Source: Mariprofundus sp. EBB-1 | Lineage (GTDB): Bacteria > Pseudomonadota > Zetaproteobacteria > Mariprofundales > Mariprofundaceae | DNA length: 51,740 nucleotides | Direction: 5' to 3' | Assembly (NCBI RefSeq): GCF_003665155.1 | Contig: NZ_RCFQ01000020.1 | Coordinates: 1 to 51,740, forward strand | Shown: positions 1-51,740 of the stretch, piece after piece | Layout: each line of letters starts with the position of its first letter | How positions within the stretch are numbered: position 1 is the stretch's first letter | Notes under the pieces: model-generated | Told to the model about the DNA's origin: nothing | Seen by the model: the letters and a program-made list of their open reading frames with translations, nothing else | The model's database searches: none | Made by a program: the position numbers and the translations under genes

Positions 1-85
1 GATTTTGACCTCTATTATATATAACGTAAAACTCGGTTGAAAAAAACATACTGTGTTAAAAAGACACACAATAAAGTGTGGCGCA

Positions 86-115
86 TTGACCCAGTGATCT
101 GGATCACACTATAGT
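86..115 (+). promoter_or_regulatory. Sigma70-type promoter of the cyc2-like gene
   Basis: TTGACC at 86-91 and TATAGT at 110-115 are separated by 18 bases, a good match to a housekeeping promoter. Transcription would begin around 122, leaving a leader of about 105 bases before the ATG at 228. The promoter fits the strong expression implied by the codon use of the gene. The assignment rests on consensus only. Confidence 0.55.
93..108. promoter_or_regulatory. CRP/FNR-family operator-like palindrome in the cyc2 promoter
   Basis: AGTGATCTGGATCACA contains the perfect inverted repeat GTGATC-TG-GATCAC and fits the CRP half-site spacing GTGA-N6-TCAC; read as GTGAT-N4-ATCAC it also resembles FNR/DNR sites. 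It lies between the -35 and -10 elements, where a bound protein would be expected to block RNA polymerase, although dual-acting regulators are possible. Which family member binds cannot be told from the sequence. Confidence 0.5.
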
Positions 116-128
116 TCGGCCATCCAGT

Positions 129-200
129 CCCGATAACGGGCGACTTCGTTAAGAGGTAGCTAGTTAAAGGAAAGGTATTTGCACTGGTCCCACGGGATCA
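129..200 (+). other. 5' leader of cyc2-like mRNA with two short hairpins
   Basis: Within the predicted leader, CCCG (129-132) can pair with CGGG (137-140) across an ATAA loop, and TGGTCC (185-190) can pair with GGATCA (195-200) across a CACG loop, with one G-U pair. The second hairpin ends about 14 bases before the AGGA ribosome-binding site at 215-218. Such hairpins may stabilise a highly expressed message; no known riboswitch class is recognised. Confidence 0.3.
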
Positions 201-227
201 AATTTAATTTTAATAGGAATCTACAAC

Positions 228-1484
228 ATGAAAAAAATGATTTTTTCTGCTGCTGCTTTCGCTGTTGTTGCTGTATCTGCTGTTGCAGTTGCTCCAACTA
301 CTTCTGAAGCTATTCCAGCATTCGCACGTCAGACTGGCGCTGCTTGCTTGTCTTGTCACTTCCAGAGCTTCCCATCTTTGGCTCCAATGGGTCGCGCATT
401 TAAAGAAGGCGCATTCACTGACGTTGGTGAACAGGCTCTAGTTGAAGATGAAATGCTTTCAATCACTTCTTCTGTAAACATGACTATGGTTCTGCGTCCT
501 AACTTCGTATCTCAGTCTGTAAACGGCGTTACTACTAAATCTGCACTGATTGCTGACCAAGTTCTTATGTTTGGTGGCCGTGTAGGTACTAACACTGGTA
601 CATTCGTAGAATGGGCTGGTGCTGCTGCTAACTTCCAGTTGCTGTCATCTGTTGATGTTGGCGACATGAAAGCTGGTGTTGACTTCTGGTTCGCTGGTTT
701 CGGCGAAACTTCAGGTATGGAAATCGGTTCTACCTTCGGTCAGCACGGTGGTCTGTTAGGTGGTAAGGCTGTTTCTGCTTCTAACACTATCTCTGCTAAT
801 GTTGGTGATATGGCTGGTGTAACATTCTTCGCTGCTAACGACATGATCAATGCTTCTTTCGGTCTGATCACTGCAGGCGCTGCATTCACTGGTGGCTCTA
901 ACGGTTGGAAACTGGCTCCTATGGGACGTTTGTTCGTTCATCAGGAAGTTGGTAACTTCGAACTAGGCTTAGGTGCTGGTATTACTTCTGGCCGTACTGG
1001 TGATGCTGGTACTGTTGCTGCTGTTGGCGGAGCTGGTGCAGCTATTGGTACTGTTCCTGCATTCAATGCGACTGCTTTAACTACTACTTTGGAAATGAAG
1101 AAGTGGATGATTGATGCACAGGCTCAGGGTGAATTGGGCGACATGCAGGTTGGCGTTTATGCCGATTACGCAAAAGCTGGTGCAGGCACTACAACGCGTG
1201 CTAACTTGTTCAGTAAGCTTGGTGGCCAGTCTTCCGGTTACTCTATCCGTGCAAACATCAAACCTTTGCATACTGTAATCGTAAATGCTGGTTTCGGCAT
1301 TCTGCGTGATGCAGACCTTCTTGGTGCTGTAACTAAGACTACACAGTTCCAGGTTGGTGCTGAGTATGAAATCTATCAGAACTTCGTTGTTGCTTTGATC
1401 TACAACAACACTAAAAACACTACAGCTGCTAACGTAGTAACTAAGACTAAAACAACTACATTCGATATCGAAGCACTGCTATAA
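228..1484 (+). CDS. cyc2: Cyc2-like fused monohaem cytochrome c / outer-membrane porin (candidate iron oxidase)
   Basis: The 418-residue protein has a signal peptide (about residues 1-28), then the segment IPAFARQTGAACLSCHFQSF carrying one CxxCH haem site (Cys40, Cys43, His44), followed by roughly 350 residues rich in Gly, Ala, Thr and alternating hydrophobics as in a beta-barrel. A haem domain fused to a porin with an FARQTG..C..CHFQ signature is the hallmark of Cyc2, the outer-membrane protein that takes electrons from extracellular Fe(II) in neutrophilic iron oxidisers. AGGA at 215-218 sits nine bases before the ATG. Codon use is strikingly biased (GCT, GGT, AAC, TAC), unlike its neighbours, which indicates very high expression. 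The gene stands alone, with its own promoter and terminator. The protein does not end in Phe, which is unusual for a barrel, so a distant homologue of different function is possible. Confidence 0.75.
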   Translation: MKKMIFSAAAFAVVAVSAVAVAPTTSEAIPAFARQTGAACLSCHFQSFPSLAPMGRAFKEGAFTDVGEQALVEDEMLSITSSVNMTMVLRPNFVSQSVNGVTTKSALIADQVLMFGGRVGTNTGTFVEWAGAAANFQLLSSVDVGDMKAGVDFWFAGFGETSGMEIGSTFGQHGGLLGGKAVSASNTISANVGDMAGVTFFAANDMINASFGLITAGAAFTGGSNGWKLAPMGRLFVHQEVGNFELGLGAGITSGRTGDAGTVAAVGGAGAAIGTVPAFNATALTTTLEMKKWMIDAQAQGELGDMQVGVYADYAKAGAGTTTRANLFSKLGGQSSGYSIRANIKPLHTVIVNAGFGILRDADLLGAVTKTTQFQVGAEYEIYQNFVVALIYNNTKNTTAANVVTKTKTTTFDIEALL

Positions 1485-1510
1485 AACAGTACTTCACCTA
1501 GTGTGATAAA

Positions 1511-1541
1511 GAGGGAGGCTTCGGCCTCCCTCTTTTTTTTT
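1511..1541 (+). terminator. Rho-independent terminator of cyc2
   Basis: GAGGGAGGC (1511-1519) pairs perfectly with GCCTCCCTC (1524-1532) around a TTCG tetraloop, followed by a run of nine T residues. It is a very strong intrinsic terminator 26 bases after the stop codon, consistent with a monocistronic, highly transcribed gene. Confidence 0.93.
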
Positions 1542-1610
1542 GCCCTGAATATAGGTAACTTGTGCATTGTTACTTGACCGCAGGGCTGTGAGCAGTTGGA
1601 ATTCAGCGCT

Positions 1611-2294
1611 ATGAAGACTCTCATCAAATATTCCTTTTTATGTTCGATACTCTTTTCCATCACTGCGTGCAGTAATATGCCTCAGTTATTCTGGGACACC
1701 GATGATGGTAGCGGCAAAAACAGTTCATCCATATATGGTACAAAAACAGAGAAGAAGGCTGAGGCACGTGCGCCCTTGGAGGTGCCGCCTGAGCTTCGGG
1801 CTGATATAGCGTTGCCGATGGCTAACGAAGTTAGCACCAATAGCAGTCAAGAACGGTTGCCTGAAAAATATACCAAGGCGGTAGCCGGAAAGGCAGTGGC
1901 TTTAGATGCACGCGCCTATACTGCAACAGCAGATCAAGTGTTTTCGGCGGTTGTAGATGCAATGACATCATTAAATATGCCGATAGAATCAGTGGATTCA
2001 CCCAGTGGCATCGTAACTACCGATTGGGTACAGAGAGGTTTGCACAATAATAATATATTAGGAAGCATGCTTGGGCAGGGCAGTAACGTAACACGCCATC
2101 GTTATGTTGTGCGGGTTTATCGTATAAAAACCGGGCAACAAGAAAAAACCCGTTTAGAAGTGCGGGCGCTCTTGCAGCGGTTTTCCAATAGACATTGGGT
2201 GAGTATGCCCATGAATCAAAAACATACGGCTGCATTTTTTACAACGGTTGAAGAGCAACTTGGCCGTTTGCAAGGTAATACGGTAGCTCCTTAA
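1611..2294 (+). CDS. BamC-like outer-membrane lipoprotein
   Basis: The frame is open from a TTG at 1596, but the ATG at 1611 places the signal peptide correctly: a Lys-containing start, a hydrophobic core, then the lipobox ITAC with the lipidated Cys near residue 20. A low-complexity linker containing APLEVPPEL follows, as in the unstructured N-terminal part of BamC. The C-terminal part (about 100-220) has a helix-grip-like pattern with TTDWVQ, which recalls the equivalent motif in BamC. BamC is an accessory subunit of the BAM complex that folds outer-membrane barrels. Only one grip domain seems to be present, so it is shorter than the E. coli protein. It is the last rightward gene before the convergent trp operon. 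A generic lipoprotein of unknown role is the alternative. Confidence 0.55.
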   Translation: MKTLIKYSFLCSILFSITACSNMPQLFWDTDDGSGKNSSSIYGTKTEKKAEARAPLEVPPELRADIALPMANEVSTNSSQERLPEKYTKAVAGKAVALDARAYTATADQVFSAVVDAMTSLNMPIESVDSPSGIVTTDWVQRGLHNNNILGSMLGQGSNVTRHRYVVRVYRIKTGQQEKTRLEVRALLQRFSNRHWVSMPMNQKHTAAFFTTVEEQLGRLQGNTVAP

Positions 2295-2304
2295 GCAAAA
2301 AAAC

Positions 2305-2817
2305 ATTCACCGCAATCCCCCAGGGGAGTCTCTCTCTCGTAAACTCGATTCACCTTCAGTACGCAGAGTTTGTCCCAGGGCACGTTCTCTTACGCAAGCG
2401 CAATTCACCTTGTCGCAGAGTAAGTCAAAAGCAACAAAATAGAGATGGCTGTTGTTAATGATTATGCCGATTTCAGTCTGACAAGATTATTATAGTTAAA
2501 TACTCTAACTACTAAAGTCTCCACTCCCCTAAGACACACTTCTTCGTGGTGGGAGAAGGTCTAAAACAACGGCGAATGTTATGTTGTTTGTTTTTACTTT
2601 GCGTTAAGGTGAATTGCGCTTGCGCAAGAGAGACTCCCCTGGGGGAAAGGTACGCAAAGTAAGTCAACGGCAATTCTTATATAAAGCGAATTCAACGACG
2701 ATTGTCAGGTTATATGAATGTTTCTCATGGTGCTTAAACCACCCTCCCAACGATGGCTCCTCTTACTTTCTTCGTTTTTGATTTTACTCTGCGAAACTTT
2801 GCGTACTTTGCGGTGAA
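2305..2817. repeat. Gene-free repeat block between bamC-like gene and trpC, with CGCAGAGG-type outer arms
   Basis: No convincing gene lies in these 500 bases. The left end (ATTCACCGC, 2305-2313) and the right end (arm at 2786-2817 with ACTCTGCG...ACTTTGCGGTGAA) look like inverted ends of the same repeat family found in the trp and cus operons. Inside lie three copies of a second repeat of about 40 bases with the core GGTGAATTGCGCTTGCGCAA and ACTCCCCTGGGGGA: 2606-2646 in forward orientation, 2316-2356 inverted, and a partial inverted copy at about 2374-2411. The block between 2440 and 2575 shows nothing recognisable. It looks like a decayed composite of small non-autonomous elements. Confidence 0.6.
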
Positions 2818-2828
2818 TGCTTTTGACT

Positions 2829-3623
2829 TTAATCGCTCACGCTGATCAATTGTTGAAGTGCAGTGCCCGGGTCAGGTTGACGCATCAGTGATTCTCCGAT
2901 CAGAAAGCCATATACACCATTGTTATTCATAAGCTGAATATCATGCGGCGTGAAAATACCGGATTCGGTGATCACTGTTTTATCTCCATCTAACTGTTGA
3001 AGTAGTGAAATGGTTGTTTCCAAACTTGTTTCAAAGTTGTGCAGATTACGGTTATTGATGCCCATCAGTTGGGTGTCTAAGCGTAAAGCGCGTTCCAGCT
3101 CCTCAGCATTATGTACTTCAGGCAATACAGATAAGCCCAATTCATGTGCGCAGGCGGTGAGCTCTGCAGCCAGTGCATCATCAAGCATGGCAAGAATGAC
3201 CAGAATTGCATCTGCTCCCATCGCCTTGGCTTCAATGATTTGATAGGGATCGAGCATGAAATCTTTGCGCAGAATAGGCAAATCAACGGCCTTTCGGATG
3301 GCTCTCACATAATCATCAGCGCCCTGAAAATATTTCACATCTGTGAGCACAGACAAGCAGCTTGCACCACCAGCTTCATATGATTTGGCGATGGCGACCG
3401 GATCAAAGTCTGCTCGAATAATCCCCTTGGATGGACTGGCTTTTTTCACTTCAGCAATCACTGCATTCTGCTTGTTATGGATCTTGCAATTTAAAGCGCC
3501 AGCAAAATCCAGTGGAGTGGCCTTGTGGGCAAGTTGAACCAGCTCCGCTTCAGACCGCTCAGTTTTGCATCTTGCAACCCAGTCTCGTTTATAAGCAGCG
3601 ATTTCGTTCAGAATTGAACTCAT
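2829..3623 (-). CDS. trpC: Indole-3-glycerol phosphate synthase
   Basis: TrpC closes the indole ring from carboxyphenylamino-deoxyribulose phosphate in tryptophan synthesis, in the cytoplasm. The 264-residue protein has full length for a single-domain enzyme and the TIM-barrel signatures in order: AEVKKASPSKG near residue 58, ILRKDFMLDPYQI near 118, GINNRNLHNFET near 188, TESGIF near 217 and GFLIGESLMR near 237. It is the last gene of the leftward trp run. The upstream spacer consists of a CGCAGAGG repeat arm, so no conventional ribosome-binding site is visible (only GGTAA about nine bases before the ATG). It is monofunctional, without a fused TrpF. Confidence 0.96.
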   Translation of the reverse strand: MSSILNEIAAYKRDWVARCKTERSEAELVQLAHKATPLDFAGALNCKIHNKQNAVIAEVKKASPSKGIIRADFDPVAIAKSYEAGGASCLSVLTDVKYFQGADDYVRAIRKAVDLPILRKDFMLDPYQIIEAKAMGADAILVILAMLDDALAAELTACAHELGLSVLPEVHNAEELERALRLDTQLMGINNRNLHNFETSLETTISLLQQLDGDKTVITESGIFTPHDIQLMNNNGVYGFLIGESLMRQPDPGTALQQLISVSD

Positions 3624-3628
3624 AATGT

Positions 3629-3662
3629 ATTACCGCAGAGGACGCGGTGGACGCAGAGGAAA
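3629..3662. repeat. CGCAGAGG repeat, left arm of the GxxExxY unit
   Basis: ATTACCGCAGAGGACGCGG starts an arm that continues to about 3662. It closely matches the arm at 5156-5187 and faces the inverted arm at 4036-4057, so that the GxxExxY gene is enclosed by the pair. It lies directly upstream of the trpC start codon and forms its 5' leader. Confidence 0.75.
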
Positions 3663-3663
3663 A

Positions 3664-4113
3664 TCATAATCGATGTACCATCCTTTTGATGCCATCTTTG
3701 AGATGAACAGTATTAAAATTTATCAGCAGTCCCAATGATTTATTGGCTAACTTAAGATATGTGAGTAATTGAGCTTGATGAATCGGTTGAAGTTTATCAA
3801 CTGACTTGAGTTCGACAATGATGGCATCTTCAACAAGTACATCCAGCCTATAACCGCTATCAAGTGTTAAACCATTGTAGTGAACCGGTAATTGAATTTG
3901 AGTTTTAACTTTCAATCCGCGTTGCTTCAGTTCCTGTTGCAAACATATTTCATAAATTCTCTCCATCAATCCTGGGCCCAAGGCTGAATGCACAGCCATT
4001 GCCGCATCGATAATCTCGCCACTGATCTCGTTTAACCTCTGCGTCCCTAGCGTACTGGAGGTGAATTGCGTAGCAAGAGATACTCCCCTGGGGGATTGCG
4101 GTGAAAGGGTCAT
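3664..4113 (-). CDS. GxxExxY protein, PD-(D/E)XK-nuclease-like
   Basis: The 149-residue protein has the family motif GLMERIY near residue 49 (GxxExxY), an RLDVLVEDAIIVELKSVD segment near 88-105 that fits the D...ExK core of PD-(D/E)XK nucleases, and the family ending GLLINFNTVHLKDGIKRMV. The cellular role of the family is not known to me. The ATG overlaps the trpD stop codon in an ATGA, with no separate ribosome-binding site, so translation is probably coupled to trpD. Roughly residues 4-28 are translated from repeat sequence (4036-4105), and the homologous part starts only at LNEISGEIID. The gene sits inside the trp operon between two inverted repeat arms and has no role in tryptophan synthesis, which points to insertion of a repeat-borne cargo gene. 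Confidence 0.85.
   Translation of the reverse strand: MTLSPQSPRGVSLATQFTSSTLGTQRLNEISGEIIDAAMAVHSALGPGLMERIYEICLQQELKQRGLKVKTQIQLPVHYNGLTLDSGYRLDVLVEDAIIVELKSVDKLQPIHQAQLLTYLKLANKSLGLLINFNTVHLKDGIKRMVHRL
4036..4097. repeat. Inverted right arm of the GxxExxY unit, interrupted by the second repeat
   Basis: CCTCTGCGTCCCTAGCGTACT (4036-4056) is the inverted counterpart of the left arm at 3629-3662. The arm is then interrupted by a copy of the second repeat (4058-4096, GGTGAATTGCG...ACTCCCCTGGGGGA) and resumes as TGCGGTGAA at 4097-4105. The same second repeat occurs at 2606-2646 and, inverted, at 2316-2356. Confidence 0.7.
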
Positions 4114-5138
4114 GATTGTTGTTGTGTGAAATCAATCAGTGCATTCAGTGTGTGTTGGACCTTGCCGGAGTCGATGGCGTTTGCAGCCATGGCCAGTCCT
4201 TCGCCAATACCATTGACTTTGCCAGCCACCCAGAGTGCCGCAGCCGCATTGAGCAGCACAATATCACGGCCTGCTCCTGCCTGGCCTGCAAAGATATGTT
4301 TGAGGATGTCTGCATTGGTTGCCGCATCATCGCCAGCCAGGGCTTCAGGTGCAGCGTAAGGCATACCAAAAGCTGCCGGATCAATTTCAAAGTGAATGGG
4401 TATCTGACCTGCTTCAATAAGAATGGCGTCAGTGATGTCGGTGGTGGTGATTTCATCAAGCCCATCTCTACCGTGTACTATCAGGGCGCGTTTGCTGCCC
4501 AGTTGTAGCAGTGCATTGGCCACCAACTCAAGCTTGTCTTTGCTATATACCCCCAGCACCTGGTAATCAGCGCCGGCAGGGTTGGTCAGAGGGCCGAGCA
4601 GATTGAAGATGGTGCGAATACCCAACTCACGGCGCACAGGGCCGGCATGACGCATAGCAGGGTGTAGATGTTGGGCAAAGAGAAATCCGATTCCTGTCTT
4701 ATCGATACAATCAGCAACCTGTTCCGGGCTGAGTTCAAGGTTCACACCAAGTGCTTCCAATACATCGGCAGCACCGGACTTGGAGGACATGGCGCGATTG
4801 CCATGTTTGGCAACTGGCACGCCACAAGCAGCGACAACGATGGAAACTGCCGTGGAAATATTGAATGTTTTGGCGCCATCACCACCTGTGCCACAGGTAT
4901 CAACGAGGCCGATTGCTTTAGGAACGATCTTGGTTGATGCCGCACGCATGGCCTTGGCTGCACCGGTGATGATGTCGGCGGTTTCACCTCGCATGGAGAG
5001 CCCCATCAGAATGGCTGCAATTTGAGCAGGGCTTATTTCGCCATTCATCATAGAGCCAAATACAGTCTCTGTGGTTTCACCTGTAATTGTATTTCCCTGC
5101 TGCAAATTCCTGATCATCTGCAATGCCGTATCACTCAT
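4110..5138 (-). CDS. trpD: Anthranilate phosphoribosyltransferase
   Basis: TrpD transfers phosphoribosyl from PRPP to anthranilate, the second committed step of tryptophan synthesis. The PRPP site DTCGTGGDGAKTFNIST is near residue 80, KHGNRAMSSKSGAADVLEALG follows near 105, and the anthranilate region HPAMRHAGPVRRELGIRT is near 155. The length of about 342 residues is normal. The ATG at 5138 was chosen over the upstream in-frame TTG because GGAGG (complement at 5144-5148) lies five bases before it. The gene is separated from trpG by a 139-base repeat unit and overlaps the GxxExxY gene by four bases. Confidence 0.96.
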   Translation of the reverse strand: MSDTALQMIRNLQQGNTITGETTETVFGSMMNGEISPAQIAAILMGLSMRGETADIITGAAKAMRAASTKIVPKAIGLVDTCGTGGDGAKTFNISTAVSIVVAACGVPVAKHGNRAMSSKSGAADVLEALGVNLELSPEQVADCIDKTGIGFLFAQHLHPAMRHAGPVRRELGIRTIFNLLGPLTNPAGADYQVLGVYSKDKLELVANALLQLGSKRALIVHGRDGLDEITTTDITDAILIEAGQIPIHFEIDPAAFGMPYAAPEALAGDDAATNADILKHIFAGQAGAGRDIVLLNAAAALWVAGKVNGIGEGLAMAANAIDSGKVQHTLNALIDFTQQQS

Positions 5139-5155
5139 GGCAACCTCCAATTTGA

Positions 5156-5294
5156 TTTACCGCAGAGGACGCGGAGGACACAGAGGTAAGAAACATAAGG
5201 CCAGGCGCTGCAGTGCTGGTAGAACCGCTCATTACGGTGCAATCAATCTCATTCAATGCTTTTACTCCGCGTCCTTAGCGTCCTCTGCGGTAAA
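5156..5294. repeat. CGCAGAGG inverted-repeat unit between trpG and trpD
   Basis: The left arm 5156-5187 and right arm 5265-5294 form a near-perfect inverted pair; the outermost 17 bases TTTACCGCAGAGGACGC match exactly. The 77-base interior holds no gene. The right arm is followed by TGCTTTTGACTTTGC, an extension also seen after the arms at 2786-2817 and 21413-21434. The whole is a MITE-like unit with terminal inverted repeats at an operon-internal junction. The transcript would fold into a long hairpin. Confidence 0.85.
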
Positions 5295-5313
5295 TGCTTT
5301 TGACTTTGCAGCA

Positions 5314-5880
5314 TTACGCTTTGACCGCAAGAAAGTTTTTTAGCATCTGGTGGCCGTGTTCAGTCAGGATGGATTCCGGATGAAATTGCAGACCAAAGGT
5401 CGGGTGTTCCCTGTGGCGCAAGCCCATCAGTTCACCTTCTGCAGTCCATGCTGTGCGCTCCAGACAATCAGGTAGTGGCTCGGGCACAATTAATGAATGG
5501 TAGCGTGTTGCCGTGAATGGAGTTGGCAGGTCGGCGAAGACCCCCGTGCCTACATGATGGATGAGACTGGTTTTGCCATGCATTAATCGTGGTGCACGAA
5601 TGACTTGCCCACCAAAGACGGCTGAAATGGACTGATGGCCCAAGCAAACGCCAAGGATAGGTATCTGACCTGAGAATTCACGGATCACCTGCATGGAAAT
5701 GCCTGCTTCAGTAGGTGTGCGGGGGCCGGGTGAAATCAAAATACTGTCAGGCTGCATGGTTTCAATATCACCCAGACTGATTTTATCGTTGCGAAATACC
5801 TTTGGCGTTTCGCCCAATTCCCCTAGATATTGCACTAGATTGAAGGTGAATGAATCGTAATTATCAATGACCAGAATCAT
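5314..5880 (-). CDS. trpG: Anthranilate synthase component II (glutamine amidotransferase)
   Basis: TrpG hydrolyses glutamine and passes ammonia to TrpE. The 188-residue class I amidotransferase has [17 protein letters not shown] at the start, the nucleophile in GVCLGHQ near residue 79, and the His/Glu of the triad in [13 protein letters not shown] near 170. The Ser in NYDSFT and the HGKTS loop are typical of TrpG/PabA. The ATG overlaps the trpE stop in an ATGA, so the two subunits are probably made by coupled translation. As there is no separate pabA in the window, it may also serve folate synthesis. Confidence 0.95.
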
Positions 5881-7379
5881 GCTGTAGTTCCTTCTGTTGT
5901 GTCTGCCGGTTTGTTGTCAGGTGTGCTGGCGGACTGGGCTTCGGCCAGTGCTACGGCGCGGAACATGGCGGTGGCTTTATTGACACACTCCTGATGTTCT
6001 TTTTCAGGTACGGAGTCTGCCACAATACCAGCCCCGGCCTGAATATGTACCTGACCACCATGAATAACGGCCGTACGAATGGCAATGGCAGTGTCCATGC
6101 GTTGTCCACCAAAGCCGATGTAACCAACCGTGCCAGCGTAGGGGCCGCGGGCGACAGGTTCGAGTTCATGAATGACCTGCATGGCACGTACTTTGGGCGC
6201 TCCGGATACGGTGCCTGCCGGGAACGTTGCCGCTAAGAGATCAAGTGTATCGGCATCATCATGCAGATCACCCTCAACCTGAGAGACAATATGCATCACA
6301 TGCGAATAGCGTTCGATCATCATCGATTCGGTGAGTTCGACACTGCCGTAGCGGCATACGCGGCCCAAATCATTGCGGCCCAAATCGACCAGCATGACAT
6401 GTTCAGCCAGCTCTTTGGCATCGGCCAGCAGATCAACTTCGAGTGCTTTGTCTTCTGCTGCTGTTTTGCCGCGTGGGCGGGTGCCGGCAATAGGGCGAAC
6501 TACAGCTTTCTCTTTTTCACGGCGTACCAGAATCTCGGGAGATGAGCCCACCAGAGTAGTCTCTCCAATATGCAGATAAAATAGATAGGGTGATGGATTA
6601 ATGTGGCGAACGGCGCGATAGATATCAAAGGGAGCACAGGCGAGGGGTTTAGAGAAGCGCTGACTTAATACCACCTGAAAAATATCACCGGCAAGAATGT
6701 ATTCACGAGCTTTGGATACCGCCGCTTCAAAATCAGCCTGTGATGTTTGCGCAACAGGGGCTTCGCTGAGTGTAGTGTCTGCATCAAGGTTGAGTACTTT
6801 GGCCATCTCGCCTTCCGACAGGCTGGTCTCCATACCGTTTAGTACCGTTTCTGCCGCATCGGCCTGATCGGCGGGCATGCGTACACAACAGGTTAGTGTG
6901 CCTTTAAGGTTATCAAAGACCATAAAACGATCGACCAGTAAAAATGCAGATTCCGGTGCATTGACTGGATCAGGCAGGTCTGCCGGAATATCTTCAAAGT
7001 GGGAAACCAGTTGATAACCAAAATATCCTACTGCTCCTCCGGCAAAGGGCAGGTCATCGGCAGCGATATATTCTTGTGAAATGACCTGCTCACGCAACCA
7101 GTCAAGAATGCCACCTTCAAAGGTCTCTTCGTGGCCATCACGAAAGCATAAGGCGGTTTGAGCACCATTGGCGGTTGCACGACAGGCAGGACTGATGCCT
7201 AAAATGCTGTAACGACCCCATTGCTCACCACCTTCGGCGGATTCAAACATGAAACAGTCGCCACGATTGACCAGGCGTGAGAAGACACCCGGTGGTGTTA
7301 AACAGTCAGCCGAAAGGGTGCGGCGAAACAGTTGCATCGCGTTTTGTGCCGAAGAGGGGGGAGAAATTGATGAGCTCAT
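5877..7379 (-). CDS. trpE: Anthranilate synthase component I
   Basis: TrpE makes anthranilate from chorismate and is the committed, feedback-controlled step. The N-terminal [19 protein letters not shown] matches the LLES-type tryptophan-binding region, so inhibition by tryptophan is expected. The catalytic half has [45 protein letters not shown] and [16 protein letters not shown] in the usual order. The frame is open back to a TTG at 7427, but the ATG at 7379 gives the normal length of about 500 residues. It is the first gene of the leftward trp operon; the promoter must lie in the 75 bases shared with the divergent tRNA gene. No leader peptide with tandem Trp codons was seen. Confidence 0.95.
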
Positions 7380-7453
7380 GTTGACAAGGTTACCTTGCTG
7401 TGGCGAAATGCGCGGCGTTCGGGACAAGGTAGTGATGCTTTGTTCAGAATCAT

Positions 7454-7529
7454 GGGGCCATAGCTCAGCTGGGAGAGCGCTACGCTGGCAGCGTAGAGGT
7501 CAACGGTTCGATCCCGTTTGGCTCCACCA
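7454..7529 (+). tRNA. tRNA-Ala (anticodon GGC)
   Basis: The 76-base gene folds as a complete cloverleaf: acceptor GGGGCCA with TGGCTCC (one G-T pair), D arm GCTC..GAGC, anticodon stem CTACG/CGTAG with loop CTGGCAG giving anticodon GGC, T arm with GGTTCGATCC, and an encoded CCA end. It is divergent from trpE and stands alone. The 3' end is a typical integrase target and an integrase-like remnant follows. Confidence 0.97.
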
Positions 7530-7600
7530 ATTACTTGTAAAGCCTTATTCCGAAAGGAATTCCTACAGATGGTAAAAAAGTCAGCGCCCGCTCGTACAGA

Positions 7601-7786
7601 GTGGGCGTACTTATTTGTGCTACAAGATATCGTCTTATAGCTAAGGGAAAATGGAAGTTTCTTCATCGTAGCGAACAATATATTTATTACTATCGACGGG
7701 CTATACCTGAATTGCTATGGCCAGCCTTCAACCATAAGTGGAATACTAAAAAAATATCTGCTTATTCTTCGGTATCGCCCTTTTAA
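7601..7786 (+). pseudogene. Probable remnant of a tyrosine integrase N-terminus
   Basis: The 61-residue frame contains FLHRSEQYIYYYRRAIPELL, which resembles the start of phage-type tyrosine recombinases (a YYYRRAIP-like strand followed by a hydrophobic helix). It then stops before any core-binding or catalytic domain. It lies 72 bases downstream of the tRNA-Ala gene, the classic place for an integrase. The rest of 7530-7864 contains no further open frame that I could recognise, and no second copy of the tRNA 3' end was found in the window. I read it as the scar of an old integrative element. The similarity is short and judged by eye. Confidence 0.4.
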
Positions 7787-7864
7787 CACAAACATTAAGA
7801 AGTGCTCTTGTTGGCAGTGATAGTGGAAGTTGTTTTATTTATTGAGAAGCACTGCAGCTATTTT

Positions 7865-10468
7865 CTAGGTTTTTAGTTTGTGGGCGAGCAAGGCATAAAC
7901 GGCATGACTTAAATCAGTGAGCTTAAATGGCTTACTTATCAGCTTCGTGTTTTCATCAAGTTGTAACTTCTCCATGGATGAAGATTTGTCATAGCCCGTT
8001 ATATAGAGGACAGGTATTTGAGGTTTAATCTCTCTTATCTCTTTTACCGCCATATAACCATTAATATTTGGCATGACAATGTCAGTTAGCATAAGACTGA
8101 TTTCGTCTTGATGGCTTTTAAACACTTCTATGCCTTGTAAGCCATCATGGGCAGTAAGTACATGATAGCCGAGGCTAGATAACAACTGCTCCAATGTGGT
8201 TAGGACAGAGTTATCATCATCAACCACCAAAATGGTATAGTGATCTGTAGCTTGTTGAATGGATTCAATTTCAGGAGACTCGATAGCTTCAATCTCTATG
8301 GTTGGCAGACAGACTGTAAATGTTGTGCCTTTACCAGGTTTGCTTTTTACGGTGACAACGCCGGCATGACTTTCGACAGTGCCATAAAGTGTTGATAAGC
8401 CCAGGCCTGTCCCCCTTCCTACTTCTTTTGTTGTGAAAAAAGGTTCAAATATATGGGGAAGGTTTATGGGGCTTATTCCATTTCCGGTGTCTTCTACGAC
8501 TAGCGTTGCAACTTGTGATGTACAAATCTTACAAATGTCCTTTTGCGCACAGTTATTTATTGACGATGCCTTTAGGCTTACAGTGATTGTCCCCTGTTCT
8601 TGATTGGAGAGGGCATCGCGAGCATTACTGACTAAATTCATCAGCACTTGTTGAAGCTGTGTTGCATTACCGTGCACAATGAGTCGTTCGTGCGTGAAAT
8701 TAATGATGAATTTAATATTTTCAGGCACACCAATTTGAGCCGTTTTTGCAGTTTCTTTCATCAAATTTGTGAAAGGAATGTTTTTCATCTCTACCTGGGC
8801 TTCCCGCGAAAACATTAATAGCTGACTGACCATGTCGGCTGCGCGATGACTTAATTGCTCAATACTGGAGAAATATGCCTTAACTTTTTCGGGTGAAGAT
8901 GCCTTGCTTTTTCCGAGGTAGGCTTTCCCCATAATGCCTGCTAGAAGGTTGTTAAAATTATGCGCGACACCACCGACCAGTGTGCCAACAGCTTCCATTT
9001 TCTGGGCTTGATGCAGTTGCTCTTCGAGGTGTTTTTGAGCACTTAGATCTTCATTGGTTCCCACAAAATGTGTAATTTTACCATCAGAATTAGTGATGGG
9101 TGAAATGGTCAGTGAGGCGGGGTAAAAGCTACCATCCTTACGTCTGTCAACAATGTTACCTCGCCAGGTTTTACCAGACAGGATGGTGTGCCACATGTCT
9201 TCGTAAAAGGAAGGGTCCTGTTGGCCGCTGCCAATAATTTTTGGGTTTTGTCCCAATGCTTCATTCGCCTCAAATCCGGTAATTTTAGTAAAAGCAGGAT
9301 TGACGTATTCAATGATGCCATCGCTATTGGTAATAAGGATGGCTTGCCCACTTTGTTCAAGGGCAGTGGATAATTTGCGTTGATGCGTCTCGATATGTCG
9401 TTTTTCATGCAGGTATGCAAATAATAGCGTGAAGAATATGGTGAGTAGTATTGATGCAAAGAGAATAACCCAACGAAGCTTGGTGCTATGCATATTTAAA
9501 AATGCCGAGGAGGCACTAAAGTGTAATTTTACCTTACTGTCTATAAATACAAATGATTTCTCCATTGATATGGGTGATTCAGTTAGCGTTGTTTTATAGG
9601 AATAAACTAAATGTTCTTTGCCATTGTGCGTGTCGAAAACCTGCAGATGGATTCCATGTTCAGGATAATCGCGGAGTGAATTTTCAAGCATGGCTCCCAC
9701 ATCCATATCAACGACGATAAAGCCCAGGTGCATCTTGGTCTGATTTCTTGAATCTAAACTCTTGAGGTGTGGCAAAAAAATAGGTGAAACAATACTGAAT
9801 ACAGGCATGTTATCATCGTAATCACCATCGTGGTGTATGGTCGTTGGTTCATCCGTCATGATGGCTTTTGAGAAGGCATCTGAAAATTCTGGTATTCGTG
9901 ATAAATCCAGACCGGGAATCATATCTGGAGATTTTACAATTCGACTCAAATAAATGGGGTAATGGTTATGATCCTCTGTTGTGTTCTGAATATTTTCATC
10001 GTCATTGTCATTGTTTGAACGGTCATGGATATGGAAAGAGCTATCCGGTGATTTTTTAACCAGCTTTTCAAAATCTTCTCGCTGTTCAGGTTTGATGAGG
10101 GGTACCCAAGCGAGCGCAAGTGTTGCTTTCTCCTTCCAGGGTAGCATGTTTGCAAGCGTATTAAATGTTTGTGGGGACACTGTGTTCTTTTGTTCAGTTA
10201 TCAGTATATTTTCCAGGGCCTGTTTAAAATTGCTGACATTTTTGTATGCGGAGTTCCATGCATGGGAGATCAGAATAAAATAACTATTGGCGATGGCGTC
10301 AAATTCGCTTTGAAGTCTTTTGTCTTCGGCTTGTTGTACTTGGATAAAAAGTAAACCGGAGAATATCAAGCCAATGAGGAGTGGAATAAGAGTCCGTTTG
10401 CTAAATTTAAACTTATTCTTCAAAGTCTTTCTCTCCCTTACATAATTGAAATAATGAATAGTCAGCAT
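7865..10468 (-). CDS. Membrane-bound hybrid histidine kinase (CHASE-like sensor, PAS, kinase, receiver)
   Basis: This 867-residue sensor has a first membrane segment near residues 28-45, a periplasmic region of about 275 residues resembling a CHASE domain (with an acidic/His-rich stretch near 155-170), a second membrane segment near 330-350, a PAS domain (about 365-480, ITNSDGIIEYVNPAFTKITGF), a HisKA dimerisation helix with GTLVGGVAHNFNNLLAG, a HATPase with VEDTGNGIS and GRGTGLGLS, and a C-terminal receiver with VVDDD and the phosphoacceptor Asp in LMLTDIVMP. The H-box reads HNFNNL instead of the common HDFNNL. There is no cognate regulator alongside, so output must go through a separate phosphotransfer protein or regulator. 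The ligand is unknown. Confidence 0.85.
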   Translation of the reverse strand: MLTIHYFNYVRERKTLKNKFKFSKRTLIPLLIGLIFSGLLFIQVQQAEDKRLQSEFDAIANSYFILISHAWNSAYKNVSNFKQALENILITEQKNTVSPQTFNTLANMLPWKEKATLALAWVPLIKPEQREDFEKLVKKSPDSSFHIHDRSNNDNDDENIQNTTEDHNHYPIYLSRIVKSPDMIPGLDLSRIPEFSDAFSKAIMTDEPTTIHHDGDYDDNMPVFSIVSPIFLPHLKSLDSRNQTKMHLGFIVVDMDVGAMLENSLRDYPEHGIHLQVFDTHNGKEHLVYSYKTTLTESPISMEKSFVFIDSKVKLHFSASSAFLNMHSTKLRWVILFASILLTIFFTLLFAYLHEKRHIETHQRKLSTALEQSGQAILITNSDGIIEYVNPAFTKITGFEANEALGQNPKIIGSGQQDPSFYEDMWHTILSGKTWRGNIVDRRKDGSFYPASLTISPITNSDGKITHFVGTNEDLSAQKHLEEQLHQAQKMEAVGTLVGGVAHNFNNLLAGIMGKAYLGKSKASSPEKVKAYFSSIEQLSHRAADMVSQLLMFSREAQVEMKNIPFTNLMKETAKTAQIGVPENIKFIINFTHERLIVHGNATQLQQVLMNLVSNARDALSNQEQGTITVSLKASSINNCAQKDICKICTSQVATLVVEDTGNGISPINLPHIFEPFFTTKEVGRGTGLGLSTLYGTVESHAGVVTVKSKPGKGTTFTVCLPTIEIEAIESPEIESIQQATDHYTILVVDDDNSVLTTLEQLLSSLGYHVLTAHDGLQGIEVFKSHQDEISLMLTDIVMPNINGYMAVKEIREIKPQIPVLYITGYDKSSSMEKLQLDENTKLISKPFKLTDLSHAVYALLAHKLKT

Positions 10469-10638
10469 AAGCTATGCCATCAATTCATGACATTTGAAAC
10501 AGATGCATGCAACAGCTACAAATCGCGGCTCACCGGCGGGATGGTGTTTTAGAGAATAGTGAAGAGGTATATCTGCGAACATAGCTGCCTCTATCGAATA
10601 CTGTTTTTTTAGATGATATATATTTTGAAGGGGCACGA

Positions 10639-11895
10639 ATGAATCATTCCTTTTATAGTGAAACACAGATTGACAATGGGCCACTGGTGTTAAGTCATGC
10701 CATGCCGCATAGCCAGAGTGTGGCACTGGGCATTTTTATCAATGTTGGCAGTCGCGATGAAATCGAACGGTTATCTGGAATAACCCATGCATTGGAACAT
10801 ATGTTGTTCAAGGGAACAGATCAGATGGATGTGCATCAGTTGGCAGAGAAGTTGGATGATCTGGGTGGAAATGCCAATGCCTTTACATCACGCGAACGCA
10901 CCTGTTTTCACCTGCATGTGTTGCATGAACATTGGCTTGAAGCACTCGATATTCTCATGCAAATGGTGCGTGAGCCGGCTTTGCCGGAAGCTGAATGGCA
11001 GCGCGAACGCGAAGTGATTTATGCCGAAATGGCCATGGTTGAAGATACACCGGAAGAGTGGGTGATGGATCAGCATCTGGAATCGCTGTTTCCAGATCAT
11101 AGTCTTGGTCGGCCTGTTTTGGGCACGCATGCCTCACTGTCATCGTTTTCTACTGAAGATTTATCGAATTATTTGCAGCATTGGTACAATGCTCCGCGCC
11201 TGTTGATCGTCGCAGCAGGAAACATTGATCACAATGCCTTGATTGATGCGGTCGGAGACGTTTCCTGGGGGGGGAAATCAGAAGCTGAAGCGCGCATTGC
11301 TGCAGTCCCGATGGCTTCAGGCGTACAGGCTCTGCCTCGCGCCGGAGAACAGGCTCAAATTATTGCATCCTTTCCGGGCATTGTTGCGGCATCCGAGCAG
11401 CGACCTGTTGCATGGTTGGCTAATCAGGTGCTGGGGGGAGGGATGAGCTCAACCCTGTTTCGTGAAATCAGGGAAAAGCGTGGTTTGGCCTATGGTGTGG
11501 GGTCGCATCTTAATGCGTTGAGTGATACTGGTACCTGGAGCATTACTTGTGGCACAGAGCCAAAGCGGGCTGCTGAATGTGTCGATCTATTGTCCGGCTT
11601 GCTGCACGGTTTTGCATCACAGATCAGTAGTGATGAACTCGAGCGTTCCAAACGTCAGCTGCAGGTGCAGTTTCGTATGGGACTGGATTCGGTTGAGGGT
11701 CAGATGCTTTATCTGGGCTCACGACTGGATGAACAGCATCTGCTTTCTCCTAGGCAGTGGTTGGAACGGGTGCAGGAGGTGGATGTTGAAGCGGTGCGTT
11801 TGTGGGCCTCGGAGCAGCTTTCAACATCGGCATTATGGAGTGTTGCTGCCCCTGAGCAGTCGCTGGCTCAAATTTGTGATAGAATTCGCTTGTAG
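10639..11895 (+). CDS. M16 family zinc peptidase (processing-peptidase type)
   Basis: The 418-residue protein has the inverted zinc motif HALEH (His50, Glu53, His54) of M16 metallopeptidases, and the distal Glu ligand lies in REVIYAEMAM about 75 residues on. The second half carries the R/Y-containing region FREIREKRGLAYGVGSHLNA typical of the substrate-binding C-terminal lobe. The length fits the single-chain, half-clamshell bacterial M16B type that works as a homodimer on peptides. No signal peptide is present, so it is cytoplasmic unless exported otherwise. It is preceded by GAAGGGG about nine bases before the ATG and is divergent from the sensor kinase. Confidence 0.92.
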   Translation: MNHSFYSETQIDNGPLVLSHAMPHSQSVALGIFINVGSRDEIERLSGITHALEHMLFKGTDQMDVHQLAEKLDDLGGNANAFTSRERTCFHLHVLHEHWLEALDILMQMVREPALPEAEWQREREVIYAEMAMVEDTPEEWVMDQHLESLFPDHSLGRPVLGTHASLSSFSTEDLSNYLQHWYNAPRLLIVAAGNIDHNALIDAVGDVSWGGKSEAEARIAAVPMASGVQALPRAGEQAQIIASFPGIVAASEQRPVAWLANQVLGGGMSSTLFREIREKRGLAYGVGSHLNALSDTGTWSITCGTEPKRAAECVDLLSGLLHGFASQISSDELERSKRQLQVQFRMGLDSVEGQMLYLGSRLDEQHLLSPRQWLERVQEVDVEAVRLWASEQLSTSALWSVAAPEQSLAQICDRIRL

Positions 11896-12040
11896 CACTC
11901 AATTTGCCAGCAACTTTTCAGATGATTGCGTTGAAAAATGCTCACTTACAAAAGTAAGCTGCGCTTTTCTGCCTTGTCCTCTGAGAACATCCGGCAATCT
12001 GAATGGCTACAATGTTATGTAAAGGATCGTGAAAACTAAG

Positions 12041-12784
12041 ATGATGAAGATGATTAAAGAAGATATTCGCACGGCCTTTGACCGTGATCCCGCTGCACGT
12101 TCGTCGTGGGAAGTGCTCACATGCTATCCTGGGTTGCATGCTATCTGGATGTACCGTCTGGCCCATCACTTGTGGGCCGTATTTGGCTGGCGTTGGTTGG
12201 CGCGTTTTGTGATGCATCTGGCGCGCTGGTTTACAGGTATTGAAATTCATCCGGGTGCAACTATCGGGCGTCGTTTTTTTATTGATCACGGCATGGGGAT
12301 TGTGATTGGTGAAACCACGGAGATTGGCGATGATGTGACACTCTATCATGGTGTTACCTTGGGTGGGACGACGTGGGAAAAGAAAAAACGTCACCCTACC
12401 TTACTCGATGGTGTCATTGTCGGAGCCGGTGCGAAGGTGCTCGGTGCGATTACGATCGGGAAGCAGTCGCGCATAGGTGCGAATTCGGTGGTGTTTCGGG
12501 ATGTGCCCGAACATTCCACCGTGGTGGGTATTCCCGGCACCGTAGTGGCGACGACTGAATCGCTGATTGAAGATGGTAAAATTAATCTGGATCATCATCT
12601 ATTGGCTAACCCGGTGTCGGAAGCGCTGGGGCATGTGTTGAAAATGATTGATGATGTGAATGCGCGTGTTGATACTTTTCATCCGAAACCTGAAGGTGAA
12701 GAGGCGGATACTGTGGATGAACTGGATAAAGATCGCCTGTCCGAGCAAGAAAAGCTGGAACGTTTTTTAGGTGGTGGAATTTAA
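12041..12784 (+). CDS. cysE: Serine O-acetyltransferase
   Basis: CysE acetylates serine with acetyl-CoA, the first step of cysteine synthesis. The short N-terminal helical part contains [15 protein letters not shown] and the left-handed beta-helix contains [40 protein letters not shown] and [19 protein letters not shown]. It is the compact EpsC/NifP-like form with a charged C-terminal extension (about residues 190-250). The start is uncertain: a GTG at 12029 lies only two bases after AAGGA, while ATG codons at 12041, 12044 and 12050 lie further away; 12041 fits the family best. It is followed by a terminator shared with the opposite strand. Confidence 0.94.
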
Positions 12785-12836
12785 CAAGTCTGTCTTCAGT
12801 TTGACGTTTTCACAGCCATAGTTTGATTAAAAAAAA

Positions 12837-12869
12837 GAGGGCGAGACTAATGTCTCGCCCTCTTTTTTT
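12837..12869. terminator. Bidirectional terminator between cysE and a leftward hypothetical gene
   Basis: GAGGGCGAGAC (12837-12847) pairs perfectly with GTCTCGCCCTC (12852-12862) across TAAT. A-rich sequence (about 12829-12836) precedes it and seven T residues follow, so it can stop transcripts from both converging genes. Confidence 0.92.
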
Positions 12870-12885
12870 GTTCTAAACGGTGTGA

Positions 12886-13158
12886 CTAGCGTGGTAAAAT
12901 ATTGTCGCCTTTACCTGCATCTGCCGGTGCATCATCACTGTTGATAAGCACAGTGATAGCGCCACGAAGTGCTGCACTCATGGTGTGATCCACAATTGCA
13001 TTGGCGGTAGTTTTACCCTTTGGAGAAACGATATCCATGGCGGAAGCTGATGCCACAGGAAGCCCGTAAGTCTGCATGTCATACAGTACATTTTTCGGAC
13101 TACCATTTGGATAAACGCGATCCCAGATGCCTGCAATTGGAGGTGCAGCAATTGGCAT
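12886..13158 (-). CDS. Small conserved hypothetical protein
   Basis: The 90-residue protein has no signal peptide or membrane segment. It is rich in Ala, Pro and Gly and ends in a segment with hydrophobic character, DHTMSAALRGAITVLINSDD. I do not recognise the family. No good ribosome-binding site precedes the ATG at 13158. It lies 76 bases downstream of the 203-residue hypothetical gene on the same strand and ends at the bidirectional terminator, so the two probably form one transcript. Confidence 0.5.
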   Translation of the reverse strand: MPIAAPPIAGIWDRVYPNGSPKNVLYDMQTYGLPVASASAMDIVSPKGKTTANAIVDHTMSAALRGAITVLINSDDAPADAGKGDNILPR

Positions 13159-13234
13159 ATTGATGTTGGTTGTCAGGATTTTTTATCGGAGAATGTAGAT
13201 AAATAACGTTTGGAGATGGTGAATTTATTCGTGC

Positions 13235-13846
13235 TTAAGCCCAATGGTCTGTGCTATTTTTCACTTCGCCAGCCATGGTTTGCCATTTATATTGATCCAC
13301 TCCTGTCTGTATTCTCGATGGGTCTATGGCGGGTAGAATTTCAGTGTGTTGCCTTGCCACTGTTGCGGATGTCGGAGGCGTTGAACTTATCTGGGTAGGC
13401 GCGGGCATTGCCCTTGTGGTGATCGTGGTTGATTGAACAGGCGTTTTTGAAGGAGCAACGGCCGCCATCACATGGGCTCCAATATCTTTACCTGTAGTGG
13501 AGTCCACAAACACATTGGCAACGGCAGAAACGAGGCTGGAAAGCATATTACCAAGTACGCCTCCATACAGCGTGTCACCAGCAATACGAGAGGCATAGCC
13601 CATTTCATCACCAGTAATCTTTCTGTAAATAGTCGAAATAATCGGGATATGTTGCAGTGGGTTAATCGCGTCAATGATGTCCCAAAAGCTAAAAGATTCT
13701 TTTTCCCACACGCCAGATGTTGCACTGGATGTGTTGTTCAATGTTTGCGGTGAAACGGGTTCCGGCACTGCTTTGGCAGTGTGTGGCTGCGTATTGGAGG
13801 CCCTGATGGGCGCGAATGTCCCTGTGGAATGGGAAATGGCTTGCAT
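13235..13846 (-). CDS. Conserved hypothetical protein with INPLQHIP..YRxITGD motif
   Basis: The 203-residue protein has low-complexity Pro/Thr/Ser-rich ends and a conserved core near residues 60-125: an amphipathic INPLQHIPIISTIYRKITGD, then ARIAGDTLYGGVLG-like glycine-rich sequence and a segment ending TTGKDIG. I remember similar core segments in uncharacterised proteins of Alphaproteobacteria such as Magnetospirillum, with no assigned function; this needs a search. The Gly-rich stretch may associate with membranes. It precedes the 90-residue hypothetical gene. Confidence 0.6.
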   Translation of the reverse strand: MQAISHSTGTFAPIRASNTQPHTAKAVPEPVSPQTLNNTSSATSGVWEKESFSFWDIIDAINPLQHIPIISTIYRKITGDEMGYASRIAGDTLYGGVLGNMLSSLVSAVANVFVDSTTGKDIGAHVMAAVAPSKTPVQSTTITTRAMPAPTQISSTPPTSATVARQHTEILPAIDPSRIQTGVDQYKWQTMAGEVKNSTDHWA

Positions 13847-13953
13847 GCAAAACTACTCGCATAGTTGATGCCATAATAAACTATAAATATTTCAATGACT
13901 TGAGATGTTTGTTGTTCAAGCGAAGGGCAGCTTTTTCCGGATGTTGGTAATTC

Positions 13954-14739
13954 TTACCGCTTATCCTTAAAGAGCAACCGCAGCCAGAGACTACCTGCCA
14001 TAATCATGGTTGAGGATAATAGCATGCCCATGGTGACAGGCCCGAACAGGAATCCGAGTTGTTCATCCGGTTGTCGAAAGTTTTCGCAGATGATGCGGGC
14101 AATAGCATAACCAATCAGGAAGATGGCAACACGAGCACCGGCCGGCCATTCTTTATTGCGCAGTGACCACATGACGATAAATAGTACGATGCCTTCCAGC
14201 GCCATTTCATACAGTTGGCTGGGATGACGAAGTTCAGGGCCGACATGAGGAAACACCATACCCCAGGGCACATCAGTGACTCTTCCCCATAGTTCGCCAT
14301 TAATGAAATTCCCGATACGACCAAACATCAATCCAAGTGGTGCGACGGTGAAAAATCGATCTGCCAGACCTAAAAAAGGTAGATCATGTTTTCGGCAATA
14401 AAACCATCCGGCAATGACCGGGCCAACCATGCCACCATGAAAGGACATACCGCCTTGCCAGATATACAGAATTTCAATCGGATGACCGAGGTAATAACTG
14501 AAATTATAGAACAACACATAACCGATGCGGCCACCAAGTACGACACCGAGAATAAGTGTAGTGAATAAGCCTTCATAAGCATCGCGTGAGATGCGGGTTT
14601 CCCATAAACCAGCTGTTTGCAGTTGTCTGCGCACCAGATACCAGGTGCCAAAAAAACCAGCGATATACATCAGTCCATACCAGTGAATGGCCAGAGGCCC
14701 CAGTTGAAGGGCGACAGGGTTAATGCCGGACCAGACCAT
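13954..14739 (-). CDS. lgt: Prolipoprotein diacylglyceryl transferase
   Basis: Lgt moves diacylglyceryl from phosphatidylglycerol to the lipobox Cys of prolipoproteins in the inner membrane. The protein of about 261 residues has seven hydrophobic segments, IHWYGLMY near the start, the signature GRIGNFINGELWGR near residue 140, and HPSQLYEM near 175. The ATG at 14739 was chosen because it overlaps the uppP stop codon (TAATG) and gives the family N-terminus; an ATG five codons upstream would extend into uppP. Coupling with uppP suggests one envelope-biogenesis operon. Confidence 0.95.
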   Translation of the reverse strand: MVWSGINPVALQLGPLAIHWYGLMYIAGFFGTWYLVRRQLQTAGLWETRISRDAYEGLFTTLILGVVLGGRIGYVLFYNFSYYLGHPIEILYIWQGGMSFHGGMVGPVIAGWFYCRKHDLPFLGLADRFFTVAPLGLMFGRIGNFINGELWGRVTDVPWGMVFPHVGPELRHPSQLYEMALEGIVLFIVMWSLRNKEWPAGARVAIFLIGYAIARIICENFRQPDEQLGFLFGPVTMGMLLSSTMIMAGSLWLRLLFKDKR

Positions 14740-15506
14740 TATAGAACCACCCATAATAGGAATAGACCGAACAGGATACGATACACGCCAAAGGCGACAA
14801 AGGTGAAGTGTTCAAGGAATTGAATAAACAGACGCATCACCAGCCAGGCAGAGATAAATGCCACTACAAAGCCAACGCCCAGCACCAGTAAGTTGGCGCC
14901 GGTGAAATCCTGATAGTGCTTTAACAGATCAAAGCCGCTGGCCGCGAGCATGACTGGCAGCGCCAGCAGGAATGAAAATTCAGCACTGGCTTTGCGTCCT
15001 AAGCCAATCAGTAAACCACCAATAATAGATGCGCCTGCTCGGCTGGTGCCGGGAATCACCGCGAAGACCTGTGCAATGCCAATCCATAAGGCATGTTTGT
15101 ACTGGATATCTTCGATATGCTGGATCGGGTACGCTTTGTCGCGGTGTAAGTATTCAACAATAAGAAAAATAATGCCGCCGATAATAAACATCGGAGCCAC
15201 AACTTCGACGGTGAACATAGATTTGATCTGTTTATGAAATAGCAGGCCAACAAAGCCGATAGGGATAAACGCCAGTGTTACCTTTAACCATAAATCAATA
15301 TGTTTCAAACTGAATTTATCACGGTAGTTGGCCACAACAGCAAGAATGGCGGCCAATTGAATAATCACCTCAAAGGCCTTGTTCGCTTCAGTGTCTGGTA
15401 AATGCATCCACTGGCTGGCGACAATCATGTGGCCGGTGGAGGAGACGGGCAGAAACTCGGTCGCACCCTCGATAATCCCCAAAATAATTGCCTGTATGAA
15501 ATCCAT
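14739..15506 (-). CDS. uppP: Undecaprenyl-diphosphatase
   Basis: UppP (BacA) dephosphorylates undecaprenyl diphosphate to recycle the lipid carrier for peptidoglycan and other polymers. The hallmark segments are [16 protein letters not shown] near residue 17 and [15 protein letters not shown] near 165, within a polytopic membrane protein of about 255 residues. The ATG at 15506 is preferred over the upstream ATG at 15536 because AAAAGGG lies nine bases before it and the protein then begins MDFIQAI, as is usual. It is co-transcribed with lgt. Confidence 0.95.
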
Positions 15507-15656
15507 GATTAAAACCCTTTTTATTGCCGTAAACATATTGATCGCAGCTGTTGCGCAGCGACTCTACGGCTTGGTGGGCGCAACACAACGTCGTACCCAT
15601 TCGTTATTGCTGCTACGGTTTGGGCTTAACGATGTAAGGACAACACAGGATTTATT

Positions 15657-17498
15657 ATGAAACAGTTCTTTTCCACATTATTTCTCTGGCTTGGTCGGAT
15701 ACGCAATGTGCTGATCAATGGCATATTTATTATATTTTTATTGTTGTTTGTATCTGCAATGTATGCTGGTCAGCCAAAAGTACCTGATAGTGCTGCACTG
15801 GTGATTGATCCGCATGGTCAAATCGTGGAAGAACTGGAGCTTCCGACACCGGGTTCGCTGCCCTTTGATTTTAGTTTTACCGCACCAAATCAGACAAACC
15901 TGCATGAACTGGTTGAGGTGATTGAACATGCGGCTGCCGATGATCGTATTCGTTTATTGGTACTGAAATTGAATGATATGGAAAAAACGTCGCTGCCTAA
16001 GTTGCAAGAATTGCGTCGGGCAATCACGGTGTTTAAGTCATCCGGTAAAATGGTGATCGCTGTTGGGCCGAACTATTCACAATCGCAATATTATCTTGCA
16101 GCTATGGCTGATCAGGTTTTTCTGGATCCTATGGGCGTAGTGGCGCTGCAGGGTTTTAGTATTTATCGTAATTACTTTAAAGCAGCCTTGGATAAATTGT
16201 CAGTTGATGTGCAGATATTCCGTGCCGGTAAATACAAAGCCGCCATTGAACCGTTAATTCGCAATGATATGTCCGGGGAAGATCGATCTGCCAATCAGGC
16301 GCTGCTGTCTGTTTTGTGGGGAGCATATAAAGATGATGTGGCAGATATGCGTGGTATTAAAGCGGCTCGTTTGCAGGCTTTACTGGATAAACCCGCATCA
16401 TTTTTAGCCAAGTATGATGGTGATTACTCGGCCCTCTTCAAGGCGGAAGGACTGGTTGATACGTTGGCTGATTATCACACCATTGAAAATTATATCGCCG
16501 GAGCAATGGGTATAACATCAGGTAGTAGCAGTGATTATGCGAGTATCGATTTTCATCAGTATCGTGCTGCAACGTTATCCGACTTGCCTGCTGCGAAAAA
16601 CAGACAGGTCGGTGTGATTACCGCTAGTGGTATGATTGTTGATGGTGAACAGCCTCCCGGCATGGTAGGCAGTGAATCGATGATTGAGATGCTTGAACGA
16701 GCGAGATTAAATCCACAAATCAGAGCGGTTGTGCTGAGAATAGATAGTCCGGGTGGTAGTGCTCAGGCCTCTGAAGCGATTCGTAGTGCGATTGTGCATC
16801 TGAAAGCGTCTGGAAAGCCTGTCGTGGTTTCGATGGGGAGTTTGGCTGCGTCAGGTGGATATTGGATGGCAGCACCCGCGGATGAAATATGGGCCTATCC
16901 TACGACAATTACGGGCTCGATAGGTGCTTTTGGTGTGATGGCCAATGTTGAACAGGGATTAAAGAAGCTGGGGATTCATACCGATGGTTTGGGCACAACG
17001 TCGATTGCTGCCGGTATTCGAGCGGATCGATCTATGCCAGCGCAGTTGAACGAAGTGATGTCGTTGGCCATGAAACATACCTATAGGCGTTTTCTGGGCA
17101 TTGTCTCTGATGGTAGAGGCTTGTCTATTGATGAGGTGGCCAAGTTGGCTGAAGGGCGGGTCTGGACCGGTGTGGATGCACAGCGTCTGGGATTGGTAGA
17201 TGACTTGGGCGGTTTAAAAGAAGCCATTATTGCTGCTGCAAAAAGGGCCAATATTGAGGCAGATTATAGCCCTGTATGGATCAAGCCGCCGCTGAGTATG
17301 CGTGAAATGGTATTGCTGAAATTGTTTGGAAATGCGGATACGTTTGCATCAAGGTTGTTGTCGCAAAGTGCATCGGTGTTAGGTCTTTCTCTGCCAGCAT
17401 CCTTAAAACTGGATATTAATCAGTATGCCCGCATCTTATCGTTGTCATCCGGGCAGCCACACATTTTCACGCTTTGCGATGTGCGGGTGAGTCCTTGA
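15657..17498 (+). CDS. sppA: Signal peptide peptidase SppA, 67K type
   Basis: SppA degrades cleaved signal peptides in the membrane. The 613-residue protein has one N-terminal membrane anchor (about residues 15-37) and two tandem ClpP-like domains, as in the long E. coli form. The catalytic Lys is expected in GKYKAAIEPL (Lys194) in the first domain and the Ser in GSLAASGGYWMAAPADE in the second. IDSPGGSAQASEAIRSA precedes the Ser. The C-terminal tail ends in an extra hydrophobic stretch. It is divergent from the uppP-lgt pair. Confidence 0.95.
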   Translation: MKQFFSTLFLWLGRIRNVLINGIFIIFLLLFVSAMYAGQPKVPDSAALVIDPHGQIVEELELPTPGSLPFDFSFTAPNQTNLHELVEVIEHAAADDRIRLLVLKLNDMEKTSLPKLQELRRAITVFKSSGKMVIAVGPNYSQSQYYLAAMADQVFLDPMGVVALQGFSIYRNYFKAALDKLSVDVQIFRAGKYKAAIEPLIRNDMSGEDRSANQALLSVLWGAYKDDVADMRGIKAARLQALLDKPASFLAKYDGDYSALFKAEGLVDTLADYHTIENYIAGAMGITSGSSSDYASIDFHQYRAATLSDLPAAKNRQVGVITASGMIVDGEQPPGMVGSESMIEMLERARLNPQIRAVVLRIDSPGGSAQASEAIRSAIVHLKASGKPVVVSMGSLAASGGYWMAAPADEIWAYPTTITGSIGAFGVMANVEQGLKKLGIHTDGLGTTSIAAGIRADRSMPAQLNEVMSLAMKHTYRRFLGIVSDGRGLSIDEVAKLAEGRVWTGVDAQRLGLVDDLGGLKEAIIAAAKRANIEADYSPVWIKPPLSMREMVLLKLFGNADTFASRLLSQSASVLGLSLPASLKLDINQYARILSLSSGQPHIFTLCDVRVSP

Positions 17499-17588
17499 TG
17501 ATGATGTGCCTGTTTGAAGCGTAAATAAGGTTTAAGGCAATGAGGCAGGCCAGACCCACCAATGAAAGATGGGCCTGGTGCGTGTGTA

Positions 17589-17690
17589 TTATTTTGGATT
17601 GTTCTTTTTGTTATTATGCAAATGGGCTTTGAAAAAAATGCCTATTAGTATAGCTACACCAACGGCGCCTATGATCGTCATATCATCCAT
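17589..17690 (-). CDS. Small single-pass membrane protein, 33 residues
   Basis: A short leftward frame starts MDDMTIIGAVGVAILIGI, continues with FFKAHLHNN and ends KKNNPK before TAA at 17589-17591. A strong ribosome-binding site (GGGAGGAGT, complement 17697-17705) lies nine bases before the ATG at 17690. The layout, a short acidic N-terminus, one hydrophobic helix of about 17 residues and a basic tail, fits a small inner-membrane protein with the C-terminus inside. It lies alone between sppA and the metal island, convergent to sppA. The imperfect hairpin at about 17549-17575 may form part of its 3' end. Function is unknown; the strength of the ribosome-binding site is the main evidence that it is real. 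Confidence 0.5.
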   Translation of the reverse strand: MDDMTIIGAVGVAILIGIFFKAHLHNNKKNNPK

Positions 17691-17844
17691 GATTAGACTC
17701 CTCCCTTAGATTATCTCCATCGCTTATCAAGTCGTGGTGACAACCTTCTCAGATCGCGCCGTAAGGTATGATTTTGCTGATGTATGTAAACATATTTTTT
17801 ATATGGGTATCATAGTATTCTCAAGGCATTAAAAGAAAAAATGA

Positions 17845-18339
17845 ATGATATTAAAAAACTACAGAAATATCATAAGAAATAGATATTCATGGTATTTTAA
17901 TCTTGATCGGCCTACCGTTCGTCGCATGTTGTTTGTTGCCCGGCATATGCGTGTTTATTCCCGATTAATGATCGGGCTATTTGCGATGCAAATTTTAGTG
18001 GGCGGTTTTTGTCTGCTGACCAGCGAAGCGCACGCCATGTCGCACTCGGTACAAACGCATGAGATGAGTGCGCATTGCACCAAGTCTGTCGATGGAGATC
18101 ATCAGCATAGTCAGGATCATGCTGGTAATTGCTATCATTGTGATCAACCTGATGAGTTATCGAATTCTGCATTTTCTTCTACGGTGTCGATGGATTTGAC
18201 CTTTTCAGATGTAAGCATCTTACCTGCTGCACTATTGAGTATGGCCGATGCCAGCGGTTTATTGTCTACGCGAACGCCGACCGGACCACCGCGCTCTTCA
18301 ACCCTTCTCTACACCACCACACAACGCATTTTAATCTGA
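17845..18339 (+). CDS. His-rich exported protein heading the metal-resistance island
   Basis: The 164-residue frame contains a hydrophobic segment ending in EAHAMSHS (about residues 40-65), followed by a His/Cys-rich stretch (HCTKSVDGDHQHSQDH, then NCYHCD) that could bind metal, and a C-terminus without clear features. An internal ATG at 17947 would turn the hydrophobic segment into a normal signal peptide; none of the candidate starts has a good ribosome-binding site. Proteins of this layout (DUF2946 or CopL-like) often precede copper efflux genes, but I cannot assign it firmly. It lies 88 bases before the TolC-family gene. Confidence 0.55.
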   Translation: MILKNYRNIIRNRYSWYFNLDRPTVRRMLFVARHMRVYSRLMIGLFAMQILVGGFCLLTSEAHAMSHSVQTHEMSAHCTKSVDGDHQHSQDHAGNCYHCDQPDELSNSAFSSTVSMDLTFSDVSILPAALLSMADASGLLSTRTPTGPPRSSTLLYTTTQRILI

Positions 18340-18427
18340 TTTAGCCCTTCTTCTGAAACCACGACTCAGCTGAGTTGTGGTGCGCCTGTTTCTGCGCGCG
18401 CATTGAAAAGAAGGGAGGCATGTACGC

Positions 18428-19720
18428 ATGCAATATTTACAAAAAGTCCAGCATACGCTGGCAATGATCATCTTGATCGCGATTCCATCCACTGCCACGG
18501 CAGCTGCTTCACCACTTATCTTGCAGCAGGCTGAATCACTGGCTCTGCAACACAATCCGGCTTTGGCAGCGGTGGGTAAACAGGCCGAGGCGATGGCGGC
18601 TATTCCATCGCAGGTGGGCAGCTTGCCTGACCCTAAAGTGTCGTTAAAAGCCATCAATTTACCGGTAGATTCATTTTCCACCACGCAGGAAAATATGACC
18701 CAGATGCAGTTGGGTTTTTCGCAGGGATTACCCTTCCCCGGTAAACTGGGGTTAAAGTCAGAGGCGGCTGAACATATAGCGGCGGCAGCATTGCAAAACA
18801 GACAGGAATTCCGACTGGTTTTGTTGCGTAATACACGAATCCATTGGTGGAACCTGGTTTATCTGGACAAGGCCATTTCCATTATTCGTCGCAATCAGGA
18901 TTTATTGCGTAATCTGGTCAAAATCGCTGAAACCAAATACACAACGGGCAAAGGTTTACAGCAGGATGTGTTGCTGGCTCAGCTTGAACTATCCAAATTG
19001 CTGGAACGCGAACTAAAATTACAGGGTGCTCGTCAGCGAGAAGCAGGCACACTCAATGCTTTGTTAGGGCGTGCAGCCAGTACGGAAATTGTGATTGCCA
19101 GTCAGCAGCCTGGTGCAGTGACGTTCATTAAAGCCGATGTTGAGGGCTTAAAGCAATGGGCGCGCGAGCACCGTCCAATGCTGTTGGCGATGGATTATCG
19201 TGTGCAGGCTGCAGATTCGATGCTGGCTTTGGCGCAAAAAAATTATTACCCCGATTTTAATATTGGTGCTGCTTACGGTTTCCGACAGGGCATCAATCCA
19301 GCCAGCAGAAAATCGAGGCCGGACTTTGCTTCCATCATGCTGACTATGACGGTGCCGCTTTATAGTGGAAGCAAACAGGATAAAGCAGTGGACCAGCGCA
19401 TGGCAGAGAGAGCCCGCGCTCAATTCTCTCATGCCGATGCAGCCAACCGGGTGGATGCGGATATTGATGCGGCGGCCTCAGATTTAAGCATTGCTCACAA
19501 TCAGGTGGTGTTATTTGAAAAGGGCATACTGCCGCAGGCGCGCCTGACCACAGCTTCCATGCTGGCTGGCTATCAGGTCAACAAGGTGGATTTCCTTAAT
19601 CTCGTACGCGCCCAGCTCAGTGAATTTAATACCGACATTCAATATTGGCGGCAGATTTCAGCACTGCATCAGGCCGAAGCCCGTCTGGCTGCCGCTGCGG
19701 GCAAGGAGTCGCTGCAATGA
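18428..19720 (+). CDS. TolC-family outer-membrane efflux protein (CusC/CzcC type)
   Basis: The 430-residue protein has a signal peptide (about 1-26) and two homologous halves with long coiled-coil helices, as in outer-membrane factors. LPDPKVSLKAINLP and GFSQGLPFPGKLGLK are characteristic of the heavy-metal type of TolC proteins. It forms the outer-membrane channel of the pump built with the downstream adaptor and RND transporter. GGGAGG lies about nine bases before the ATG. A repeat-like sequence begins directly at its stop codon (19723-19743). Confidence 0.88.
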   Translation: MQYLQKVQHTLAMIILIAIPSTATAAASPLILQQAESLALQHNPALAAVGKQAEAMAAIPSQVGSLPDPKVSLKAINLPVDSFSTTQENMTQMQLGFSQGLPFPGKLGLKSEAAEHIAAAALQNRQEFRLVLLRNTRIHWWNLVYLDKAISIIRRNQDLLRNLVKIAETKYTTGKGLQQDVLLAQLELSKLLERELKLQGARQREAGTLNALLGRAASTEIVIASQQPGAVTFIKADVEGLKQWAREHRPMLLAMDYRVQAADSMLALAQKNYYPDFNIGAAYGFRQGINPASRKSRPDFASIMLTMTVPLYSGSKQDKAVDQRMAERARAQFSHADAANRVDADIDAAASDLSIAHNQVVLFEKGILPQARLTTASMLAGYQVNKVDFLNLVRAQLSEFNTDIQYWRQISALHQAEARLAAAAGKESLQ

Positions 19721-19722
19721 GT

Positions 19723-19888
19723 CAAAGTCAAAATCATTTCACCGGCCGTTCCAGTGCATCCATGCACTCACGGTATTCGGGCATCCTGCCCATCACACAG
19801 GACGCAAAGGAACGCAAAGGAAAACCAAATCAACAGGTGATGATCTTTAAAGATTCTTCCTCTGCGTCCTTCGCGTCCTTTGCGGTAA
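19723..19888. repeat. CGCAGAGG-type repeats between tolC-like gene and cusB-like gene
   Basis: A pair of inverted arms, 19796-19820 (CACAGGACGCAAAGGAACGC) and 19859-19888 (CCTCTGCGTCCTTCGCGTCC then TTTGCGGTAA), encloses 38 bases. Upstream, AAAGTCAAAATCATTTCACC (19724-19743) resembles the outer extension TGCTTTTGACTTT of other copies in reverse orientation. No gene lies here. The ribosome-binding site of the next gene (GGGAG at about 19900) is just outside the unit. Confidence 0.7.
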
Positions 19889-19910
19889 GAGAATTTAATG
19901 GGAGTAAGGC

Positions 19911-21365
19911 ATGAAGAACACTGGATTAATGATTATGGTGCTTATCGTAGGGCTGGCCGGGGGATATTATTTCTCCGGTATGCAACAGGCATCCAAGCAA
20001 GCTACAAGCGCTGTAAAAATCGAAGTCAAAAGCGATGGGCCATGTGCAGGCGGTGCTCAACCACTGACCTGGCGCAATCCGATGAACCCATCGGTTACCA
20101 GTCCGAAAGCCACCAAGGATAGTATGGGCATGGATTATATTCCGGTCTGTGCCGATGCTGGCGGCAATCAGGGGCCGGCGGGGACTGTGAGAATTGATCC
20201 GACGGTAACACAGGATATTGGTGTGCGTGTCAGTAAAGCTGTTCGCAAAAGTCTATCGCGCGCCATCACTACGGTTGGACGTATCACCTTTGATGAAACC
20301 AAACTGGTGACACTGCATCCCAAGGTGGATGGCTGGGTCGATAAATTATTTATCGATAAGACAGGTGAGAGTGTCAAACTCAATACCATGCTGCTTTCCT
20401 TTTATTCGCCGCAGCTTGTAGCCACGCAGGAAGAATATCTGCTGGCCTTATCCAACTGGCAGCAATTGAAAAACAGCCCGTACACTGATATTCGTGAGGG
20501 TTCGAAACGCTTATTGGAGTCATCACTGGATCGATTGCGTTTCTTTGACGTGGCAGAGCATCAGATTAGAGCACTGAAAAAAACGCATAAAGTGCGCAAG
20601 AGCATGCATATTCATGCGCCAGCAGCAGGCGTGGTAACAAAAATAGGCGTGCGTGAAGGGGCGCATGTCACACCGATGTCCGAGCTTTATCAGATCGCTG
20701 ATCTGTCCCGCGTTTGGGTGCTGGCCGATCTGTACGAGCATGAGATTGGTTGGGTGAAAGAGGGTGATGAGGCGAGATTGAGTATTGCATCCTTGCCCGG
20801 TCGCACGTTCACAGGGCACATCACGTATATTTACCCTTATCTCGATCCCAAGACACGCACCAATAAAGTGCGTATCGAGTTTGATAATGCCGAGGGTCTG
20901 CTCAAGCCGGATATGTTCGGTGATGTGGTGATTACTGCCAGCACGGCCAAGCCCGGCCTGTTTGTACCAAGAGAAGCGGTATTGATCACCGGCAAAAAAG
21001 CCCATCTGTTTGTGCAGGTTGAGCAGGGGCGCTTTGAGCCGCGTACGGTAAAAATAGGCATCAAGGCAGAGGGCTTGGTGGAAATTCTGGACGGCGTGAA
21101 GGAGGGCGAACTGATTGTCACCAGCGGCCAGTTCCTGATCGATTCCGAATCCTCCATCCGCGAAGCCGCCGCTAAGATGGTTGCACCAAAATCATTAACC
21201 GCTAAGGACGCAGGATTAGGCAAAGAAACGCCCAAAATGGACATGAAAGGCATGGACATGGACGCCATGAAAAAGGCTAGCCCCCAAAAACCGAAACCGA
21301 TGGATATGAAGGGCATGAACATGAAAGAGATGAACATGGGAGGAACCACAGATGAACGCAGATAA
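19911..21365 (+). CDS. cusB: RND efflux periplasmic adaptor (CusB type) with Met-rich tail
   Basis: The 484-residue membrane-fusion protein has an N-terminal membrane anchor or signal, a heavy-metal-binding motif region near residues 45-80 (WRNPMNPSVTSP and DSMGMDYIPVC), then the barrel-sandwich and beta-barrel domains (VDGWVDKLFIDKTGESV, IHAPAAGVVTKIGVREGAHV). The C-terminal 50 residues hold repeated MDMKGM/MNMKEM motifs that suit Cu(I) or Ag(I). It would pass metal to the CusA-type pump. The last residues (TTDERR) are encoded by the left arm of a repeat, so the original C-terminus was probably altered by the insertion. The substrate is inferred from Met richness. Confidence 0.88.
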   Translation: MKNTGLMIMVLIVGLAGGYYFSGMQQASKQATSAVKIEVKSDGPCAGGAQPLTWRNPMNPSVTSPKATKDSMGMDYIPVCADAGGNQGPAGTVRIDPTVTQDIGVRVSKAVRKSLSRAITTVGRITFDETKLVTLHPKVDGWVDKLFIDKTGESVKLNTMLLSFYSPQLVATQEEYLLALSNWQQLKNSPYTDIREGSKRLLESSLDRLRFFDVAEHQIRALKKTHKVRKSMHIHAPAAGVVTKIGVREGAHVTPMSELYQIADLSRVWVLADLYEHEIGWVKEGDEARLSIASLPGRTFTGHITYIYPYLDPKTRTNKVRIEFDNAEGLLKPDMFGDVVITASTAKPGLFVPREAVLITGKKAHLFVQVEQGRFEPRTVKIGIKAEGLVEILDGVKEGELIVTSGQFLIDSESSIREAAAKMVAPKSLTAKDAGLGKETPKMDMKGMDMDAMKKASPQKPKPMDMKGMNMKEMNMGGTTDERR

Positions 21366-21434
21366 ACGCAGATTATTTTCTCTCTTAAAAGGTTTTGACT
21401 TTCCTCTGCGTAACTCTGCGTACTCTGCGGTGAA
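21345..21434. repeat. CGCAGAGG-type inverted-repeat unit between cusB and cusA
   Basis: The left arm 21345-21375 (ACCACAGATGAACGCAGATA then AACGCAGATTA) overlaps the 3' end and stop codon of cusB. The right arm 21413-21434 contains CCTCTGCGTAACTCTGCGTA and continues into the extension GCATTTGACTTTGC. The arms are inverted with a short gene-free centre. Confidence 0.75.
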
Positions 21435-21485
21435 AGCATTTGACTTTGCATTTGATTTTGCCTTTTCTGAACTGCGGAGCCAACC

Positions 21486-24400
21486 ATGATCGCCAAAATC
21501 ATTGATGCGAGTCTCCGTAATAAATTAATCATCCTGATTTTCACCGGTCTGCTGGTGGCAGCGGGATCGTTTGCGGTGAAAAATATTTCACTCGATGCCA
21601 TTCCCGATCTGTCCGATGTGCAGGTGATTGTATTCACCAAATATGCTGGTCAGGCACCTCAGGTTGTTGAAGATCAGGTGACCTATCCGTTAACCACATC
21701 CATGCTGGCTGTGCCGCATTCGAAAGTGGTACGCGGATACTCCTTTTTTGGGTTTTCTGTCGTTTACGTCATTTTTGAAGATGGCACCGATATGTACTGG
21801 GCGCGTTCGCGGGTACTGGAATATCTGAATTATGTATCTGGACGACTGCCTGCAGGCGTGAACCCGTCGCTGGGGCCGGATGCAACAGGCGTGGGCTGGG
21901 TGTATGAATATGCGTTGGTGGATAAAACTGGCCAGCATAATTTGGCCGAACTGCGCTCGATTCAGGATTGGTATATGCGTTATGCCTTGCAGACGGTGAA
22001 TGGTGTCTCCGAAGTGGCCTCTATCGGCGGTTTTGTGAAGCAGTACCAAGTCGAAGTCGATCCTAATGCGCTGGCTGAATTAGGTATTCCATTGGCCAAG
22101 GTGAAACATGCCATTAAACGCTCCAATAATGATGTGGGTGGTCGTCTGGTGGAAATGGGCGAAACCGAGTACATGGTGCGTGGCAAGGGTTATCTCAAAG
22201 GCATCGCTGATTTGGAGAGTATTCCAGTCGGTGTAGATACGCACGGTACACCGATTCTGTTGCGCAATGTGGCGAATATTCATTTGGGGCCGGAGCTGCG
22301 GCGCGGTTTGTCTGAACTTAATGGTGAAGGCGAAGTGGCTGGTGGCGTTATCATTATGCGTTTTGGCGAAAATGCGCTCAAAACCATTGAAGCTGTGCGT
22401 GAGAAACTGGATGAATTGAAGTCCGGCTTACCTGCGGGGGTGGAGATCGTACCAACCTATGATCGTGGCGGCTTGATCGAGCGGGCAGTAGACAATCTCA
22501 AAGATAAATTGGTTGAGGAGTTTCTAGTTATTTCGTTGGTCTGTATGTTGTTTCTGATGCATGCCCGTTCAGCGCTGGTGGCTATCATTACCTTACCGCT
22601 GGGTGTGTTGATGGCATTCATGTTGATGCAGTGGCAGGGATTGGCGGCGAACATTATGTCACTCGGTGGTATTGCCATCACGCTTGGAGCCATGGTCGAT
22701 GGTGCGATTGTGCTGATTGAAAATGCCCATAAACATCTGGAGCAGGCGCTGCATGAAAAGAAGAGTCAGAGTCAAAATCTTTTATCATCAGAGAATGATG
22801 AGGGTAGTGCGCCTGAAAGTGGTGAGGTTGAACTGACTGTTTCCGAGCGTTGGGCGGCTGTGGGCAGAGCTTCGCGGGAAGTGGGGCCGGCGCTGTTTTT
22901 CTCGTTGTTGATTATTACCGTTTCTTATATGGCGATTTTCACGTTGGAAGCACAGGAAGGACGTCTGTTTAAGCCGTTGGCATTTACGGCGACTTACGCG
23001 ATGCTGGGTTCGGCAGTGCTGGCGATTACCTTGGTGCCATTGCTGATGGGCTGGTTTATTCGGGGCAAGGTGATGCCGGAGGAAAAGAATCCGGTCAATC
23101 GCGCCTTGCAGTGGGCGCATGGGCCAATGCTGGCAGGGGCGCTTAAACATAAGACGATCACAATTCTTGTCGCGATTGGGCTGCTCTTTTCGATGGCTAT
23201 TCCAATGGGTAAAATCGGTTCGGAATTTATGCCTCCGCTGGATGAAGGAGATATTCTCTACATGCCAACCACCTTCCCCGGTATTTCGATCACCAAGGCG
23301 AAAGAGCTATTACAGCAAACAGACAAGATCCTGAAAACCTTTCCCGAAGTGCAATCGGTATTCGGCAAGGTTGGTCGCGCTGATACGGCGACCGATGCCG
23401 CACCGTTGGCGATGATCGAAACCATTGTACGCCTGAAACCGAAAGCAGACTGGCCTGATGCGGAGAAAACCACTCAGGCGCTGATGAAAGAGATGGATAG
23501 TGCCATCAAGTTTCCGGGGCTCGCTAACGCCTGGACCTACCCGATCAAGACGCGTATCGATATGCTTTCAACCGGCATCAAAACACCGATTGGCATTAAG
23601 GTATCGGGCCCCGATTTGAACGTACTTCAAGAGGTGGGCATATCCATTGAACGGGCCGTGAAAACCTTACCGGAAACGACCTCGGCATTCAGTGATCGTG
23701 CTGCTGGCGGTTATTATCTGGATATTGATATTCAGCGTGATCGAGCCGCCCGCTATGGGCTGACGATCGGTGATATCGAGGATGTGATTCAGTCGGCCAT
23801 TGGTGGCATGAATGTCACCCAGACGGTGGAAGGATTGGAGCGTTATCCAGTAAATCTGCGTTATCCACGTGATTACCGCTCAGATCCAGAGGCTTTGAAG
23901 CGGGTGCTGATTCCAACGCCTACCGGGGCCCAGATTCCTCTGGTGTCGGTGGCAAATATCAGTGTGTTGCGCGGGCCACCGGTGATCAAGACAGAAAATG
24001 CACGCCCGAATGCCTGGGTCTATGTTGATATTTCGACATCGGATATCGGTGGTTATGTGGCCAGAGCCAAGCAGGTGATTGCTGATAAGGTCACCATTCC
24101 ACCGGGTTATACGCTGGAATGGTCGGGACAATTTGAATATATGGAACGCGCCTCGGCCAAGATGCGCATTGTGATTCCTGCGACGCTGCTGCTGATCTTC
24201 CTGTTGCTCTATTTTAATTTCGGTAATTTAGCGGCCCCCATCGTGGTGATGCTGTCGGTACCATTCTCACTGATCGGTGGTTTCTGGCTGGTCTGGTGGT
24301 TGGGTTTCAATTTGAGCGTGGCGGTGGCTGTTGGCTTTATCGCCTTAGCCGGTGTTTCCGCCGAAATTGGTGTGTTGGTGCTCACCTTCATTGATCAGGA

Positions 24401-24707
24401 AGTATCGCAGTGGCGAGAAAGAGCTGGCGGTGCGTTAAGCCCGGATAGCATGCGAAAAGCTGTGCAAAGCGGTGTGGCCAAACGTGTGCGTCCAATCGCG
24501 ATGACGGCCACGGCTGTCATCGCAGGTCTGGTGCCGATTATGTTGGGCGGTGGTACAGGCTCGGATGTCATGCAACGCATCGCAGCACCTATGATCGGTG
24601 GCATGGTGACAACCACCTTGCTGAGCTTGATCGTATTGCCAGTGATTTACGGTTTGGTATTACAATTTAAAGAAAAGAAATTTAATCAACACGAGGATAC
24701 AATATGA
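21486..24707 (+). CDS. cusA: Heavy-metal RND transporter (CusA type)
   Basis: The 1073-residue inner-membrane pump uses the proton gradient to expel Cu(I)/Ag(I) through the TolC-type channel. It begins MIAKIIDASLRNKLIILIFT and has SLDAIPDLSDVQVIV, the proton-relay helix GAMVDGAIVLIENAHKHLE with its Asp, and TRIDMLSTGIKTPIGIKVSG, the last being close to the CusA region that holds a metal-binding Met; EFMPPLDEGDILYMPTTFPG is also conserved. These favour monovalent metal over Zn/Co. After HKHLE the loop is about 20 residues longer than in E. coli CusA and contains repeat-like DNA (22770-22793). The stop overlaps the next gene in an ATGA. Confidence 0.93.
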   Translation: MIAKIIDASLRNKLIILIFTGLLVAAGSFAVKNISLDAIPDLSDVQVIVFTKYAGQAPQVVEDQVTYPLTTSMLAVPHSKVVRGYSFFGFSVVYVIFEDGTDMYWARSRVLEYLNYVSGRLPAGVNPSLGPDATGVGWVYEYALVDKTGQHNLAELRSIQDWYMRYALQTVNGVSEVASIGGFVKQYQVEVDPNALAELGIPLAKVKHAIKRSNNDVGGRLVEMGETEYMVRGKGYLKGIADLESIPVGVDTHGTPILLRNVANIHLGPELRRGLSELNGEGEVAGGVIIMRFGENALKTIEAVREKLDELKSGLPAGVEIVPTYDRGGLIERAVDNLKDKLVEEFLVISLVCMLFLMHARSALVAIITLPLGVLMAFMLMQWQGLAANIMSLGGIAITLGAMVDGAIVLIENAHKHLEQALHEKKSQSQNLLSSENDEGSAPESGEVELTVSERWAAVGRASREVGPALFFSLLIITVSYMAIFTLEAQEGRLFKPLAFTATYAMLGSAVLAITLVPLLMGWFIRGKVMPEEKNPVNRALQWAHGPMLAGALKHKTITILVAIGLLFSMAIPMGKIGSEFMPPLDEGDILYMPTTFPGISITKAKELLQQTDKILKTFPEVQSVFGKVGRADTATDAAPLAMIETIVRLKPKADWPDAEKTTQALMKEMDSAIKFPGLANAWTYPIKTRIDMLSTGIKTPIGIKVSGPDLNVLQEVGISIERAVKTLPETTSAFSDRAAGGYYLDIDIQRDRAARYGLTIGDIEDVIQSAIGGMNVTQTVEGLERYPVNLRYPRDYRSDPEALKRVLIPTPTGAQIPLVSVANISVLRGPPVIKTENARPNAWVYVDISTSDIGGYVARAKQVIADKVTIPPGYTLEWSGQFEYMERASAKMRIVIPATLLLIFLLLYFNFGNLAAPIVVMLSVPFSLIGGFWLVWWLGFNLSVAVAVGFIALAGVSAEIGVLVLTFIDQEVSQWRERAGGALSPDSMRKAVQSGVAKRVRPIAMTATAVIAGLVPIMLGGGTGSDVMQRIAAPMIGGMVTTTLLSLIVLPVIYGLVLQFKEKKFNQHEDTI

Positions 24708-25261
24708 AAAAACTAAATTCAGGATCAATTAAGCGGGTAAACTCAAAAGGCTTTATCTGGGCTATGGGTTTTGCTGCATTATTGCTCGGCGCATGTGATC
24801 AAACGACGGATACAAAGCAAAACACCGCAGCAATGGCCACGACTACTGCTACCGTATCGTCAACCAAGCAGTCAGCGCAACCACTCAAGCCGGAAGTGGT
24901 GATGTATAAGCCCCCAACATGTGATTGTTGCACTGGATGGGCTGAGCATTTGCGCAAAGATGGTTTTACAGTCGTGGTGCATAAACGTGACGACATGGAT
25001 GTGATCAAATCCAAATACGAGGTAACCGATAAACTGGCTTCCTGTCATACCGCTATCGTCGATGGTTATGTCATTGAAGGGCATGTGCCAGCAGCCGATG
25101 TTGAACGCTTGCTCAAAGAGCGACCTGATGTTGTCGGGCTGACTGCACCGGGTATGCCGATGAAATCTCCGGGCATGCAAACTGTGGGTCAAAAACCTGA
25201 AGCTTATGATGTGTTGGCCTTTGACAAGGATGGCAACACCACTGTGTTTCATAAATATTAA
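24704..25261 (+). CDS. DUF411 lipoprotein
   Basis: The 185-residue protein has a lipobox (LLLGAC, Cys31) and a DUF411 domain with PPTCDCCTGWAEHL, KLASCHTAIVDGYVIEGHVP and LTAPGMPMKSPGMQ. The Cys and Met motifs suit metal binding in the periplasm, and DUF411 genes usually travel with copper resistance genes, but the biochemical role is not established to my knowledge. The ATG overlaps the cusA stop, so the two are coupled. A paralogue at 31165-31620 precedes the second ATPase. Confidence 0.88.
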   Translation: MKKLNSGSIKRVNSKGFIWAMGFAALLLGACDQTTDTKQNTAAMATTTATVSSTKQSAQPLKPEVVMYKPPTCDCCTGWAEHLRKDGFTVVVHKRDDMDVIKSKYEVTDKLASCHTAIVDGYVIEGHVPAADVERLLKERPDVVGLTAPGMPMKSPGMQTVGQKPEAYDVLAFDKDGNTTVFHKY

Positions 25262-25331
25262 GGATGGGTTGGCTGGCTAAAAGCGCAGCCTATTTGATCA
25301 TATTGAAGAATAAGGAATATAGGAGAACAGT

Positions 25332-25856
25332 ATGAAAAAAATGATATTAATAATTGCAGGCATGCTGTTGTTGGCATCAGTGCAGATTGCTTCGGCAAAT
25401 GATGATACAAGGAAAATACATGGTGTTCATTACCATGGGCCATTGCATGGGGATAAAGATTCGCAGCAGATGAGCTCAATGAAGAAGGGCATGTTCCTTG
25501 AAAAAAAGGATATTGATGGATATGCCGTCAGCTTTCATGCCATGGCAGTGAAAAAGAATATGCAGCATGGCGGCACGCATAATTATTTGATCAAGGTGGA
25601 AAAAGATGGCACGGCTCTTGGCGATTTAACCGTGAATTCAAAGGTGACACACCCCAATGGTAAATCCGAATCAAAAATGATGATGAAGATGGGCGACTGG
25701 TATATGGCCGGTTACGATCTGGGACACAAGGGCGAGCACCAGTTAATGGTGCTGTTTAAAACACCGGATGGGAAAAAGCATTTTGGTGGTGTTCATTATT
25801 CAGAAATGATTTCAGTTCATGAAAAAAGTCATTCTCATGAGATGACGCATGAATAA
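25332..25856 (+). CDS. Met/His-rich secreted protein, first of a paralogous pair
   Basis: The 174-residue protein has a signal peptide ending in SANDD and a mature part with many His and Met residues (VHYHGPLHGD, MMMKMGDWYMAGYD, VHYSEM, HEKSHSHEMTHE). The second half matches the next protein: THPNG..K..MMKMG.WYMA.Y.L.H...H.L.V.F...GK....GVHY. It looks like a small beta-sandwich comparable to YtkA/FixH-like periplasmic domains. Position in the cus island suggests a periplasmic Cu/Ag-binding protein. AGGAG lies about six bases before the ATG. I do not recognise a named family. Confidence 0.7.
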   Translation: MKKMILIIAGMLLLASVQIASANDDTRKIHGVHYHGPLHGDKDSQQMSSMKKGMFLEKKDIDGYAVSFHAMAVKKNMQHGGTHNYLIKVEKDGTALGDLTVNSKVTHPNGKSESKMMMKMGDWYMAGYDLGHKGEHQLMVLFKTPDGKKHFGGVHYSEMISVHEKSHSHEMTHE

Positions 25857-25881
25857 GGTCATTAATAATAGGAGACCAGTC

Positions 25882-26355
25882 ATGAAATATCTTCTTCTCA
25901 TGGGCTTATTAGTTTCATTTGCAGCATGTTCATTGCAGCAACATGCTCAAACCCCAAAAAGCGAGAAAGCGGCGCATAATTCGATCGCCAAAAGTATGGA
26001 TCATGAACATAGCTTTTTTGTGACTAGAAAAGGTGTTCGCGATGGCTATGTGTTTATTTTTCATGTTATGCCTGCCCCTGAAGGTGAAGGATTTAGTCGC
26101 GAAAATTATCATCTTATGGTGAGCGTTGAAAAAGACGGGCAGGCCATTACTGATCTCACTCTTTACGCCGATGTCAAACATCCCGATGGCACGATTCAGA
26201 AAAAAGCGCCGATGATGCAAATGGGTGCTTGGTATATGGCCTTGTATAATCTTAGCCATGAGATGGGGCAGCATTGGTTGACAGTCTCTTTTGAGCATCA
26301 GGGTAAATCGTATTCTTCTGGCGTGTATTACCCTGAACGCGTCTATCATGAGTGA
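25882..26355 (+). CDS. Lipoprotein, second of the Met/His-rich paralogous pair
   Basis: The ATG at 25882 follows AGGAG (25870-25874) by seven bases and starts a lipoprotein signal with lipobox FAAC; the frame extends eleven codons further upstream but that start overlaps the previous gene. The mature protein shares the core KHPDG...MMQMGAWYMALYNLSH with the preceding gene, so the two arose by duplication, one soluble and one anchored to a membrane. The final bases overlap the start of the next gene by eight. Function is inferred only from context and Met/His content. Confidence 0.7.
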   Translation: MKYLLLMGLLVSFAACSLQQHAQTPKSEKAAHNSIAKSMDHEHSFFVTRKGVRDGYVFIFHVMPAPEGEGFSRENYHLMVSVEKDGQAITDLTLYADVKHPDGTIQKKAPMMQMGAWYMALYNLSHEMGQHWLTVSFEHQGKSYSSGVYYPERVYHE

Positions 26356-26839
26356 ACTGCATCAATGCCCAGTTTGTGGAATGGAAGTAAATACTTCCAA
26401 TCTATGGGCTGATCATCTCGGTACGACGTATTATTTTTGCATTGAACAATGCAAAGAGAATTTTTTAGCACGGCCCAGATTATATCTCGGTAAATCGTCA
26501 ATCAAAAACGTAGGAAAATGCATCTTGAAACGTCGAACCTTCCTGCTTGCCGAACCCGTGGTAGGGCTTAACCGTGAGACGCTTCTGATGCACTTGAATC
26601 AACTGATGAGTGTGCACAATGTTGTGCTTGAAGGTGGCAGAGTTTCTATTGATTATGATTTGCTCGAAGTGCATGCCGAGCAAATTGAAGCGGTCTTGAT
26701 TAAGGCTGGTGCATCGATGGGGGCAGGCTGGGCTACGCGATTTAAACGTAGCTGGATTCATTATATTGAAGAAACTGAACTGGATAATTTAGCGGCATCG
26801 GATGCGGCTTGTTGCAATAAAGCACCAGCAAAGGTTTAG
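26348..26839 (+). CDS. YHS-domain protein with HMA-like C-terminal domain
   Basis: Translation from the ATG at 26348, which overlaps the previous stop, gives about 163 residues. The N-terminal 45 residues form a YHS domain (HQCPVCGMEV, then YYFCIEQCKENF), a small Cys-based metal-binding module. The next 75 residues, beginning KRRTFLLAEPVVGL, have the length and pattern of a ferredoxin-like HMA fold but lack its CxxC. The tail ends ASDAACCNKAP with a Cys pair. An in-frame start at 26291 would reach further back, but only through the preceding gene. A cytoplasmic metal-delivery role for the downstream ATPase is a reasonable guess. Confidence 0.65.
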   Translation: MSELHQCPVCGMEVNTSNLWADHLGTTYYFCIEQCKENFLARPRLYLGKSSIKNVGKCILKRRTFLLAEPVVGLNRETLLMHLNQLMSVHNVVLEGGRVSIDYDLLEVHAEQIEAVLIKAGASMGAGWATRFKRSWIHYIEETELDNLAASDAACCNKAPAKV

Positions 26840-26938
26840 CATAAATGATGTGTTCAATCGTGTGAGGTGGTATCTCTTGTTTCACTTTATTTCACTTGGT
26901 GAAGCAGCGAATAGGAAGTAGTAAATGGAGGCAATATA

Positions 26939-29488
26939 ATGAATATTGATCCGGTTTGTGGCATGGAAGTAAATCCAAAATCTCAGGACCATACTGAATT
27001 TGATGGTCATACATGGCATTTTTGTAGTGCTTCTTGTCAGGAGAAGTTCGAGGCTAGACCTGAGCAGTTTACGATAGATGTTGTTTGCGGCATGCATGTG
27101 AAACCGGAGTCGGTACACCGCGTTAAACATCAGAATATTGCTTACCGTTTTTGTAGTGGGAAGTGTAAAGATAAATTTTCAGTAGATCCGGATACATATA
27201 CAACCAGCCAGCACGCTTGTGATAAACATCATGAACATAAAACCGACGTTGCTGATAATCCTGATGCCACATACTTTTGCCCGATGTGTCCGGGTCAGGA
27301 GCAGCAGGGGCCGGGTACGTGTAAAGTCTGTGGCATGGCTTTGGAGCCGATGGCTGCGCCGACACTGCATGAAAAAACAGAATACGTCTGTCCCATGCAC
27401 CCTGAAGTGATTAGCGATGTGCCGGGCTTATGTCCCAAGTGTGGTATGGCGCTCGAATCGCGCACCGTGACTGCTGAAGAAGATCATGCCGAACTGGATG
27501 ATATGACGCGCCGTTTCAAGCTTGCTGCAGTATTGGCTATTCCGGTATTTTTTCTGGCTATGATCGCAGATCTGGCTCCATCTTGGTTGCCGTCCGGTTT
27601 AGGAATGGGCACGGTACAATGGATTGAATTTAGTTTGGCGACCCCTGTTGTGCTATGGGGTGGCTGGCCGTTTTTCGAACGTTTTGCTCTCTCTCTGAAA
27701 ACATGGAACCTGAACATGTTCACACTGGTTGGTCTGGGTGTCGGGGTGGCATGGATTTACAGTGTTGTTGCATTGCTCTTTCCCGATCTGTTCCCTCCTT
27801 TGATGCAGATGGAAGGTGGGCTTGTTGATGTCTATTTTGAAGCTGCAGCAGTGATTACAGCGCTAGTTTTGTTGGGACAGGTGCTTGAGCTACGCGCCCG
27901 TTCCCGTACCAATGAAGCAATCAAATTATTGCTCGGCATGGCACCGAAAACAGCGCGGCTGGTCAAAGCCGATGGTGAGGAAGTGGATGTGCCGATGGAA
28001 GACGTGCAGGTAGGTGACACGCTGCGCATTCGTCCGGGCGAAAAAGTGCCGGTTGATGGCATTGTTACCAAAGGTGAAAGTCTGGTGGATGAATCCATGG
28101 TGACCGGTGAGCCTGTTCCGGTTGAGAAATTTGTAGGTGAAAAACTGATCGGTGCAACAGTCAATGCCAATGGTTCGTTGTTGATGCAGGCTAAAAAAGT
28201 GGGTGCGGACACCTTATTATCACAAATTGTAAACATGGTGGCTGATGCCCAGCGTTCACGTGCCCCTATACAGAAGATGGCCGATACCGTGGCAGGCTTC
28301 TTTGTCCCTGTGGTGATTGGCATTGCGGCACTGGCTTTTACTGTCTGGTTTTTTGTTGGTCCGGAGCCTCGTTTGGCACATGCGATGATTAATGCCGTTG
28401 CCGTGCTGATTATCGCCTGCCCGTGCGCCTTGGGCCTAGCGACACCGATTTCAATCATGGTTGGCACAGGTCGCGGGGCGACAGCAGGGGTGCTGATCAA
28501 AAACGCCGAAGCGTTGGAGATCATGGAAAAGGTCAATACGGTCGTGGTGGATAAAACGGGTACGCTGACCGAAGGCAAGCCAAGTCTTAGTACGGTACTG
28601 GCCACAGCCGATATTGCTGAAGATGAGGTGTTGATGCTGGCCGCAAGTCTCGAGCGAGCCAGTGAACACCCATTGGCAGCGGCGATTGTCGCGGGAGCCG
28701 AGCTACGCAAATTGAAATTGCAACGTGTTGAAGATTTCACAGCAGTGACAGGCAAAGGTGTGCAGGCGAACATAGGTGGCAGGAGCGTGTTGCTGGGCAA
28801 TGCCAGACTGATGCAGGATTATGAGGTTGATATCCAGGCCGTATCATCCGATGTCGAAACACATCAATTATCCGGGGAAACGGTGATGTATTTGGCTGCG
28901 GATCATCAGTTAATTGGCTTGATCGGCGTATCGGATCCGATCAAGGCTTCGACACCGGATGCCATCAAAGAGCTGCGCGATGAGGGTATTGAAGTGGTGA
29001 TGCTGACCGGGGACAATCATCATACGGCAGCAGCGGTTGCTGCGAAATTGGGGATTGAACGTTTCGAGGCTGACGTGTTACCGGATCAAAAAGCAGCCGT
29101 AGTGAAAGCCTTGCAGGCGGAAGGTAAAACCGTGGCCATGGCGGGCGATGGCATCAATGATGCGCCGGCTCTAGCACAGGCGCATGTCGGTATTGCCATG
29201 GGCACTGGTACGGATGTGGCTATGGAATCAGCCGGTGTCACACTGATTAAAGGTGATTTGACCGGTATTGTGCGGGCGCGCCGTTTATCACGCGCCACCA
29301 TGAAAAACATCCGCCAGAATCTGTTTTTCGCATTCATCTATAATTCAGCAGGTGTGCCGATTGCAGCCGGTGCACTGTATCCGATGTTTGGCCTGTTGCT
29401 CTCGCCGGTGATTGCCGCAGCAGCGATGAGTTTTAGCTCCGTTTCCGTGATCACCAACGCGCTGCGATTGCGTAATACGAAGCTGTAG
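26939..29488 (+). CDS. copA: P1B-type Cu/Ag ATPase with two YHS and two CPM(H/C)P modules
   Basis: The 849-residue pump exports Cu(I)/Ag(I) from the cytoplasm using ATP. Four short Cys modules precede the membrane part: YHS (IDPVCGMEV, 4-12), a second YHS-like unit ([10 protein letters not shown], near 48), YFCPMCPG (near 111) and YVCPMHPE (near 148); no ordinary HMA domain is present. The core has the metal site CPC in [15 protein letters not shown], the phosphorylation site [11 protein letters not shown], the HP motif [22 protein letters not shown] and the C-terminal [15 protein letters not shown]. Eight hydrophobic helices fit the family. AATGGAGG precedes the ATG. The catalytic part is very similar to the second ATPase at 31648. 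Confidence 0.93.
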
Positions 29489-29514
29489 TGCAAAAATAAT
29501 AACAGGAGTAGTAA

Positions 29515-30279
29515 ATGATTGAAGTCACATGGGCAGGAGCCCTGCTTGCCGGTTTGTTATCGTTTTTATCACCGTGCGTATTGCCGTTGGTGCCGGCTTA
29601 TTTGTCGTATATTTCCGGCGTGTCAGTGGATGAATTGCGTCAACATGATGAGGCATCGGCAGGTGTGCGGCGGAGGGCATTGATGCAGTCGTTGTGGTTT
29701 GTGTCGGGTTTTAGTCTGGTGTTTATTGCGCTCGGTGCGTCCGCGACATTGCTGGGGCAATGGATGCTCAGTCATATGGATATGCTAGGAAAAGTTGCCG
29801 GTGCAATTATTGTGGTGTTTGGTTTGCATTACACAGGACTGATTCGGATTCAATTATTGATGATGGATGCGCGTTTTGATGCTGGAGGCGTTAATTCCAA
29901 CAAAGGGATCGGCGCGTTGATTTTAGGCTCGGCTTTTGCCTTTGGCTGGACACCTTGCATTGGCCCCATTCTCGGCGCGATTCTTGCGGTGGCTGGCAGT
30001 CAGACCAATATGCTAAATGGAATTTTTCTCTTGCTGGCCTATTCGCTGGGTTTGGCGATTCCTTTTTTATTGGCAGCGCTGGCGACCGATTCGTTTTTGC
30101 GTTGGTCGCAAGGCTTTAAACGGCATCTGGCTATAATTGAAAAGATATCGGGTGTGTTATTGATTGCTGTAGGTCTATTGATTTTCTTTGGTAGTTTCAG
30201 TGTGATCTCGGCGTGGTTGATTGATTGGTTTCCAGCTTTGGCTGATATCGAAGGTGCTTTTTCAGATTTAGCACCATAA
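29515..30279 (+). CDS. ccdA: CcdA/DsbD-type thiol-disulfide electron carrier
   Basis: The 254-residue, six-helix membrane protein has the two conserved Cys motifs SFLSPCVLPLVPAYLSYISG near residue 20 and FGWTPCIGPILGAILA near 145. CcdA moves electrons from cytoplasmic thioredoxin to periplasmic thiol proteins, best known in cytochrome c maturation. Here, 26 bases after the ATPase and inside the metal island, it may keep periplasmic Cys-bearing metal proteins reduced; this role is inference. It could equally serve the abundant cytochrome at the window start. AGGAG lies seven bases before the ATG. Confidence 0.9.
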   Translation: MIEVTWAGALLAGLLSFLSPCVLPLVPAYLSYISGVSVDELRQHDEASAGVRRRALMQSLWFVSGFSLVFIALGASATLLGQWMLSHMDMLGKVAGAIIVVFGLHYTGLIRIQLLMMDARFDAGGVNSNKGIGALILGSAFAFGWTPCIGPILGAILAVAGSQTNMLNGIFLLLAYSLGLAIPFLLAALATDSFLRWSQGFKRHLAIIEKISGVLLIAVGLLIFFGSFSVISAWLIDWFPALADIEGAFSDLAP

Positions 30280-30313
30280 GTCCGACAGATTCCTAGCTTA
30301 GAGAGGTGTCACG

Positions 30314-30946
30314 ATGTTTACTGTATATGGCCCGGGTGCAACTGATCCTATTCCTTTGGAGAGGCTGTTTGTACGTCCTGCGGTAACGAAACCGGCTGCG
30401 ATTTCTGCCATGCAAGGGATTAAAGCTAAAACAAACTCCAATGTTCATACAGGAAGCGAATCTCACTCCGCAGCAGGGCTGCAACAGTATCACAGTGCAG
30501 AAACGATAAGCGAAAAAAATCCATCCCTTAAAGCTGTGCAAATTATGACTACTTCCGTAGTTTATGTGTTGTCGAGTGCGAGCGTAGCTGTGGCGCTGAA
30601 AGAGTTAGAGTCAAGTCAGTTTCGTCACATTCCCGTGCTTTCGGATGAATATCAGCTTGTTGGTATGATTTCGGACAGGGATATTGTGCGTTGCATGTGT
30701 GGTTCGGGCAATGTGTGTGTGCACTGCGCCAAGGACAAACAAGAGATAACGGTTGAGACGATCATGAAGGGCAATGTGCTTAGTGCATCTGTGGACACGG
30801 ATGCACGTTATATCGCCAGACTTTTTGTAGAACAACGTATCGGAGCCATGCCGATCACGGACGAGGGTCAATTGGTTGGTATGATTACGCGAAGTGATAT
30901 TCTCAAGGCTGTAATGGTTCATTTTGATTTGAACCTTTGGTCATGA
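30314..30946 (+). CDS. Two-CBS-domain protein with an inserted Cys cluster
   Basis: The 210-residue protein has a poorly conserved N-terminus (1-70) and two CBS domains (about 72-130 and 145-208: QFRHIPVLSDEYQLVGMISDRDI and IGAMPITDEGQLVGMITRSDI). CBS pairs usually bind adenosine nucleotides. Between them lies a Cys cluster, C127-x-C129-x5-C135-x2-C138 with His137, which could hold zinc, copper or an iron-sulfur cluster. That insertion and the location between the two ATPase groups suggest a metal- or energy-sensing switch. The ribosome-binding site GAGAGGTG precedes the ATG. No partner enzyme domain is fused. Confidence 0.82.
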   Translation: MFTVYGPGATDPIPLERLFVRPAVTKPAAISAMQGIKAKTNSNVHTGSESHSAAGLQQYHSAETISEKNPSLKAVQIMTTSVVYVLSSASVAVALKELESSQFRHIPVLSDEYQLVGMISDRDIVRCMCGSGNVCVHCAKDKQEITVETIMKGNVLSASVDTDARYIARLFVEQRIGAMPITDEGQLVGMITRSDILKAVMVHFDLNLWS

Positions 30947-31164
30947 ACATGCATCCACAGTAACCGGTTTGAGATAAAACAAGGTTGATGGAGTGCTAGC
31001 TTGCCGCGCATTATCTTGGCGGTGCTGTTGTTTCCGAAGCTTAGGCCCTGTCATTTTTGGCAGCGGTTGATTTTTATATGAAATGTAGAAGCATCCGCAA
31101 CAATCTGAATAGTTTTTTATACGATTAGCTTTTTGAAGCTATCGGTTTGATGAAGGAGTGATCA

Positions 31165-31620
31165 ATGAATGCGATAAAAGTGGGCCTTGGAGCCATCTTG
31201 ATGATTAGTGTTGGATTGTTTGTAGCCAAGATCAATGAGGGTGATGCAACCGAAGTCGTGATGCATAAGTCAGCAAACTGTGAATGTTGCTCAGAATGGG
31301 GCGCTCATATGAAGGATAATGGCTTTACAGTCGTTGAAAAGACACATGACAATATGAGCGAAATTAAAAGGACGCTTGGTATGCCTGAAAAATTGGCATC
31401 GTGTCATACCGGTGTGATTGGTGGTTATTTGATTGAAGGGCATGTGCCTGCTGCTGATGTACAACGTTTGTTAAAAGAGCGGCCTGATATCATTGGTCTG
31501 ACTGCACCGGGAATGCCGATGAATTCACCTGGTATGCAGAAAAAAGGTCAGGAACCCAAGGGCTATGATGTGCTGGCGTTGAATCATGACGGCACAACAT
31601 CTGTTTACGCTCATTATTGA
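31165..31620 (+). CDS. DUF411 protein, second copy
   Basis: The 151-residue protein has an N-terminal hydrophobic segment (about 6-22) and a DUF411 domain (KSANCECCSEWGAHM, KLASCHTGVIGGYLIEGHVP, LTAPGMPMNSPGMQ). It is close to the lipoprotein at 24704 over the whole domain but is anchored or secreted by a normal signal segment. GAAGGAG lies about seven bases before the ATG, and the second CopA follows 27 bases after its stop. The pair DUF411 + CopA therefore looks like a duplicated module of the island. Confidence 0.87.
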   Translation: MNAIKVGLGAILMISVGLFVAKINEGDATEVVMHKSANCECCSEWGAHMKDNGFTVVEKTHDNMSEIKRTLGMPEKLASCHTGVIGGYLIEGHVPAADVQRLLKERPDIIGLTAPGMPMNSPGMQKKGQEPKGYDVLALNHDGTTSVYAHY

Positions 31621-31647
31621 TTGTATGTTAGGGCTTAAGTTCTAATC

Positions 31648-33912
31648 ATGAACGAACAGCCTGTCATTCGTCTGTCGGTTAGCGATATGCGTTGTGCCGG
31701 CTGTATCAGTAAAGTCGAAGCGGCTATTGATAGTGTTGATGGGGTGGCGCAGGCGAGCGTCAGTCTTGCCGATCACACAGCCATTATCTTTGTCCATGCA
31801 GATCACGTAGGCCGAATGCATGAGTTGGGCGATGCTGTCATTGCAGCCATCGCCAATACGGGTAGGGAAGCAACACGCCTGTCTGTTTCTGATGATGTGA
31901 ATGTCCGGCCCGAGACATCCACAGAGCAGGATGGGCAGAGTAAAAAACGACTATTACAGGTGCTGGTCGCAGGTGTGGCTGGTTTTGGGCTGATGGCCGC
32001 CAATATGGCAGGGCTGTTGCCTGCCATAAGCGCAGATCATACTGTTTTCTGGATCGGGGTCGCACTGATCACGGCTATGATCATGCTGGCCACTGGTTTT
32101 GATTATTACAGAGGTATGCTGCGTGGTTTTAAATATCGCAGTGGCAGTATGGATACACTCATTGGCCTGGGTACGGCCTCTGCCTGGTGTTACTCGACTG
32201 TACTGGTGATCAACCCCGATCTGATTGTTGAAGCCGCCCGCCATACCTATTTTGAAGCTGCTCTGATTATTTTAGCCCTGATCAATCTTGGTCAGTGGTT
32301 AGAGTCGCGCGCCAAAGGCAAGACTGGGGAGGCGATTCGCCTGCTCTGTGGACTGCAAGCCAGAGATGCCCGGCTGGTTCGTGATGCCGATGACGGGACA
32401 GTCGAGATCGATATTCCCATTTCACAGGTGCGGGTAGGGGATATTCTACGTGTGCGGCCGGGTGAAAAAGTGCCTGTCGATGGGCGTGTGACAGAAGGCC
32501 AAAGCGTACTGGATGAATCAATTATCTCCGGTGAGTCCATGCCGGTGCTCAAAAGTGCTGGTGATGCCGTGATTGGTGGCACCATCAATGCCACAGGTTC
32601 GCTGCTGATTCAGGCCGAACAGATTGGCCATGATACGGTGTTGGCCCACATTATTGATACCGTGCGCATCGCTCAGGCCAGTAAACCGGCCATTGCCAAA
32701 TTGGCTGATCGTGTGGCCAGCATCTTTGTCACTGCGATTATCTCTATTGCTCTGCTGACCTTTGTCATCTGGTGGTTTTTCGGCCCTGAACCATCATCTG
32801 TTTACGCTTTTACCACCATGATGAGTGTGTTGCTGATCGCTTGCCCATGTGCGCTGGGTTTGGCGACACCGATTTCAATCATGGTGGGCACAGGTCGCGG
32901 TGCGACAGCAGGCATCTTAATCAAAAACGCCGAAGTGTTGGAGATGCTGGAAAAGGTCACTACCGTCGTAGTGGATAAAACGGGTACCCTGACCGAAGGA
33001 AAACCTAGTCTGAGTACATTACATTCTATTGGCGCTATGGCTGAAGATGATCTGCTGTCGCAGGCTGCAAGTCTGGAGCAAGGCAGTGAACATCCGTTAG
33101 CCGCAGCCGTGCTAGAGGCCGCCAAAGAGCGCGAGCTCTCCTTAGAAACAGTGGACGATTTTGCTGCACTGCCTGGAAAAGGCGTTCAAGGTTTGATGAA
33201 TCAACAAACACTCCTGCTCGGTAATGCAACACTGATGAACGATGCAGACATTAAGATCTGCGAGCATGCGGAGCTGGTTGAACAGCATCAGCAGGCTGGT
33301 GAAACCGTCATCTATCTTGCAGTGAATGGAGCACTGGCCGGTTTGATCGGTATCTCTGACCCGATCAAGACTACGACACAGGAAGCCATCACAGCTTTGC
33401 ATGATGAAGGCATAGAAGTGGTGATGCTGACCGGTGATAACCATCATACAGCTCAAGCTGTTGCTACTAAATTAGGTATTAAACATTTTGAAGCCGAAGT
33501 ACTGCCAGAGCAAAAGGCGGCAGTCATCAAACAACTACAGGATGAAGGCAATATCGTTGCGATGGCAGGTGACGGTATCAACGATGCACCTGCGTTAGCG
33601 CAAGCCCATGTTGGCATTGCCATGGGGACAGGCACCGATGTAGCGATGGAGTCGGCCGGACTCACCCTGATCAAAGGTGATTTGAATGGTATTGTGCGGG
33701 CGCGCCGTTTATCACGCGCCACCATGAAAAATATTCGCCAGAACCTGTTCTTCGCCTTCGTCTATAATTCCGCAGGTGTACCCATTGCGGCAGGGATTCT
33801 CTATCCCTTCTTTGGCTTACTATTGTCACCCGTTATCGCAGCAGCAGCCATGAGTTGCAGTTCGGTCTCTGTCATCACCAATGCACTGAGGTTACGTTCG
33901 ACCAAGTTGTAG
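31648..33912 (+). CDS. copA: P1B-type copper-exporting ATPase with N-terminal HMA domain
   Basis: The 754-residue pump has one N-terminal HMA domain ([20 protein letters not shown]), then the same catalytic core as the first ATPase: [52 protein letters not shown]. The last helix reads [15 protein letters not shown], with a Cys in place of the Phe of the first copy. Long DNA stretches are nearly identical between the two genes (for example around 29255-29330 and 33685-33760), indicating recent duplication or gene conversion. The different N-termini suggest that the pumps are loaded by different chaperones. Confidence 0.94.
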
Positions 33913-34047
33913 TGGTTGTCAGGGCCCTCATTCCTATAGCAACAATAAGCTAATACGATAATAAAACACTGATATTTTTGATATGCGGTCAAAAACAGGA
34001 CAATTAAACATTAAATTGATACCGCATTAGGTAGCCGCTAAATGGAG

Positions 34048-34545
34048 CTAACTTACTGCCTCTCTTAGGTCGTTGAGTGGAAGTAATAAATGCAATGGGT
34101 CGGTAGGAGAGGTTTGCATGCCGAACTGTTGATACCACTGTTTGGTCTGCTTATCTTTGGCATGAACGAGAAATGCCCGACAACCGGCAATATCGGCGAC
34201 CATTAGGGTTCGCAGCATGGCATCTTTGAGCAGCGCTTTGCCCATACCTTGCCCTTGGTATTGTTGATCAACAGCTAGACGTGCCAGCAGAATGACAGGA
34301 ATAGGGTAGCGGGGCTGGCCGGCGGTGATGTTGGCGGGTACATGTTTATGGCTGACCGAGGAGAGGGTGATGGTGTAAAATCCGGCCACATGGCCGGCGT
34401 TACAGCTTACGTAGGTGGTTGAATTTCCGGATCGCTGATTGATGAAGGCATGTGATTTCAGAAACCGATTCAGATCATAGTTGCCACAATCGAATGCCGC
34501 GACATTACTCTGATCCGAAAGCTTTTCCGGTACAGAAAAACTCAC
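34048..34545 (-). CDS. GNAT acetyltransferase toxin (TacT-like)
   Basis: The 165-residue GNAT protein has the features of TacT/AtaT toxins: FDCGNYDLNRFLKSHA near the start, VAGFYTITLSSVS, the acetyl-CoA loop LARLAVDQQYQGQGMGKALL, and LVHAKDKQTKQWYQQFGM. Known members acetylate aminoacyl-tRNA and stop translation. The start codon overlaps the antitoxin stop in an ATGA, the normal order for this class. It is transcribed away from the iron-uptake operon. Confidence 0.9.
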   Translation of the reverse strand: MSFSVPEKLSDQSNVAAFDCGNYDLNRFLKSHAFINQRSGNSTTYVSCNAGHVAGFYTITLSSVSHKHVPANITAGQPRYPIPVILLARLAVDQQYQGQGMGKALLKDAMLRTLMVADIAGCRAFLVHAKDKQTKQWYQQFGMQTSPTDPLHLLLPLNDLREAVS

Positions 34546-34817
34546 TGAAAAAGAGTTTTTTCGTTCATTAGCTTTTTCAGCTTAGCATTCGACTGAACAG
34601 GACGTTCCAGTACAGCTTCAAATGCGGCCATCTGTTGATCATCGAGCAGAAATAATCTGCGATCAGCCATCACTTCCACTGCTTCATGGCGGGCACAATC
34701 AACAACAAATTCACTGAGCTTTTTACCCATCGCATCAGCCGCTTGTTGCAGCATGCTCTTGATGTCCTTCGACATGCGTAACTCTAATCGAGCATCTCTG
34801 GTTTGACTTACAGCCAT
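34542..34817 (-). CDS. DUF1778 antitoxin (TacA-like)
   Basis: From the ATG at 34817, with GGAGG ten bases upstream, the protein has 91 residues: an N-terminal ribbon-helix-helix (ARLELRMSKDIKSMLQQAAD, then FVVDCARHEAVEV) for DNA binding and a C-terminal tail (DDQQMAAFEAVLERP) that neutralises the toxin. The frame is open further upstream but only through promoter DNA. It should repress its own operon; the first Fur box lies only about 80 bases before its start codon. Confidence 0.9.
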   Translation of the reverse strand: MAVSQTRDARLELRMSKDIKSMLQQAADAMGKKLSEFVVDCARHEAVEVMADRRLFLLDDQQMAAFEAVLERPVQSNAKLKKLMNEKTLFQ

Positions 34818-34898
34818 ATTGTTACCTCCAATATGATCGAAAGGTAGCACAATTACTTTTATTCGTACAATAGACGGGATTCCCAACAAGGCATCGCT

Positions 34899-34946
34899 AA
34901 TGATAATGATTATCATTGACATGCGCTATTGATAATCATTATCATT
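34899..34946. promoter_or_regulatory. Tandem Fur boxes
   Basis: AATGATAATGATTATCATT (34899-34917) is a perfect 9-1-9 palindrome. ATTGATAATCATTATCATT (34928-34946) differs from the palindromic ideal at one base. Both match the Fur consensus and their centres lie 29 bases apart. The second ends 17 bases before the cupredoxin start codon, so Fe-Fur should block transcription of the iron operon. The first may also affect the divergent toxin-antitoxin promoter. Confidence 0.92.
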
Positions 34947-34963
34947 CGACTATGAGGTATAAG

Positions 34964-35320
34964 ATGAATATGACTAATGTATATAGCAGTAATATTAAAG
35001 GGGTCTTTCTGATAATGGGGCTGCTGGGAAGCTTTGCATTTCCCAGCTTGGTTAGTGCTGCTAATTATGAGATTATCATTGAAAATCACCGTTTTATTCC
35101 GAGTGAGTTGGAAATCAGTGCCGATGAGAAGCATCGCCTGATAGTCATTAATAAAGACGCCACACCGGAAGAGTTCGAAAGCTATGAACTTAATCGAGAA
35201 AAAATTGTGGCAGGTCACTCCCGTATCACTGTTTTCCTCTCTCCACTGGATGCTGGCACCTACCCCTTCTTTGGTGAATTCAATGCAGAGACGGCCCAGG
35301 GCCGCCTGATTGTGAAGTAG
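34964..35320 (+). CDS. Periplasmic cupredoxin-like protein of an FTR1 iron uptake system
   Basis: The ATG at 34964 follows GAGG (34954-34957) by six bases and starts a protein of 118 residues with a signal peptide ending near LVSAANY; the longer frame would read through the Fur box. The mature 90 residues form a cupredoxin-type beta-sandwich (ENHRFIPSELEISADEKHRL, then AGTYPFFGEFN), as in the EfeO/P19-type partners of FTR1 permeases. A full type 1 copper site is not evident, since the usual Cys is missing, so the role may be structural or Fe-binding. It is the first gene of the Fur-controlled operon. Confidence 0.85.
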   Translation: MNMTNVYSSNIKGVFLIMGLLGSFAFPSLVSAANYEIIIENHRFIPSELEISADEKHRLIVINKDATPEEFESYELNREKIVAGHSRITVFLSPLDAGTYPFFGEFNAETAQGRLIVK

Positions 35321-35331
35321 GGGGGGCTGTC

Positions 35332-36882
35332 ATGTTATCCACTCTGATAATTGTATTTCGTGAAGTGCTGGAGGCGATGCTGGTGGTTGGTATTGCGACC
35401 GCTGCAGCGCGCGAAGTGAATATTGGCGCACGTTGGATTTATGGCGGTCTTCTAGCAGGTCTATTTACTGCAATGATCGTGGCTTTAGGTGCTGAGTTTA
35501 TCGCTGCATCCATGCAGGGCATGGGACAGGAATATTTCAATGCTACGGTACTACTGACTGCGGCACTGTTGATGAGCTGGACCGCGATCTGGATGGGTAA
35601 ACATGGCCGGGAAATATCGACACGCATTCGTCAGGTTTGTAAGGCGGATGAGGTCGATAGTTCAAGTGCATGGATATTGGCAACGGTAGTTGCACTGGCG
35701 GTAGCCAGAGAAGGCGCTGAAGTGGTGCTGTTTCTGCATGGTGTGGCTGCAACAGGCGGCGCAGGAAGCGTTGCAATGTTAAGTGGAGCAGGTATTGGCA
35801 TTGTGCTCGGCGTGCTGGTGGCGGTGGTGCTCTACCGCAGTCTGATCAAACTACCGATCAGGCATGTGTTTTCCGTAGTCACGTTTTTGATTGTGTTGTT
35901 GGCTGCAGGCATGGCCTCGCAAGGCGTATCTTATCTGGTCATGATTGATGAGCTACCGGCGCTGGGGCAAACAGTCTGGAATACTTCCGCTATGATTTCT
36001 GAGCGTAGTGCTCTAGGACAGGTGTTGCATGCCTTGATGGGTTATGATGATCGGCCTAGTGGCATGCAGGTGTTGGCATTTGTGATGACCATCTCTTTGA
36101 CATGGATGGCGGTGCGGTGGCAGAAGTCAGCGCCGAAAAAAGCACCGCAAAAGGCGGTTGTTACGGCAGCGGTGATGCTCTTGCTTTGCAGTGTTTCTAT
36201 GTTGCCATCAGATGCAGAAGCGAAGAAAGTGTATTCGCCGATCGTTGAACAGGGTGAGGTCGAATTTGAGTATTCACTGGATTATGATATCGATGCTGAT
36301 CCGGCCAAGAATACGAATGCGCGTCATCAGTTTGAAATGGAGTTTGGTGTCACTGACCGTTGGATGACAGCCATCTATGGCGATTTCAGAAAGCGACCGG
36401 GGCAGGCTTTTGCATATCAGGGCTTAAAATGGGAAAATATATATCAGCTGTTTGAGCAGGGTGAGCGATATCTGGATGCTGGGTTGTATTTTGAATATAT
36501 CATTCCTCAGGCTTCATTGAATAAACCGGATGCCTTTGAATTTAAACTGCTGCTTGAAAAAGAAAGTGGCCGCCTCAGTAATACATTCAATCTGATTTTA
36601 AAAAAGGAGCTGGGAGCGAAGGCTGTGAAGAATACGACCGTAGCTTACAGTTGGAAGAGCAACTGGCGCTGGAAGCGTTATCTTGAGCCGGGTATAGAAA
36701 TGTATGCAGCACTGGGTGAATTTGGTAATACAAGTCCTTTATCCAGCCAAACACATCAAGTCGGCCCGGTGTTAACGGGTAAATTCCACAACGGGATAAA
36801 TTATGAAGTAGGTTATCTGTTTGGTCTAACGACAGCCTCAGCGCAAGGATCAGTGAAGTGTATTCTGGGGTATGAGTTTTAA
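35332..36882 (+). CDS. FTR1 iron permease fused to a C-terminal barrel-like domain
   Basis: Residues 1-265 form an FTR1 permease of about seven helices with two REXXE iron motifs (Arg10-Glu14 and Arg126-Glu130). The ORF then runs on without a stop into a second signal-like segment (275-297, AVVTAAVMLLLCSVSMLP then SDAEA) and about 219 residues that look like an outer-membrane beta-barrel: alternating aromatic strands (EVEFEYSLDY, GLYFEYIIPQ) and a terminal Phe in ILGYEF. Usual FTR1 permeases end near 280 residues. It may be a true fusion, or two proteins made from one frame by an internal start or by signal peptidase cleavage. It follows the cupredoxin gene by 11 bases and shares the Fur control. 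Confidence 0.85.
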   Translation: MLSTLIIVFREVLEAMLVVGIATAAAREVNIGARWIYGGLLAGLFTAMIVALGAEFIAASMQGMGQEYFNATVLLTAALLMSWTAIWMGKHGREISTRIRQVCKADEVDSSSAWILATVVALAVAREGAEVVLFLHGVAATGGAGSVAMLSGAGIGIVLGVLVAVVLYRSLIKLPIRHVFSVVTFLIVLLAAGMASQGVSYLVMIDELPALGQTVWNTSAMISERSALGQVLHALMGYDDRPSGMQVLAFVMTISLTWMAVRWQKSAPKKAPQKAVVTAAVMLLLCSVSMLPSDAEAKKVYSPIVEQGEVEFEYSLDYDIDADPAKNTNARHQFEMEFGVTDRWMTAIYGDFRKRPGQAFAYQGLKWENIYQLFEQGERYLDAGLYFEYIIPQASLNKPDAFEFKLLLEKESGRLSNTFNLILKKELGAKAVKNTTVAYSWKSNWRWKRYLEPGIEMYAALGEFGNTSPLSSQTHQVGPVLTGKFHNGINYEVGYLFGLTTASAQGSVKCILGYEF

Positions 36883-36910
36883 GAGGTCGTTGCTGCTAAA
36901 TACTATCTAA

Positions 36911-38146
36911 TCAAGTAAATCGATAACCGGCAGGAATAACCGTGATGCCGGATTCGGTTACGGTAAACCGGGCTGAATCACGCTGCCTGTTAAAGCCGAT
37001 CTGTTCACCGGCAGGAATTCTTACATGTTTGTCCACAATGCAGCGGCGCAGTTTGACCCCCTCAGCAATATGCACATCACTAAAAATAATTGAGCTTTCA
37101 ATGATCGCGCCGGCCTCTACCTGTACCTCGGCAGCCAGAATAGAATCCTTGATGGTAGCGCCGATGATCAAAGATCCACTGCACATGATAACATTGTTCA
37201 ACAGCTCATTGATGCCTGTATCTGAAGGGCCGGTGCGGCAGGGAGGATGTTGAGCATTGTAAGTACGGATAGCCCAATCGCTCTGATGTAGGTTGAGTGG
37301 GGGAACGTTTTTCAGTAGATCCATATTGGCTTCAAAATAAGCATCCAGCGTGCCGACATCTCGCCAGTAGTTATCAGAAGATACACGACCCATGACGTTA
37401 TCAAAGAGGTAGGCGTTCACATGACCATGTTCAATCCATGCCGGAATAATATCATGACCAAAGTCATGTTTTGAGTTTGCTACATCCCTGTCAGCCTCAA
37501 GTCGTTCGATGAGATTTTTCTTATTAAAAATATAAATACCCATGGAAATTAAGGATTGAGTCGGATCGTCAGGAACAGAGGTTGGATGTTCAGGTTTTTC
37601 GGTAAAAGCTGAGATATTCAGCTTCTCATCAACATCCACAACACCGAATTCAGAGGCTTGCTGGCGAGGTACTCTTTTGCAGGCAATACTTACTTCAGCG
37701 TCTTGCTCTATGTGATCCTTGAGCATGGCCGCATAATCCATGCGGTAGATATGATCACCGGAAAGAATGATGATGTATTTGGCGCTATTCCAGCGTAGTA
37801 GATCGATATTTTGATAGACAGCATCGGCTGTACCTTCATACCAGTGATTGCCATGTTTCATTTGAGCCGGAATGGCCGTGATATATTCACCCATTTCAGG
37901 GGTTAAAATATTCCATCCATTGCGCAAATGTTTATGCATGGAGTGGGATCGGTACTGGGTTAAGACCAGAATACGGCGAATATCTGAATGCAAACAGTTG
38001 GAGAGTGTGAAGTCGATGATGCGGTATTTGCCGCCAAAGTGGACTGCAGGCTTGGCCCTGTGCTGGGTTAATGGCGCCAGCCTTGAGCCTGTGCCACCGG
38101 CGAGCACGATGGCCATGGTGTTTTTCATGATACTGCCAGCAAGCAT
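36911..38146 (-). CDS. glgC: Glucose-1-phosphate adenylyltransferase
   Basis: GlgC makes ADP-glucose for glycogen synthesis. The 411-residue enzyme has the nucleotide loop VLAGGTGSRLAPLTQHRAKP, the Glc-1-P region HGNHWYEGTADAVYQN and SGDHIYRMDY, and a C-terminal left-handed beta-helix (EAGAIIESSIIFSDV). The ATG at 38146 was chosen because AAGGAGG lies seven bases before it. No other glycogen gene is adjacent. It converges on the FTR1 gene, with only 28 bases between the stops and no clear terminator. Confidence 0.95.
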   Translation of the reverse strand: MLAGSIMKNTMAIVLAGGTGSRLAPLTQHRAKPAVHFGGKYRIIDFTLSNCLHSDIRRILVLTQYRSHSMHKHLRNGWNILTPEMGEYITAIPAQMKHGNHWYEGTADAVYQNIDLLRWNSAKYIIILSGDHIYRMDYAAMLKDHIEQDAEVSIACKRVPRQQASEFGVVDVDEKLNISAFTEKPEHPTSVPDDPTQSLISMGIYIFNKKNLIERLEADRDVANSKHDFGHDIIPAWIEHGHVNAYLFDNVMGRVSSDNYWRDVGTLDAYFEANMDLLKNVPPLNLHQSDWAIRTYNAQHPPCRTGPSDTGINELLNNVIMCSGSLIIGATIKDSILAAEVQVEAGAIIESSIIFSDVHIAEGVKLRRCIVDKHVRIPAGEQIGFNRQRDSARFTVTESGITVIPAGYRFT

Positions 38147-38203
38147 GCATACACCTCCTTATTGAATACGTGAGGTGACTATAGTCGCTGCATTTTATAA
38201 ATA

Positions 38204-38671
38204 CTACGCGTTATCAATCTCTCTGGTCATCAATACGGCATCTTCGCAAAAGCCTGATGCATCGGAAGCATAATAATTTTTGCGATAGCCTACCTCTTCA
38301 AAGCCGAGCCGTGCATAACATGCTCTGGCTGCATCATTGGAGAGGCGTACCTCCAATATCATGCTGGTAACCTCTGGATGAGAGGCCACAATATTATCTG
38401 TCATGCGGCTGGCTAAGCCTTGTCTGCGGTAATCAGAAGACACTGCGATTTGCATGATCTCCACTTGATCTAACACGATCAGGCTAAGCAGATAAGCGAT
38501 GATACAACCCTGTGATTCACAGAGCTGCAGATCATAACCGGATTCGATAGCTGAATAGATCGATGCTCTTGACCAGCACTCTGAAAACACTTCTCTATTA
38601 AGCTGATAAACAGCTTCAACATCCTCGCTATTGCCTGCGCGAAGGGTGATGTGTTCATGCATGCCAGACAT
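38204..38671 (-). CDS. rimI: Ribosomal-protein-alanine N-acetyltransferase (RimI-like)
   Basis: The GNAT enzyme of about 155 residues has the acetyl-CoA loop SSDYRRQGLASRM, EVRLSNDAARACYARLGFEEVG and the RimI-type end RKNYY. RimI acetylates the N-terminal Ala of ribosomal protein S18. Starts at 38671 and 38662 are both possible; the frame also extends back into topA to a TTG at 38713. It follows topA closely and is likely co-transcribed. Another small N-acetyltransferase role cannot be excluded. Confidence 0.82.
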   Translation of the reverse strand: MSGMHEHITLRAGNSEDVEAVYQLNREVFSECWSRASIYSAIESGYDLQLCESQGCIIAYLLSLIVLDQVEIMQIAVSSDYRRQGLASRMTDNIVASHPEVTSMILEVRLSNDAARACYARLGFEEVGYRKNYYASDASGFCEDAVLMTREIDNA

Positions 38672-38682
38672 ACGAAGGGCGA

Positions 38683-40932
38683 TTAATCTTCGATCTGTTC
38701 TTTCCAGCCACAACCTTCGGTAGCACAGACATGTTGTTTACCGTGGCGCTTGGTCTCTTTGCGGGTGATGAATGGCGCTTTGCATTCCGGGCAAGGTTGA
38801 GGAATAGGTTCATTCCACAGGGCGTTTTTACATTTTGGATAACATGAGCAGGAATAAAATATTTTTCCGCGTTTGGATTTCTTCTCCAAAAATGTGCCTT
38901 TTTTGCATTGTGGGCATGGCACTTCGGTATCTTTAGGTTTTTCCAAAGGCTGAATGTTTTTACATTCAGGATATGCCGAACAGCCGAGGAATTTGCCGTA
39001 TCGGCCTGCTTTAATCACCATGCCTGAACCACATTTTTCACATTTCTGGTCAGTCATTTCCGGTTCGCTTTGCTCGCCCTCTTTACCCGGCAGCGGTCGT
39101 GCTTGTTTGCATTCAGGATAACCGGTACAGGCCAGGAATTTACCATAACGGCCAAGCTTGATTGCCATTGGTTTGCCGCATTCAGTACACTTCTCTTCGG
39201 TGGCTTCTGATGGTCGTTCGGCATCAGCAGCCAGATCAACAGCGATTTTGAACGGAGCCCAGAACTCACGCAAAACCGGTTTCCAGCCACTATCGCCATT
39301 GGCGACCGCATCCAGCTTATCTTCAATGGAAGCTGTGAATGTAGGATCTACGATGGCGCCAAAAGATGAGACCAGGAATTTGTTTACCCACTCACCTGTA
39401 TCGGTAGGTACAAAGCGTTTCTTTTCCATCTCTACATATTCACGTACACGCAATACATTCAAGATGGAGGCATAAGTAGATGGGCGGCCAATACCATTGG
39501 CTTCAAGTTCTTTGACCAAGGTGGCTTCAGAAAAACGCGGTTTAGGTTCGGTGAAATGCTGCTTGGCGTTGGCTTCTTTAATGGTGATGGCATCACCTAC
39601 GGCGAGAACAGGCAGGAGACGATCATTATCATCTTTTCCGGGTTCATCGGTGCCTTCGATATAGAGCTTGCGGAAGCCGGGAAATGCCAGCGTAGAACCG
39701 GTAGCCCTGAGTGTTAAATCATTTGAAGAGATGTCTGCACGTACCTGATCAAGTACCGCCGGGGACATTTGTGAGGCCAGGGCACGTTTCCAGATCAGAG
39801 TGTATAGCTTCAACGCATCGGCAGTGAGCTGATTTTTCATCGCATCAGGAGTGCGTAAAATGGAAGAAGGGCGAATCGCTTCATGCGCTTCCTGAGCATT
39901 TTTACTCTTGGTTTTGAACTTGCGCGGTTTGTCCGGCATATATTCAGCGCCATATTCGCTGCTGATATGTGCGCGCATTTCAGCTACAGCATCGTCAGAC
40001 AGATTCACCGAATCGGTACGCATATAGGTGATCAGGCCGACCAGTTCACCGTCAACTTCAATACCTTCATACAGCTTTTGCGCAACCTGCATGGTGGCTC
40101 TGGCAGTGAAGCCCAGTTTGCGGGATGCATCCATTTGCAGGGTAGTAGTGATGAACGGTGGTGAGGGCTGTTGTCTGGCCTGTTTCTTCTGCACATCGCT
40201 GACTTCAAACGTACCCTTTTCAACACGGCGAGCCATGACTTTGGCGCTGACACCATCAGAGATTGAAAACTTAGTCAGCGCTTTGCCATCCACGGCTTGC
40301 AGTTGAGCCTGAAAGGCTGCGTTGTTGACACTGCATTCATTATCAATCGTCCAGAACTCTTTTGGTTTGAATGCTTTGATGAGCTCTTCGCGTTCACAAA
40401 TCAGTCGTAGCGCAACCGATTGTACACGCCCGGCGGACAGACCACTGCGAATCTTGCGCCATAATAACGGCGATAGGGTAAAACCAACCAGATAATCAAG
40501 CGCACTGCGTGCCTGCTGTGCATCGACCATTTTCATATCTATTTCGGTAGGATTTTCTACCGCAGTAGTAATGGCTTTTTTGGTGATTTCGTTAAAGGTA
40601 ATGCGTTGAATCTGTTTATCTTTTAAAGAACCACGTTCGCGCAAGACTTCAGCTACATGCCAGGCAATAGCTTCACCCTCGCGATCCAAATCGCTTGCGA
40701 GAATCAGGGTGTCAGCCCGTTTCATCGCTTTATCTATGGCATCAAGGCGTTTCTTTTTATCATCAATAACCTGGTATTTGATAGCGAAATCATTTTCCGG
40801 ATCAACGGAGCCGTCTTTCTTTGGGAAAGCACGTACATGACCGTAGGAGGCTAAGACTTTATAACCTTTACCCAGATATTTTTCGATGGTTTTGGCTTTG
40901 GCTGGTGATTCCACTACAACAACTGCGCTCAT
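38683..40932 (-). CDS. topA: DNA topoisomerase I
   Basis: TopA relaxes negative supercoils. The protein of about 749 residues has the Toprim domain (VVVESPAKAKTIEKYLG, LILASDLDREGEAIAWH), the catalytic Tyr in GLITYMRTDSVNLS and four C-terminal zinc-ribbon modules (pairs beginning CTECGKPM, CEKCGSGM, CPQCKKGT and CPECKAPF). The ATG at 40932 follows GGAG by about ten bases and gives the family start; the frame runs ten codons further back. It lies 54 bases after dprA, the usual neighbour order in many proteobacteria. Confidence 0.97.
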   Translation of the reverse strand: MSAVVVVESPAKAKTIEKYLGKGYKVLASYGHVRAFPKKDGSVDPENDFAIKYQVIDDKKKRLDAIDKAMKRADTLILASDLDREGEAIAWHVAEVLRERGSLKDKQIQRITFNEITKKAITTAVENPTEIDMKMVDAQQARSALDYLVGFTLSPLLWRKIRSGLSAGRVQSVALRLICEREELIKAFKPKEFWTIDNECSVNNAAFQAQLQAVDGKALTKFSISDGVSAKVMARRVEKGTFEVSDVQKKQARQQPSPPFITTTLQMDASRKLGFTARATMQVAQKLYEGIEVDGELVGLITYMRTDSVNLSDDAVAEMRAHISSEYGAEYMPDKPRKFKTKSKNAQEAHEAIRPSSILRTPDAMKNQLTADALKLYTLIWKRALASQMSPAVLDQVRADISSNDLTLRATGSTLAFPGFRKLYIEGTDEPGKDDNDRLLPVLAVGDAITIKEANAKQHFTEPKPRFSEATLVKELEANGIGRPSTYASILNVLRVREYVEMEKKRFVPTDTGEWVNKFLVSSFGAIVDPTFTASIEDKLDAVANGDSGWKPVLREFWAPFKIAVDLAADAERPSEATEEKCTECGKPMAIKLGRYGKFLACTGYPECKQARPLPGKEGEQSEPEMTDQKCEKCGSGMVIKAGRYGKFLGCSAYPECKNIQPLEKPKDTEVPCPQCKKGTFLEKKSKRGKIFYSCSCYPKCKNALWNEPIPQPCPECKAPFITRKETKRHGKQHVCATEGCGWKEQIED

Positions 40933-40986
40933 GTATACCGTTACTCCACAGGTGAAATCCACCTCTATCTTGATACGTGACCGATA

Positions 40987-42090
40987 CTATTTTGAGATCG
41001 TGCAGGTTAATATATATCGGCTACCCGGCAGGCGTTCTATCACACCCTGCAACTCAAGGCGCAGCAAGATGGGGGAAAGCTCAGGTACGGTCAAGCCGCA
41101 AGATTCTGAAATATGATCCAAATGCATACTTTCAGCAGCCAATATTTGTAATAATTTTAGCTCTGCTGAATCGGCTGGATGGTATTTTTTATGCTGGTTT
41201 GCGTTTGTTGCATGGACGCCCCACCCCATGGTTTGCAATACCTCTTCAGCATTTTCTATCAGTGCTGCACCGTCACGTATCAGTTGATGACAACCTGCAT
41301 GTTTGCCTCCCAAGACGGAGCCGGGCACGGCAAATACCTCGCGACCATATTGCAGTGCTTGTCTGGCCGTAATGAGGGAACCGGATCGTACATCGGCTTC
41401 CATGACAAGTGTGGCATGGCTTAATCCGGCAATGATTCGGTTGCGGCGCGGGAAATGTTCGGGTCTTGCCGTGGCGGTGGGTAGAAATTCACTCACTACA
41501 CAGCCTTGTGCAGCAATGGCAGCGACTTGATCTTGCTGTTGCTCGGAGAGTGTGCCTAAACCGCAACCTAGTACGGCAATCGTGGCCGCACTGCCTTCCA
41601 GCGCGCCACCATGTGCGGCGGCATCAATGCCATAGGCCATGCCGCTGACAATGGTGGTGCTCTGCTCGGACAGGTAGCGGCACCAGCGCCGTGTTATTAA
41701 TATACCTTCCCGGCTGGCTCTGCGTGCTCCGACCACTGCCAGTATCTGTTGCGTATTTAAGGCATGCACATCGCCATGGTAGAAAAGTAGTAGCGGAGCA
41801 TCATCAAGCTGAGATAATGATTCAGGCCATGTTTCATCGTCAGGGCATAGCAGCCCTATGTGATTGTTGTGACAGTACTCCAGCATTTTTTGTGTACTGT
41901 CCGGGTGACTTTCACCCAGTGCTGCAAGCACCTGGGGGCTTATACCATTGAGCCGAGTCAGATCTGCGTTTGATAAATGCCATAAGGTATCCATATTGCC
42001 GACAGCGTGGATAAGTTTTCGCCCTGTAACCGAACCGATACCGCGCACCATCGATAGCCTGAGCCATTGTATTGCGCGATCAGAAATCAT
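40987..42090 (-). CDS. dprA: DNA-processing protein DprA
   Basis: DprA loads RecA on incoming single-stranded DNA during natural transformation. The 367-residue protein has a helical N-terminus, a Rossmann-like core (VVGARRASREG, VSGMAYGIDAAAHGGALEG, VLGCGL, PRRNRIIAGLS) and a C-terminal winged-helix domain (about 300-367). It sits between the LysM gene and topA. Competence itself cannot be inferred from this gene alone, because DprA is widespread. Confidence 0.96.
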   Translation of the reverse strand: MISDRAIQWLRLSMVRGIGSVTGRKLIHAVGNMDTLWHLSNADLTRLNGISPQVLAALGESHPDSTQKMLEYCHNNHIGLLCPDDETWPESLSQLDDAPLLLFYHGDVHALNTQQILAVVGARRASREGILITRRWCRYLSEQSTTIVSGMAYGIDAAAHGGALEGSAATIAVLGCGLGTLSEQQQDQVAAIAAQGCVVSEFLPTATARPEHFPRRNRIIAGLSHATLVMEADVRSGSLITARQALQYGREVFAVPGSVLGGKHAGCHQLIRDGAALIENAEEVLQTMGWGVHATNANQHKKYHPADSAELKLLQILAAESMHLDHISESCGLTVPELSPILLRLELQGVIERLPGSRYILTCTISK

Positions 42091-42126
42091 CTTTCTGCTG
42101 AGTGTCTATGAAGTAAGTATGTTTAC

Positions 42127-43200
42127 TTATGGCTCAATGATGGTTTGAACCGCATCAGCAATATTCACAGGGGCTGTGGATTTGGTGATCAGGGCAATCG
42201 ATGCCCGCTGTTGTGGTACAAGAACCAAAAGCTCGCCAACTTTTTCTGTTGGTAGCAGTGCGACACCACCATCAACCTTATTGTTGACCAGGCGACCTGA
42301 CTTATGCACAGACATAAGCATGCCTGCTTTGATGCCATCATTGATGCCGAGACTGATACCTACGACCTGATTCTGTGCAGCTTCCCGGGCATTGTTGCGG
42401 ATATACATGATTGAGCCTGTTAAGCGTTGATTGGCATAGCTTGGAGTGATGTGCTGGTTAATCTCACGTGCGGGTTTGAGGCGATCACCACGTGATATTT
42501 CTTCAAATGCTTTGATAACCAGGCCGCGATAAATGCCGTTGTCTCCAGAGGTGATGCGAATCTGACCCAAGTGTTCAACCAGTACGCCTGCCGCTTCACC
42601 GCTGTTGGGGTCTGTTATAACATCGGCAGTGCGGAACACATCGAACAAGCTACCGGCGTTGGTGGCATGATCCATTTTCAAATAGACATGGTCATTGGCG
42701 CCGAAGTTAAGTCGGTCATCTTTTGAGTCGAGCACATGCCCAACCCCCTGCACTTGATCAGGCTGTATAAAGTCCTGACGCTCAAGGGCGGTCAGCATGA
42801 TAGAGTTATCTGTTATTGCTTCGAGTCGTTCAACCGGTTTGATGATCACTTGCGGTGTCGGTTTGACCAGACTTAGCCCGCCTTGGCGCATGTTTTTACC
42901 ATCAAACCAGATTTGGTTGCCCGGATAAATGAGATCAGGATTGGTGATATGCATGTTGCGTTCCCACACTTTAAGCCATTTGTGCGGATCCTTGAAAAAG
43001 TGGTTGGCAATATCCCAGAGCGTGTCACCCTTTTTTACCACATACGGTTTGCTGATATCGGCTTTCATGCTTTTGTTGTCAGCAGCATCGGTATGTAATG
43101 TGGCAGCATGAAGCAGAGCAGGGCTGAGGCAAAAAAGCCCTATCATCAGTGTTAGCATCATCGACTTGTAAGTCGCATATAATATCGGTTTTTTTATCAT
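42127..43200 (-). CDS. Exported LysM-domain protein
   Basis: The 357-residue protein has a signal peptide (about 1-33) and one LysM domain near residues 52-100 (YVVKKGDTLWDIANHFFKDP through GNQIWF) that binds peptidoglycan. The remaining 250 residues form repeated beta-rich units without a recognised enzyme motif. A LysM gene directly upstream of dprA is a common arrangement in proteobacteria, where it is annotated only as LysM peptidoglycan-binding protein. A structural cell-wall role is likely. Confidence 0.88.
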   Translation of the reverse strand: MIKKPILYATYKSMMLTLMIGLFCLSPALLHAATLHTDAADNKSMKADISKPYVVKKGDTLWDIANHFFKDPHKWLKVWERNMHITNPDLIYPGNQIWFDGKNMRQGGLSLVKPTPQVIIKPVERLEAITDNSIMLTALERQDFIQPDQVQGVGHVLDSKDDRLNFGANDHVYLKMDHATNAGSLFDVFRTADVITDPNSGEAAGVLVEHLGQIRITSGDNGIYRGLVIKAFEEISRGDRLKPAREINQHITPSYANQRLTGSIMYIRNNAREAAQNQVVGISLGINDGIKAGMLMSVHKSGRLVNNKVDGGVALLPTEKVGELLVLVPQQRASIALITKSTAPVNIADAVQTIIEP

Positions 43201-43253
43201 GCTTGCCTCCCGGCATCAGTGGCTTGCTGCAACTTTAATATCATACCTTTCTG

Positions 43254-43871
43254 TTAAGAGCTGACATTTTGTTTGCTCTTGGTGGATGACTCCGTGCCAT
43301 CGATCAACCGTTTGATGTTACTGGAATGTTTGATTGTTACCAGAGATGCAAAAAGCATACCAGTTAGCAGGGCTGGAATAGAATCGTTGGTGCATGCGAT
43401 CAATAGTGGCAATGCTAATGCCCCTAAAATGGAAGCCAGCGATACATAATGGCTGATTTTGAGGGCGGTAATCCAAATCAATATGCCAAACAGAGCAGCC
43501 AGAGGTTGCCATGGCAACATGACACCTAACATGGTGGCGACACCTTTACCGCCCTGAAAGTTTAGATATACGGGGAAGATATGGCCGACAAAAGTGGCTA
43601 CAGCAATGGCCGCAATCCATGCTTCAGGCAGTTTGAATATAATGGCCAGCGCCACAGGTAGTGCTCCTTTGGCGATATCAGCCAGTAGGGTGAGTGCCCC
43701 CACCAGCTTGCCACCGGCACGCATGGCGTTTGTAGCGCCAATATTGCCGCTGCCATGTTGGCGTGGATCCTGCCCACTGATTAATTTGGATAGCAGTAGT
43801 CCGAAAGGGACTGCACCTAACAGATAGGCTGCGAGTACCGCCCCGGCCAAATCCAGCATTGGAAGGTTCAA
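43254..43871 (-). CDS. plsY: Glycerol-3-phosphate acyltransferase PlsY
   Basis: PlsY uses acyl-phosphate to acylate glycerol-3-phosphate, the first step of phospholipid synthesis, in the inner membrane. The 205-residue protein has several hydrophobic helices and the three motifs GAVPFGLLLSKLISGQDPRQ/GSGNIGATNAMRAGG, FPVYLNFQGGKGVAT and the terminal SNIKRLIDGTES. Its ATG overlaps the stop of the upstream dehydrogenase-like gene by four bases. Confidence 0.95.
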   Translation of the reverse strand: MNLPMLDLAGAVLAAYLLGAVPFGLLLSKLISGQDPRQHGSGNIGATNAMRAGGKLVGALTLLADIAKGALPVALAIIFKLPEAWIAAIAVATFVGHIFPVYLNFQGGKGVATMLGVMLPWQPLAALFGILIWITALKISHYVSLASILGALALPLLIACTNDSIPALLTGMLFASLVTIKHSSNIKRLIDGTESSTKSKQNVSS

Positions 43872-44821
43872 ATGCCACCCTTGCGATAATGCTGGCGGCT
43901 ACTGTCCAAGCGTTGCTGAAGTTCTTCAGCTTGAGATTGGCCGATATAGCTTGGTAATATCTGCTCAAGAGCAGATGCTGTGCCGAATTGAGTCGGGAAC
44001 GCTTCACCATCAATGGTATTATCATGGCTCAGTAATTTAAGTTGATCCAGCGTGATAGGTGGTGTTGGTAGTATGCCGGTAAAGGTAGCCATGAGTTTGG
44101 CAGCAAAACCAGGTACTGGAATGAGCAGGCGATTGCGATCCAATGTGTTCATTAAAAGCTCTAACATCGCTTGGAAACTATACGCTTTAGGGCCACCTAA
44201 ATCATAACGTTGACCGGATACATGTTTATTGCCGATGCTGCATACAAATGCACGTGCTACATCTTCAACCCATATTGGTTGAAATAGAGAGCTACCGGAA
44301 ATTACAGGCATGATCGGCAGCAGGGCTGACATGGCTTTGAATTTATTGAAAAAATTATCGCCTGCACCATAAATGATTGATGGGCGGAAAATGGTCCAGT
44401 TCAGGCCTGAATCACGCACCAGTGATTCGGCTTCACCTTTCGTAGAGGCATAACTGCTTTCGATGACATCGCCTGCACCTAATGCGCTCATATGAATATA
44501 CTGTTTTATGCCAGCCTGTTTACAGGCTGTAATGGTACGCGCTACACCATCAACGTGTGCAGAAGCAAAGTTTTGACGGCCTTTCTCAAACAGCAAACCA
44601 ACCAGATAAATGACGACATCCTGATTTTTTAGCGCTGTATCCATGCCTCGCCCGTCAGTGACATCGACAGCATGCAGTTTGACACCTTTAATCAGTAAAT
44701 CACGAGCTCTTTCCGGGTGTCTGCATGCCACACTAACCTGATGACCGGCAGCAATGGCCTGGTCAACAATGGATCGCCCTACAAACCCGCTGCCGCCAAT
44801 AATACAAACACGCTTTCCCAT
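43868..44821 (-). CDS. NAD(P)-binding protein, NDUFA9-like (atypical SDR)
   Basis: The 317-residue protein begins with the dinucleotide-binding motif IIGGSGFVGRSIVDQ, has YIHMSALGAG and SSYASTKGEAESLVRDSGL with the Tyr-x3-Lys-like arrangement, and FRPSIIYGAGDNFFNK. It matches the atypical short-chain dehydrogenases related to the complex I accessory subunit NDUFA9. Bacterial members are common next to unrelated biosynthetic genes and their substrate is generally unknown. It is coupled to plsY. Confidence 0.85.
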   Translation of the reverse strand: MGKRVCIIGGSGFVGRSIVDQAIAAGHQVSVACRHPERARDLLIKGVKLHAVDVTDGRGMDTALKNQDVVIYLVGLLFEKGRQNFASAHVDGVARTITACKQAGIKQYIHMSALGAGDVIESSYASTKGEAESLVRDSGLNWTIFRPSIIYGAGDNFFNKFKAMSALLPIMPVISGSSLFQPIWVEDVARAFVCSIGNKHVSGQRYDLGGPKAYSFQAMLELLMNTLDRNRLLIPVPGFAAKLMATFTGILPTPPITLDQLKLLSHDNTIDGEAFPTQFGTASALEQILPSYIGQSQAEELQQRLDSSRQHYRKGGI

Positions 44822-45017
44822 GGTTTAACCTCCCACTTACTAACGTGTAATTATGAGGCCCGATGCGCCAAGGTCAATGTGCGTGCTGATCTATTGTTCT
44901 TTATATAAGCGTCGATTGCTAATCCCTCCTCAATATATGATAAGTACCAATGTTATGTAGAGAAGTTTTTTCATACGGCGTTATCAATCTCGTGTATGAT
45001 ATGGTAGCAATGGAGTT

Positions 45018-46793
45018 ATGAATAAGGCATCTGATCCTGTTGCACATGTGAAAAAGATCCGATCTATGTGGTGTCGGTTTTTGTTGCTTACCTTACCTGT
45101 GCTTGGAATCATTGTGTTGAGCGGTTATTTTCTGTTTGAGTCAGAACAACAGACGGGTATGGATGCCACGCGTTTGGAGACGGCCCATCATATTGAAAGT
45201 CAGGCCGATAATATCCGTGCAGAGATTATGCAGGCGGTATTGCATGTAAAGTTTCTGGCCAAGCACAGTGAAGTAGTGGATGTGTTGGAAGGCGCTGATG
45301 GATATACTCTGGATGAGTTAAGCGGAGATTTCTATCTGTTTGCCAAATATATGGGCGTGTATGATCAGGTTCGGTTGTTGGACAGTCATGGTTATGAAGT
45401 TGTGCGGGCGAACTTTAACAATGGTCAATCAACATTGACTGTCAAAGAGGATCTGCAGGATAAAAGTGCATATGCATATTTCAGACAGACAATAGATATG
45501 CCATCCGACTTTGTTTTTATCTCCAAATTCACACTGAATGTTGAGCAAGGTCATATTGAGCAGCCCTATAAACCTGTGATCCGCTATGCATCACCAGTGA
45601 TTAATGAAGAAGGTGCAAATGTTGGTGTGGTCGTGCTCAATTTTCTCGGTAATGTGTTGATTAAACGTTACCTGGATGCCACGGATGTGAGTGGTGAAAA
45701 TATGCTATTGAATGCGAATGGCTATTTTATTCATGCCGCTGATGAAAAGCTCACCTGGGGTGAGTTGATTGAACAGCGCAAACATTCTAACTTAGAAGCG
45801 CTTTTCCCGGGTGTGTGGAAGAGTATTGTTAAACAGCGCAATGGGCAGATTCTGAGCGAGCATGGTCTGTTTACATTTGCTACAATTTCGCCTTATGCGT
45901 TGATTGATCAGGAGGCACCGAAACAGGGCGGTGCGGATGACTGGATTATTGTCTCTTATGTCTCTTGTGATGAGCTGAATGCTCGTACGGGTAACGTTTC
46001 GATTGCATTTATTGCCTTGAGTCTGTTCCTGCTGTGTGCATGGGTTGTGTTGGCATGGCTTTGGGTGAATTCAGAAGAAAAGCGGGAAAATGTGTACCAA
46101 AAGCTACAAATCTTACATGAGAGTAAACGTTATTTACTGCGCAGCCAGATGAATATTCAGGAAGAGGAGCGTCGGGCTCTGGCGCGTTCAATGCATGATG
46201 ATATGGGGCAATCGTTAACGTCGATTCAAGCATATTTAGGTGCCGTAATGAAAGGTGTAGCACAGGGCCATTTTGAAAAGGTGGCTGCGGATATTCATCA
46301 GGTTCGAGATATTACCAGCCATATACAGCGGTCGGTACGCAGTCATTTGCATATTTTGCGGCCAGCCAGTTTAGATAGGCTGGGTCTCTCTGCCGCGATT
46401 GAAGATATGTTGAGCGAGTTTGCTAAACGGGAAAACCTGGCGTATGCGTTTAGTTGCGAACAGACACTGCCCGACTTGAATGAGATGCAAAATATTCACC
46501 TGTTCCGCATCGTGCAGGAAGCGTTAACAAATACAGCCAAATATGCACAGGCAACCCAAGTCTCTGTCTCTCTGGATATGTTAGACGTTGAAGGCAGAGG
46601 TGTGAGTGCATCCGTTCTGCATTTGCAGATTAGTGATGATGGTTGTGGCATGGCGGTCATTGAAGAGACTGGTTTGGGTCTGCTTGGTATGCGTGAACGC
46701 ACAGATTTGTTGCATGGAAAGATCAGTATTGTGTCTAACGTAGGTCAGGGTGTGCATATTGATGTGCTTGTTCCTGTGCAGGAGGAGAGATGA
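45018..46793 (+). CDS. Membrane sensor histidine kinase, NarL-partner type
   Basis: The 591-residue kinase has a membrane segment near residues 22-42, an extracytoplasmic sensor of about 270 residues resembling a double Cache domain (SDFVFISKFTLNVEQGHIEQ and YKPVIRYASPVIN), a second membrane segment near 328-350, a HisKA_3 helix with the phospho-His in RRALARSMHDDMGQSLTSI and a HATPase (FRIVQEALTNTAKYA, GLGLLGMRERTDLL). The stop overlaps the regulator gene, making a standard two-component pair. The signal is unknown. Confidence 0.9.
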   Translation: MNKASDPVAHVKKIRSMWCRFLLLTLPVLGIIVLSGYFLFESEQQTGMDATRLETAHHIESQADNIRAEIMQAVLHVKFLAKHSEVVDVLEGADGYTLDELSGDFYLFAKYMGVYDQVRLLDSHGYEVVRANFNNGQSTLTVKEDLQDKSAYAYFRQTIDMPSDFVFISKFTLNVEQGHIEQPYKPVIRYASPVINEEGANVGVVVLNFLGNVLIKRYLDATDVSGENMLLNANGYFIHAADEKLTWGELIEQRKHSNLEALFPGVWKSIVKQRNGQILSEHGLFTFATISPYALIDQEAPKQGGADDWIIVSYVSCDELNARTGNVSIAFIALSLFLLCAWVVLAWLWVNSEEKRENVYQKLQILHESKRYLLRSQMNIQEEERRALARSMHDDMGQSLTSIQAYLGAVMKGVAQGHFEKVAADIHQVRDITSHIQRSVRSHLHILRPASLDRLGLSAAIEDMLSEFAKRENLAYAFSCEQTLPDLNEMQNIHLFRIVQEALTNTAKYAQATQVSVSLDMLDVEGRGVSASVLHLQISDDGCGMAVIEETGLGLLGMRERTDLLHGKISIVSNVGQGVHIDVLVPVQEER

Positions 46794-47422
46794 TTAGCGT
46801 CTATCTGGTTGATGATCATGCCGTAGTGCGTGCAGGATTTCGTAGTATGCTTGAGTCGGAACTCGATATTACTGTTGTTGGAGAAGCTGCTAGTGGTGTA
46901 GAGGCCTACAGTCACTATTTGGATTTACAGCCGGATGTTGTGGTTACTGATATATCGATGCCGGGTGAGGGTGGCCTGGGTTTTATGCGTCGCCTGCTAA
47001 AGCGTGATCCTGATGCCAAAGTGTTGGTGATGAGCATGTTTGACGATGTCGCTTTTGTGAAGCGTGCCATGGAATATGGGGCGATGGGCTATATCAGTAA
47101 ATCAGATGATCCTGAGCTGTTGGTGCAGGGCGTGCGTGCTGTGGCAGCTGGAAATACATGGGTTGCCCCCATGTTGGCACAAGAGATGGTTGGTAGTATG
47201 CGGGCAGGAGAAGGGACTCCTCAGGCCTTGTTGACTGACAGGGAGTTTGAAGTGTTTGTGTTATTGGCTTCGGGCAAAGATGTCAAAGAGGTAGCCGATG
47301 TGTTGCATCTGAGTCCAAAAACCGCGGGCACACATCAAACGCGGATATATAATAAATTGGGTCTGAATACAGGGGCAGAATTGGCTCGTCTGGCCATTCG
47401 TTTGAATATCATTAACGCTTAG
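46790..47422 (+). CDS. NarL/LuxR-family response regulator
   Basis: The 210-residue protein has a receiver (LVDDHAVVRAGFRSML, phosphoacceptor Asp in VVVTDISMP near residue 54, Lys in GYISKSDDP) and a C-terminal LuxR-type helix-turn-helix (LTDREFEVFVLLASGKDVKE and LSPKTAGTHQTRIYNKLGL). It is the output of the preceding kinase. A perfect palindrome at 47468-47484, 46 bases after its stop, is a candidate target site. Confidence 0.93.
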   Translation: MISVYLVDDHAVVRAGFRSMLESELDITVVGEAASGVEAYSHYLDLQPDVVVTDISMPGEGGLGFMRRLLKRDPDAKVLVMSMFDDVAFVKRAMEYGAMGYISKSDDPELLVQGVRAVAAGNTWVAPMLAQEMVGSMRAGEGTPQALLTDREFEVFVLLASGKDVKEVADVLHLSPKTAGTHQTRIYNKLGLNTGAELARLAIRLNIINA

Positions 47423-47467
47423 CATCTGCAGTCGCACATTACGTTGTTGGTGTTGCAATCTCACCAG

Positions 47468-47484
47468 GTAAGGAAATTCCTTAC
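47468..47484. promoter_or_regulatory. Perfect palindrome upstream of hybrid kinase gene
   Basis: GTAAGGAAATTCCTTAC is an 8-1-8 perfect inverted repeat, 44 bases before the ATG of the next kinase. Its GTAAG..CTTAC halves recall sites of NarL/GacA-type regulators, although the spacing differs from the GacA consensus. The adjacent response regulator is the obvious candidate binder. Confidence 0.45.
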
Positions 47485-47527
47485 ACTTGCAGTGAAGGTT
47501 TACCCATATAGATAATATGGCTAAGTC

Positions 47528-49660
47528 ATGATCATTGGGCTCATGAATATATCTCAGTTTAAACCGGTGATGAAGTTATTGGCCGTTGTTATGGGTTCAG
47601 AGTTGCTGATTATGATCGGTTTTCAGCTACTGCCTGCATCGGTGCCGCCTGAATGGGTGAATTTGCTTGATGTACTGCTTCTCGGTCTGATTACGACGGC
47701 TGTAGCACAGCTGTGGATTGTGCGGCCTTTGCAGCAGGCAAGAGAGCAGGATGCTCTGTTTCGATGCGTTGCTGAACATTCACATGCTGGCCTGGTTATT
47801 ACCGATCCGACACAGAATCATGCCATTATTTTCACCAATGATGCATTCACAGACATTACCGGTTATTGCCTGGATGAAGTGAGAGGAAAAGATCCGATCT
47901 TTTTAAGTGAAGGCCTTGGGTTTCAGCTAGGACAAAGTAAAATTATTAATGCGCTAAATGAGATTAAGCCAGTTAATGCGATATTAAAAAACAAACGTAA
48001 AGATGGCACAGAATTCTGGAATGATATGCACCTTAGTCCAATCAGTATTGGTGGTGAGCCACGCTATTGGCTGGGATTATTGCATGATGTGACAGAAACC
48101 AGAGCGTTGAATCTACAGATCGAACATTTGGTCAGTGCTGTGGAGCAAGCCGATGATATGATCTGTATATTTGATAAGCAGGGCTGTATCGATTTTGTAA
48201 ATCATGCCTTCACGGAGCAGATGGGGTTAGATAAAGAGCAGCTTAAAGGTGCGCTGATCTGGCATTATTGGAGTGATGAAGCATGGAGCGCGGAGCGTGT
48301 CCAGAATGTTTTGAAGGAATATGGGCAATGGTCCGGGCGTAATCAGTGGTCGCGGGACAAACAGGGGCCTTATGCGGCGATGACTACTATTTCCATGGTT
48401 GAAGGTGATGATGGAGAGCAGATGTATCTCGCCGTGATTCGTGATATGACTGAATCCATAGAGATGGAAACTAAACTGGCCCATGCCCATAAAATGGAGG
48501 CAGTTGGTACACTGGCTGGTGGCATTGCGCATGATTTTAATAATATGCTGGCCGCAATGATGGGCAATTTGTATCTGTTGAAAAAAAATATGCTTGAAAA
48601 TGACAATGCAGTGCGCCGTATTGAAGCGATTGAGGAGCAGGGCTATCGCGGTGCTGATTTGATTCGTCAGATGCTGGTCTTTGCTCGCAAGCAGACGCTC
48701 GACAGACATGATTTCGATTTGCAAATATTGGGCAAAGAGACCGTTAAATTACTGCAGACCAGAACACCTGAAAATATCAGCCTGCATACGGATATTGATC
48801 CTGTGAAAATGATGCTGCATGGTGATCCATCGCTGTTGCAAAGTAGCCTGTTTAATCTGGTGAATAATGCTATTCAAGCGATTGAAGAGGTACAGGAGCA
48901 AACGGAATGTAGTGGCATCGTGAACCTATCGATCTATGCCGTGGATATGGAAAGCCTGTCTCCTGAAGTGAAGGTAGCGCTCGCCGCCAGCGACAATGAA
49001 GCCGCTGAGCAGTGCGTGCATATTTCGGTCTCTGATAATGGTTCAGGTATGGATGAAAATACCCGGGAACGCATCTTTGAACCCTATTTCACCACCAAGG
49101 TACAGGGTAAAGGCACTGGTCTTGGTATGTCTATGGTGATGGGCTGTGTAGAGATTCATAATGGCTGGATTGGTTTGACAAGCGCTCCAGGTAAGGGTTC
49201 CAGTTTTGATATTTATTTGCCAATGAGTTGTACAGCTGTTGAGTCTGTTGTATCGCATGATATTGAAATGCATCCGGGTCATGGTGAATTGATTCTACTG
49301 GCAGATGATAATACTACCTTGTGTGAATCGATGCGTGAAATGTTGGAGGATGCCGGTTATCAGGTACTGATTGCCTATGATGGTGAGCAGGCTCTACAGC
49401 TATATATGGAACAAAAGGATCGTGTGAAGATGGTGATTCTTGATTGTGTGATGCCCAAACTTGGCGGCGCTGAGGTTGCCGAGACCATTTGGTTGTACAG
49501 CGGCGACTCGGTGAAAGTTGTATTGATGACGGGTTATGATTTGGGTGACTCTTTAACGCAGAAAGGGATATCGGGAAGGCGTCCATTGGTGCTGCATAAG
49601 CCCTGGAATATGGAGCAGCTGAACGGAGTGTTGAAATCCATGTGCGAGGCTGTGGATTAA
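47528..49660 (+). CDS. Hybrid sensor histidine kinase (PAS-PAS-kinase-receiver)
   Basis: The 710-residue protein has two N-terminal hydrophobic helices (about 15-35 and 45-65) with almost no periplasmic part, a PAS domain (about 75-190, FTNDAFTDITGYCLDEVRGK), a second PAS (about 200-310), a HisKA helix with GTLAGGIAHDFNNMLAAMMG, a HATPase (VSDNGSGMDENTRERIFEPY, GKGTGLGMSMVMG) and a C-terminal receiver (LLADDN, Asp in VILDCVMPK). It resembles the kinase at 7865 in the kinase and receiver halves but senses through cytoplasmic PAS domains, possibly redox or oxygen. No cofactor residues could be identified. The start at 47528 lacks a clear ribosome-binding site. Confidence 0.88.
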   Translation: MIIGLMNISQFKPVMKLLAVVMGSELLIMIGFQLLPASVPPEWVNLLDVLLLGLITTAVAQLWIVRPLQQAREQDALFRCVAEHSHAGLVITDPTQNHAIIFTNDAFTDITGYCLDEVRGKDPIFLSEGLGFQLGQSKIINALNEIKPVNAILKNKRKDGTEFWNDMHLSPISIGGEPRYWLGLLHDVTETRALNLQIEHLVSAVEQADDMICIFDKQGCIDFVNHAFTEQMGLDKEQLKGALIWHYWSDEAWSAERVQNVLKEYGQWSGRNQWSRDKQGPYAAMTTISMVEGDDGEQMYLAVIRDMTESIEMETKLAHAHKMEAVGTLAGGIAHDFNNMLAAMMGNLYLLKKNMLENDNAVRRIEAIEEQGYRGADLIRQMLVFARKQTLDRHDFDLQILGKETVKLLQTRTPENISLHTDIDPVKMMLHGDPSLLQSSLFNLVNNAIQAIEEVQEQTECSGIVNLSIYAVDMESLSPEVKVALAASDNEAAEQCVHISVSDNGSGMDENTRERIFEPYFTTKVQGKGTGLGMSMVMGCVEIHNGWIGLTSAPGKGSSFDIYLPMSCTAVESVVSHDIEMHPGHGELILLADDNTTLCESMREMLEDAGYQVLIAYDGEQALQLYMEQKDRVKMVILDCVMPKLGGAEVAETIWLYSGDSVKVVLMTGYDLGDSLTQKGISGRRPLVLHKPWNMEQLNGVLKSMCEAVD

Positions 49661-50023
49661 GGTCGAAAAAGATCAGGCAAGCTGAGTGGGCGAGAGTATC
49701 GGGCTATTGTTAAAGCACGCCTTAGCACCCGTAAGGGTGGACACAAAGAGGCAGGACAACTGATTTGGATAAGCGCAGCTCGCCGTTATGGTGAGAAAAC
49801 AGATAGCTTTAAAGAGTGTGCTTTTCAATAAAAACTTGATGAATAAGGGCCCATTGAAGTGTGGTGGTTCTTATCGGTTTCTTACTGGCCTCTTACGGTA
49901 ACTGCTGCCAGTATGAAATATCAAAATATGACAGTCTGCCTCTATTCAGGGTTAATGCTCGTAAAGGCTGGTGTCTCTTTTAGCAGTTGACGAAAAAGAC
50001 CCTTTGATTATGTTCAAATTAAC
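49661..50023 (+). other. Intergenic stretch without a recognisable gene
   Basis: The 363 bases between the hybrid kinase and the last gene hold no convincing gene. A small hairpin CACCC-GTAA-GGGTG lies at 49726-49739 without a T run. The frame of the hybrid kinase stays open for 56 codons after its TAA (49661-49828), with many basic residues but no start codon; this is probably chance or an old gene end. The promoter of the next gene should lie here, but no clear -35/-10 pair was found. Confidence 0.4.
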
Positions 50024-51740
50024 ATGATTGTAGGGAAGGATGAAACAGAATATATAAGTGATATTCGATCATTGGAAATTGACATAATAAAACAAACTGT
50101 TCGTTTGAACAGTGGGAATTACAGGGGCACTGGAAAGCCTCCTCAATCGGTGAAACTTACGCTTAACGCATACATAACAAGCATTCATCCTAAGGACAGG
50201 AACAAGTTCAATGGTTACATTGATGGGTTATGCTCTGGCGTTGAAGATGATGAGCTTTGTGTCCGTTGTGAAGCTAAGCATGATTCATATCAATATGTGC
50301 TGATAAGAGGGAAAGCCATTTTCGAAGATGAACAGGCAATAGGCATTATTGCCTCGGTCGAAAGTCTCATGGCACGCAGTAACCACTTAGAAGATCTTGA
50401 AATTGCTTTGGAGGCAGCAGGCCTCGACTTTTGGGAAAACAATTTATTAACGGGAGAAGTCGTTCGAACTGCAACTAGGTTTTATATTGATGAACTTGGT
50501 TATCATGAGAGCGACGTGGTATCTTCAAAGGAAGATTTCTACTCCATCGTTCACCCGGATGATGTTGCCAAGCTTCGATCTGCCATCAGCCATCATATGG
50601 CTGGTGAAACTAAAGATGCTGGGTGCGAATTTAGAATTAAATCCAAAGCAGGGGAGTGGGTCTGGTATTACAGTTTCGGCAAGATTTTAGATGATGGTTA
50701 TGGTGAGAGGGGGGAACGATTTCTCGGAGTAACTTACAATATCCATGAGAGAAAGAGTAAAGAATCAGAGCTTTACCATATCAATGAAAAAATAACTGAG
50801 CAGAATACCTTGCTAGAAGAGGCAAATGTTCATCTGAAAGAGAAAGAATCAGCGTTACGTGAAAGCCAGCAAATCTTAAAGTTTGCGCTGGATGGAGCAG
50901 GCGAAGGGGTTTGGGATCATTATTTTCAGACTGGGACAAATATCGTTTCATCGCGCCTTATGGAGATGTTTGGTCTCAAAACGCAAGTTGGTAAAGATCG
51001 ATATGAGTTCAATGATTGGTCTGAATACCTTCATCCAGATAGCATTGATTCAACCATGTTGGCCTATGAGTCGATGGCTAATAATCGCTCGAAATTTTAC
51101 AATGTAGAACAACAGTTGCGCAGTATAGATGGCAGTTACAAATGGTTCCTGACCCGAGGAATGGTTGTGGAATATGATGATGCTGGAAACCCTCTACGTG
51201 CAACTGGCACGAGTGTCGATATAACAAAGCGAAAACGTATGGAAGAATTGAATGCATGCAGCGCTGAAATATTGGAGATGGTCGCTGAAGGAAAACCTTC
51301 GAAACAGATCTATGAAACTATCTGTCTGTTGCATGAAAAAATGAACCCCGGCATGCATGCAACTATTTTAGCATTACGGGGTAATCAACTGCACCATGTT
51401 TGTGCGCCAAACCTTCCAGAAGCATATTTGAAAGCTATTGATGGGGTGATTATCGGACCTTCGGTTGGATCATGTGGAACTGCAGCTTTTACCAGAGAAG
51501 AGGTGATTGTTGAGGATATAGCAAGCGATCCTCTATGGGGTGATTATAAAGAATTGATCCTAAAACATGGGCTGGTTACTTGCTGGTCTGAGCCTGTTAT
51601 AGGGCAGGATGGTAATGTGATCGGTACCTTTGCCATGTATTTTGATAAGCCTACCAAACCTAATGATTACCAGTTAAATGAAATTAGAAATGCTTCTAAA
51701 CTTGTTGCGATCACAATGAACAGAGAAAATCGTGAATCCA
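50024..51740 (+). CDS. Multi-PAS/GAF sensory protein, truncated by window end
   Basis: A frame stays open from a TGA at about 49988 to the window edge (572 complete codons from the ATG at 50024). It encodes three PAS-type regions (about residues 15-120; 125-240 with FYSIVHPDDVAKLRSAISHH and WVWYYSFGKILDD; 280-405 with YLHPDSIDSTMLAY and YKWFLTRGMVV), a short coiled coil between the last two (NEKITEQNTLLEEANVHL), and a GAF domain (about 415-565, GPSVGSCGTAAFTREEVIVE and GLVTCWSEPVIGQDGNVIGT). PAS-PAS-GAF chains of this kind usually end in GGDEF/EAL or a histidine kinase; the output domain lies outside the window. The start is unsure because no ribosome-binding site precedes this ATG. Confidence 0.75.
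   Translation, partial: MIVGKDETEYISDIRSLEIDIIKQTVRLNSGNYRGTGKPPQSVKLTLNAYITSIHPKDRNKFNGYIDGLCSGVEDDELCVRCEAKHDSYQYVLIRGKAIFEDEQAIGIIASVESLMARSNHLEDLEIALEAAGLDFWENNLLTGEVVRTATRFYIDELGYHESDVVSSKEDFYSIVHPDDVAKLRSAISHHMAGETKDAGCEFRIKSKAGEWVWYYSFGKILDDGYGERGERFLGVTYNIHERKSKESELYHINEKITEQNTLLEEANVHLKEKESALRESQQILKFALDGAGEGVWDHYFQTGTNIVSSRLMEMFGLKTQVGKDRYEFNDWSEYLHPDSIDSTMLAYESMANNRSKFYNVEQQLRSIDGSYKWFLTRGMVVEYDDAGNPLRATGTSVDITKRKRMEELNACSAEILEMVAEGKPSKQIYETICLLHEKMNPGMHATILALRGNQLHHVCAPNLPEAYLKAIDGVIIGPSVGSCGTAAFTREEVIVEDIASDPLWGDYKELILKHGLVTCWSEPVIGQDGNVIGTFAMYFDKPTKPNDYQLNEIRNASKLVAITMNRENRES

Follow-up and report, generated by a model that had tools for sequence, protein, structure and literature searches.

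A cyc2 gene of Mariprofundus sp. EBB-1 and the conserved signals around it

The cyc2 gene and its surroundings

The window discussed here, by which we mean the whole 51,740-nucleotide stretch that was analysed, is a complete contig (C13) of Mariprofundus sp. EBB-1. The assembled genome comprises 2.88 Mb in 63 contigs and is 99.5% complete, and among named genomes it is best matched by those of Mariprofundus and other Zetaproteobacteria. Near the left end of the window lies an open reading frame on the forward strand that begins with ATG and encodes 418 amino acids, referred to below as cyc2 (Table 1). The contig starts 227 bases before this gene, which is all that is visible of its 5' flank, and so the upstream neighbour is out of sight.

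Downstream, cyc2 is followed by a gene for a lipoprotein that matches PF06804 (NlpB/DapX) with 24.5 bits, slightly below the cut-off of 25, and then by trp genes on the opposite strand. The order cyc2, BamC-like lipoprotein, trpC is found again in most relatives, while the genes upstream of cyc2 differ among them. The original prediction regarded cyc2 as a stand-alone gene, which is apt for a single-gene transcript unit and inapt for its position: because the downstream order is conserved, cyc2 is monocistronic yet not isolated. The lipoprotein gene follows cyc2 class-wide, in some genomes as two or three tandem copies that have diverged.

Farther along the contig, positions 18428 to 33912 hold a heavy-metal efflux set, including an outer membrane efflux protein, an HlyD-type membrane-fusion protein, an AcrB-type pump (ACR_tran), and two heavy-metal P-type ATPases. 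A gene for an FTR1-family iron permease (35332 to 36882) shares the contig as well.

Table 1. Features of the cyc2 locus, with positions in the window
Feature	Position	Strand	Basis or remark
Palindromic site, presumed operator or activator site	52..68		Conservation; here TGTGTTAAAAAGACACA, class consensus GTGTGnCAAAATGACACAC
Weaker second repeat TGTGnCn-N3-TGACCCA, over the -35 hexamer	77..93		Aligned block
Sigma-70-type promoter TTGACC-N18-TATAGT, then TCG	86..115	+	Consensus match, class conservation
CRP/FNR-like palindrome GTGATCTGGATCAC in promoter spacer	94..107		Mainly Mariprofundus and near relatives
5' leader hairpin TGGTCC(CACG)GGATCA	185..200	+	Covariation, conservation; 27 nt before start codon
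Probable Shine-Dalgarno AGGA	215..218	+	Sequence; AGGA conserved in alignment
cyc2 (signal peptide, monohaem domain, 16-strand porin)	228..1484	+	Open reading frame, structure model, homologues
Probable signal peptide (aa 1-28)	228..311	+	Inspection: MKK, hydrophobic stretch, ...TTSEA
Haem domain (aa 29-78): AIPAFARQT, CLSCH (345-359), PSL	312..461	+	Sequence, alignment
Porin domain (aa 79-418)	462..1481	+	AlphaFold2 model, Foldseek, VIA-align
Intrinsic terminator, UUCG tetraloop	1508..1541	+	Fold, U-tract, similar hairpins in relatives
BamC/NlpB-like lipoprotein, beside cyc2 in most relatives too	1611..2294	+	PF06804, synteny

Identity of the encoded protein

Cyc2 is the outer-membrane protein through which marine rust-forming bacteria obtain electrons from iron in solution. 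Published Cyc2 proteins share the signature AXPXFAR[Q/K][T/Y] and a PXL motif four residues past the CxxCH, and a length floor of 365 amino acids has been applied to them (PMC8406198). The protein encoded here, whose N-terminal sequence is AIPAFARQTGAACLSCHFQSFPSL, has a single CxxCH near its N terminus (residues 40 to 44; context EAIPAFARQTGAACLSCHFQSFPSL). AIPAFARQT stands just before this haem-binding motif as a match to the first signature, the arrangement CLSCH-FQSF-PSL provides the second at the same distance of four residues, and the length of 418 residues exceeds the minimum. In a search of 61 related genomes, most of those from Mariprofundus and its sister genera yielded full-length homologues with 44 to 67% identity. 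Scanned against Pfam and NCBIfam, the protein matched no model, and its identity therefore rests on homologues, motifs, and fold; a sequence search of the PDB also found no relative.

AlphaFold2, run with eight relatives in the alignment, predicted a barrel of 16 strands, each of 7 or more residues. Residues 80 to 418 were mostly modelled at pLDDT 60 to 90, with a few weaker loops, and the haem domain was modelled at pLDDT below 50. Foldseek matched the model to general outer-membrane porins. With VIA-align, the top match was OprO (4rjw; Z 22.4, 305 aligned residues, 3.4 A), with OprB just behind and OprP (2o4v) fourth at Z 21.5, where Z differences below 1 are to be read as ties. OprO and OprP are also the porin templates cited for the Cyc2 of Mariprofundus ferrooxydans PV-1 (PMC8406198). 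Moreover, a tree of the short haem domain placed the protein among Zetaproteobacteria FARQTG proteins, away from the FARKYG type.

The original prediction was of a Cyc2-like monohaem domain fused to a porin, and motif, length, predicted fold, and homologues agree with it. It had called for a structure prediction of a barrel plugged by a haem domain, of which the barrel part is borne out, and the outcomes that it named as counterevidence, a best hit to a non-Cyc2 cytochrome family or a fold that lacks a barrel, did not occur. These four lines of evidence support the assignment of the gene as cyc2 of the Mariprofundus (Zetaproteobacteria) type, and the protein probably belongs to phylogenetic Cluster 1.

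Comparison with known iron-oxidation systems places the protein closest to PV-1 Cyc2, a Cluster 1 protein from the same genus. The two share the fusion of an N-terminal monohaem domain to a 16-strand porin, both signature motifs, and an OprO/OprP-like barrel; very high expression is expected for both, and a comparison via the published description of PV-1 Cyc2 revealed no functional difference. Cyc2 from Acidithiobacillus ferrooxidans (Cluster 2) and Cyt572 from Leptospirillum (Cluster 3) have the same architecture by description (PMC7029218, PMC8406198); unlike the protein studied here, they come from acidophiles, and similarity to them is limited to the N-terminal domain (PMC5566968). The redox potential of A. 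ferrooxidans Cyc2 is 560 mV, versus 208 mV for PV-1 Cyc2 (PMC8406198). A. ferrooxidans cyc2 also lies within the rus operon, whereas the gene described here is single. MtoAB and PioAB likewise provide an outer-membrane route for electrons from iron, but they do so with a separate 26-strand porin and a decahaem cytochrome instead of one fused protein of 418 residues with one haem. Genes of this kind and their traits are already covered by published work on Zetaproteobacteria, so that this one extends a known family, and no concept is changed by it.

A genome search found cyc2 to be the sole full-length Cyc2 copy in the host, the second match being short. That match, at C12:91048-91308 (equivalent to L041 7965-8225), is an orphan haem domain; it is about 87 residues long, carries ATPSFSRQVNADCRTCHF, and is barrel-less. 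Related orphan haem-domain genes are present in about ten genomes of Zetaproteobacteria (also L042-L047, L052, L079, and L149); the products, in most cases of about 75 to 97 amino acids, have a signal peptide and a charged tail and no porin. In Mariprofundus, the orphan gene is often flanked by genes for a MerR-family regulator and a photolyase, with BLUF and glutathione-peroxidase genes close by, while its contexts differ in other genomes. The orphan domains form one group with support 0.98 in a short-domain tree, although a tree of 45 residues amounts to weak data. They share an invariant methionine about 25 residues past the CxxCH that is absent from Cyc2, and one close pair has a dN of 0.04 and a dS of 0.22. 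Published Cyc2 pipelines drop proteins under 300 to 365 amino acids, and thus these genes would be missed. Outside the Zetaproteobacteria, a 94-residue Cyc2-haem-like open reading frame (SPAYVRQTGLPCNACH; L146 4965-5249, G161:C31) adjoins a TetR-like open reading frame.

Probable iron oxidation in the host

By homology, Cyc2 would sit in the outer membrane. As extrapolated from the characterised PV-1 protein, dissolved Fe2+ would enter the 16-strand barrel and pass an electron to the single c-haem, at the mouth on the periplasmic side, from which it would travel to periplasmic c-type cytochromes and on to a cbb3-type oxidase. The host genome encodes cbb3 oxidase subunit I (ccoN, above cut-off) and a second ccoN-like gene, RuBisCO, and proteins with 18 Cytochrom_C domain matches. 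It also contains a [NiFe]-hydrogenase large-subunit-like gene (L144 652-2142, on contig C45; best NCBIfam model VhuA, below cut-off), which is followed by a protease-like open reading frame, as well as a NuoCD/hydrogenase-4-like gene.

The original prediction took cyc2 as a sign that the host gains its energy mainly from Fe(II) oxidation. The proposal fits the clade, the cbb3 oxidase, RuBisCO, and the c-type cytochromes; the gene alone is insufficient to carry it, and the presence of the [NiFe]-hydrogenase-like gene tempers it. We consider iron oxidation the likely main energy metabolism. Alternatively, the protein could be a Cyc2-family cytochrome-porin with another electron role, such as extracellular exchange or metal handling, and not the main Fe(II) oxidase. 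Cyc2 homologues do occur in many bacteria that are not known as iron oxidisers (PMC5566968), heavy-metal efflux genes lie on the same contig, and the [NiFe]-hydrogenase-like gene would make other electron donors possible. Nevertheless, no other full-length Cyc2 turned up in the genome, the codon bias of cyc2 is on a par with ribosomal genes, and Fe(II) oxidation is established for the nearest characterised relative, the PV-1 protein from the same genus (PMC8406198), all of which makes another role very improbable.

Expression signals and the upstream control region

Codon usage sets cyc2 apart from its neighbours, as had been predicted. With 23 ribosomal-protein genes on contig C62 of the same genome as the reference, cyc2 has a codon adaptation index of 0.791, which falls within the range of those genes (0.59 to 0.80) and compares with 0.633 for the next-best gene in the window. 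Its Nc of 33.8 is the lowest among the 42 open reading frames of the window, and the excess of its codon bias over an amino-acid-matched expectation (z = 11.5) compares with at most 8.5 for ribosomal genes. This bias supports a prediction of high cyc2 expression, with translation that would proceed at a level like that of ribosomal proteins. Since cyc2 is often the most expressed Zetaproteobacteria gene in iron mats (PMC7029218), a strong bias is to be expected; high expression of Zetaproteobacteria iron-oxidation genes was also predicted earlier via codon bias (PMC10734525).

Judging from the flanking signals, the cyc2 message would comprise a single gene, begin at its own sigma-70-type promoter, and end at a UUCG terminator. 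The terminator hairpin (1508 to 1535) has a 12-bp stem and a UUCG loop, is followed by a U-tract, and folds with z = -4.5; most of the relatives that were read have a CTTCGG hairpin after cyc2, and two have CCTCGG. For the promoter, a consensus match taken alone is at chance level, with 4 found and 3.6 expected. However, TTGACC-N17/18-yAnnGT followed by TCG recurs in front of cyc2 class-wide, and this conservation confirms the predicted promoter. The original prediction of a dedicated promoter and a UUCG terminator therefore stands, the former by conservation and the latter by fold and U-tract. The register of the weaker repeat over the -35 hexamer may represent a second site. The CRP/FNR-like palindrome in the spacer has no counterpart in many other genera and for that reason was not taken to be the main element.

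When cyc2 upstream regions of relatives were aligned on the -35 box, a palindrome with the consensus GTGTGnCAAAATGACACAC emerged about 24 bp ahead of it. With up to 2 mismatches, the palindrome is present in 24 of 32 non-redundant upstream regions (0 in shuffles), and with up to 4 in 30 of 32 (0.1 in shuffles); these counts measure conservation and are not an independent test, the consensus having been derived from the same sequences. A scan of 12 genomes yielded no recurrent second target, with hits besides cyc2 scattered among unrelated genes; in the host genome there were 6 hits versus 3 in a reversed control. A wider palindrome regulon was accordingly rejected, as counts were near those of the control and protein comparison across the 12 genomes uncovered no common neighbour gene. 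The palindrome is also absent at the loci read for the second, FARKYG-type Cyc2 and for the orphan haem domains. Conserved class-wide, it would probably bind a dedicated regulator.

A promoter that is simply strong and constitutive, with an UP-like element and no dedicated regulator, might explain the same conserved block, given that a conserved -35/-10 pair forms the end of the block, that very highly expressed genes retain strong promoters, and that no second gene with the palindrome has been established. The element, however, spans about 19 bp as an inverted repeat around a conserved AAA centre, unlike the A/T tract that makes up an UP element, and it recurs with the frequency given above. 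Furthermore, cyc2 expression rises upon the addition of Fe(II), and it has been suggested that the gene may be regulated and that regulation tests are needed (PMC7029218). On this evidence, we regard a purely constitutive promoter as rather unlikely.

Between promoter and start codon, leaders across the class contain a hairpin that ends 20 to 32 nt before the start codon and is followed by AAT. The hairpin was found in 20 of 32 non-redundant leaders, compared with 2.1 in shuffles. In an alignment of 21 leaders, 100% of cells are paired, double-sided changes occur in 4 of 6 pairs, the covariation score was reached by 0 of 500 shuffles, and a shift of the pairing by 1 to 3 columns lowers it to 6 to 52%; these 21 leaders were picked for forming the hairpin, and so the 20 of 32 is the fairer measure. 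A leader model searched against seven Mariprofundus genomes gave cyc2 as the only strong match, and the cyc2 matches are expected because the cyc2 leaders of those genomes are part of the model. Near cyc2, Rfam returned only lower matches and no family at gathering score.

The hairpin would probably stabilise the mRNA or keep the ribosome-binding site open. Its strong covariation and its place directly ahead of that site could also suit an attenuator or a ligand-sensing element instead of a stabiliser. Such elements are improbable here, as it is a simple hairpin of 6 to 9 bp with a variable loop and A/U-rich flanks, shows neither a U-tract nor an alternative pairing, and lacks an Rfam family at gathering score.

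Palindrome, promoter, and leader hairpin are common to the cyc2 genes of about 30 divergent Zetaproteobacteria, and the combination was found at no other gene in the genomes scanned. As a whole, the locus is best explained, with a probability of about 95%, as a cyc2 gene with its own promoter, a UUCG terminator, high translation, a probable upstream regulator site, and a leader hairpin. Going further, we lean toward the proposal that the palindrome, the TTGACC promoter, and the covarying hairpin constitute a class-wide cis-regulatory module dedicated to cyc2 and served by its own regulator.

The cyc2 literature covered describes no regulatory site, and PMC7029218 mentions no promoter. This coverage is partial, and the novelty of the control region is thus unproven; still, the control region looks new, while the protein itself does not. 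Further work is warranted on the regulatory module and on the orphan haem domain. The conserved site, promoter, and hairpin make the question of cyc2 regulation directly testable. If the module is real, it would give direct access to the way in which neutrophilic iron oxidisers perceive iron or redox state and adjust the amount of their main oxidase.

Follow-up and report, generated by a model that had tools for sequence, protein, structure and literature searches.

The described systems that come closest to the locus presented here are EfeUOB of Escherichia coli and the P19–FTR1 system of Campylobacter. With EfeUOB the locus shares an FTR1-family permease recognized by profile, two REXXE motifs and a cupredoxin partner, and EfeO itself carries an N-terminal cupredoxin-like domain (PMC3143127). 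It differs from EfeUOB in having a barrel, the coding sequence of which either is part of the permease gene or lies next to it, and neither an EfeO imelysin domain nor an EfeB peroxidase was found in the gene neighbourhood. The likeness to P19–FTR1 lies in the combination of an FTR1 permease with a periplasmic partner, a pairing that FtrABCD presumably has as well. Because the Campylobacter FTR1/P19 gene cluster itself contains no outer-membrane receptor, an unidentified one has been proposed (PMC6083913). The Mariprofundus operon differs from this cluster in that it does encode a barrel; no P19 gene was recognized in its vicinity.

FapF of Pseudomonas, a 12-stranded outer-membrane secretion channel, provides the best match among solved folds at about 10% identity, but it serves the export of functional amyloid and has no link to a permease. 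As regards a single gene whose product is cut into two proteins by signal peptidase, we take the cytochrome b/c1 precursor FbcH of Bradyrhizobium to be the nearest precedent. FbcH consists of a polytopic inner-membrane protein, an internal signal peptide and a second protein that is released by signal peptidase. The two FbcH products share one inner-membrane complex, whereas the products of the Mariprofundus gene would reach different membranes. No description of this fusion was found in the literature searched, in which the coverage of subscription papers and preprints was incomplete, and annotation pipelines may give the fusion the label ‘FTR1 family protein’.

The permease and the C-terminal domain share one reading frame

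The locus lies in a 51,740-nucleotide stretch of DNA from Mariprofundus sp. EBB-1, a marine iron oxidiser (contig NZ_RCFQ01000020.1), hereafter called the window. The fused gene (35332–36882, plus strand) is a complete frame of 516 codons with an ATG start and a TAA stop, and it encodes an FTR1 permease, a predicted internal signal peptide and a predicted barrel in a protein of 516 amino acids. The FTR1/EfeU-type permease part comprises residues 1–262 (35332–36117, plus strand). Residues 1–261 match the Pfam family FTR1 (PF03239) with an E-value of 7.4e-31 and 107.9 bits against a gathering score of 25.3. The same residues match the NCBIfam EfeU model with an E-value of 2.7e-37; the 128.7 bits reached fall below the model cut-off of 255, and we therefore regard the permease as a member of the FTR1 family and not as an EfeU equivalog. 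Two REXXE motifs are present on the plus strand, REVLE at residues 10–14 (35359–35373) and REGAE at residues 126–130 (35707–35721); their R/E/E residues are kept in relatives, and in an alignment of 11 fused relatives R10, E11, E14, R126, E127 and E130 are invariant. A search of the organism's own 2.88-Mb genome gave no second FTR1. The C-terminal domain takes up residues 298–516, a length of 219 residues, the last of which is Phe. The original prediction, which had described a complete FTR1 permease with both motifs running into a segment ending in SDAEA and a 219-residue domain with a terminal Phe, is thus borne out in all of these features by the open reading frame and the PF03239 match.

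An open frame of this kind could result from a sequencing or assembly error that deleted a stop codon. This explanation, to which we assign next to no probability, is refuted by whole-genome searches, in which the identical open frame recurs in 33 genomes with 12 family codes within the Pseudomonadota, with linkers that differ from each other; the join is therefore not a sequencing error. Twelve of the 33 genomes carry the family code of the window (the genome of the window and 11 further Zetaproteobacterial genomes, with the copies in G012 and G052 ending at contig ends), eight belong to f95, three to f81 and ten are spread over nine others (f197, f184, f96, f206, f219, f319, f289, f286 and f349), so that 21 fused genomes belong to families other than that of the window. 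Eight of nine close matches, all on contigs that bear the name Mariprofundus, Mariprofundaceae or Zetaproteobacteria, share the open frame; in the remaining one (L010) the barrel stands by itself. A check of the frame in relatives had been called for with the original prediction, and it came out in favour of the fusion: no member of the fused clade has a stop codon or frameshift between the two parts, and insertions and deletions in the linkers of fused relatives are multiples of three, that is, whole codons. Within the fused genes of Mariprofundus, pN/pS is 0.20 in the barrel, 0.27 in the permease and 0.58 in the linker, and the value for the barrel indicates that selection acts on this fused part as a protein.

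A predicted internal signal peptide in the linker

The linker (residues 263–297; 36118–36222, plus strand) is made up of a basic loop and a hydrophobic stretch which closes with SDAEA at residue 297 and thus with a signal-peptidase-I-like AEA site, the predicted cut falling after position 36222. This layout is common to all 24 fused loci examined, each of which combines a loop of net positive charge with a hydrophobic core, Ala at −1 and Ala, Val, Thr or Ser at −3; for one of them (L127) the pick of the script was wrong and an AWA site was assigned by eye. The AxA-type site stands four or five residues ahead of the SP in the VYSP-like start of the domain. A loose scan for AxA also picks out 73% of the 13-residue windows of the permease part. 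This background is high, the proteins being rich in Ala, and the argument therefore rests on the fixed position of the site and on stand-alone homologues rather than on the presence of the motif. Stand-alone barrels elsewhere have, at the equivalent point, a normal N-terminal signal peptide with a matching cleavage motif, which strengthens the proposed reading of the linker as a signal peptide. Two Mariprofundus genomes (G058 and G046) have a barrel without permease that is nested in the fused clade and keeps the signal peptide. FTR1 permeases end on the cytoplasmic side, and this fits with a signal peptide placed next.

Two other readings of the linker have to be considered. According to the first, which we hold to be quite improbable, an internal ribosome start ahead of the signal peptide makes the barrel separately and the fused frame merely drops a stop codon. 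It is true that the linkers of most fused genes contain several ATG, GTG or TTG codons and that stand-alone barrels start at about the linker position; however, no start codon with a Shine–Dalgarno-like sequence is conserved in place, any such pair being present in only 4 of the 24 loci, and the reading frame is maintained across linkers of varied length. In the second reading the hydrophobic stretch would form an eighth helix that is not cut, and permease and barrel would remain a single, tethered protein. In its favour, the cleavage is a prediction, and the stretch has the hydrophobicity needed for a membrane-spanning helix. In the AlphaFold2 model, though, the predicted cut and the start of the first strand are about 14 residues apart. 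A segment of this length could not bridge the periplasm, and a barrel in the outer membrane would therefore have to be released. Moreover, the AxA-type site is retained in 24 out of 24 loci and homologous stand-alone barrels use the stretch as a normal signal peptide, and we judge a tethered protein to be highly improbable. An internal signal peptide is the reading of the linker that we prefer.

Fold of the C-terminal domain

The domain following the predicted cut (residues 298–516; 36223–36879, plus strand) ends in YEF, and Phe is the terminal residue in most of the 24 relatives. Using an alignment with these relatives, AlphaFold2 predicted a barrel of 12 strands with a pLDDT of 94.7 and a pTM of 0.88. 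The original prediction that the C-terminal part is barrel-like, and not a soluble fold, agrees with this model. The model is a closed barrel with an even number of strands, and in this as in the signal-peptide layout and the C-terminal aromatic residue it has the properties of outer-membrane beta-barrels. A model of the full-length fused protein, which was based on a thin alignment and had a pLDDT of 54.8, was set aside for its low confidence. The best matches of the barrel model in the PDB, as found with Foldseek, were FapF structures (TMq 0.79, E-value 1.4e-6), and these were followed by general porins, OmpG and Tsx. Sequence searches of the domain against Pfam, NCBIfam and the PDB gave no family above threshold and no PDB match. 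The domain of the window itself does not match Phenol_MetA_deg (PF13557) and is not assigned to this family, which is weakly matched by 3 of the 24 barrel relatives with a best E-value of 0.0037. Conserved acidic and basic residues of the barrel tend toward an every-second-residue pattern in the strands, and because of this alternation the sequence suggests a polar barrel lumen.

Gene neighbourhood and evolution of the fusion

The operon consists of the fused gene and a gene for a secreted cupredoxin of 118 amino acids (34964–35320, plus strand; Pfam Cupredoxin_1, E-value 6.8e-24), which contains the motif EFESYELNREK and has no Cys copper ligand. In an alignment of the operon cupredoxins, EFESxxLxREK is the best-conserved stretch and is retained in nearly all of the operons, and the Cys copper ligand is likewise missing. 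The stretch occupies the place of the Cys/His/Met ligands of copper cupredoxins and is possibly an iron site.

Of the 108 barrel loci that were classified, 31 have the barrel fused to FTR1. In another 29 the barrel is a gene of its own, with its own signal peptide and with FTR1 as its same-strand neighbour, and the remaining 48 show neither arrangement. A cupredoxin precedes nearly all fused and adjacent copies. In a tree of 101 barrels the fused state requires 13 changes, at least six of which are forced by strong branches, and AU tests against one fused clade gave p-values of 5e-6 for the barrel and 7e-4 for the permease. As a single fused clade is rejected, fusion, or fission, happened repeatedly. 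The fusion is thus recurrent and arises on a conserved cupredoxin–FTR1–barrel gene order, which goes beyond the original prediction.

Several candidates were rejected as fusions. The FTR1 frames of four Zetaproteobacterial genomes (G018, G029, G023 and G027) are long from stop to stop, have no barrel match and represent ordinary permeases of about 263 amino acids; the frame in G027 ends at a contig end. Barrel-matching frames in the range of 386–551 amino acids have FTR1 adjacent in another frame in L174, L179, L194 and L195, and in L187 FTR1 was not found. A separate case is a conjugative plasmid of Hydrogenophaga sp. PBL-H3 (L147, 3931–4680), on which FTR1 is followed by a barrel gene interrupted by TAG; this interrupted barrel is annotated as two hypothetical proteins.

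Since 48 of the 108 barrel loci have no neighbouring FTR1, a tie between barrel and iron does not hold for all lineages. The precursor might accordingly be cleaved as we propose while the barrel has a job other than iron entry, such as envelope sensing, export of small molecules or proteins, or efflux. We regard this as unlikely, but it is the strongest rival, because many barrels lack FTR1 and some of them lie among two-component and copper genes: stand-alone Zetaproteobacterial relatives are found beside two-component and copper-handling genes without FTR1, and FapF, the closest solved fold, exports a polypeptide. On the other hand, 60 of the 108 loci have the barrel either fused with FTR1 or next to it, and in Zetaproteobacteria Fur boxes lie ahead; both observations speak against another job. 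Some of the barrel relatives without FTR1 adjoin copper genes. Stand-alone Zetaproteobacterial barrels near two-component regulators with no FTR1 nearby include L079, L082, L083 and similar loci, in which a CxxCH protein with AIPVFARKYGLSCNSCH also lies near the barrel, possibly reflecting a second role of the barrel family.

Fur boxes and genomic surroundings

An exact-match scan of the genome located two Fur boxes in front of the operon. Box 1 (34901–34915) reads TGATAATGATTATCA and is a perfect 7-1-7 inverted repeat, and box 2 (34930–34944) reads TGATAATCATTATCA. The sequence TGATAATNATTATCA occurs at exactly two sites in the 2.88-Mb genome, both directly ahead of the cupredoxin gene. Boxes with zero or one mismatch also precede eight of the nine Zetaproteobacterial fused operons for which upstream sequence is available, as well as two operons in other families (L167 and L131). 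A gene for a Fur-like regulator, as judged by sequence, is located just upstream in some relatives (L088 and L089). The suggestion made at the outset that the operon is under Fur control gains support from the two perfect boxes.

The neighbours of the operon are a TacA/GNAT pair and an opposite-strand gene that resembles those for glucose-1-phosphate adenylyltransferase. The former (34048–34922, minus strand) encodes a TacA1-type antitoxin (PF08681) and a GNAT acetyltransferase, likely a toxin–antitoxin pair of the TacAT type; it is divergent and adjacent to the Fur boxes, and the start of the longest antitoxin frame overlaps the first box. Ahead of the iron operon lies a large metal-handling cluster (17845–33912) with an outer-membrane efflux protein, parts of a CusAB-like RND pump, two copper P-type ATPases and two DUF411 proteins, gene identities that were partly judged by sequence. 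Elsewhere in the window, the gene at 228–1484 (plus strand) encodes a 418-amino-acid protein without Pfam match which has AIPAFARQTGAACLSCH near its start. We take this motif to resemble the heme motif of the Cyc2-type cytochrome-porins of iron oxidisers.

Discussion

In our opinion the locus probably encodes a Fur-controlled cupredoxin–FTR1–barrel iron importer whose permease and barrel arise from a single precursor through cleavage by signal peptidase I. The frame, the domain identities, the barrel fold, the signal-peptide layout, the gene association, the repeated fusion and the Fur boxes were all computed, and from them we infer the topology, the cleavage, the location in the outer membrane, the passage of iron and an equal stoichiometry of the products; iron as the substrate is suggested by the gene company and the regulation. 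According to this proposal, permease and barrel would be translated as a single precursor, the permease part of which would insert into the inner membrane while the basic loop past its last helix would remain cytoplasmic. The hydrophobic stretch would then act as an internal signal peptide and start Sec export of the barrel, and signal peptidase I would cleave past the AxA site, leaving the permease behind. Once released, the barrel would be handed to the Bam machine for assembly in the outer membrane, where it would admit iron, or an iron complex, to the periplasm. There the acidic cupredoxin may bind the iron or pass it on, and FTR1 would move it across the inner membrane.

A more general proposal can be made tentatively, at slightly less than an even chance. 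It would be that a recurrent bacterial precursor, split by signal peptidase I, supplies both membranes from one gene in a fixed ratio, the inner one with an iron permease and the outer one with a dedicated iron channel, and that the barrel family serves as the outer-membrane part of cupredoxin–FTR1 iron uptake. A barrel that is encoded adjacent to FTR1 and is repeatedly fused with it is a direct candidate for the outer-membrane step that is missing from related systems, and the fusion is an unusual and testable precursor whose two products would go to different membranes. Zetaproteobacteria live by oxidising iron, and in these bacteria the fused system may bring in nutritional iron under Fur control.
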